This document shows positions 1 to 37,012 of a stretch of DNA of 37,012 nt, one piece after another. Every line of letters starts with the position of its first letter. Position 1 is the stretch's first letter. A program made the translations under genes and the position numbers. Where the stretch lies: the NCBI RefSeq assembly GCF_025362505.1, contig NZ_JANYGG010000025.1, positions 1 through 37,012 on the forward strand, in the 5' to 3' direction. The stretch is from Sphingomonas sp. (GTDB lineage: Bacteria > Pseudomonadota > Alphaproteobacteria > Sphingomonadales > Sphingomonadaceae). The notes beneath the pieces were generated by a model. That model ran no database searches and was not told the DNA's origin. It saw only the letters and a list, made by a program, of their open reading frames with translations.

Positions 1-760
1 CATTTTCGGCCAGGTGATCGGCCACGCCCGATTTGCGCGTGTGCAGTTCACCGCCGCCCAGTTCCTCGGCGGTGATTTCCTCGCCGGTCGCGGCCTTCAC
101 CAGCGGCGGGCCGGCGAGGAAGATGGTGCCCTGATCGCGGACGATGATGCTTTCGTCGGACATCGCGGGGACATACGCCCCGCCGGCAGTGCAGCTGCCC
201 ATCACGCAGGCGATCTGGGGAATTCCTTTCGCGCTCATATTGGCCTGGTTGAAGAAGATGCGGCCGAAGTGATCGCGGTCGGGGAATACCTCGGCCTGGT
301 GCGGCAGGTTGGCGCCGCCGCTGTCGACCAGATAGACGCACGGCAGGCGGTTGGCCTCGGCGATCTCCTGCGCGCGGAGGTGCTTCTTGACCGTCAGCGG
401 GTAGTAAGTCCCGCCCTTCACCGTCGCGTCGTTGCAGACGATCATCACCTGCCGACCCGAGACGCGCCCGATCCCGGCGATAATCCCCGCACCGGGGACT
501 TCGCCGTCGTACAGGTCGTTCGCGGCGAGCTGCCCGATCTCGAGGAACGGCGAGCCGGGATCGAGGAGGCGTTCGACGCGCTCTCTTGGGAGGAGTTTGC
601 CACGCGAGGTGTGGCGCTCGCGCGATTTCTCGGTGCCGCCGAGCGCCGCCGTGGCGACATCGGCGCGCAATTTCTCCGCCAGCCCGCGATTATGCGCGGC
701 GCGGGCCTTGGCCTCGTCGCCGTCGAGATCGATCTTGCTGTCGAGTTTGGCGGCGCTCAT
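1..760 (-). CDS. liuB: Methylcrotonyl-CoA carboxylase, carboxyltransferase (beta) subunit, 5' part
   Basis: The gene starts at the ATG at 760 and runs off the left edge, so 253 codons are visible with no stop. The product is the biotin-dependent carboxyltransferase subunit that turns 3-methylcrotonyl-CoA into 3-methylglutaconyl-CoA in cytoplasmic leucine breakdown, working with a biotin-carrying alpha subunit not present here. The N-terminus ([12 protein letters not shown]) is typical, followed by [20 protein letters not shown] and then the acyl-CoA-binding core with [30 protein letters not shown] and [17 protein letters not shown], which separate this family from propionyl-CoA carboxylase. 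Isovaleryl-CoA dehydrogenase lies upstream on the same strand, but an M13 peptidase gene on the other strand and a chimeric fossil intervene, so this gene probably has its own promoter. No strong ribosome-binding site is visible before the ATG. Confidence 0.93.
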
Positions 761-836
761 GCGCGCTGGCCTAGCCGCTGCACGCGCTGCTTGCCAAGTA
801 CTGCTGTTGTGGAAGCTCTGCGCGCGCTTTCAAATA

Positions 837-842
837 ATTATA
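837..842 (-). promoter_or_regulatory. Possible -10 element upstream of the carboxyltransferase gene
   Basis: On the minus strand this is a perfect TATAAT in a short AT-rich patch (about 828-845), 77 bases before the ATG at 760. No good -35 lies at 17 bases; TTGTCC (871-866) is about 23 bases away. It is a candidate only. It would let the carboxyltransferase gene be transcribed separately from isovaleryl-CoA dehydrogenase. Confidence 0.3.
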
Positions 843-934
843 AAGTGCGTCGCGTTCCGCCAGCAGGACAATCGCGCGCACCTGCCGTCTACCCCTGAGC
901 ACCGGACCTAGCACAGCACTCCGCGGGATTGGAG

Positions 935-1177
935 TCAGGCCCCGATGATCGCCCGCCCGATCAGCATGCGGCGGATTTCGTTGGTGCCGGCGCCGATATC
1001 GCGGGGGAGGAGATTGCCGCGCGCGGTGTGACGCTCGCGCGCCTTGTCGGTGCCGCCCAGCAATGCCCGCGCGACGTCAGCGCGCAGGCGATCGACCAAC
1101 GAACGATTGTGCGTGGCGCGGGCCTTGGCCCCGTCGCTGCTGAGATCGAGCCTGGAGTCGAGACGCGGTGCGCTCAT
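935..1177 (-). pseudogene. Chimeric fossil: carboxyltransferase head fused to isovaleryl-CoA dehydrogenase tail
   Basis: This is an open frame of 80 codons. Residues 1 to about 60 (MSAPRLDSRLDL to RGNLLPRD) match the first 60 residues of the carboxyltransferase at 760-1 at about two residues in three. The last 20 residues ([20 protein letters not shown]) match the C-terminus of the dehydrogenase at 3385-4548 at 18 of 20 positions, including an identical 33-base block (969-1001 versus 3419-3451). The join falls near 1001-1005. It therefore looks like what is left after a deletion from early in a second carboxyltransferase gene to near the end of a second dehydrogenase gene. It has no catalytic domain and no clear ribosome-binding site. 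It is most likely a pseudogene, but the frame is intact, so a short peptide cannot be excluded. Confidence 0.8.
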
Positions 1178-1304
1178 CGTCGGCATCATCCCGTTGGTCG
1201 AAACATTCGTTGCAGCGCGACCAACCGTTCCGCTTTCCCATTGAAAGCGGCGCCCGACCCGCGCCATAGCGAAGCCAAGGCAAGATAATCGAGAGGAATG
1301 TCCG

Positions 1305-3383
1305 ATGAAGCGCTCCATCCTGCTGCTGTGCGTGTCGACCCTGGCCCTGGCCGCGTGCAACAACAGCATCGGCAACGATGCCGCAACCCAACAGGTCAAG
1401 CCGGGCAGCGTTTCCGGCCTCGACCTTTCCAGCCTCGACAAGAGCGTCAAGCCGGGGGACGATTTCTTCGGCTACGCCAACGGTAATTGGGTCAAGCGCA
1501 CCGTCATTCCGGCCGACCGCTCATCGGTCGGCGGCTTCTACATCGCCGACCAGCAGCGCGAGAAGAATACGCTCGAGATGATGGACGCGCTGCTCAAAGC
1601 GAGCGCGGCGGCGGATAGCGACGACGGCCGAATCGTCAATTATTACAAGGCGTATCTCGACACCGCCGCGATCGACAAGGCGGGGATCGCGCCGGCCAAG
1701 GCCGATCTCGACGCGATCACCGCGATCGCCGACAAGCGCGGCCTGGCGAGCGCGATCGGCGGCACGCTGCGCGCCGACGTCGATCCGTTCAACTCGACCA
1801 ACTACAAGACCGACCATCTGTTCGGGCTATTTGTCACGCAGGGATTGAAGACCCCGGGCGAAACGCTGCCCTACCTTCTCCAGGGCGGGCTCGGCATGCC
1901 CGAGCGCGAATATTATCTGTCGGGCGACGCCAAGATGGCGGGGCTGCGCACCAAATATCTCACCTATGTCGAAACGGTGATGAAGGCCGCCGGCGATCCC
2001 GACCCGGCCGCCGCCGCCGCCCGAGTCATCGCGCTCGAAACCAAGATCGCCCGGGCGCATGAGAGCCGCGCCGACAGCGAGGATTTTACCAAGGCCGCCG
2101 AGGTGTGGAGTCGCGCCGACCTTGACGCCAAGGCACCCGGTATCGACTGGGGTGCGATGCTCGGCGCCGCCCAACTGGGTTCCGCGCAGAAGTTCGAAGC
2201 CTATCACGCCGCCGCGATACCCAAGCTCGCCGCGCTCGTCGGTTCCGAGCCGCTCGACGCGTGGAAGGAGTGGCTTGTCTTCCACACCCTCAATGAACGC
2301 GCCTCGGTCCTCCCCGCCACGATCCGTGACGCCAGCTTCGCCTTCAACGGCACCGCGATCAACGGCATTCCGCAGCAACGCCCCCGCGACAAGCTGGCGA
2401 TGAACGCCACCAGCAACGCGCTCCAGGACGCGGTCGGAAAGGCCTATGTCGCCAAATATTTCTCCGCCGCCGCCAAGGCCGAGATCCAGAGGATGGCCGA
2501 GGGCATCAAGGCCGCGTTCGCCAAACGGGTCGAGGCGTTGGCGTGGATGGCCCCGGCAACCAAGGCCGAGGCAATCAAGAAGGTCCGCTCGATCGTCGTC
2601 GGGGTCGGCTACCCCGACCATTGGCGCGACGACACCGGGCTCGCGATCAGCCCGACCGACGCTTACGCCAATGCCAAGACGGCGAGCCTCGCCAACACCA
2701 GGGTCCAGATCGCCAAGATCGGCAAACCGATGGAGCGCGGCGAATGGTGGATGCCGGCGCAACTCGTCAACGCGGTCAATTTGCCGGTGCAGAACGCGCT
2801 CAACTTCCCAGCGGCGATCCTGGTCAAGCCGTTCTTCGACCCCAATGCCGACGCGGCCTTCAACTATGGCGCGATCGGCGCGGTGATCGGCCACGAGATC
2901 AGCCACAGCTTCGACAATAATGGCGCGCTGTTCGATTCGACCGGCGTCATGCGCAACTGGTGGAGCCCGGCCGATTTCACCCACTTCACGCAGTCGGGCA
3001 AAGCGCTCGCCGACCAGTATGACCAGTACAGCCCCTACCCCGGCGTCCACGTCAACGGCCCGCTGACGCTAAGCGAGAACATCGCCGATGTCGCCGGCCT
3101 GTCGGCGGCGCTCGATGCCTACAAGGTCTCGCTCGCCGGCAAGCCGGCGCCGGTCATGGACGGTTTCACCGGCGACCAGCGCTTTTTCATCGCTTATGCT
3201 CAGGCGTGGGCAGACAAGACACGCGAGGAATCGGTCCGCAGCCACATTGCTACAGACGGCCACGCGCCTGACCAGTATCGCGCGCTGACCGTGCGCAACC
3301 TCGACGCGTGGTACGATGCGTTCGGGGTCAAGCCGGGCGACAAGCTGTACCTTGCGCCGAACAAGCGGGTCCACGTTTGGTGA
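1305..3383 (+). CDS. M13-family (neprilysin/PepO-like) zinc metallopeptidase, lipoprotein
   Basis: This 692-residue enzyme of the M13 family hydrolyses peptides and is expected in the periplasm or anchored to a membrane. The N-terminus MKRSILLLCVSTLALAAC is a lipoprotein signal with the lipobox LAAC. The zinc site is complete: HEISH near residues 530-534 within GHEISHSFDNNG, and the third ligand E near 591 in ENIADVAGL. The substrate-binding NAVN (in QLVNAVNLP) lies before it and the protein ends in RVHVW, like the usual C-terminal W of the family. The start is supported by GAGAGGA about 10 bases upstream. The gene sits on the opposite strand between isovaleryl-CoA dehydrogenase and the fossil at 935-1177. 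It ends one base before the dehydrogenase stop codon. A link to leucine metabolism is not evident. Confidence 0.93.
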   Translation: MKRSILLLCVSTLALAACNNSIGNDAATQQVKPGSVSGLDLSSLDKSVKPGDDFFGYANGNWVKRTVIPADRSSVGGFYIADQQREKNTLEMMDALLKASAAADSDDGRIVNYYKAYLDTAAIDKAGIAPAKADLDAITAIADKRGLASAIGGTLRADVDPFNSTNYKTDHLFGLFVTQGLKTPGETLPYLLQGGLGMPEREYYLSGDAKMAGLRTKYLTYVETVMKAAGDPDPAAAAARVIALETKIARAHESRADSEDFTKAAEVWSRADLDAKAPGIDWGAMLGAAQLGSAQKFEAYHAAAIPKLAALVGSEPLDAWKEWLVFHTLNERASVLPATIRDASFAFNGTAINGIPQQRPRDKLAMNATSNALQDAVGKAYVAKYFSAAAKAEIQRMAEGIKAAFAKRVEALAWMAPATKAEAIKKVRSIVVGVGYPDHWRDDTGLAISPTDAYANAKTASLANTRVQIAKIGKPMERGEWWMPAQLVNAVNLPVQNALNFPAAILVKPFFDPNADAAFNYGAIGAVIGHEISHSFDNNGALFDSTGVMRNWWSPADFTHFTQSGKALADQYDQYSPYPGVHVNGPLTLSENIADVAGLSAALDAYKVSLAGKPAPVMDGFTGDQRFFIAYAQAWADKTREESVRSHIATDGHAPDQYRALTVRNLDAWYDAFGVKPGDKLYLAPNKRVHVW

Positions 3384-3384
3384 G

Positions 3385-4548
3385 TTAAGCCCCGATCAGC
3401 TCGCGGCCAATGAGCATTCGGCGGATTTCGTTGGTGCCGGCGCCGATATCGAGCAGCTTGGCGTCGCGCAGGAAGCGTTCGACCGGCCAGTCCTTGGTAT
3501 AGCCGGCGCCGCCGAGCGCCTGGACCGCCTCGCCCGCCACCTTGAACGCGCTTTCGCTGGCGAGGAGGATCGCTCCCGCCGCGTCGAACCGGGTGGTTTT
3601 GCCCGCGTCGCAATTCTTCGCGACCGTGTAGACATAGGCGCGGGCGGAATTGAGCGCGACATACATGTCGGCGATCTTGGCCTGCATCAGCTGGAAGCCG
3701 CCGATCGCGCTGCCGAACTGCTTGCGCTCGCGGACATAGGGCAGGACGACATCGAGGCATGCCTGCATGATGCCGAGCTGGATGCCCGCGAGCACGGTGC
3801 GTTCATAGTCGAGCCCGCTCATCAGCACGCCGACTCCGCCATTCTCGGGACCCATGACCTGCTCGGCGGGGACGAAGCAGTCGTCGAACACCAGTTCGCT
3901 AGTTGGCGAGCCGCGCATCCCCATCTTGTCGATCTTCTGGCCGATCGAGAAGCCGGCCATGCCCTTTTCGATCAGGAAAGTGGTGATGGCGCGGCTGGGC
4001 TTGTCGTCCGGGCCGCCGGTCTTGGCATAGACCACCAGCACATCGGCGTAAGCGCCGTTTGTGATCCAGAACTTGGTGCCATTGAGGCGATAGCCGTGGC
4101 CCGATTTCTCGGCCTTCAGCTTCATCGAGACCACGTCGGAGCCCGCCCCCGCCTCGCTCATCGCCAGTGCGCCGACATGCTCGCCCGAGATCAGCTTAGG
4201 GAGGTATTTCCGCTTCTGTTCGTCATTGGCCCAGCGACGCACCTGGTTGATGCACAGGTTCGAGTGGGCGCCGTAGGAGAGGCCGACCGAGGCCGAGGCG
4301 CGCGCGATCTCCTCTTGCGCGACGACATGCTCGAGGTAGCCGAGGCCGAGGCCGCCCCACTCCTCCTCCACGGTGATGCCGTGCAAGCCCAGCTCGCCCA
4401 TCTGCGGCCACAGCTCGATCGGGAAGCGGTCGGCGGCGTCGATCTCGGCGGCGAGCGGCATGATCCGGTCGGTGGCGAAGCGCCGGGTCGTGTCGCGGAT
4501 CGTGTCGGCCATCTCGCCAAGCCCGAAGTCGAGCTCCATGTCGGACAT
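3385..4548 (-). CDS. ivd: Isovaleryl-CoA dehydrogenase
   Basis: This 387-residue FAD flavoprotein oxidises isovaleryl-CoA to 3-methylcrotonyl-CoA in leucine degradation, passing electrons to ETF. It has the acyl-CoA dehydrogenase motifs [19 protein letters not shown] (about 129-147), [17 protein letters not shown] (161-177), the C-terminal arginine region [31 protein letters not shown] and [16 protein letters not shown] glutamate in GLDYER (about residue 249) is where isovaleryl-type enzymes place their catalytic base, which separates them from short- and medium-chain dehydrogenases. I chose the ATG at 4548 (MSDMELDFG) because AGGAGA lies about 6 bases upstream; the frame stays open to 4587. 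The gene is divergent from the thiolase at 4653 and convergent with the peptidase. Confidence 0.95.
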
Positions 4549-4652
4549 TCGTCTCTCCTGTTCGCGATCCGCGCTAGCAGAGCGCAAAGCGTTTGAACAA
4601 GGCCGGTGCGCGGCTTATGTGCAGTGCAACAATCCTCCCCGGAGATTTCATC
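4549..4652. promoter_or_regulatory. Divergent promoter region, isovaleryl-CoA dehydrogenase / thiolase
   Basis: These 104 bases separate two divergent start codons, so both promoters should lie here. The ribosome-binding sites are visible at each end: AGGAGA for the dehydrogenase and CCCCGGAG for the thiolase. I could not pick out a convincing sigma-70 hexamer pair or a clear operator. Confidence 0.45.
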
Positions 4653-5837
4653 ATGGCCACCGACCCCATCGTCATCCTGTCGACCGCGCGCACCCCGATG
4701 GGATCGATGCAGGGCAGCCTGTCCGATGCCTCGGCGACCGACCTTGGCGCCACGGCAGTCCGCGCGGCGGTCGAGCGGTCCGGGGTCGACGCCGCCAAGA
4801 TCGACCGCATCTACATGGGCTGCGTGCTCCCCGCCGGGCTCGGCCAGGCGCCGGCGCGGCAGGCGGCGATCAAGGCCGGGTTGCCCAAGTCGGTCCAGGC
4901 GACAACGGTCAACAAGGTCTGCGGATCGGGCATGCAGACCGTGATCATGGGCGCCGAGGCGCTGATGACCGGGAACGCCGACCTGATCGTCGCGGGCGGC
5001 ATGGAATCGATGACCAACGCGCCGTACCTGCTCAAGAAGCACCGCGGCGGCGCGCGGATCGGCCACGACACCGCCTATGACCATATGTTCCTCGACGGGC
5101 TCGAGGATGCCTATGAGGAAGGCCGCTCGATGGGCAGCTTCGCGCAGTGCACCGCCGACGAATATCAGCTTACCCGCCAGGACATGGACGAGTTCACCCT
5201 GACCTCGCTGACCCGCGCCAAGGCCGCGATCGACAGCGGCGCGTTCAAGGCCGAGATCGCCCCGGTGACGCTGAAGGGCCGCAAGGGCGACACCATCGTC
5301 GACACCGACGAAGCGCCGAGCCGCGCGATGCCCGACAAGATCCCGACGCTAAAGCCTGCCTTCGCCAAGGACGGCACGATCACCGCCGCGACCTCGTCGT
5401 CGATCTCCGACGGCGCGGCGGCGGTGGTGCTGTCGCGCCAGTCGACCGCGACCGAGCAGGGGCTGACCGCGATCGCCCGCATCGTCGCCACCGCCGCCCA
5501 CGCCCGCGAGCCGAGCGAGTTCACTATCGCCCCGGTCGGCGCCATCGAGAAATTGCTGAAGAAGGCCGGCTGGAGCGTCGGCGACGTCGACCTGTGGGAA
5601 GTCAACGAGGCGTTCGCCTGCGTCGCGATGTTCGCGATGAAGGACCTCGGCATCCCGCACGACAGGATCAACGTCCACGGCGGCGCGACCGCATTGGGCC
5701 ACCCGATCGGGGCGAGCGGGACGCGGATCCTCGTCACGCTGGTCAACGCGCTCAAGCACAAAGGTTTGACGCGCGGCGTCGCGAGCCTGTGCATCGGCGG
5801 CGGCGAAGCGACGGCGGTCGCAATCGAGCTGGTCTAA
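4653..5837 (+). CDS. Acetyl-CoA acetyltransferase (thiolase family)
   Basis: This 394-residue biosynthetic/degradative thiolase interconverts acetoacetyl-CoA and two acetyl-CoA. It would finish leucine catabolism after HMG-CoA lyase and isobutyryl or ketone-body routes. The catalytic residues are present: nucleophilic Cys90 in NKVCGSGMQ, His350 in GHPIGASGTR and Cys380 in CIGGGEA, plus ESMTNAPYLL and NEAFA. Length and order of motifs are normal. The ATG at 4653 (MATDPIVILSTART) is preceded by GGAG at a good distance; the frame is open from 4593 but the longer start would overlap the divergent promoter. It is divergent from isovaleryl-CoA dehydrogenase, which fits a shared pathway. The exact substrate range cannot be told from sequence. 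Confidence 0.94.
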   Translation: MATDPIVILSTARTPMGSMQGSLSDASATDLGATAVRAAVERSGVDAAKIDRIYMGCVLPAGLGQAPARQAAIKAGLPKSVQATTVNKVCGSGMQTVIMGAEALMTGNADLIVAGGMESMTNAPYLLKKHRGGARIGHDTAYDHMFLDGLEDAYEEGRSMGSFAQCTADEYQLTRQDMDEFTLTSLTRAKAAIDSGAFKAEIAPVTLKGRKGDTIVDTDEAPSRAMPDKIPTLKPAFAKDGTITAATSSSISDGAAAVVLSRQSTATEQGLTAIARIVATAAHAREPSEFTIAPVGAIEKLLKKAGWSVGDVDLWEVNEAFACVAMFAMKDLGIPHDRINVHGGATALGHPIGASGTRILVTLVNALKHKGLTRGVASLCIGGGEATAVAIELV

Positions 5838-5864
5838 GCGCCAGCAATATAATCAGAAGAGACA

Positions 5865-5892
5865 GGCTAACGGAGGGTCACCTCCGTCAGCC
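5865..5892 (-). terminator. Hairpin, probable terminator
   Basis: The arms GGCT-A-ACGGAGG (5865-5876) and CCTCCGT-C-AGCC (5881-5892) form an 11-bp stem with one A/C mismatch and a 4-base loop. On the minus strand it is followed by the T-rich TGTCTCTTCTGATT. On the plus strand, 28 bases after the thiolase stop, no T-run follows. It could serve the thiolase as a weak terminator, but it looks built for a minus-strand gene ending at 5899, now reduced to a remnant. Confidence 0.5.
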
Positions 5893-5898
5893 AGCGGA

Positions 5899-6033
5899 TC
5901 AGAAGTTCACGCGCGCTTCGACGCCGGGACGTCGATCAGCCGCTCGTTCTGGCGCCGCGCGGGTCGGCGACGAGAGCCCGATCGGTTGCGGTGGAAGTGC
6001 TTCGCGCTCCCGCCGAAAACCGTAACTGAGGCT
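5899..6033 (-). pseudogene. Possible C-terminal remnant of an outer-membrane receptor
   Basis: This short minus-strand frame of 44 codons lies between an in-frame TAG (6034-6036) and a TGA at 5899-5901. It ends in GVEARVNF and is followed directly by the hairpin at 5865-5892. An arginine-rich stretch ending with a terminal aromatic residue is how TonB-dependent receptors and other beta-barrels end. The rest of the frame is not recognisable, so this is a guess from the last few residues plus the terminator. The remaining bases up to 6086 are an AT-richer spacer in which I see nothing else. Confidence 0.25.
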
Positions 6034-6086
6034 CTAAGCTTATGACTATACTATGATTTACGTTTGGATTGATTCAGCTCAAACGA

Positions 6087-6728
6087 TCATCGTCCAAGCG
6101 AGTTGAGATAGTCGAGCATCGCGGCGGTTTCGACCACCTCGGCATATTTGGCCTGAAGGTCGAACAGATTTCCCTCGTGCACCGCCGAGTCGCGATCGGC
6201 CGCAGCGTCGCGAATGACGAACGGGGCGAAGCCTTCGCACAGCGCGTCAAGCGCGGTGGCGCGGACGCAGCCCGATGTGGTCAGCCCGGCGACGAGCACC
6301 GTGTCGACGCCGAGCCCGCGCAGCTGGTCGGCGAGGCCGGTTCCAAAGAAGGCGCTGGGATATTGCTTGGTGATCACGAGATCGCCGTCGTGCGGGCGCA
6401 GGCCGTCGGTAAAGTCGCCAAGCGGGTTGCCGCGATCGAAGGCGGCGAGCGCGGGCAGCTTGCGATAGAAATTGCCCCCGTCGCGGGCGGGGTCGCCGGC
6501 GACATATTCGACCCGGGTGAAGACGACGGGCGCGCCCGCGAAACGCGCCGCCTCGGCAAGGCTTGCGGCCTTGGCGCGGGCCGCCTCGGGGCGGGTGTAG
6601 AGACCGCACGCCGGGTCGAAATAGGCGCGGGCGAAATCGACGAGGACGAGCGCCGGCCGCCGACCGGGCTCGAGCCGACCATTGAACCCGGCGCGGGCAT
6701 AATCCTGATGAAGATCGGTGTTGGTCAT
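6087..6728 (-). CDS. Isochorismatase-fold hydrolase, N-carbamoylsarcosine-amidase-like
   Basis: This 213-residue cysteine hydrolase of the isochorismatase superfamily has the Asp-Lys-Cys triad: Asp31 in VLVDFARAYFDP, Lys121 in ITKQYPSAFFGTGL and Cys154 in LTTSGCVRATALDAL. The KQYPSAFFGT and AYFDP elements resemble N-carbamoylsarcosine amidohydrolase, which yields sarcosine, CO2 and ammonia in creatinine breakdown, more than nicotinamidase or true isochorismatase. Location is probably cytoplasmic. The ATG at 6728 gives MTNTDLHQ; the frame extends to 6788 but the extra 20 residues look non-homologous. A fragment of hydantoinase A, an enzyme of the preceding step in such pathways, lies next door on the other strand. 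The exact substrate remains inferred. Confidence 0.75.
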   Translation of the reverse strand: MTNTDLHQDYARAGFNGRLEPGRRPALVLVDFARAYFDPACGLYTRPEAARAKAASLAEAARFAGAPVVFTRVEYVAGDPARDGGNFYRKLPALAAFDRGNPLGDFTDGLRPHDGDLVITKQYPSAFFGTGLADQLRGLGVDTVLVAGLTTSGCVRATALDALCEGFAPFVIRDAAADRDSAVHEGNLFDLQAKYAEVVETAAMLDYLNSLGR

Positions 6729-6794
6729 TGGGGCACAGTTTTTCCGGTTCGTTGCCGCAATACAAGGGGTGTTCTCGTTTGCATACAAATCGGA

Positions 6795-7036
6795 TGGCGC
6801 CGGTTACCGCAGATGGCCGATGGCGACGCGCTTGCCGCCGTCCTGCTCGAAGCGCCGGGAGTAAGCTTTATCGGGCTGTGCCTCAACGAGCGCGGGGTCG
6901 AGCGCGCGGTGGCGTCGTCGCAAGGTTCGCGCGGGCGCAGCGGCATCGACTGCGAGACTGCGCTTGGCGACGCACTGGCCGCGAACAAATGGCTGGCCGG
7001 GATTATGAACAAGGCCCTGCCGAGCCGGGTCGGGCG
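6795..7036 (+). pseudogene. HMG-CoA lyase remnant, internally deleted
   Basis: In one plus-strand frame the residues LPQMADGDALAAVLLEAPGV and then FIGLCLNERGVERAVA resemble the region of HMG-CoA lyase where the family reads VPQMAD and then an LxPNxxGxxxA motif. After a few unrelated residues the frame continues with SGIDCETALGDALAANKWLA and GIMNKALPSRVGR, which looks like the C-terminal helix of the same family. The catalytic barrel between them is missing. HMG-CoA lyase cleaves HMG-CoA to acetoacetate and acetyl-CoA at the end of leucine degradation, so the remnant fits the neighbourhood. The identification rests on remembered family patterns. Confidence 0.6.
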
Positions 7037-7138
7037 AATTGTTGCTGCTGCGTTCGGTCGGCGGGCTGATATCGGCCGAAAAGAGCCGTACCGCGCCGGT
7101 CAATCTGCTGATGTCGGGGCCGGCCGGCGGGGTCGCCG
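7037..7138 (+). pseudogene. Hydantoinase A / N-methylhydantoinase remnant
   Basis: About 34 codons in a different frame from the preceding fragment read LLLRSVGGLISAEKSRTAPV and then NLLMSGPAGGVAG. The pair of motifs (S)xGGLxSxExAxxxPV and LxSGPAGGVxGA is the hallmark of the HyuA/oxoprolinase family. The rest of the roughly 690-residue protein is absent. It joins the HMG-CoA lyase piece near 7036 and the CoA-transferase piece near 7138 without any spacer. Confidence 0.65.
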
Positions 7139-7224
7139 GGCAGGACAATGAAGCGATCTACGGCAGCCTGCTCGGGCTGGGTTGTGAGCAGTTCGCCGAA
7201 CTGGCCGCGCGAAACGTGATCTAG
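7139..7224 (+). pseudogene. CaiB/BaiF CoA-transferase C-terminal remnant
   Basis: In frame with the hydantoinase piece, the residues GQDNEAIYGSLLGL, CEQFAELAARNVI and a TAG stop match the end of class III CoA-transferases, which typically close with GxHNxExYxxLLGLSxxEIAxLxxxGVI. Only this tail remains. Its TAG (7222-7224) lies within the same CTAG as the TAG of eda on the other strand (7221-7223). Confidence 0.6.
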
Positions 7225-7841
7225 CGTGCCTTCCGTCCAACCGCCGCAGCCGCGGTGGCCTTCTTGCCGATCGCCGCCAAATCCTCGTCGTCGGGGCCGG
7301 CGATCCACGTGCCGCCGACGCAGGTGACCGCTTCCATCGCGAGCCAGTCGGCGGCGTTTTCGATGCGGACGCCGCCGGTCGGGCAAAAGCGCAGCTCGGG
7401 GAACGGGCCGGACAATGCCTTGAGCGCGGGTCGGCCACCGGCCGCCTCGGCGGGGAAGAATTTGAAGCGCGAGAGGCCGAGGTCGAGCCCGCGCATGAGG
7501 TCGCTCGCGGTGGCGATGCCGGGGAGGAAGGGCACCCCGCTGGCGATCGCGGCCTCGGCGAGCGATTCGGTCAGGCCGGGCGAGACGATGAACTTCGCCC
7601 CCGCTGCGAGCGCCTCGTCGAGCTGACGCGGGTTGCGCACCGTGCCCGCGCCAACGATCGCGCCGGTCACTCCGGCCATGGTGTGCAGCGCGTCGAGCGC
7701 CCACGGCGTGCGCAGCGTCACCTCGATCACCGGCAACCCGGCGGCAACGAGGGTTTCGGCCAGCGCCGCCGGATCGAGCCGGTCGCCGAGGACTAGCACG
7801 GGGATTACCGGGGCGGCGTTCATGAGATCGTCGATGGTCAT
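7221..7841 (-). CDS. eda: KDPG aldolase (2-keto-3-deoxy-6-phosphogluconate aldolase)
   Basis: This 206-residue class I aldolase splits KDPG into pyruvate and glyceraldehyde 3-phosphate, the last step of the Entner-Doudoroff pathway. The Schiff-base lysine is Lys127 in SRFKFFPAEAAGG and the catalytic glutamate is Glu40 in VIEVTLRTPWALDAL. GAGTV and CPTGGV form the phosphate-binding parts. The ATG (7841-7839) overlaps the glk TGA as ATGA, so translation is probably coupled. It is the last gene of the long minus-strand operon. Its stop sits in a CTAG palindrome shared with the stop of a plus-strand fossil. Confidence 0.96.
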   Translation of the reverse strand: MTIDDLMNAAPVIPVLVLGDRLDPAALAETLVAAGLPVIEVTLRTPWALDALHTMAGVTGAIVGAGTVRNPRQLDEALAAGAKFIVSPGLTESLAEAAIASGVPFLPGIATASDLMRGLDLGLSRFKFFPAEAAGGRPALKALSGPFPELRFCPTGGVRIENAADWLAMEAVTCVGGTWIAGPDDEDLAAIGKKATAAAAVGRKAR

Positions 7842-8812
7842 GGATAAGCCTTGGCGAAGGCAGCGGCGGCGCCGAGCAGGCCGGGCTGCGGGTGGGTGAT
7901 GAGCTTGACCGGCATCGCTTCCATGCGCCGCTCGAAGCGGCCCTTGGCAACGAAGCGGGTCTCGAATCCCGAACGCGGCAGATGGTCGCGCAGGCGCAGC
8001 CCGAGGCCGCCGGCTATAACCACCGCATTGGCGCCGTGAGCGAGCGCAAGATCGCCAGCGACCGCGCCGAGGATCAGGCAGAACCGGTCGAGCGCGGCGG
8101 CGGCGAGGCTGTCGCTGCCGTCGAGCGCGGCGGCCCATAGCGCCTTGTCGTCGCGCGGGATGACCGGCTGGCCCTCGATCGCGGCGAGCGCGGTGTGGAT
8201 GTTGACGAGCCCGCTGCCGCACGTCAGCCGCTCGACCGACACGCGGCGGAAACTCTTGCGCAAATGGACGAGGATGCGGTCCTCGAGCCCGTCGAGCGGG
8301 GCGAAGTCGATATGGCCGCCCTCGGTCTCGATGACCTCGGCGTTGCCGTCACGCCGCAGCAGCGCGGCGACACCGAGCCCGGTGCCCGGACCGACGACGG
8401 TCGTGATGCCGTGCGCCGGGAGCGCGGTGTCGGGGCCCCAAAGATGAATGAAATCATGCTCGCCGAGTTCAGCCACGGCATGGGCGACCGCGCCGAAATC
8501 GTTGACGATGACGTGGCGTTCGACACCGAGCTTCTCGGACATCAGCGCGGGGCGGATGACCCACGGGTTGTTGGTCAGCTTGAGCAGCTCGCCGCCGACC
8601 GGGCCGGCGAACGCCATGCCGAGTTCGCGCGGCAAATCGCCGCCGCCGCCTTGCGTGGCGAAATCCTGCCACGCCGTCTGGAAACTGGCATATTCGGCGG
8701 TCTTGAGCGTGACCGGGTCGTGGAGCTTGAGCACGCGCCCGGCGTCGATCTCGGCGAGAGCGAAGCGGGCGTGGGTGCCGCCGATGTCGGCGACGGCGAT
8801 GGTGCGGCTCAT
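7838..8812 (-). CDS. glk: Glucokinase
   Basis: This 324-residue enzyme phosphorylates intracellular glucose to glucose 6-phosphate with ATP. It belongs to the E. coli Glk type rather than the ROK type: [16 protein letters not shown] near the N-terminus is the phosphate-binding motif, [11 protein letters not shown] holds the catalytic Asp, and [25 protein letters not shown] and [12 protein letters not shown] follow in the usual order. The ATG (8812-8810) overlaps the edd stop as ATGA. Position between edd and eda, and with alpha-glucosidases in the same transcription unit, points to glucose from oligosaccharide hydrolysis as its substrate. Confidence 0.96.
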
Positions 8813-10644
8813 ACCGGCACGACCTTCGCGCCGAGCTCGGCCTCGGCCTCCATCGCGGCAAGCATGGCCGAGGCGCCGCGCTCGGCGGTGTCGCAAGCAC
8901 CGCGCATCAGCGCGAACAGCTCGCGCCCGGTGCCCAGCGGGAATGGCGGAGCGGTCGCAGGGGTGCGACTGGCGAGGTCGAGGCCGACCGCCTCGACCAC
9001 GCCCTCGTCGGCGCTGAGGCGGATACGGTCACCGTCGCGAACGCGCGCGAGCGGACCGCCGCCGAGCGCTTCGGGCGAGCAGTGGATTGCGGCGGGGACC
9101 TTGCCGCTCGCTCCCGACATGCGCCCGTCGGTGAGCAACGCGACGCGGAAGCCGCGGTCCTGGAGCACGCCCAGTGCCGGGGTCAGCTTGTGCAATTCGG
9201 GCATGCCGTTGATGCGCGGGCCCTGGAAGCGGACGACGACGATCACGTCGCGATCGAGCTCACCCGCCTGGAACGCGGCGAGGACCGAACCCTGGTCGTG
9301 AAATACCCGGGCCTCGGCCTCGATCGTCCACCGCGAAGGATCGACCGCGCTGGTCTTGATCACCGCGCGGCCAAGGTTGCCCTGGAGCAGGCGCATGCCG
9401 CCGTCGGGCATGAACGGCGCGGCGACCGGGCGGAGCATGGTGTCGTCGCTGCTGTCGCCGACATCGTGCCAGGCGAGCGCATCGCCGTCGAGCGCGGGCA
9501 TCGCACCATGTTCGGCTATCGTGTCGCCGCCTGCGGTCATGACGTCGCCATGGAGCAACCCGGCGCCGAGCAGCTCGCGCGTCACATAGGCGATCCCGCC
9601 AGCGCGGTGGAAGTCGTTCACGTCGCCCGAACCGTTGGGATAGATGCGCGCGATCAGCGGGACGGCGGCGGAGAGCGCGTCGAGGTCTTCCCAGTCGATG
9701 ATGATCCCGGCGGCGCGGGCGATCGCGGGGAGGTGGATGGCGTGGTTGGTCGAGCCCCCGGTGGCGAGCAGCCCGACCGCGGCGTTGACGATCGCGCGCT
9801 CGTCGACGCAATGGCCGAGCGGGCGCTGCGACCCCTTGGCGAGGTCGGCGAGGCGGTGGACCGCGCGGCGGGTCAGCGCGGTGCGCAGCGGGGTGTTGGG
9901 GGCGATGAACGCCGCGCCGGGGATGTGGAGCCCCATCAGCTCCATCATCATCTGGTTCGAATTGGCAGTGCCGTAGAAGGTGCAGGTGCCGGGCGCATGA
10001 TAGCTCGCCGCCTCGCTCGCAAGGAGCTCTTCGCGGCCGACCTTGCCTTCGGCGAACAGCTGGCGGACGCGCTGTTTCTCCTTGTTGGGGATGCCGGTCG
10101 GCATCGGCCCGGAGGGAATCAGCAGCGCGGGGAGGTGGCCAAAGCGGAGCGCGCCGATCAGCAGCCCGGGGACGATCTTGTCGCAGATGCCGAGCATCGC
10201 CACCGCATCGAACATGCCATGCGACAGCGCGACCGCGGTGCCGAGGGCGATCGTGTCGCGGCTGAACAGCGACAGGTCCATCCCGTCCTGGCCTTGCGTG
10301 ACCCCGTCGCACATCGCCGGGACGCCGCCGGCGACCTGCGCGGTGGCGCCGACCTCGCGCGCGAAGATCTTTATCTGCTCGGGGTAGCGGTTATAGGGTT
10401 GGTGGGCCGAGAGCATGTCATTGTAGGCGGTGACGATGCCGATGTTGGGGCCCGAGATCGCGCGGATTGCAGGCTTGTCCTCGCCCGATGCGGCAAAGCC
10501 ATGCGCGAAATTGCCGCACGACAGGCGCGGGCGGCGGATCCCGCGGTCAGCCTCGATCGCGATCAGGTCGAGATAGCGACGGCGCGACGACGCCGAACGC
10601 TCGACGATCCGGTCAGTGACTGCGGCAATGCGCGGGTCAATCAT
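8809..10644 (-). CDS. edd: 6-Phosphogluconate dehydratase
   Basis: This 611-residue iron-sulfur dehydratase of the IlvD/Edd family converts 6-phosphogluconate to KDPG, the first committed Entner-Doudoroff step. Typical features are [55 protein letters not shown] and [18 protein letters not shown]; the cysteines in AMCDG, GICDK and GTCTFYG are the expected cluster ligands. The length is normal. The ATG at 10644 overlaps the end of zwf by 8 bases. The order zwf-edd-glk is the one known from Zymomonas. Confidence 0.97.
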
Positions 10645-12094
10645 TCCAGCTCACTCCGTTGCGCTCGGCGAGCGCGATCGCGGCGGACGGTCCCCAATTA
10701 CCGGCCGCGTAGGGTTTGGGCGTCATCCCCGCCGCCGCCCATGCGGCGCGGACCCCGTCGATCCACTGCCATTGCGCCTCGACCTCATCGCGGCGGACGA
10801 ACAGCGTCGGCTCGCCTTCGATGAGGTCGAGCAGCAGCCGCTCATAGGCTATGCGACGGCGCGTGTCGCTGAATGCGTCGTCGCGGCCGATGGCGAGACG
10901 GACCTCGCGCAGCTCGACCCCGCCGCGGTCGAGCCCGGGGACCTTGGCCATCAGCGACAGCTCGATGTTTTCGTCGGGCTGGATCGCGATCAGCAATTTG
11001 TTGGGCGATGCGGTCGCGCCGCGCGAGTGGAACATCGAGTGCGGGACGCATTTGAACTGGATGATGATTTCGGTCCGCCGGTCGGGCAGCCGCTTGCCGG
11101 TGCGGAGGTAGAATGGCACCCCCGCCCAACGCCAATTGTCGACGAAAGTTTGTAGCGCAACAAATGTTTCGGTCGTCGAAGAACGCCCCAGTTCCTCGGC
11201 ATAGGCCGAGACCGGCTGGCCACCGACCGCGCCGGCGCCATATTGGCCGATGACCACCCGGCTGGCGATGTTGGCAGCGGTGACCGGGCGCAGCGAGCGA
11301 AGCACCTTGACCTTTTCATCGCGTACGGCGGTCGCGTCGAAGCTCGCCGGCGGCTCCATCGCAACCAGCGCAAGCAGTTGCAGCATATGGTTCTGGACCA
11401 TGTCGCGCAGCGCGCCGGTACCGTCGTAATAGTCGCCGCGTCCCTCCAGCCCAATCTCCTCGCTGACGGTAATCTGGACATGGTCGATCGAGGCGCTGGT
11501 CCACAGCGGCTCGAACATCACATTGGCGAAGCGCAGCGCGAGGAGGTTCTGGACCGTCTCCTTGCCGAGATAATGGTCGATGCGGAAGGTCTGCTTCTCG
11601 CTGAACGCGGCGGCGACGGCGTCGTTGATCGCGCGGCTCGAGGCGAGGTCCGAGCCGAGCGGCTTTTCGAGCGCGAGGCGGACTTCGGGCCCGGTGAGGC
11701 CGGCGGCGGCGAGGCCGTCGATGGTTGCCTTGAACAAGGACGGCGCGGTCGAGAGGAAGATGGCGACTCCGCCCGACGTGTCGCCGACGACCTCGGCGAG
11801 GCGGTGGAAGCCGGCGGTGTCGGTGGCGTCGAGCGGGACATAATGCACCCGTTCGAGGAAGCGTGCCGCGCGGACCTCGTCGAACAGAGTCTCGGGAACA
11901 TGGTCGCGCACGGCGACCAGCGCCTGCTCGCGGAACGTCGCATCGTCCTGCTTGCTGCGCGCGGTGCCGATGATCCGCAACCCCGCGGGGAGCAGCCCGT
12001 CGCAATCCAGCCCGTAGAGCGACGGCAGCAGCATGCGCGCGGCAAGGTCGCCGGTCGCGCCGAACAGGATCAGGGTGGAAACCGTATCGCTCAT
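10637..12094 (-). CDS. zwf: Glucose-6-phosphate 1-dehydrogenase
   Basis: This 485-residue enzyme oxidises glucose 6-phosphate to 6-phosphogluconolactone and feeds the Entner-Doudoroff route. The Rossmann motif is [17 protein letters not shown] (about 11-27), EKPLGSD is near 143-149 and the active-site signature [13 protein letters not shown] is near 171-183. It lies 16 bases downstream of a halogenase gene and overlaps edd. A 6-phosphogluconolactonase gene, often found beside zwf, is not in the window. Confidence 0.97.
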
Positions 12095-12110
12095 AGTCGT
12101 CTACTGCCTC

Positions 12111-13616
12111 TCAGGCGTTCGCCGACAGTCGCGCCAGCGCGTCACGGTGCGGCGAATAATTGCTCGCGCACCCCGTAACGAATTTGTCGACGCGGTCCAT
12201 GTCTACCTGTGCGGCCGCGCCGGTCGCCGGCTGGAGTGTGGCGGGATAATTGCCGTAGCCGCCGAGCAGGCAGTGCCAGCTGATCGCGGTGTAAATGTCG
12301 TCGATCCCCTGTCGCGCGACTTCCTCCTCGACGTTTGCACCGGTGAACCAGGCGCTGAACAGTCCCTTGAGGCTGTCGGACAAATGGTCGTGGCCGGTCG
12401 CGTCACGCCAATAGTCGGTGTCGGCACGATTGGCGGCGCGGTAGTGGCAGACGAGATAATCGCGAATGCCTTCGTAGCGGCGGGCGATGGCGGCGTTGAA
12501 CGCCTCGCGGGTCGCCGGCATGTCGGGCTCGGCGTCGATGGTGCGGACGAACCGTTCGACGGTGGCGAGGACGACGTGGAGCGCGGTCGCCTCGAGCGGC
12601 TCGACGAAGCCCTGGGCGAGGCCGATCGCGAGGCAATTGCGCACCCAACTGCGCTCGACCCGCCCGACACGCATCTTGAGGTGGCGGACTTCGCTGTCGC
12701 CGGGGAGGCCGAGGTGGGTCAGCATTTCGGCGGCGGCGGCGCCCGGATCGATGTAGCGCGACGAATAGACATAGCCATTGCCGGCGCGGTTGGTCAGCGG
12801 GATGTGCCACGCCCAGCCGGCCCCGAGCGCGGTCGCACGGGTGCTCACGCCGGGGCCTTCAGACGCGATCGGGGTCGGGGTGACGACCGCGCTGTCGTTG
12901 AACAGGTTGGCGGCGAAGGGCAGGTGCGGCTCACGAAGCGCGCCTTCGATGATCACCGCGCGAAAGCCGCTGGCGTCGACGAACAGGTCTGCGCCGAAGC
13001 GGCGGCCATCGTCGGTGACGAGCGCCTCGATGTCGCCCCGGGCGGTCAGCGCGACCTCGGCGATTGTCGCGTCGAGGTTGGTCACGCCGCGGCTCGTCGC
13101 AACCTCGCGCAGGTAAGCGCCGACGAGGTGCGCGTCGAAATGATAGCCGTAGCTGGTGAAAAAAGGGAAATTTGCCGGGGTCAGCGGCGCGAGGTGATCG
13201 CGCGCGAGCAAGGCGGGGACGTAGAAGCGGTCGGGGTGCGCGACGACGTCATGGCCGTTGCGGCGGGCGTATGCGTTGAAGATGAACTGCGGGGTGGTGT
13301 GGCCATCGAGCTCGGTTGGGAAAGGGTGGAAATAGCGCTCGAACCCGGGGCGGTCGGACCAGCCTTCGAACGCGATCCCGGTCTTGTAGGTGGCGTTGCA
13401 GCGCGGCATCCATTCGGCTTCGGCGATCCCGAGATCGTCGAAAAAGGCCTTGAGTTGCGGGGTCGATCCCTCCCCTACCCCAATGATGCCGATATCGCTC
13501 GATTCGATCAGCGTGACCTTGGTCCCGTTCGGCCCCCAATGATGCTGGAACAGGCAAGCCGCCATCCACCCGGCGGTTCCCCCGCCAAGGATGGTGATGG
13601 TCGCCGGCCGCTTCAT
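12111..13616 (-). CDS. Flavin-dependent tryptophan-halogenase-family protein (second in operon)
   Basis: This 501-residue protein of the PrnA-like family uses reduced FAD, oxygen and halide. It has the FAD motif ILGGGTAGWMAA (about 9-20), the halogenase signature WAWHIP, which suppresses mono-oxygenase behaviour, and a lysine at position 78 (NATYKTG) equivalent to the catalytic PrnA Lys79. The motif after the active-site loop reads FVEPLEATALH, with Ala where many tryptophan halogenases have Ser. The start MKRPATITILGGG is 10 bases after the GH97 stop. Family members beside TonB-dependent receptors and glycosidases are known in proteobacteria, but their role there is unclear and they need not act on tryptophan. 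No flavin reductase gene is seen. Native substrate unknown. Confidence 0.88.
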   Translation of the reverse strand: MKRPATITILGGGTAGWMAACLFQHHWGPNGTKVTLIESSDIGIIGVGEGSTPQLKAFFDDLGIAEAEWMPRCNATYKTGIAFEGWSDRPGFERYFHPFPTELDGHTTPQFIFNAYARRNGHDVVAHPDRFYVPALLARDHLAPLTPANFPFFTSYGYHFDAHLVGAYLREVATSRGVTNLDATIAEVALTARGDIEALVTDDGRRFGADLFVDASGFRAVIIEGALREPHLPFAANLFNDSAVVTPTPIASEGPGVSTRATALGAGWAWHIPLTNRAGNGYVYSSRYIDPGAAAAEMLTHLGLPGDSEVRHLKMRVGRVERSWVRNCLAIGLAQGFVEPLEATALHVVLATVERFVRTIDAEPDMPATREAFNAAIARRYEGIRDYLVCHYRAANRADTDYWRDATGHDHLSDSLKGLFSAWFTGANVEEEVARQGIDDIYTAISWHCLLGGYGNYPATLQPATGAAAQVDMDRVDKFVTGCASNYSPHRDALARLSANA

Positions 13617-13626
13617 CGACGGCGCT

Positions 13627-15663
13627 TCATCTTCCCAGCGATACGAACCGCACCGCCGCGCCCCCGCCCGGCGCGATGCGCAGCGCAAGGCGGTCGGCGG
13701 CGGTAACCCGGCGCTGCTCGATGACGATGCTGCGCGGGTTGGTGCGATAGTCGGCGGTGTCGCCGTCGCGGTAGATTTCGGCGCGCCAGTGGCCCTTGCC
13801 GAGGAAGCTCAGCGGCACGTCAAAGCGGCGCTCAGCCTCGTCGCCGACCGCGCCGACGAACCATTCGTTCTTGCCGCGGGTCTTGCGCGCGATGACCGCC
13901 AGATCGCCGACCTCGCCCGCCAGTACCTTGGTATCGTCCCAGTCGACCGCGACATCCTTGATAAACTGCAGCGGCCCCGGATTGGCGGCGTAATTTTCCG
14001 GCAGATCGGCGGCCATCTGGATCGGCGAATAGATCACGATGTAGAGCGCGAGCTGCTTGGCTAGCGTCGACAGGATCGGCGTATTGCCGCGCCCCATCAG
14101 GCTCAGCACGCCCGGGGTGAAATCCATCGGCCCGCCGAGCATCCGCGTGAACACCAGGTTCGCCTCATGCTCGGGCGGATTCTTGGGCACCCCCCACGCA
14201 TTATATTCCATCCCGCGCTGACCCTCGCGGCTGACCCAGTTGGGATAGGTCCGCCGGAGCCCGGTGTCCTTGATCGGCTCATGCGCGTCGATCGCGATGT
14301 GGCGTTTCGCCGCTTCCTCGACGACCTTCAAATGGTGCCGCACCATCACCTGGCCCTCGTGCCATTCGAAATGGATCTTGCCGTCGGCGCCCATCGCCTG
14401 CACTCCACCGGCATCGGATACATAGCCGGTCTTGATCGCGTCGACGCCCAGTTTCTGGAACATGTCGAACCCCGCGCCCATCCGCGGCTCGTACCACGCG
14501 ATATTGGCGCTGGTCTCGTTGTGGCCGATGAAGTGCACGCCCTTCTTCAGCCCATAGGCGACGACCCCCGGCAAGTCGAAATCGGGATAGGTTTCGGTGA
14601 AGCTGAAGGTGTCGCCGGTGGCGAACCAGTCGCCGTCCCAGCCCTTGTTCCACCCTTCGACCAGCAGCCCGGTGAAGCCGTTGGCCGCCGCGAAGTCGAT
14701 CATCTTCTTCGCATAAGCGGTGGTCGCGCCATGCTTCGCTCCCGACGACCAGCTTTGCGTGTCGAGGTGCATGCCCCACCAGATTCCGACATATTTGCGG
14801 GGGTGGACCCAGCTGACGTCGCCCAATTTGTTGGGCTCGTTGAGGTTCAATATCTCGGCATTGGCGGCATAAAGCGACGGCGCGTCGCCGGTGATCAGCA
14901 TCACCCGCCACGGTGTGACGAACGGCGTATCGCGGCTGACCTTGGGGCCGATCGACGAGGGCGTCAGCACAGCCTTCAGCAACCCGCCCTCGACCTTGGC
15001 GATATTCATCGCCGAATAGTCGACCAGCGCCGCCTCGTGGAACGCGATGTGCGTCCCGTCGGTCAGCCGGATCGTCAGCGGAGTCTGCGCGGTGCCGATG
15101 CTCGCGATCGGGGTGCGGTTGTAAGGATATTCCTCGCGGTTGCTTTCGAACGCCGGGTCCCACCATGCCTCACCGTCACCGACCACGCGGAACTGGGTCA
15201 GTTCCTCGGCGATGTTGGCGGTGGCGAGGTTCGGCTGACGGGGGAATTCAAAGCGGAACGCGACCGCATCGTCGAACAGGCGCGCGACGACCCGCATCCG
15301 ACGGTGGAGCTTGCTACCCTCCTCGAACGTCGCGGAAAGCTCGTTGTAATGGTTGCGGACGCGGCGCCACTCGCCCCACGGCTGCTCCCAGCTCTCGTCG
15401 ACGGACCGCGAGACCTGGTCGACCAGCGTGAAGTGGCGCAGCATCTGCGGCGCGTCGGTGAACAGGAAACCGAGCTGCGAATTGCCGATCAGCGGCTTCC
15501 CCGCTCGGGTAACCGAGTAGTTGATGCGGCCCTCGCCGTTGGTCGTGAGCGCGAGCGCGAGGGTCCCGTCGGGCGAGGTCGCCCGAATTACCGTGTCGGC
15601 CAGCGCCGGCGCCGGGAGCAATGCGGCGAGCGCGAGGAGCAGCTTCGTAACGAACCGCATCAT
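13627..15663 (-). CDS. GH97 glycoside hydrolase (SusB-like alpha-glucosidase)
   Basis: This 678-residue secreted enzyme starts with a signal peptide (MMRFVTKLLLALAALLPAPALA). The N-terminal beta-sandwich contains SPDGTLALALTTNGEGRINY and the barrel contains VGIWWGMHLDTQSW, EGWNKGWDGDW, GYVSDAGG, AIDAHEPIKDTGLRRTYPN and REGQRGMEYNAW. The HE pair and the E in GMEYNAW match the catalytic glutamates of inverting SusB-type members, and the barrel segment reads KTGYVSD where retaining members carry a nucleophilic Asp (VDF), so an inverting alpha-glucosidase is likely. It would release glucose from maltooligosaccharides in the periplasm. The first ATG (15663) overlaps the upstream GH13 stop as ATGA, which selects it over the ATG three bases later. 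Confidence 0.9.
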   Translation of the reverse strand: MMRFVTKLLLALAALLPAPALADTVIRATSPDGTLALALTTNGEGRINYSVTRAGKPLIGNSQLGFLFTDAPQMLRHFTLVDQVSRSVDESWEQPWGEWRRVRNHYNELSATFEEGSKLHRRMRVVARLFDDAVAFRFEFPRQPNLATANIAEELTQFRVVGDGEAWWDPAFESNREEYPYNRTPIASIGTAQTPLTIRLTDGTHIAFHEAALVDYSAMNIAKVEGGLLKAVLTPSSIGPKVSRDTPFVTPWRVMLITGDAPSLYAANAEILNLNEPNKLGDVSWVHPRKYVGIWWGMHLDTQSWSSGAKHGATTAYAKKMIDFAAANGFTGLLVEGWNKGWDGDWFATGDTFSFTETYPDFDLPGVVAYGLKKGVHFIGHNETSANIAWYEPRMGAGFDMFQKLGVDAIKTGYVSDAGGVQAMGADGKIHFEWHEGQVMVRHHLKVVEEAAKRHIAIDAHEPIKDTGLRRTYPNWVSREGQRGMEYNAWGVPKNPPEHEANLVFTRMLGGPMDFTPGVLSLMGRGNTPILSTLAKQLALYIVIYSPIQMAADLPENYAANPGPLQFIKDVAVDWDDTKVLAGEVGDLAVIARKTRGKNEWFVGAVGDEAERRFDVPLSFLGKGHWRAEIYRDGDTADYRTNPRSIVIEQRRVTAADRLALRIAPGGGAAVRFVSLGR

Positions 15664-17300
15664 TCGATCTCCTCGATCACTGCCGCGTAGGGGCCAAGCT
15701 CACCCGTACCGATGTCGCCCGTGCCCGCGATGGTCCGCCCTCCCGCACTCCACGGGGTCGGCTCGGGCGACAGGTTAAAGCTGCAGCGCAGCCGTTCGTC
15801 GCCTTGGTGCCGCTCGAACTGGAGCAGTTGGTCGCCCGCTTCGATTACTTCCAGCGAGCCCCAGCGCAGCGCCGGCCGCTCGTTGCGCAGGTGCAAGGCC
15901 GCGCGGGTCGCGGCGAGCACCGAATGCGGATCTCCCTCCTGCCGGTCGACCGTCAGCGCGACATGCTCCGGCCCGACGGGGAGCCACGGCTGGCCGACGC
16001 TGAACCCGAAGTTCGGCGATGTCGCGCACCACGGCATCGGCGTCCGCACCCCGTCGCGGCTGAGCGTTTGCGGCCAGTTGGCGATCGCCTCGGGGTCCTG
16101 CAATTGATCGAACGGCACATCGACCTGGGTCAGGCCGAGCTCCTCGCCCTGGTAAAGGATGATCGTCCCGCGCATCGCCGCGAGCAGCAGCATCTTCATC
16201 CGCGCGAAGGCCAGACGATGCTCGGGCGCGGCCCAGCGCGACACCGCGCGCGGGGCATCGTGATTCTCGAATGCCCAGCTCGGCCAGCCTATTTCGGGAC
16301 CATCGGGCCACGAGGTGGCGGCCTTGGCGACTAGCGCCGGGGTCAGCCGCTCCGCATAGAGAAAATCGAAGCCATAGGCGCTGTTGAGCCGATGCGAGCC
16401 GCGCGTGAATTCGTGCATCTCGCGCAGCGCGAGCTCGCCGCCGACCTCGGCCAGCGCGAACGCCCCGGGATACTCATCGAACACCCCGCGCAGGCGTTCG
16501 AGGAATTTGACGATGTCCGGGTGCGACTGATTATGGAGATGGAGCTGGAAGTCGAACGGCCGGGTCCGCTTGCCGCCAGGCGGGGCGGGAGGGTTATCGC
16601 TCAGCGCCGGGTCGTGCATCGCGAAGTTGATCGCGTCGATGCGAAACCCGTCGACCCCGCGCTCGAGCCAGAAACGCGCGACGGCGAGCAGCGCGTCCTG
16701 AACCGCCGGATGATGAACGTTGAGGTCGGGCTGCTCGGTCAGGAAATTGTGGAAATAATATTGCCCGCGCCGCGCGTCCCACGTCCAGCTCGGCCCGCCG
16801 AACACCGACTGCCAGTTGTTGGGCGGCGAGCCGTCGGCCTTCGCATCGGCCCACACATACCAGTCGGCCTTGGGATTGGTCCGGTCGGCGCGGCTTGTCC
16901 CGAACCACGGATGTTCGTCCGACGTGTGCGAATAGACCTGGTCGATAATCAGCTTCAGCCCGAGTTCGTGGGCGCGCGCGACCATCGCGTCGAAATCGTC
17001 GAGCGTACCGAAAATCGGGTCGATCCCGCGGTAATCGGCGACGTCATAGCCGAAGTCGCGCTGCGGCGAGGTGAAGAAGGGCGACACCCACACGCAATCG
17101 ACCCCGAGGCTCGCGACATGGTCGAGGTGGGCGGTGATCCCGGCAAGGTCGCCGATGCCGTCGCCATTGCTGTCGGCAAAGCTGCGCGGATAAATCTGGT
17201 AGATCGCCGCGCCCTTCCACCACGGCGCCTGCAGGGCGGCCGACGGGGCCGCTACTGACTGATCGACGAGCGGCTCAACGTGCGACATGGCAAACTGCAT
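15660..17300 (-). CDS. GH13 alpha-glucosidase (oligo-1,6-glucosidase/GH13_23-like)
   Basis: This 546-residue alpha-amylase-superfamily hydrolase has no signal peptide, so it is probably cytoplasmic. It carries WWKGAAIYQIYPRSFADSNG, region I DQVYSHTSDEH, region II GFRIDAINF with nucleophile Asp222, region III ALAEVGGE with acid/base Glu285 and region IV FENHD with Asp348. QYYFHNFLTEQPDLN is common in exo-acting alpha-glucosidases that attack short maltooligosaccharides or sucrose-like sugars. The gene overlaps both neighbours: its 5' end overlaps the secreted GH13 gene and its stop overlaps the GH97 start. The ATG at 17288 (MSHVEPLV) is an alternative start; neither has a strong ribosome-binding site. 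Confidence 0.93.
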   Translation of the reverse strand: MQFAMSHVEPLVDQSVAAPSAALQAPWWKGAAIYQIYPRSFADSNGDGIGDLAGITAHLDHVASLGVDCVWVSPFFTSPQRDFGYDVADYRGIDPIFGTLDDFDAMVARAHELGLKLIIDQVYSHTSDEHPWFGTSRADRTNPKADWYVWADAKADGSPPNNWQSVFGGPSWTWDARRGQYYFHNFLTEQPDLNVHHPAVQDALLAVARFWLERGVDGFRIDAINFAMHDPALSDNPPAPPGGKRTRPFDFQLHLHNQSHPDIVKFLERLRGVFDEYPGAFALAEVGGELALREMHEFTRGSHRLNSAYGFDFLYAERLTPALVAKAATSWPDGPEIGWPSWAFENHDAPRAVSRWAAPEHRLAFARMKMLLLAAMRGTIILYQGEELGLTQVDVPFDQLQDPEAIANWPQTLSRDGVRTPMPWCATSPNFGFSVGQPWLPVGPEHVALTVDRQEGDPHSVLAATRAALHLRNERPALRWGSLEVIEAGDQLLQFERHQGDERLRCSFNLSPEPTPWSAGGRTIAGTGDIGTGELGPYAAVIEEIE

Positions 17301-19164
17301 AACTCAAGGGTTCGAGGGTGACGTGAACGCTGCCTGGGGCCCCGGCGACAGCGGGGCAGGCGCCGATCGCGGCGGTGAAGCTGGTCGAGCGGGTCTCGAC
17401 GACGACATTCTGGTCGATGGCGGTGCTGGCGCTGTTGAACAGCAGCAATGTTTCATCGCCGGTACCCGGATCGAACCGCGAGACGGCGAACAGGCCGGGC
17501 TTTTTCGAGGCAAAACGGATGACCTGCAGCCCGCGGGTCAGCGCCGGCGAGGCGGTGCGGATTCGCGTGAGTTTTGAAAGCAACTGGTAAAGCGGATGAC
17601 CCCTATCGAAATTGTCGCGCGCGGTGGTCGCGCCCGACCCGATCAGCCGCTCGCTGTTATAGGATGCAACGGCGCTCGCGAACATGTCCTGCCGCGAGTC
17701 CTGGTCGCCGCCCGTGCCGGCGAAGCCCTGCTCGTCGCCCGAATAGATCGTCGGCACCCCGCGCAGGGTCAGCAGCATCGCATAGCCGAGTTCGACCCGC
17801 TTCAGCACCTCGGCGTCGCTCGCGGCGGGGAACGCCGTGCGCACGAAGTAACCGAACCGCCCCATGTCGTGATTGTCGAGGAAGGTCGCCTGGCGAAGCG
17901 CGCCTTCGGCCCCGCCCTCGTAGAGCGGATCGGCGGCGAACAGCTTAGCGAGGAGGTCGGTCCCGGCAGACCCGGCGACCACGCCCTTCACCGCGGCGGC
18001 GAAGGGGAAGTCGAGCATCGCCGGAAGCTTCGCCTCGCGCGTGTGGACCGCAGTGTGGGCCGGATCCATGTCGGCGGTGGAAGCCTCGCCGAAGATGTGG
18101 AAATTGGGAATACCGCGCGCCTTGGCGCGAGCAAGCATCGCCGGGGCGAACGCCGCCCAGAACTCCGCGTTCACATGCTGTTCGGTGTCGATGCGGAAGC
18201 CGTCGATGCCGAAGCGGTCTATCCACTGGCCGTAGATTTCGATCATGCCCGCGACGACCGCTGGATTCTCGGTGAACAAATCGTCGAGCCCGACGAAATC
18301 GCCTTGCTGGCTCGATTCACCCCTGAAGGTCGAATCGCCGCGGTTGTGATAATAGGCCGGGTCATTGAGCCAGGCGGGGACTTTCACATTTCGCTCCGTC
18401 GCCGGGACGGTAACAGTGTAAGCATAATCGGGATCGGTCAACCGCGCGAAATTGGCCGGGCTGCCGTCGCGCTCGCCGTTGAAGCCGGGGTTGATCGGCT
18501 TGCCCGCGATCCCGCCCCGGCGCTGGTAGGGATAGTCGGCGATGCTGCGGTAAGGGCATTCGGTCTTGCCCTGGCATTCAGCGAACTGGATCACGTCGGC
18601 GGTGTGATTGGCGATGATGTCCATATAGACTTTCATCCCCCGCGCGTGCGCCGCCGCGACCAGCACGGCGAAGTCGGCATTGGTGCCGAGATGCGAGTCG
18701 ACGCGGGTAAAGTCGGTCACCCAGTAACCGTGATAGCCCGCGCTTTCGTGCCCCGGCAGTCCCTGAACCGGCTTGTTGCGGAACACTGGCGCCAGCCAGA
18801 TCGCAGTGGCGCCGAGCCCCTGGATATAATCGAGCCGGCGCACCACGCCCTTGAGGTCGCCGCCGTGGTAAAAACCCTTGTCGGCGGGGTCGAACCCGGT
18901 CCGCAGCCGGTCGCCCTTCAGCCCGCCGCGATCGTTGGCGCGGTCGCCATTGTCGAACCGGTCGGGCAGCAGGAAATAGATCACTTCATCCTGCGGCAAG
19001 CGGGCGCGGAGGTCGGCGAGCGGGACGGCGGGCGGGACGGTGGGCGGGACGGTGGGCGCAGCGAGAGCCTCGCCGCAAATCCCCATCGTCGCCACGGCGC
19101 CAAGCACAAGGCGGGTGAGGTTCCGGGCAAACGGGGCAGCCCGGCGCGTTGTGAAACTGGTCAA
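17275..19164 (-). CDS. Secreted GH13 alpha-amylase-family enzyme, TTG start
   Basis: This 629-residue secreted amylase or cyclomaltodextrinase-like enzyme has a signal peptide (about 1-36, hydrophobic LTRLVLGAVATMG then ALAAP), a short TVPPTVPPAVP linker, and the GH13 barrel: MDIIANHT (region I), GFRIDTEQHV with Asp326, HIFGEAS with Glu360 and FLDNHD with Asp433. PDRFDNGDRANDRGG and YHGGDLKGVVRRLDYI are typical of the amylase-like group near MalS/cyclomaltodextrinase. I chose the TTG at 19164-19162, because it overlaps the preceding halogenase TGA as TTGA, has AAGGAAAT just upstream, and places the signal peptide at the N-terminus; no ATG is suitably placed. It would cut alpha-glucans outside the cytoplasm for the receptor/transporter system. 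Confidence 0.9.
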   Translation of the reverse strand: MTSFTTRRAAPFARNLTRLVLGAVATMGICGEALAAPTVPPTVPPAVPLADLRARLPQDEVIYFLLPDRFDNGDRANDRGGLKGDRLRTGFDPADKGFYHGGDLKGVVRRLDYIQGLGATAIWLAPVFRNKPVQGLPGHESAGYHGYWVTDFTRVDSHLGTNADFAVLVAAAHARGMKVYMDIIANHTADVIQFAECQGKTECPYRSIADYPYQRRGGIAGKPINPGFNGERDGSPANFARLTDPDYAYTVTVPATERNVKVPAWLNDPAYYHNRGDSTFRGESSQQGDFVGLDDLFTENPAVVAGMIEIYGQWIDRFGIDGFRIDTEQHVNAEFWAAFAPAMLARAKARGIPNFHIFGEASTADMDPAHTAVHTREAKLPAMLDFPFAAAVKGVVAGSAGTDLLAKLFAADPLYEGGAEGALRQATFLDNHDMGRFGYFVRTAFPAASDAEVLKRVELGYAMLLTLRGVPTIYSGDEQGFAGTGGDQDSRQDMFASAVASYNSERLIGSGATTARDNFDRGHPLYQLLSKLTRIRTASPALTRGLQVIRFASKKPGLFAVSRFDPGTGDETLLLFNSASTAIDQNVVVETRSTSFTAAIGACPAVAGAPGSVHVTLEPLSYAVCHVAR

Positions 19165-20678
19165 TGCATTTCCTTGTTGCCGGGACCGACCATCGCCGTG
19201 ACGAACTCGCGGTGAGTCGGGAATGTCTGTGCCTTCGCGCGATAACTGTTCGCGATGCTCTCCATGAACGGACCGACATCCTCGCCCGGCACATTGTCGG
19301 CCAATGGCGACCATGACTGCGGCATGATGCCCTGCCCGATCATTACCTGACCCCAGCTGTCGTCGAGGAACAGCTCATCCTCCTCGCGCATGAACAGGCC
19401 GGCTTCGCGGAACAGCGCGATCTTTTCGGCGAGCGTGTCCGGCAATTCGACGTGCCGGCAATGATCCCAGAACGGCTCGCCCTCGCGTTCATTGGCGACG
19501 TAATGGAGCAGGATGAAGTCGCGGATCCGCGCCCACTCGATGTCGGACAGGCGGTTGAACGTGTCGCGGCCGAACGCGACGCGCGCGCCATCGTTCGGGA
19601 GCAGGTTGAGCAACCGGCCGAGCGCCGACTGGACGAGGTGAATGCTGGTCGACTCGAGCGGCTCCATGAACCCCGCCGCGAGCCCCAGAGCGACGCAATT
19701 GTGCGACCAGTGTCGGGCGCGATGGCCGGTGGTGAAGCGGATCAGCCGCGGGTCGGCGAGCGGCTTGCCATCGAGGTTGGCGAGCAGCAGTTCGCTCGCC
19801 TCGTCCTGAGATATAAACGACGAGCAGTACACATGGCCGTTGCCGGTGCGGTGCTGGAGCGGGATGCGCCATTGCCATCCCGCTGGCCGCGCCATCGACT
19901 GGGTATAGGAGCGGAAGGCGGACGAGGATTCACATGGCACGGCGAGCGCGCTATCGCACGGCAGCCAATGGCTCCAGTCGACGAATGGAACCTCGAGCGC
20001 GCCGCCGAGCAGCAACGACCGAAAGCCGGTGCAGTCGATGAACAGGGTCCCCGCGACGCGCCGGTCGCGGTCGAGGTGCAGCGCGGTGATGTCGCCACTC
20101 TCGGCATCGCGCTCGACCTCGCCGATGAGCCCCTCGATGCGCGTGACGCCGCGGGCCTCGGAGTAACGGCGAAGCATAGCGGCGAACCCGGACGCATCGA
20201 AATGATAGGCGTAGGACAGGTCGGGGATCGCCTTGGCGCTGCCGTTGCCCTTGCCCATCCGGCCGAGCCGGGCGGCCGCCACGTTGATGCTGTAATCGCC
20301 ATAGCCCGCCGCGACGCCCATCTCGCGACCGCGCAGCCATAGCTGGCGGAACGGGATCAGTCCGACGCCGCGCCCGACCGTGCCGAAACTGTGGATGTAG
20401 GAGTGGCCCTTGCGCAGCCAGTCGACGAACTCGATGCCAAGCTTGAAGCTGCCGTTGGTGTCGCGCAGGAATTCGGCCTGGTCGATACCCAGCCCGACGA
20501 TCAGATTGTGGATTTGCGGGATGGTCGCTTCGCCGACGCCGACCGTGCCGATCTCGTCGGATTCAACGAGCGTGATCGACGCGCGGTTGCCGAGGAAGCG
20601 AGCGAAGGTCGCCGCCGCCATCCAGCCCGCCGTCCCGCCGCCGGCAATCACGATATCGAGGGGCGCGGATTGGGTCAT
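19161..20678 (-). CDS. Flavin-dependent tryptophan-halogenase-family protein (first in operon)
   Basis: This 505-residue PrnA-like protein has VIAGGGTAGWMAA (about 10-22), the catalytic-type lysine Lys79 in NGSFKLGIEF, the halogenase motif WQWRIP and GFMEPLESTSIH with the usual Glu-Ser pair. It differs clearly from the second halogenase at 12111-13616, so the two are old paralogues or independent acquisitions. The start at 20678 (MTQSAPLDIVIAGGG) has AGGG upstream; the longer frame to 20717 would run into a terminator hairpin and is rejected. It is the first gene after the receptor and its stop overlaps the TTG start of the secreted amylase. The native substrate is unknown; free tryptophan is not implied by the context. 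Confidence 0.88.
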   Translation of the reverse strand: MTQSAPLDIVIAGGGTAGWMAAATFARFLGNRASITLVESDEIGTVGVGEATIPQIHNLIVGLGIDQAEFLRDTNGSFKLGIEFVDWLRKGHSYIHSFGTVGRGVGLIPFRQLWLRGREMGVAAGYGDYSINVAAARLGRMGKGNGSAKAIPDLSYAYHFDASGFAAMLRRYSEARGVTRIEGLIGEVERDAESGDITALHLDRDRRVAGTLFIDCTGFRSLLLGGALEVPFVDWSHWLPCDSALAVPCESSSAFRSYTQSMARPAGWQWRIPLQHRTGNGHVYCSSFISQDEASELLLANLDGKPLADPRLIRFTTGHRARHWSHNCVALGLAAGFMEPLESTSIHLVQSALGRLLNLLPNDGARVAFGRDTFNRLSDIEWARIRDFILLHYVANEREGEPFWDHCRHVELPDTLAEKIALFREAGLFMREEDELFLDDSWGQVMIGQGIMPQSWSPLADNVPGEDVGPFMESIANSYRAKAQTFPTHREFVTAMVGPGNKEMH

Positions 20679-20691
20679 CGAGCGGCCCTGC

Positions 20692-20729
20692 AAGAAAATG
20701 GCCCTCGCCGCAATCAAGCAGCGAGAGCC
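20692..20729 (-). terminator. Intrinsic terminator or attenuator between receptor and halogenase
   Basis: On the minus strand GGCTCTCGCTGC (20729-20718), loop TTGATT and GCGGCGAGGGCC (20711-20700) form a 12-bp stem with two G-T pairs, followed by ATTTTCTT. It starts 10 bases after the receptor stop codon and ends 14 bases before the halogenase ATG. It would cap receptor mRNA and reduce read-through into the enzyme genes, giving more receptor than enzymes. Confidence 0.75.
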
Positions 20730-20738
20730 ATCAAAGGA

Positions 20739-23404
20739 TCAGAACTTGTAGGTGAAACCGGCCAGGAACCGGCGACCATAGGTCTGGTACTTGAGCCAGG
20801 ATTGCGGCAGCGAGACGACGCCGATGGTGGCCTGTCGTTCGTTGGACAGGTTCTGGCCCTGCAGATAAACCGAGAGCCCGCCGAGCGTCGATCCCTTGGG
20901 GAAATCATAGCCGAGCTGCGCATCGTAAATGTCCTCGGCCAACACATATTGCTGGTCGAAATTGCCGTTGAACGCCACGAAATCACCGAGGAAGCCCGAG
21001 CGATGGCGCAAGCTGCCGCGAGCGCTGAAGCCATCACCTTCGTAGAAGGCAGTCACGTTTGCGACGAACTTCGAATAGCCGGGAATCGGGGTCGTTGTTC
21101 CGTTATAACGCTTGACCGAGGTCTTGGTGTAACCAACGCCGCCGGTCAGACCAAAGCCAGAGAGGACCCGCGAGAAAGTCTCGAACTGCAGAGTTCCGGC
21201 AAGCTCGACACCATAGAGTTTTCCGCCGCTTGTGTTGACCGGGCCATTGAAGTTGCCGATCGGCGATGACGGCACGTTACCTGACGGCACCGGGAACCCC
21301 GAATAGTCGAACGTGGTCGATGTCGCCTGTTGATCAATATAAGTATCAAGATGTTTGTAGAAGCTCTGCAGGGCAATATAGCCCTTGGAACCAAAGTATT
21401 TCTCGATGGTCAGATCGACTGCCTTGGCCTGATACGGGCGAAGCAGGGGATTTCCGCCTCCGCCTGTGTAGATCGGGGGCGTAAAGGTATTGTTGATTCC
21501 AAATCCGACATTGTTGTTCAGCTGGTCAAGTCGCGGACGCATCATCTGCTTTGCCGCGGCAAAGCGCACGACCACATCATTCGCGAACCGGAAATTCAGG
21601 TTCAGGCTGGGCAGCACCATCCAGTAGGAGTCGGTGATCGAAGGCTTGGCAAAGCCAGCCGACCTCACCGAGGTATGGATACCCTGCACGCCGATGTTGC
21701 CGGTCAGGTGAACCGAGCCAAAATCGCCATCCAGCGGCGCCATCGCGTAAGGCGTCCAGACCTTCTCGGTCAGATTATAGCCCTGGCTCGCCCCATAGGT
21801 GTTGGGGATGAACGAGAGAACGCCCGCGGCCAGAGCGGCCCGCGGGTCGAAGCTGAGTATCGGGCCCAGCCCGCGATCAAGCGTGAATGGCGTGAGCAGG
21901 AGGTTGGCCGGAATCGCCGCCGTGAGGGCCCCGTTCGGTGGCGACAACGTGGCTTCGGTCTGCGTCACAACCTTGGATCGGTCGGTAAAATCGACGCCGA
22001 CCTTGATCGACTTGACCAGCCCGCCGACTTCGCGCTCGATTTCCGCGCGCGCTTCCTTGAGGTCGTCGTTGCTCTTGCGAACCTTGTCATACCCGGCCTG
22101 GACCGGCGAACCGCTCCAGCCTTCAACGTCGGTCAGCACCAGCGCGGAGCTGGCGCCATTGTAATCGCTGACAAAAATCGGGCCCTTGTCGGTAAAGGTA
22201 TAGGAAATTGTCGCCGTCGCGTTGGGAAGTGCGCGACCGAGGCCAGCAGTCGTCTCCAGATTATGATCGCGCCGCTTGGTCTTCGAATAGCTGAGATCGA
22301 CCAGCCCGCGCCAGCCATTGTGACCGTCCCACTTGGCGTTCCAGCCGAGCGAGATCTGATCGGTCTTGCGGTCGATCGCATAGTTTTCGATGACCGGGGT
22401 GCCGCGGATCGTCGCTGCGGTCACCAGTCCGTTGGTCACGGTCGAGCTGACGATGTGGTCATGGCCGCAGTAGCCGCCACAATTGAACGGCATTTCCCAG
22501 CCGCGCTTGTCGACGTTGTCGGTGAACTTCGAATAGAAGCCGTCGACGCTCATCGTCAGATTGTCGCTGAGCTTGGCCTCGATCGTGGCGTTGGTGCCGA
22601 AGCGCTTGAGCTGGTCGGATTCGAACCAGCTTTTGACGCCGTTCATGCCCTGGCCGCCGCCCGGATATCCGCCATAGCCCCAGGCATTCCAATCGCGGGT
22701 TTGATAAGGGTCGCTGGTGTAGGCCGCCGACAGCGCGACGCCCACGCGCCCATCGGCGAACTGGTCGACGTAGGTACCGAAGACGCGGAAGCCCTTGTCT
22801 TTGCTGTTGGGCTGGAGCTTCTGGTCGACAAGGACGCCGCGTGCGCCGACCGCGAGGATGCGCTTGGCGACTTCGAGTGGACGGATGGTGCGCAGGTCGA
22901 TGTTGCCGACGAGGCCGCCCGCCGTGTGATCGGCTTCGGTCGTCTTGTAGACGTCGACCCCGGCGAGCACTTCCGACGGATACTGGTCGAACTCGACCGC
23001 GCGGCTGTCATTCGAGGTGGTCTGCTGGCGCCCGTTGAGCGTGGTGGTCGAGAAGTCCGGGCCAAAGCCGCGGATCGAGATGATGTTGGCGCGACCGGCG
23101 CTCCGCTGTGAGGCGAGGCCGGGAAGGCGCGCGATCGACTCGCCGATGCTGTTGTCGGGCAGTTTGCCAATGTCTTCGCTGCTGACCGATCGACGACCGT
23201 CTCGGCCTTTTTCTTGCGCGCGGTGGCGCTGCGCAACGCGGCGCGGAAACCGGTGACGACGATCGCGTCCTTGTCGTCGGTTGCAGTGGGCGCGGCGGCC
23301 GGGGCGGCCGGTTCAGGCGCGGCCTGAGCGTAAGCCGGGCTGGCGAGCGCAAGTGCGACCCCGAGTGCCGACGTCGAATAAAGCGATTGCGTGAATTTCG
23401 TCAT
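20739..23404 (-). pseudogene. TonB-dependent outer-membrane receptor, frameshifted
   Basis: This outer-membrane receptor for a carbohydrate would be about 888 residues if read in one frame. It has a signal peptide (MTKFTQSLYSTSALGVALAL to AYA), an AP-rich stretch, DAIVVTGFRAALRSA as TonB-box-proximal sequence, the plug with GKLPDNSIGESIARLPGL, ISIRGFGPDFSTTTLNGRQQ and EVLAGVDVYKT, and a barrel ending in LAGFTYKF. The frame changes near 23189: the codons for VVD are followed by CGGTCAGC where one extra T would give VVDSVSSEDIGKLPDN, so one base seems lost. The ATG at 23404 has GGAGGGG upstream. By position after a LacI regulator and before amylases it should take up maltodextrins or similar alpha-glucans. 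Either a real null allele or a sequencing error. Confidence 0.88.
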
Positions 23405-23631
23405 GATTATCAATCCCCTCCGGGCCGCTTTCGAGAGCGGCGCACCATCCGTCTTTACGGATTGGGGACGCTAATGACTTAATCGTGGGCGCTCGTCGCT
23501 ATACATACGTATGCAGCTTCGCTACTCCTTGCACTGCTTCAACCTTGTGGCGTGATAACAACGATTTAGATTTACTTTTCGAACGACGAAATCGGCCCGA
23601 AGAAGCCAGATGAGTCGAAGATGGAACCCAG
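23405..23631. promoter_or_regulatory. Divergent control region, TonB receptor / LacI regulator
   Basis: These 227 bases separate the receptor start (23404) from the LacI-type gene (23632). The region is clearly AT-richer than its flanks. It holds a perfect palindrome (23504-23513), a hairpin GCCGCT/AGCGGC in the receptor leader (about 23425-23442), the receptor ribosome-binding site, and an 11-base direct repeat CCAGATGAGTC (23607-23617 and 23628-23638) whose second copy contains the LacI start codon. I could not assign firm -35/-10 pairs. Confidence 0.6.
23504..23513. promoter_or_regulatory. Operator-like palindrome CATACGTATG
   Basis: This 10-bp perfect palindrome lies in the receptor promoter region, 100 bases before the receptor ATG. 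LacI-family dimers bind such even palindromes with a central CG. A related sequence, GTATTCGTATGC, occurs upstream of the MFS gene (26144-26155), so both could be targets of the adjacent LacI-type regulator. Confidence 0.45.
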
Positions 23632-24660
23632 ATGAGTCAGCGCCGTCCCACTTCGTTCGACATCGCCGAACTCGCCGGCGTGTCGCAGCCGACTGTCTCG
23701 CGCGCGTTGTCGGGCAATCCGTCGGTCAGTGCCGAGACTCGGGCACGGGTTCTCGCGGCGGCCGCGCAGCTCCAGTACAAGGTCGACAAGAACGCCTCGG
23801 GCCTCCGCCGCCAGCATTCACGCACGCTGGCGCTGCTGTTCTTCGAAGATATGACGCCCGAGGATTCGCTGATCAATCCGTTCTACTTGTCGATGCTCGG
23901 CAGCATGGTGCGAAGCTGCGCCGGCCGCGGATATGACCTGCTCATCTCGTTCCAGCAGCTGTCGTCGGACTGGCATGTCGACTATGAGGACAGCCGCAAG
24001 GCCGACGGGATCATCCTGCTCGGCTATGGCGACTATCTCCAATATCGGCCGCGGCTCGAGAAATTGATCGAGCAGGAGACGCATTTCGTTCGCTGGGGCA
24101 GCCCGCGCGAAGGCCAGATCGGGACTACCATCGGGTCGGACAACGAAGGCGGCGGGTTCACCGCGACCGAGCATCTGCTCGGGCTGGGACGGCGCCGCAT
24201 CGCCTTCCTCGGCAGTGCGTCGCCGGCCTATCCCGAGATCCTCGACCGCTGGATCGGCTATGCCCGGGCGCATGACGAGGCGGGGCTTGCGGCCGACCCG
24301 GCGCTGGCCTTCGATGCCTTGCCGAGCGAGGAGGACGGCGCCCGCGCGGCCGTGGCACTGCTGTCGTCGGGCGCGCCGTTCGACGCCGTCTTCGCCTCGA
24401 GCGACCTCGCCGCGATCGGCGCGATGCGGGTGCTTCAGGAGGCCGGGCGATCGGTGCCGCAAGACGTTGCGATTGTCGGTTTCGACGATCTCACCGCAGC
24501 GCGGCTGGCGCGCCCTGCGCTGTCGACCGTCGCTCAGGGTGCCCGGCTAGCTGGCGAAGCGCTGGTCGAGGCGCTGATCGACGCGATCGAGCGTGGCGCA
24601 TCGACCAGCCGGCTGCTGCCGGTCGAGCTCAAGGTGCGCGGGTCGAGCGTTTCGGTTTAG
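23632..24660 (+). CDS. LacI-family transcriptional regulator of the alpha-glucan locus
   Basis: This 342-residue DNA-binding repressor has an N-terminal helix-turn-helix (FDIAELAGVSQPTVSRALSG, about 9-28), a hinge region (KVDKNASGLRRQ) and a periplasmic-binding-protein-like sensor domain with DGIILLGYGD, TEHLLGLGRRRIAFLG and VAIVGFDDLTAARLARPAL. The sensor ligand is probably a product of alpha-glucan breakdown such as a glucoside or maltose. It is divergent from the receptor operon and thus well placed to control it and itself. No strong ribosome-binding site precedes the ATG. It converges on the antiporter gene with a 4-base overlap of stop codons (24657-24660). Confidence 0.94.
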   Translation: MSQRRPTSFDIAELAGVSQPTVSRALSGNPSVSAETRARVLAAAAQLQYKVDKNASGLRRQHSRTLALLFFEDMTPEDSLINPFYLSMLGSMVRSCAGRGYDLLISFQQLSSDWHVDYEDSRKADGIILLGYGDYLQYRPRLEKLIEQETHFVRWGSPREGQIGTTIGSDNEGGGFTATEHLLGLGRRRIAFLGSASPAYPEILDRWIGYARAHDEAGLAADPALAFDALPSEEDGARAAVALLSSGAPFDAVFASSDLAAIGAMRVLQEAGRSVPQDVAIVGFDDLTAARLARPALSTVAQGARLAGEALVEALIDAIERGASTSRLLPVELKVRGSSVSV

Positions 24661-25931
24661 GCCTCGATCCCCGCGCCGACCTTGTGGCCCAGGCGGGGCA
24701 ACAGCCATTGCAGCAGGGGGCCGGTCATCAAGGTGGTGACGACCGCCATCAGCACCAGCATCGCGAAGATCGACGGCGGCAGGAAGCCAAGGTCATATCC
24801 GACGTTGAGCACGATCAGCTCCATCAGTGCGCGGGTGTTCATCAGCGCGCCCAGGGTCATCGATTCATCGTTCGAGAAGCCGCTCGCCCGCGCGGCGATA
24901 TACACGGGCACGATCTTGCCGAGGATCGACGCGGCGAGCACGATGGCCAGCCAGTCGATGTCGCCGGTCAGCCCGAGCAGGTTGGTCCTCAGCCCGGTGA
25001 AGGTGAAGAAAATCGGCAGGAAGAACACCAGCACGAACCCGCCGACCTGACGCCGCCACGCGGCGACGAAGTCGAGGTGGCGGTGGAACAGGAGGCCGCC
25101 GAGAAAACCGCCGAAGATCGCGAAAATACCGAGCGCAAAGGTGCAGATGGCCAGCGCGAAGATGCCGCACAGGACGATCGCCATGAGGTTGGGCGAGAGG
25201 ACCCCGTCCTTGACCGGGAATTTGCGAACCAGCCAACCGGCGAGCGGCGCCAGAGCGAAGCGGGCGACTAGGATCAACAGGACCAGTCCGCCGACCTGTA
25301 TCACGCTCGCCCCCCAGCTCAGCTGCGCCGCGGCGAGCGCCGAGACGACCGCGAGGAGAAGCCATCCGACGACGTCGTTGACCGCTGCGGCGGCGATCGC
25401 GACGACACCCAATTTATGTCGCTGGAGGTCGAACTGGACGAGGATCCGCCCGAGGATGGGCAGCGCGGTGATCGCCATCGCGACCCCGATGAACAGCGAA
25501 TAGACTGTCCGGTCGATCGTCGGCGCGAGCCGCGGCTGGCTGTAATGGCCGATCGCCAGCCCGAGCATGAACGGGACGGTGAGTGAGGCAAGTGCGATCC
25601 ACGTCGCCGCCCGCCGCGCCGTCTTTTCCTTTAGATGCGCGAACTCGAACTCGGCGCCGATCTGGAACATCAGCAGGGTCAGGCCGAGCTGGCTGAGGAT
25701 GGTGATTGCCGGCGACGGCTTGGCGCCGAATACCGCGACGCTGAAGTGCGGGGCGAGCCAACCGAGCAGCGACGGCCCGAGCAGCAGCCCGGCGACGATC
25801 TCCCCGACCGCGCCCGGCTGGCCGAGTTTGCGCGCCGCGACGTGAAGCAGGCGCGCGGCGGCGATCATCACGATGAGCTGGAGCAGGACCGAGAAGACAA
25901 GGTTCTCGGTGGCGTGGACCGACGAGATCAT
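24657..25931 (-). CDS. Cation/proton antiporter (CPA family, Na+/H+ exchanger domain)
   Basis: This 424-residue inner-membrane protein has about a dozen hydrophobic segments and no regulatory C-terminal domain. Visible motifs are GQPGAVGEIVAGLLLGPSLLG in the first repeat, LMFQIGAEFEF, AMAITALPILGRIL, and AAAVNDVVGWLLLA with Asn185-Asp186 in the ion-binding helix. An ND pair is usual in electroneutral CPA1-type exchangers, while many CPA2 proteins have DD, so transport is probably electroneutral Na+ or K+ for H+. The start MISSVHATEN at 25931 is the first that begins the membrane domain; the frame stays open upstream but that part is not hydrophobic or homologous. It has no evident link with sugar uptake. 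Confidence 0.9.
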   Translation of the reverse strand: MISSVHATENLVFSVLLQLIVMIAAARLLHVAARKLGQPGAVGEIVAGLLLGPSLLGWLAPHFSVAVFGAKPSPAITILSQLGLTLLMFQIGAEFEFAHLKEKTARRAATWIALASLTVPFMLGLAIGHYSQPRLAPTIDRTVYSLFIGVAMAITALPILGRILVQFDLQRHKLGVVAIAAAAVNDVVGWLLLAVVSALAAAQLSWGASVIQVGGLVLLILVARFALAPLAGWLVRKFPVKDGVLSPNLMAIVLCGIFALAICTFALGIFAIFGGFLGGLLFHRHLDFVAAWRRQVGGFVLVFFLPIFFTFTGLRTNLLGLTGDIDWLAIVLAASILGKIVPVYIAARASGFSNDESMTLGALMNTRALMELIVLNVGYDLGFLPPSIFAMLVLMAVVTTLMTGPLLQWLLPRLGHKVGAGIEA

Positions 25932-26237
25932 CGGGCGGCGCGCATTCGCCGGGCGCACCACAGCCCAAGGACATAATATTGCAGCTGGTTCGCGTTGGCC
26001 GGCGGATCGCCGTCGCCGACAGCCCCATCGAACGGGCTCGCCTCGGATTCCCCATGAGCCGGTGCAAGCGCCATTCGCAGATCTCCCTCGTTGCACTTCT
26101 ATTGTGCGCCGATGCCAGTGGCGCTCCGGCCAGCGTCACGCAAGTATTCGTATGCGCTGCATTGCAACAATGTGACAGACCGCGTTGGCATCGCGCGAGT
26201 GTTCTGCCAGCGTAAGAAACGCAGGAGAGAACTCGCC
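25932..26237. promoter_or_regulatory. Divergent intergenic region, antiporter / sugar MFS transporter
   Basis: This spacer of 306 bases lies between two divergent start codons. It contains the operator-like sequence at 26144-26155, a nearby TGCATTGCA, and AGGAGA (26223-26228) as the MFS ribosome-binding site. A short plus-strand frame (26054-26215) has a hydrophobic stretch but no ribosome-binding site or homology that I recognise, so I do not call it a gene. Nothing else is evident. Confidence 0.5.
26144..26155. promoter_or_regulatory. Operator-like sequence GTATTCGTATGC upstream of the MFS gene
   Basis: This imperfect palindrome with a central CG lies 82 bases before the MFS start. It shares ATnCGTATGC with the palindrome in the receptor promoter region (23504-23513). 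Together they are candidates for binding by the LacI-type regulator encoded between them. Confidence 0.4.
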
Positions 26238-27779
26238 ATGTTGCACACCCCGACGGACAAACCGCGCCAGTCGTTCGCCGGCCTGTGGAACATCTCGTTC
26301 GGATTTTTCGGCGTCCAGGTCGGTTTCGCCCTTCAGAACGCGAACATGAGCCGCATCTTCCAGTCGCTCGGATCGAGCCTCGACGACCTGCCGGTACTGT
26401 GGATCGCCGCGCCGCTGACCGGCCTGCTCGTCCAGCCAATCGTCGGGCATTTGTCCGACCGTACCTGGCTCGGCCGGCTGGGCCGCCGTCGCCCTTATTT
26501 CCTCGGTGGCGCGATCCTCGCCGCGCTTGCCCTGCTGATGATGCCGCTTGCCCCCGCCTTGCTGTTTGCCGCGATCCTGCTGTGGATGCTCGACGCCAGC
26601 CTCAACATCTCGATGGAGCCGTTCCGCGCCTTCGTCGGCGACATGCTGCGCAAGGACCAGCATACCGCCGGCTATGCACTCCAGACCGCCTTCATCGGCA
26701 CCGGCGCGGTGGTCGGATCGATCTTCCCCTACGTGCTCGATCATCTCGGTATTTCGAACGACGCGCCCGGCGGCGGTATCCCCGACACCGTCCACTACAG
26801 CTTCTGGTTCGGCGGTGCGGTGCTGTTCCTGTCGGTCTTGTGGACGGTGTTCTCGACGAAGGAATATTCGCCCGACGAACAGCGCATGTTCGGCGAAGCG
26901 GGGATCGACGACCCGGAGCATCTGACGATGCGCGCGCTCGCCGCTCGCGGACTGGCGCGAAGCATGATCTGGCTCGGCGCGGGCGTGATCGTCGTCGCGG
27001 CGGTCGCCGAGTTCCGCCTCGAAAAGGAGGTCTACCTGCTCGGCGGCCTGCTCGCCGCCTACGGCCTTGCCAGCATCGCCGCGATCCGCCTTGCGCGCGC
27101 CGGCAAGGCAACCATGCTGTCGCACATCGTCGGCGATTTTTCAGGCATGCCGCCGGTGATGAAGCAGCTCGCCGTAGCCCAATTCTTCAGCTGGTCAGCG
27201 CTGTTCATCATGTGGATCAACACCACCCCGGTCGTGGCGATGCGCTATTTCGGGTCGGCCGACGCGGCCAGCCCGGCCTACCAGGAAGGCGGCAACTGGG
27301 TCGGCGTGCTGTTCGCAGTGTACAACGGGGTCGCCGCGATCGCCGCGCTGACCCTGCTGCCGTGGCTGGCAGAGCGGGTCGGAAAGGTCCGCACCCATGC
27401 GCTGTGCCTAGCCGCGGGCGCGGCGGGCTACGCCAGCTTCTTCGTCATCCACGACGCGACGTGGCTGCTGCTCGCCGAGGTCGGGATCGGCATCGCCTGG
27501 GCGTCGATCCTCGCCATGCCCTACGCCATCCTGGCGAGCGCGCTGCCTCAGTCGAAGCTCGGTATCTTCATGGGGCTGTTCAACGTCTTCATCGTCGTGC
27601 CCCAGCTGCTGGTGGCGACGGTCATGGGCTCGATCATGAAGGCGTTCTTCCCCGGCCAGCCGATCTGGACGATGCTCGCCGCTGCGGTCGTCATGCTCAT
27701 CGGCGCCTTCGCGACCCTGCGCGTGATCGACCCGGGCGGGGCCGTCCCGCGCGCCGGGACCGATCCATCGGCGGTGTGA
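26238..27779 (+). CDS. MFS sugar transporter (GPH/sucrose-maltose type)
   Basis: This 513-residue inner-membrane transporter has about twelve membrane segments. The N-terminus LWNISFGFFGVQVGFALQNANMSRIFQ and the loop GHLSDRTWLGRLGRRRPY (MFS motif A) are characteristic of the sugar transporters found in TonB-receptor carbohydrate loci of Sphingomonadales, Caulobacter and Xanthomonas, related to plant sucrose carriers. It probably moves maltose, glucose or a similar product into the cytoplasm with protons. The ATG at 26238 follows AGGAGA by 9 bases; the open frame reaches upstream to 26091 but that part covers the promoter. A loose inverted repeat GGCGGGA/TCCCGCC after the stop (27790-27824) may help termination between this gene and the convergent glycosyltransferase. 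Confidence 0.92.
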   Translation: MLHTPTDKPRQSFAGLWNISFGFFGVQVGFALQNANMSRIFQSLGSSLDDLPVLWIAAPLTGLLVQPIVGHLSDRTWLGRLGRRRPYFLGGAILAALALLMMPLAPALLFAAILLWMLDASLNISMEPFRAFVGDMLRKDQHTAGYALQTAFIGTGAVVGSIFPYVLDHLGISNDAPGGGIPDTVHYSFWFGGAVLFLSVLWTVFSTKEYSPDEQRMFGEAGIDDPEHLTMRALAARGLARSMIWLGAGVIVVAAVAEFRLEKEVYLLGGLLAAYGLASIAAIRLARAGKATMLSHIVGDFSGMPPVMKQLAVAQFFSWSALFIMWINTTPVVAMRYFGSADAASPAYQEGGNWVGVLFAVYNGVAAIAALTLLPWLAERVGKVRTHALCLAAGAAGYASFFVIHDATWLLLAEVGIGIAWASILAMPYAILASALPQSKLGIFMGLFNVFIVVPQLLVATVMGSIMKAFFPGQPIWTMLAAAVVMLIGAFATLRVIDPGGAVPRAGTDPSAV

Positions 27780-27813
27780 GCCCCGACCAGGCGGGAACGT
27801 GACGATCTTCGCG

Positions 27814-28917
27814 CTAGTCCCGCCCGCTTTCCGCCCGCCGCACGGCGTCGAGGAATTCGCGGTCGAACCGCTCGGGGGCAAAGCGCTGGACGTTGGCGAT
27901 CGCGGTGACGGGATCGAAGTGCGGTAGCCAGCCTTCGAACCGCTCGACCGCATCGACCAGCGCGTCGGTGGTCTGCTCGGCGAAGAACAGCCCGGTCTCG
28001 CCGTCGAGTATCGAGTCGAGCACGCCGGCACGGCCGTAGGCGATCACCGGGCGGCCCGAGGCATTGGCCTCGACCGGGACGATGCCGAAATCCTCTTCCG
28101 CGGTGAAGATCAGGGCCTTCGCCTCGGCATAGGCCCGGCGAAGCTGGTCGAACGGCAGCTTGGCGACGAAGCGGATATTCGGGCCGGCGCGGCGCTTGAG
28201 GCTCGCCGCCATGTCGCCGTCGCCGACGACGAGCAACGGCAGGCCGAGGCGGGTAAACGCATCGACCGCGAGATCCGGCCGCTTGTAGGCGATCAGCTGG
28301 CCGACCCACAGGTAGCTGTCGCCGACCTTGTCCGCCGTCTTGTACAGTTCGACCGGTACCGGCGGATGGATGACCTGCGAATCGCGTCCCCAGGCGCGGC
28401 TGATCCGGCGGCGGATGAAGCGCGAGTTGGCGATGAAGTGGTCGACCCGACTAGCCGACGCCGTATCCCAGTTGCGCAGATAATGGGTGATGAGCGGCAT
28501 CGCCGCGCGGCGCACGAACCCGGCCTGCTCGCGATAGGCGGGATACTGGTCCCACAGATAGCGCATCGGCGAATGACAGTAGCAGAGGTGGAGCGCATCG
28601 GGCGCCGCGATGACGCCCTTCGCCGGTCCCGACTCGCTGCTGATCACGAGGTCGTAACCGCGCAGGTCGAGCTGCTCGAGCGCCATCGGCATCAGCGGCA
28701 GATAGCTTTGGTACAACCGTGTCGCGCGCGGCAGCCGGGCGATAAAGCTGGTCCGCACGTTGCGCGCCCGAAGCTCGGGCGACACCGCCTGCGGGTCATA
28801 GACGTGGGTGAAGATGTCGGCGTCGGGATAGAGCCGCGCGATGCGCTCGAGCACCCGCTCGCCGCCGCGCATGCCGACCAGCCAGTAATGAATGAGCGCG
28901 ACCCTAAGCTTCGTCAC
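27814..28917 (-). CDS. GT4-family glycosyltransferase
   Basis: This 367-residue retaining glycosyltransferase has a GT-B fold. The N-terminal domain starts VALIHYWLVGMRGGERVLERIARLYP, with the acceptor-side GGER motif, and contains YDLVISSESGPAKGV and CYCHSPMRYLWDQYP. The C-terminal domain carries the nucleotide-sugar site with YLWVGQLIAYKRPDLAVDAF and the E(x7)E-type motif EEDFGIVPVEANASGRPVIA. Such enzymes build cell-surface polysaccharides, often as mannosyltransferases. The start is GTG (28917-28915) with GGAGGG a few bases upstream. It stands alone: the MFS gene at its 3' end is convergent and the 116-base spacer upstream shows no features. Donor and acceptor are not known. Confidence 0.9.
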   Translation of the reverse strand: MTKLRVALIHYWLVGMRGGERVLERIARLYPDADIFTHVYDPQAVSPELRARNVRTSFIARLPRATRLYQSYLPLMPMALEQLDLRGYDLVISSESGPAKGVIAAPDALHLCYCHSPMRYLWDQYPAYREQAGFVRRAAMPLITHYLRNWDTASASRVDHFIANSRFIRRRISRAWGRDSQVIHPPVPVELYKTADKVGDSYLWVGQLIAYKRPDLAVDAFTRLGLPLLVVGDGDMAASLKRRAGPNIRFVAKLPFDQLRRAYAEAKALIFTAEEDFGIVPVEANASGRPVIAYGRAGVLDSILDGETGLFFAEQTTDALVDAVERFEGWLPHFDPVTAIANVQRFAPERFDREFLDAVRRAESGRD

Positions 28918-29033
28918 ATGGCCCTCCAGCCCGAGGCAAAATATGCCGACATCGTGAAATGTAGCGAGTGCCTCGTTTCACGCGAAGCGACGCGAGGTCC
29001 AAGTAAATCAGGCTCTGGATCATGGACTAGAGA

Positions 29034-30311
29034 TCAGTGTCGCTGATGCGGCGACGCGGCGCTCGTTACCACCACCGCCTCGATTCCGCCCCCTTCGCTC
29101 CGCCGCTCGCGTATCCGCAGGAGCGCCGTCGCGACAAAAGCAATCAGGCTGAGCGAGGCGAACATGCCCAACATCGCGTCATAGCCTTCGGGATTGCGCG
29201 GACCGGCGTGGAACGCATCGTTGAGCCATCCCGCGCCGAAGTTGGACACCGCAAGGCCAAGGCTCTGCAGCATGTTGATCAGCCCGAACGCAGTCCCGAC
29301 GCGATGTTTGTCGACCAGCATCGCGGTCGACGGCCAGATCACCGCCGGGATGACCGAAAAGCTGATTCCCATCAGCGCGGTCGATACCCACAGCCCCCAA
29401 TTCGTCGCAACGAGGATCAGGAAGGTCAGCGGCATCAGCGCGGCGCCGATCGTCAGCAAGGTCGCCCGCTTGCCGATGCGATCGGCGATCAGCCCGAACA
29501 CCGGGGTCGCGAAGATCGCCGCAAAGAAGACCCAGCTGTTGGCGATCCCCGCCTGCGCCAGGCTGATACCCTTCACGTCCTGAAAATACTGGATGGAGAA
29601 GGTGGAGCGGAATGGAAAGAATACCGATGCGAACAGCACGTTGAGCCATAATATGTACCAGAATGAGCGGCCGAAACCGGTCAGGTCGCGCAGCGCGAAT
29701 CTCTCCACCGCCTGCCCCGCCACGCGCAGGTGCGCGTACCGCCGATCGATCAGATAATAAGCGAACCCGGTCACCAGCCCGATCGCCGTCAGTCCGGCGG
29801 CGAGCCACAATGGCGGCTGCCATCCACGGGTATAGGTCGCGGCGGCCCAACTGGTCGACGTATCGGCGGCGTAGGACCCGATCCGCGCCATGCTGAAAAA
29901 CAGTGCGATCGCGAGCGCGCCACCGCCAGCGTGAAACCATTGCGCGAGGCCGACGAGCAGCGCGATGTAAAGCGTCTCGTTGCCCAGTCCGAACAGCAGC
30001 CGGCCCGATACCATCACTGCGTAAGGATCGCCGACCGCGGTCAGCACCGCCCCCACCGTGCACAGTGCCGCTGCGCCGAGCGTGGCGCGCGCCGCGCCGA
30101 TGTGGTCGATCAATATTCCGCCGACGATCGCCAACGGGATGTTGGGCAGGCTGAACACCGCGTTGAGCAGCCCGATCTGCTTCTGCGAAAACCCCCGCTG
30201 GGAACGCAGCAACTCGGCGATCGGGGCGATCGAATCATAGGTGTAATAGCTGCCCATGATGGTCAGCGCGGCGAGCGCGAGCACGACCCACTTCAACCGG
30301 TTTTCTGTCAT
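29034..30311 (-). CDS. MFS transporter
   Basis: This 425-residue inner-membrane protein has twelve predicted membrane segments, from LKWVVLALAALTIMGSYYTY to LSLIAFVATALL. GILIDHIGAARATL replaces motif A in the first half and FGLIADRIGKRATLL is the matching loop in the second. The overall pattern resembles nitrate/phosphoglycerate-like or MFSD1-like members. It starts 21 bases after the FAD-dependent oxidoreductase gene and is the last gene of the operon led by the BetI-BetB fusion, so it may import the operon's substrate, possibly choline or a related amine or alcohol. That function is inferred from position alone; it is not of the usual BCCT choline transporter family. Confidence 0.88.
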   Translation of the reverse strand: MTENRLKWVVLALAALTIMGSYYTYDSIAPIAELLRSQRGFSQKQIGLLNAVFSLPNIPLAIVGGILIDHIGAARATLGAAALCTVGAVLTAVGDPYAVMVSGRLLFGLGNETLYIALLVGLAQWFHAGGGALAIALFFSMARIGSYAADTSTSWAAATYTRGWQPPLWLAAGLTAIGLVTGFAYYLIDRRYAHLRVAGQAVERFALRDLTGFGRSFWYILWLNVLFASVFFPFRSTFSIQYFQDVKGISLAQAGIANSWVFFAAIFATPVFGLIADRIGKRATLLTIGAALMPLTFLILVATNWGLWVSTALMGISFSVIPAVIWPSTAMLVDKHRVGTAFGLINMLQSLGLAVSNFGAGWLNDAFHAGPRNPEGYDAMLGMFASLSLIAFVATALLRIRERRSEGGGIEAVVVTSAASPHQRH

Positions 30312-30332
30312 CCCGTCCCCACTCTCGCCGCG

Positions 30333-31697
30333 TCAGTTCAGCCGCGCGCCCTGGCGACGCAGTTCGGCCTGAACTTCGCCAATGTCGACCGTCACGAACG
30401 ATGTACCGGTTCTCAGTGACACCGCGGCCGCCGTTCCGGCTCCTTGTCCGGCAACCGCACAGCACATCATGTTGCGCACCGCAGCGTGGCTGACCCGGTC
30501 GCCGCCGATCGTCCGCCCCGCGACGATCAGATTGCCGATCCCCTTGGGCAGCAGCGCGCGATACGGCACGTGGAAATAGCGACCGGTCGTCGGCAGGATG
30601 AGCAGGCCATAGCCATCGATGAATTCGGGAAAAATGCCGATCGAATCCTCGAACCGCCCCTCGCCGCGCACGTCGGCGTCGCGCATATTATAATGCGCGT
30701 CGATCTTGCGTGTGTCGCGAATGCCGAGCGTCATTCCGAAATTGCGCAGCTTGGCGGCCTCGCACCCCGGCATGAACCGCTTGAGCGCCGCGACCGCGAG
30801 CATCGCCTGCTTGCGCCCCCCCATCTCGCCCTTCGTCAGGTCGTCGGGATCGGTGCCGTCGAGGGTCAGATGAACCATGTTGAGATAGGTCAAGTCGCCC
30901 TGGTCCGAGACCGTTCCCCAAGTGCCGGCAATGGTCGCGAGATTGTCGGGCAGCAGGCCGGCCTCGAACGCTTTCCGGAACGGTTTGCGCAGGAACGGCG
31001 AGAACATGTCGTCCTCCTTGCCGTCGGTGGTGATGTCCCATTCGCCGTTGCCCGCCCAGTCCTTGTAGGTCTGCGGATCGGCCTTCACCGCGTCGATGAA
31101 GCGCGCCTTGTTGACCCCGCACATCGAGAACATGACCGAGACCGACATCATCTCGGCCTTGGGAGTGATGAAGGTCGGCGCGCCGCAGCGGGCGACGAGG
31201 TCGGCGTCACCCGTCGCATCGACCACTCGCTTGGCGAGGATCGCCTCACGCCCGGCCTTGCTCTCGACAATCACGCCCTTGATCTCACCCCGCTCGACGA
31301 TCGGCGCGACGAACATGCGGTGGAGCATCGGGTGGACGCCGGCTTCCTCGATCATCACGTCGGCGACATATTTGAATGCCTCTGCATCGAGTGCGTGGCT
31401 GATCGACTGCGGCTCGGGGATCGCCGCGCCCATCGCTTTCGCGCGGTCCTCGAACTCGCGGCCGATGCCTTCGCTGTCGATCGTCGCCGGGTGGCGGTAC
31501 CAGGCAAAGCCCTCGACCCCGACCTGGGTGATATTGCCGCCGAAACAGCCGTAGCGTTCGAGCAGCGTAGTCTGCGCCCCCGCCCGGGCAGAGGCGAGCG
31601 CGGCGGCAAGGCCCCCCGGTCCCGAGCCGACCACCAGCACTTCGGTCTCGTGGATCACATCGACGTGGCGCGCGGGCTCGACAATCGACCTCGTCAT
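30333..31697 (-). CDS. FAD-dependent oxidoreductase (FAD_oxidored family)
   Basis: This 454-residue flavoprotein has the dinucleotide-binding motif [22 protein letters not shown] near residues 20-41, [34 protein letters not shown] and, near the C-terminus, [20 protein letters not shown] with GQGAGTAAA for the FAD ribityl site. This family includes proteins named xanthan-lyase-like oxidoreductases and is poorly characterised. The start overlaps the GMC oxidoreductase stop as ATGA, so the two are translationally coupled. It may act on a downstream product of the same pathway as the GMC and aldehyde dehydrogenases. No signal peptide is visible. The substrate is unknown. Confidence 0.85.
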
Positions 31698-33367
31698 CGC
31701 TGTGTGGTCTGCCAGTTCTCGGCGACGGCGAAAGGCAAGTTCGACGGGGCCAGCAGCGGCTTGCCGAGGATGTGGTCGGCGCCTTTTTCGCCGACCATGA
31801 TCGTCGGTGCGTTGAGGTTGCCGGTGGTGACCGACGGCATCACCGATGAATCGACGATCCGCAGCCGATCTATACCGATCACGCGCAACTCGTGATCGAC
31901 CACCGCCATCGGATCGTCACGGCGACCGATCTTGCAGGTGCACGACGGATGATAGGCGCTCTCGACCTTGGCGGCGATGAACGCGTCGATCGCCTCGTCG
32001 CTGGTGACGTCGGCACCCGGCTGGATTTCGCGTCCGCGATACGGCGCGAATGCCGGCTGCTGGAAGATCTCGCGGGTGAACCGGACACAGGCGCGCATGT
32101 CGACCCAGTCTTCGGGCTGGCTCATGTAGTTGAAGCGGATCACCGGCTTGTCCCGCGGGTCGGTCGAGCGCAGCGTAACGCTCCCCCGGCTGTTCGATCG
32201 CATCGGCCCGACATGTGCCTGGAAGCCGTGCTCGCTCGCCATCGTCGAGCCGTCGTAAGCGACCGCGAGCGGCAGGAAGTGATACTGGATGTCGGGATAG
32301 CGCACCCCCGGCCGGCTGCGGATGAAGCCGCAGCTTTCAAAATGATTGGTCGCGCCCAAACCGTCGCGCCGCAGCAGCCAGCGCGCGCCGATCAGCGCCT
32401 TGGCGATCGGGTTCATCGACGAATAGAGCGTCACCGGCTTGGTCGCCGCCATCTGGAAATAGAATTCGAGATGATCCTGCAAATTCGCGCCGACCCCCGG
32501 GCGGTCGGCGACTACGTCGATCCCATGTGCTCGCAGTTCCCCGGCGGGGCCGATGCCCGACAGCTTGAGCAGTTGCGGGTTGTTGATCGGGCCACCGGCC
32601 AGGATGACCTCTTTCCCTGCACGCACCGTTCGCGACACACCGCCCCGCTCGTACTTGACGCCGGTCGCGGCGCCGTTCTCGACCAGCAGGCGTGTCGCCA
32701 GCGCATGGGTCACCACCGTCACATTGGACCGCTTCATCGCCGGTCGCAGATAGGCATTGGCGGCGCTCCAGCGGACGCCTTGATGGACGGTCATGTCCAT
32801 CCGGCCAAAGCCCTCCTGCTGATAGCCGTTGTAATCGGCGGTCAACGGATAACCGGCCTCGCGCGCGGCATCGAGCCACGCCTGGTGCAGCGGGTTCTTC
32901 AACGTTCCATAGCTGGTGTGAAGCGGCCCGTCGCTGCCGCGATACTCGTCGCCCCCTTCCTCGCGCGTCTCGGCCTTGCGGAAATAGGGCAGGACGTCGG
33001 CATAGCCCCACCCTCGCGCGCCCTCCTCGCGCCACCGTTCGAAGTCGAGCGCATTGCCGCGCACATAGACCAGCCCGTTGATCGACGAGGATCCGCCGAG
33101 CACCTTGCCGCGCGGCGTGTGCAGCCGCCGCCCGCCGAGCGCAGGCTCGGGCTCGCTTTCATATTGCCAGTTGTACCTGGCCTTGTTCATCGGGATGGCC
33201 AGCGCGCTCGGCATCTGGATGAACACCGAGCGATCCGACCCGCCAAACTCCAGGACGAGCACGCGGTTGGTGCCGTCGGCGCTCAGCCGGTCGGCGAGCA
33301 CGCATCCCGCCGAGCCCGCCCCGACGATGACATAATCATACTCGGCCGCGTGATCAGTAAGGGGCAT
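31694..33367 (-). CDS. betA: GMC-family oxidoreductase, choline-dehydrogenase-like
   Basis: This 557-residue FAD enzyme of the glucose-methanol-choline family has [18 protein letters not shown] at the N-terminus, [20 protein letters not shown] (GMC signature 1), [17 protein letters not shown] (signature 2) and the C-terminal active-site pair in [12 protein letters not shown] and [15 protein letters not shown]. These patterns fit BetA, which oxidises choline to betaine aldehyde. The ATG at 33367 ([11 protein letters not shown]) has TGGAG 8 bases upstream and overlaps the BetI-BetB gene by 14 bases; an ATG at 33388 is possible. Related alcohol dehydrogenases share the motifs, so choline as substrate is likely rather than proven. 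Confidence 0.85.
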
Positions 33368-35351
33368 CGATCCGCTCCATCGCGACATAGACGCTCTTCA
33401 GCTGGGTATAATGCTCGATCGCCGCACGGCCATTCTCGCGCCCGAGCCCGGACTGCTTGTTGCCGCCGAACGGCAATTCGATCGGTGTGATGTTGTAGCT
33501 ATTGATCCAGCACGTCCCGGCTTCGAGCCGCGCGACAACCCGGTGCGCCCGCGTCAAGTCGTTGGTGAACACCCCGGCGGCAAGGCCGAACTCGGTCGCG
33601 TTGGCACGCGCCAGAACTTCCTCTTCGTCATCGAAGTCGAGCACGGTCATGACCGGCCCGAAAATTTCCTCGCGGACGATCCCCATCGCGTCGCTGCAGT
33701 CGGTGAAGATCGTCGGCGAGACGAAATTTCCGCCCCCGCAGCTACCGCCGACGAAGCGCTTGCCGCCGGCGAGCAGCTTCGCCCCCTGGCGAACCCCAAG
33801 CTCGATATAGCCCAATACTTTCGCCATGTGCGCCGCCGAAATCAGCGCGCCGACCTGCGTTGCCGGATCGAGCGGATCGCCGATGACCATTGCCTCGGTC
33901 CGCGCCTTGAGCCGGGCGAGGAACGCGTCGCGCACCTTGCGCTGGACGAACACCCGCGTGCCGTTGGTGCATACTTCACCGGCCGAGTAGAAATTCGCCA
34001 GCAGCGCGCCCGACACCGCTTCGTCGAGGTCGGCGTCGTCGAAGATGATCAGCGGCGATTTTCCGCCGAGCTCGAGCGTGACCTGCTTGAGCGTCGCAGC
34101 GGCATCGGCCATCACCTTCTTGCCGGTCCCGACCTCGCCGGTCAGCGAGATCTTGGCGATGCCGGGATGGCGGCTGAGCAGGCGACCGGTGTCGGCCTTG
34201 CCCTGCACGACCTGGAACAGGCCCTCGGGCAGACCCGCCTCGAGGTAGATTTTCTCGAGCTCGATCGCGCTCAGCGGGGTCAGTTCGGCGGGCTTGAAGA
34301 TCATCGCATTGCCGCAAGCCAGCGCCGGCGCCGACTTCCAGCAGGCGATCTGGATCGGGTAATTCCACGCGCCGATCCCCGCCACGACCCCGAGCGGTTC
34401 GCGCCTGGTATAGCCGAACGCGCCGGGACCAAGGTCGACCTGCTCGCCCGCGATGGTGCGCGCGATCCCGGCGAAATACTCGATGCAATCGGCACCCGAC
34501 AGCACGTCGACCGCCGCCGTTTCCTGGATCGGCTTGCCGGTGTCGCGGGTCTCCAGCTCGGCCAGTTCGGCGTTGCGTTCGACCAGCAGCGCGGCGGCGC
34601 GATGCAGGATCCGGCCCCGTTCGACCCCCGGCAGCCGGCCCCACGCGCGCTGGGCTTCGGTCGCCCGCGCCACCGCCCGATCGACTTCCGCCGCGCCGTC
34701 GATCCGGATCGTCGCGAGCACCGCTCCCGTCGCCGGATTGATCGTGTCGAAGTGCGTCTCGACCGGGGCGGCGGACTTGGCGCCGATGTTGCGGTCGAGG
34801 AAATCGCAAATCAGCTCGCGCGCGAAACCGCTTTGCAGCTCCGAGCCGCCCGACAAGGCCGCGCGCAGCCACACACCGTCGATCATCGCCGCGATCGTCT
34901 CGGCCATCCTCGCGACCGCACTGGGATCGACTAGCTCTCTCAAAGAATGGCGCAAGTTCGACAGCATCCGCCGCTGATGCGCCCGCTGCACCCGCGCCAG
35001 CCGCGGCACGTGCAACGCCTGCCCCCAGAACGACAGCCACACCCGCGCCGTCTCGAGGGCGAACTGGCTCTGGCCGAGATGCGCATCGATCAGCGCCTCA
35101 ATCCGCCCGCGTGGACCCGACGCCATCTGCATCCGGGTGGCGGCATAGCGGTTCAACTTGCCGACGACCGAACGAAACGCCGCCTCGAGCAGCGCGTCCT
35201 TGTCGCCGAAATAATGGATGATCAGCCCAGCCGATACGTCGAGCCGCGCCGCAACCTTATTGAGTTTGAAATCAACGACGCCCAATTCGGCCAGTGTCGC
35301 GATGGCGGCATCGACGATTTCGAGCCACCGAGTCTTCGGTCCCTTGCGCAT
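33354..35351 (-). CDS. BetI-BetB fusion: TetR-type repressor joined to betaine-aldehyde dehydrogenase
   Basis: One frame of 665 codons from the ATG at 35351 encodes two proteins that are normally separate. Residues 1 to about 190 are a BetI-like TetR regulator: helix-turn-helix [20 protein letters not shown] (about 30-49), then [20 protein letters not shown] and [19 protein letters not shown], as in BetI. From about residue 200 ([10 protein letters not shown]) an almost complete BetB follows, with the NAD site GAWNYPIQ, active-site Glu427 in LELGGKSPL, nucleophile Cys461 in [12 protein letters not shown] and [16 protein letters not shown] at the end. The usual first 15-20 residues of BetB are absent, and I find no stop or internal ATG at the join. 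Separate proteins could arise only by cleavage or an unusual internal start. A TTG at 35369 is an alternative start. The enzyme domain would oxidise betaine aldehyde to glycine betaine. Confidence 0.9.
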
Positions 35352-35369
35352 CAAACGGTTGTTCCACAA

Positions 35370-35387
35370 ATTGAAGAGCCATTCAAT
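35370..35387. promoter_or_regulatory. BetI-box-like operator upstream of the fusion gene
   Basis: ATTGAA (35370-35375), six bases, then TTCAAT (35382-35387) form an inverted repeat 19 bases upstream of the ATG. A further TTCAA lies at 35390-35394. TTGAA/TTCAA half-sites are those I associate with BetI operators in other proteobacteria, though usually with a shorter spacer. On the minus strand TTGAAC (35394-35389) could also be a -35 element, so a bound repressor would block RNA polymerase. Confidence 0.5.
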
Positions 35388-35441
35388 AGTTCAAGGAACG
35401 GTGGTAGCCCGGTCTATCGGGATCCACCATTCGGCGAAGAA

Positions 35442-36434
35442 CTAGAGCAGCGCCCCCGCCAGCAGCTTCAAGTCCGCCTCGGGCCGCGCACCATAATGTT
35501 GGATCACCTCGGCCGCCGCAATCGCGCCGAGCTTGAGCGAGTCGGCCAGCGACTTGCCCCGCGTCTGGCCCGCGAGGAACCCCGCCGCGAACAGGTCGCC
35601 CGCCCCGGTCGTATCGACCAACCGCTCGATCGGCTCGGCCCCGACCTCGGCGCGCTCGTCCCCGGCGACGGCGATCGCGCCCTTCTCGCTGCGCGTCACC
35701 ACCAGCACCGGCACACGGGGCGCAACCGCCGCAACCGCCGCCTCGAACTCGTCTTTGCCCGACAGCGCGAGAATTTCGTCCTCATTGGCGAACAGGATGT
35801 CGATCCGCCCGTCATCGATCAACCGTACGAAGTCGCCGTGATGGCGCGATATGCAGAAGCTGTCGGAGAGGGTGAACGCGACCTTCGTCCCGGATGCCCG
35901 CGCCGCCTCGATCGCCGCTTCCATCGCCGCGCGCGGCTCCTCGGGATCCCACAGATAGCCTTCGAGATAGAGGATCTTAGCCGATGCAACCTCCTCCGCC
36001 CGAATTGCCGCAGCCGGCAACCGCTGCGCCGCGCCGAGGAAGGTATTCATCGTCCGCTGGGCGTCGGGCGTGACCAGGATCAGGCACCGCGCGCTCGCCC
36101 CGACGTCGCTGCGCGCCGGCGTCGTGAAGCTCACCCCCGTCGCCGATATATCGTGGCGATAAATGTCTCCCAGCTCATCGTCGGCGACTTGCCCGATGAA
36201 CCCCGCCTTCAGCCCGAACGCCGCCAGCCCAGCCGCGGTATTGCCCGCCGACCCGCCGCTGACCTCGCGCCCCGGTCCCATCTCGTCATAGAGTCGCAAC
36301 GCCTCGCCCTCGTCGATCAGTCGCATCGAGCCCTTGTCGAGCCCCTGCGCGCTCAGAAAAGCATCGTCGGCATCGGCGATCACGTCGACGATCGCGTTGC
36401 CGATGGCGAGCACGTCGAGGGGCTTGTCATTCAT
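35442..36434 (-). CDS. PfkB-family carbohydrate kinase, adenosine-kinase-like
   Basis: This 330-residue ribokinase-fold kinase has the substrate-binding GG motif region SGGSAGNTAAGLAAFG (about 59-74), LYLEGYLWDPEEP and the anion-hole/catalytic motif DTTGAGDLFAAGFLAG with base Asp280. The N-terminus MNDKPLDVLAIGNAIVDVIA and overall length match the alphaproteobacterial proteins called adenosine kinase, which make AMP from adenosine with ATP. The ATG at 36434 has AAGGA 9 bases upstream. It is on the same strand as the bet genes, 90 bases before the fusion gene, but an operator-like site in that gap suggests separate control. Other sugars or nucleosides as substrate cannot be excluded. Confidence 0.88.
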   Translation of the reverse strand: MNDKPLDVLAIGNAIVDVIADADDAFLSAQGLDKGSMRLIDEGEALRLYDEMGPGREVSGGSAGNTAAGLAAFGLKAGFIGQVADDELGDIYRHDISATGVSFTTPARSDVGASARCLILVTPDAQRTMNTFLGAAQRLPAAAIRAEEVASAKILYLEGYLWDPEEPRAAMEAAIEAARASGTKVAFTLSDSFCISRHHGDFVRLIDDGRIDILFANEDEILALSGKDEFEAAVAAVAPRVPVLVVTRSEKGAIAVAGDERAEVGAEPIERLVDTTGAGDLFAAGFLAGQTRGKSLADSLKLGAIAAAEVIQHYGARPEADLKLLAGALL

Positions 36435-36619
36435 TCGCGGAAATCCTTCGTTATATTGACCGATTGGGAGCGCACGACCGCAGCCTAAGTCGATATCCAC
36501 GCCAGGTAACGCGAAAGGATGGTGTCAACCAAACGAATGCACCCAACCAACTCGTCCAAATGCCAAAGCAGCGCTCTGCAAACACCTTGTCAGGCTCGAA
36601 ATCAAGACTATTCAGCAAT

Positions 36620-36637
36620 ATTTGCTACCTAGCAAAT
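36620..36637. repeat. Inverted repeat ATTTGCTA-CC-TAGCAAAT
   Basis: These are perfect 8-base arms with a 2-base spacer, like an operator for a dimeric regulator. It lies in the AT-rich stretch, 183 bases upstream of the kinase ATG. Confidence 0.75.
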
Positions 36638-36645
36638 TACTATAA

Positions 36646-36661
36646 TATCAATAGCTTGATA
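36646..36661. repeat. Inverted repeat TATCAA-TAGC-TTGATA
   Basis: These are perfect 6-base arms with a 4-base spacer, starting 9 bases after the previous repeat and overlapping the end of a TATAAT. It is 7 bases from the presumed end of the IS remnant. Confidence 0.65.
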
Positions 36662-36668
36662 CATTGGC

Positions 36669-36892
36669 GGTGCTGTCAGACGAATGCGCACAAATCTCCG
36701 TTTCGCGCAGTTTGGTCTTTGACCGTCGTGTCTCAGGCCACGAGGCCGCGCCACTCGGCCAGCGCGGCTGAGCGGAGCATCTTGTAAGTTGGTCGATCGA
36801 TGAGGTGGCGTTCGGTATTGAAGTGGTTCTGGACGTTGGCGTGGACGGAAGTGAATTTCTGTAGCGTCTTCAAGAGGTGGCTCGGCAAATCT
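36669..36892 (-). mobile_element. IS6-like insertion sequence remnant (transposase C-terminus and one end)
   Basis: The minus-strand frame ending with TGA at 36733-36735 reads LQKFTSVHANVQNHFNTERH and then LIDRPTYKMLRSAALAEWRG before the stop. This resembles the C-terminus of DDE transposases of IS6-like elements (VHNHFNxERH, RxxALAEWR). GGTGCTGTCAGACGAATGC at 36669 looks like the terminal inverted repeat. Everything upstream of about 50 transposase codons is missing, cut at about 36892 where an IS3-type left end begins. It is non-functional. Family assignment is from memory of the motif. Confidence 0.6.
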
Positions 36893-37012
36893 GGACAGTG
36901 CGTTAAGTGGAGTTTCTGCCTGAAGGTGGCCAGGATGGCTGTCGAACAGGAGAGATGATGACGAAGCGAACGCGCCGGAACCACAGTCCGGCATTCAAGG
37001 CGAAGGTGGCTT
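36893..37012 (+). mobile_element. IS3-family insertion sequence, left end (truncated by window)
   Basis: TGGACAGTGCGTTAAGTGGA (36893 onward) looks like the left terminal inverted repeat, followed by a leader and the first orfA codons. It interrupts the IS6-like remnant. The right end, any target duplication and orfB lie outside the window. Confidence 0.65.
36958..37012 (+). CDS. IS3-family transposase OrfA, N-terminal part
   Basis: Only 18 codons are visible: MTKRTRRNHSPAFKAKVA, the standard opening of the IS3-type OrfA helix-turn-helix protein that binds the element ends. AGGAG lies 5 bases upstream of the ATG at 36958; an ATG at 36955 is immediately before it. OrfA normally continues for about 90 residues and is joined to the OrfB integrase by frameshifting. 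The gene is cut by the window edge. Confidence 0.8.
   Translation, partial: MTKRTRRNHSPAFKAKVA

Follow-up and report, generated by a model that had tools for sequence, protein, structure and literature searches.

A widespread fusion of the BetI repressor to betaine-aldehyde dehydrogenase as a probable autorepressor-enzyme of choline oxidation

Can one polypeptide be both the repressor of a catabolic operon and one of the enzymes that the operon encodes? The question is raised by a reading frame in a Sphingomonas contig, of which we analysed a stretch of 37,012 nucleotides (the window). Repressors are usually scarce and enzymes abundant; here one chain would fill both roles, an arrangement that seems to go back to a single fusion and has been retained in several orders of Alphaproteobacteria. 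Comparison with its relatives shows the product, which we call BetIB, to be an ancient and conserved protein found in many bacteria, not a sequencing error.

The fused frame and its operon

The betI-betB frame occupies positions 33354-35351 of the reverse strand, the strand of all the genes described here, and runs from an ATG through 665 codons to its stop without interruption. Translation, Pfam and NCBIfam confirmed the preliminary description of a BetI regulator and BetB in one frame of about this length. The repressor part, of the BetI-type TetR kind, spans residues 12-188 and consists of a TetR_N DNA-binding domain (residues 12-58; 35178-35318; PF00440, 36.1 bits against a cut-off of 24) and the BetI-type C-terminal domain TetR_C_6 (residues 80-188; 34788-35114; PF13977, 94.2 bits against 27). 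A linker of about nine residues (189-197; 34761-34787), which has no in-frame ATG, GTG or TTG at the junction and a model pLDDT below 50 at residues 191-196, leads into the betaine-aldehyde dehydrogenase (BADH) part, residues 198-665, whose domain match covers residues 198-654 (33390-34760; Pfam Aldedh, PF00171, and the NCBIfam BADH equivalogs). Each of the three domains exceeds its Pfam gathering score. The BADH half passes the equivalogs PRK13252 (776.7 versus 593) and TIGR01804 (670.8 versus 668.6), while the BetI half passes PRK00767 (167.4 versus 118) and stays below the cut-off of TIGR03384 (179.7 versus 201.3). About 21 of the usual N-terminal BADH residues are gone, and residue 199 pairs with residue 22 of chain 2wme_A.

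All 66 aligned fused proteins carry TetR_N, TetR_C_6 and Aldedh, and thus a DNA-binding domain and a complete enzyme domain on one chain. The catalytic glutamate and cysteine reported earlier are present as Glu427, in the motif ELGGK (codon 34071-34073), and Cys461 (codon 33969-33971); both are invariant in this alignment together with N330, and we take the three to be the catalytic Glu, Cys and Asn of aldehyde dehydrogenases (ALDHs). Equally invariant are L43, H46, Y47 and F48 of the BetI half, presumably its recognition region. A sequence search of the PDB with the whole of BetIB matched BADH and other ALDH entries, and one with the repressor half matched generic TetR entries. The best matches by sequence and by fold were the betaine-aldehyde dehydrogenases 6wsa, 3r31 and 2wme, and the 50 matches listed in the fold comparison were all aldehyde dehydrogenases, with no TetR protein among them.

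Downstream lies betA, encoding choline dehydrogenase (31694-33388; TIGR01810, 814.2 versus 732.1), whose longest frame shares 35 nt with the end of the fused frame. Of the 101 fused loci, 100 have a same-strand betA match after the fused frame, 99 of them within 400 nt; among the 73 loci with more than 1.5 kb of room, 72 have it on that strand within 400 nt, and in the remaining one, L108, the match starts 597 nt on. The third gene of the probable operon encodes an FAD-dependent oxidoreductase (30333-31697; PF12831); among the 15 sphingomonad loci having 3.2 kb or more of downstream sequence it comes after betA in 14, the exception being L106. An MFS transporter gene (29034-30311; PF07690) is a possible fourth member, assigned solely by strand and spacing.

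Distribution and origin of the fusion

How far does the fusion extend? At least 101 loci, of 164 with a strong BetB match, carry BetI and BetB domains in one open frame, corresponding to 92 distinct coding sequences, the relatives taken in being the best 80 of at least 534 confirmed. A search for the two-domain architecture in sphingomonad genomes, as suggested in the preliminary description, found it there and also in Caulobacterales, Hyphomicrobiales, Acetobacteraceae and metagenome-assembled genomes labelled Gammaproteobacteria. Cultured isolates with the fusion include Chakrabartia godavariana and Ancylobacter aquaticus DSM 101, and a fused gene annotated only as betB lies on a complete plasmid from Komagataeibacter saccharivorans; a gene so labelled can conceal the repressor of its pathway. 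The earlier reading of a true fusion stands, but not as a peculiarity of this genome: the protein belongs to a subfamily that is widespread and appears to have arisen once. A one-piece, full-length tblastn match was not accepted as proof of fusion: Indioceanicola and Burkholderia multivorans give such matches, yet their genes are separate. In the open-licence literature searched a BetI-BetB fusion was not described; PMC7824335 applies the word 'fused' to GMT/DMT.

In a tree of BetI domains all 101 fused sequences lie on one side of a single branch (98%), opposite 32 separate BetIs, and a single fusion event is therefore likely. The BetB tree on its own shows no single fused clade (7 label changes over 164 rows) and hints at independent fusions in different lineages; we do not favour these, given the one branch of the BetI tree and an AU test in which one fused clade on BetB was not rejected (p 0.08, 98 rows). 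Five unfused BetBs fall inside fused clades of the BetB tree. Among these five, the N-terminus is normal in L123 and long in L132, so that no scar of fission is seen in them. The full N-terminal strand, a usual but not a defining feature of BetB, is lacking in the unfused L025 and L026 as it is in the window's protein.

That the usual BetB N-terminus is missing had been noted before and is correct, but its explanation as the product of a deleted gene boundary is probably wrong, the loss being in all likelihood distinct from the fusion event: a gap of 8 residues between the two parts is common to 16 sphingomonad sequences, the window's included, whereas 10-39 residues separate the parts in the remaining fused sequences listed. 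Many of the longer gaps end in a BetB-like N-terminal strand, and some retain an ATG close to the former BetB start. Of 32 unfused loci, 10 have betI and betB in a shared frame with one stop between them (a third would be expected by chance), so that loss of the stop, followed by erosion, would be an easy route to the fusion.

A putative operator and the state of the repressor half

Does the repressor half still have a site to act on? The palindrome ATTGAA-N6-TTCAAT at 35370-35387, a putative operator, stands 18 nt before the ATG as a perfect match; it is the window's single match at up to one mismatch (none in 100 shuffles), and the 2.64 Mb genome has no other perfect site. With a motif picked after inspecting the very loci scored, up to 2 of 12 mismatches were found in 76 of 90 distinct upstream regions (of the 92 distinct coding sequences, L083 and L099 being excluded), against 0.76 expected from shuffles; the other 14 have at least 3 mismatches, and inside betB the palindrome occurs in none of the 90. 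Seventeen of the 31 fused genomes were searched whole, and 10 of them have perfect sites in 11 places, 8 just upstream of the fused frame; those of G127 and G1223 and the second site of G299 lie away from it, and 7 of the 17 have no perfect site. Most sphingomonads tested have a single strong operator. The window's genome has two one-mismatch sites, on contigs C123 and C30; a wider regulon was considered and rejected for the C123 site, which falls within a long, unrelated frame. A search for a sigma-70-like promoter at the palindrome found none. A perfect ATTGA-N4-TCAAT, the classic spacing, occurs in 3 of the 90 fused loci and in 23 of 31 separate ones, and in many fused loci the half-sites ATTGA/TCAAT stand 4 bp wider apart than in loci with a separate betI.

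Three rival readings were considered. An assembly or base-calling error might have deleted a stop, and the window is one of the 138 contigs of a genome whose contamination is estimated at 5.89%; we find this scarcely credible, because the architecture recurs across 92 distinct coding sequences from independent loci, isolates among them, and the BetB N-terminal segment and its start are absent altogether, not just frame-shifted. The missing base, restoring a BetI stop and a BetB start, that had been raised as an objection is in effect ruled out by the independent isolates. The frame might instead yield two proteins, by internal initiation or by proteolysis of the linker, so that the fusion would be transient. 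The low model confidence of the linker is in keeping with this, as is the ATG kept near the former BetB start in some lineages, for example Ancylobacter, which could start a free BetB; the reading is nonetheless unlikely, as in-frame ATG, GTG or TTG codons are absent from the linker in 26 of 92 distinct fused genes, including the window's, and a Shine-Dalgarno-like stretch precedes 4 of the 41 linker ATGs listed (ATG being the only start scored).

Alternatively, only the enzyme might be functional, with the BetI half carried along as a passenger that has lost its regulatory role. The fused Komagataeibacter gene carries the name of the enzyme, BetBs without an attached BetI persist inside fused clades (L025, L026 and L027), and in most sphingomonad pairs compared the BetI halves are less identical than the BetB halves. 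Against it, both halves of BetIB are computed to be under purifying selection: of 20 pairs tried one was saturated, and 18 of the 19 with finite dS give a dN/dS of 0.008-0.181 for the BetI half, the exception being L113/L117 at 0.504. The recognition residues are invariant, the palindrome is conserved 5' of fused genes, and the fused BetI is the sole strong BetI in all 31 fused genomes searched. A separate BetI elsewhere in the window's own genome was rejected, the next TetR match having 25% identity. We regard a mere passenger as very improbable; the repressor half looks alive. Of the earlier proposal that the dehydrogenase is tethered to DNA, its join to a seemingly working operator-binding domain is upheld by the palindrome, the purifying selection and the lack of a second strong BetI.

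A model for BetIB and its relation to known systems

What would such a protein do? We propose with considerable confidence, on the evidence of sequence comparison, that BetIB, in a manner comparable to PutA, is at once autorepressor and enzyme of a betIB-betA operon: a single bifunctional polypeptide would repress the pathway of choline oxidation to glycine betaine and catalyse its second step. The N-terminal BetI domain would dimerise and bind the palindrome 5' of its own start, switching betIB-betA off. Choline, the known effector of separate BetIs, would relieve repression so that betA and betIB are made; BetA would convert choline to betaine aldehyde and the BetB domain betaine aldehyde to glycine betaine. 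Because both functions sit on one chain, repressor copy number would climb 1:1 with the enzyme, giving strong negative feedback and quick shut-off once choline is spent. DNA binding, choline as effector, dimer and tetramer assembly and enzymatic activity of BetIB are what we infer here.

BetIB might go further and act as a trigger enzyme, much as the preliminary description suggested, in which DNA binding responds to NAD(H) or betaine aldehyde bound by the BetB domain and the operon reads flux, not choline alone. Both functions are on a single chain, and the fused form has persisted across several orders although unfused betI and betB genes often lie next to each other already, which suggests an advantage beyond co-expression. 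The linker, however, varies from 8 to 39 residues, which disfavours a rigid allosteric path, and we hold this extension to be possible but doubtful. There is a precedent in PutA, whose DNA binding is reported, in the part of PMC9132996 consulted, to be altered by proline, FAD and NAD+. Rather speculatively, DNA binding of BetIB could depend on choline together with the catalytic state of the dehydrogenase (NAD/NADH, betaine aldehyde) and its tetramer; the tetramer would bring together repressor dimers whose counterparts in unfused species would meet on a doubled operator, made of two interleaved TTGA-N8-TCAA sites, and this would account for the reduction of sphingomonad operators to a single site. 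With cultured isolates at hand, BetIB offers a simple natural case in which to ask if an enzyme can signal the flux through it to the promoter of its own gene, as proposed for PutA.

BetIB resembles BetI, the choline-responsive repressor of the TetR family, in its TetR_N and BetI-type C-terminal domains, its half-sites, the adjoining betB and betA and its place as the only strong BetI in the 31 fused genomes searched; it differs in being fused in frame to BetB, in the TIGR03384 cut-off missed in the window and in the wider half-site spacing of many fused loci. It resembles BetB (6wsa, 3r31, 2wme) in passing the equivalog cut-offs and in its invariant catalytic residues, and differs in that a short linker and a whole repressor stand in place of some 21 N-terminal residues. 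PutA contains an ALDH-fold module and binds DNA through a ribbon-helix-helix fold, and so differs from BetIB in DNA-binding fold as well as in pathway and substrate. PMC9132996 describes PutA as an enzyme of proline catabolism that binds promoter DNA and regulates itself. What the two would share is a catabolic enzyme with a DNA-binding domain and self-regulation, the latter predicted for BetIB. In BzdR the enzyme-derived part serves regulation, whereas in BetIB the catalytic residues are intact. BzdR is thought, according to the portion of PMC3602430 consulted, to stem from an enzyme that gained a DNA-binding domain.

The fused frame and its distribution

BetIB runs uninterrupted for 665 codons from ATG to stop (33354-35351, minus strand), and Pfam places TetR_N at residues 12-58 of its translation, a BetI-type TetR_C_6 at 80-188 and Aldedh at 198-654, which bears out the preliminary description of a repressor and a dehydrogenase in one frame. 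The enzyme half clears both betaine-aldehyde dehydrogenase equivalog cut-offs; the repressor half passes the BetI profile PRK00767 and misses TIGR03384. An AlphaFold model with 66 fused proteins as input (mean pLDDT 83.2, pTM 0.68) predicts an all-helical domain up to residue 188, joined through a loop to an ALDH domain that begins near residue 200, with pLDDT below 50 at 191-196 and in the enzyme stretches 302-308, 310-318, 625-629 and 636-649. The 50 matches listed from a PDB fold search are all aldehyde dehydrogenases, headed by a betaine aldehyde dehydrogenase, with no TetR entry among them.

On the sequence evidence, the BetI-BetB fusion is no artefact. The search for this two-domain architecture suggested earlier for sphingomonad genomes returned 17 full-length matches in a single frame, counting the window's own, in 397 family genomes; 3 more relatives (68-82% identity) matched over the enzyme half alone. 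Among GTDB species genomes, the best 80 of at least 534 confirmed relatives, a sample biased by construction towards fused genes, hold both domains in one open frame in 80/80. We fetched 181 loci, 164 with a BetB match above 500 bits: 101 are fused (92 distinct coding sequences), 32 have a same-strand separate betI and 31 have no betI in the available stretch. Fused sources include Chakrabartia, Novosphingobium, Ancylobacter, Aureimonas, Acidocella, Gluconacetobacter, Rhodomicrobium and Methylobrevis, as well as MAGs labelled Caulobacterales and Gammaproteobacteria. A complete plasmid of Komagataeibacter saccharivorans (locus L118, 4025-6055) carries the fused frame with betA adjoining; this gene is annotated as betB alone, and the repressor is therefore invisible to annotation. 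In one of the 80 GTDB relatives, a sphingomonad MAG (L088), the fused frame stops early within the enzyme half, leaving 573 aa open.

Beyond sphingomonads the fused form is a minority in the sampled draws. A class-wide draw of 385 genomes gave 48 matches at 1e-150 besides the window's; 2 of the 29 with loci fetched are fused (L121, L122), and the remaining 19 have frames of 476-577 aa, too short to hold both domains. The order-wide draw (196 genomes) gave 11 others, 6 of them fused, and the phylum-wide draw (398 genomes) gave 110 others, with 4 of 29 loci examined fused. None of the 14 other genomes of the window's own genus listed in the order draw has a close BetB gene; the window's copy may therefore have been transferred, or the contig may be a stray of its bin, whose contamination is 5.89%.

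The repressor half and a putative operator

Is the BetI half a working repressor? Four sequence-based tests agree, with exceptions, in favouring this. For 20 chosen pairs scored by Nei-Gojobori counting, with dS high in some and saturated in one, BetI-half dN/dS is 0.008-0.181 in 18 of the 19 scorable pairs, the exception being L113/L117 (0.504). The fused frame is the sole strong BetI in 31/31 fused genomes searched (44-68% identity), the next-best TetR proteins reaching at most 31% identity (best E 8.7e-16).

The palindrome ATTGAA-N6-TTCAAT was sought in 90 distinct sequences from upstream of fused genes, each at most 160 bases long, the same ones from whose inspection it was picked: it is perfect in 18, has one mismatch in 30, two in 28 and at least three in 14, against 0.76 expected at up to two mismatches from shuffles and 0/90 in control stretches within betB. 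Genome-wide counts are less exposed to this post hoc choice. A single perfect copy is present in the window's genome (35370-35387), 18 bases ahead of the fused ATG. A search of 17 among the 31 other fused genomes gave 11 perfect places in 10 genomes, 8 of these places directly upstream of the fused frame; G127 and G1223 have theirs elsewhere, G299 has one extra site elsewhere, and 7 of the 17 have none.

Separate betI loci hold perfect ATTGA-N4-TCAAT boxes in 23/31 and ATTGA-N8-TCAAT in 14/31 (L131 being too short), against 3/90 and 32/90 in fused upstreams, a rough comparison because the separate set was searched over 390 bases and the fused over 160. At many fused loci (the window's 35370-35387; upstream of L009-L024 and L038-L117) the spacing of the half-sites exceeds that of the inner half-sites at separate betI loci by 4 bp. 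Doubled, classic-looking boxes are retained in Faunimonas (L068) and Rhodomicrobium (L064). One way to parse the separate-box consensus TTgATTGAaCGTTCAATaAA is as a pair of interleaved TTGA-N8-TCAA sites, and the sphingomonad consensus ATTGAAta..CGTTCAAT as a single one; we infer that the classic box is bound by two dimers.

Origin and gene context

A single fusion, with BetI lost afterwards in a few lines, is the simplest reading. In a BetI-domain tree of 133 rows, in which the program flags long branches, the 101 fused domains fall on one side and the 32 separate BetIs on the other (support 98). The BetB tree (164 rows) requires 7 changes of label, of which well-supported branches force 4; a test on a 98-row tree does not reject a single clade uniting the fused BetBs with 3 unfused ones (p 0.08). 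Within the fused clade, the unfused L025 and L026 start just ahead of the motif F-x-S-I-N-P-A, without the BetB N-terminal strand that is likewise missing in fused sphingomonad genes; L027 resembles them in this, and all three look as if BetI was lost after fusion. Two other unfused members, L123 and the long-branched L132, retain a normal BetB N-terminus and a long N-terminus, respectively. Unfused loci show a path by which the fusion could arise: in 10/32 one stop splits betI from betB in a common frame, where chance would give a shared frame in one third. The two halves lie 8 residues apart in 16 sphingomonad sequences and 10-39 apart in the rest of those listed. As for whether one polypeptide is made, an in-frame ATG, GTG or TTG is absent from the linker in 26/92 distinct fused genes, the window's among them; a Shine-Dalgarno check, covering ATG, found such a stretch before 4 of 41 linker ATGs listed across all fused loci.

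A same-strand betA match follows in 100/101 fused loci, within 400 nt in 99 and 597 nt on in L108; L020 (genome G327) is the sole case with none in 1500 bases downstream. In the window the longest betA frame (31694-33388, minus strand) shares 35 nt with the fused gene, and an FAD-dependent oxidoreductase (PF12831) and an MFS transporter come after it (29034-31697). Of the 15 sphingomonad loci that extend 3.2 kb or more downstream, 14 have a homologue of the oxidoreductase (30333-31697) there, L106 being without; none of its 25 NCBIfam matches listed attains the cut-off. Elsewhere, 8809-24660 is an ordinary-looking sugar-use locus with an Edd/IlvD-family dehydratase, glucose-6-phosphate dehydrogenase, GH97, two alpha-amylase family enzymes, a TonB receptor and a LacI regulator.

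Predicted regulation

What would such a fusion mean for regulation? No report of a fusion between BetI and BetB, or between a TetR protein and an aldehyde dehydrogenase, was found in the open-licence literature searched. Separate BetIs are choline-responsive repressors, and in Ruegeria pomeroyi a protected stretch covering the predicted -35 box contains the BetI1 palindrome (PMC12442346). By homology to these proteins, BetIB is expected to shut off betIB-betA and to give way to choline, with the unusual consequence that repressor amount would equal enzyme amount. BetIB may be read out in a way similar to PutA, the nearest working parallel, whose regulatory activity is enhanced by proline and inhibited by NAD+ and FAD (PMC9132996).
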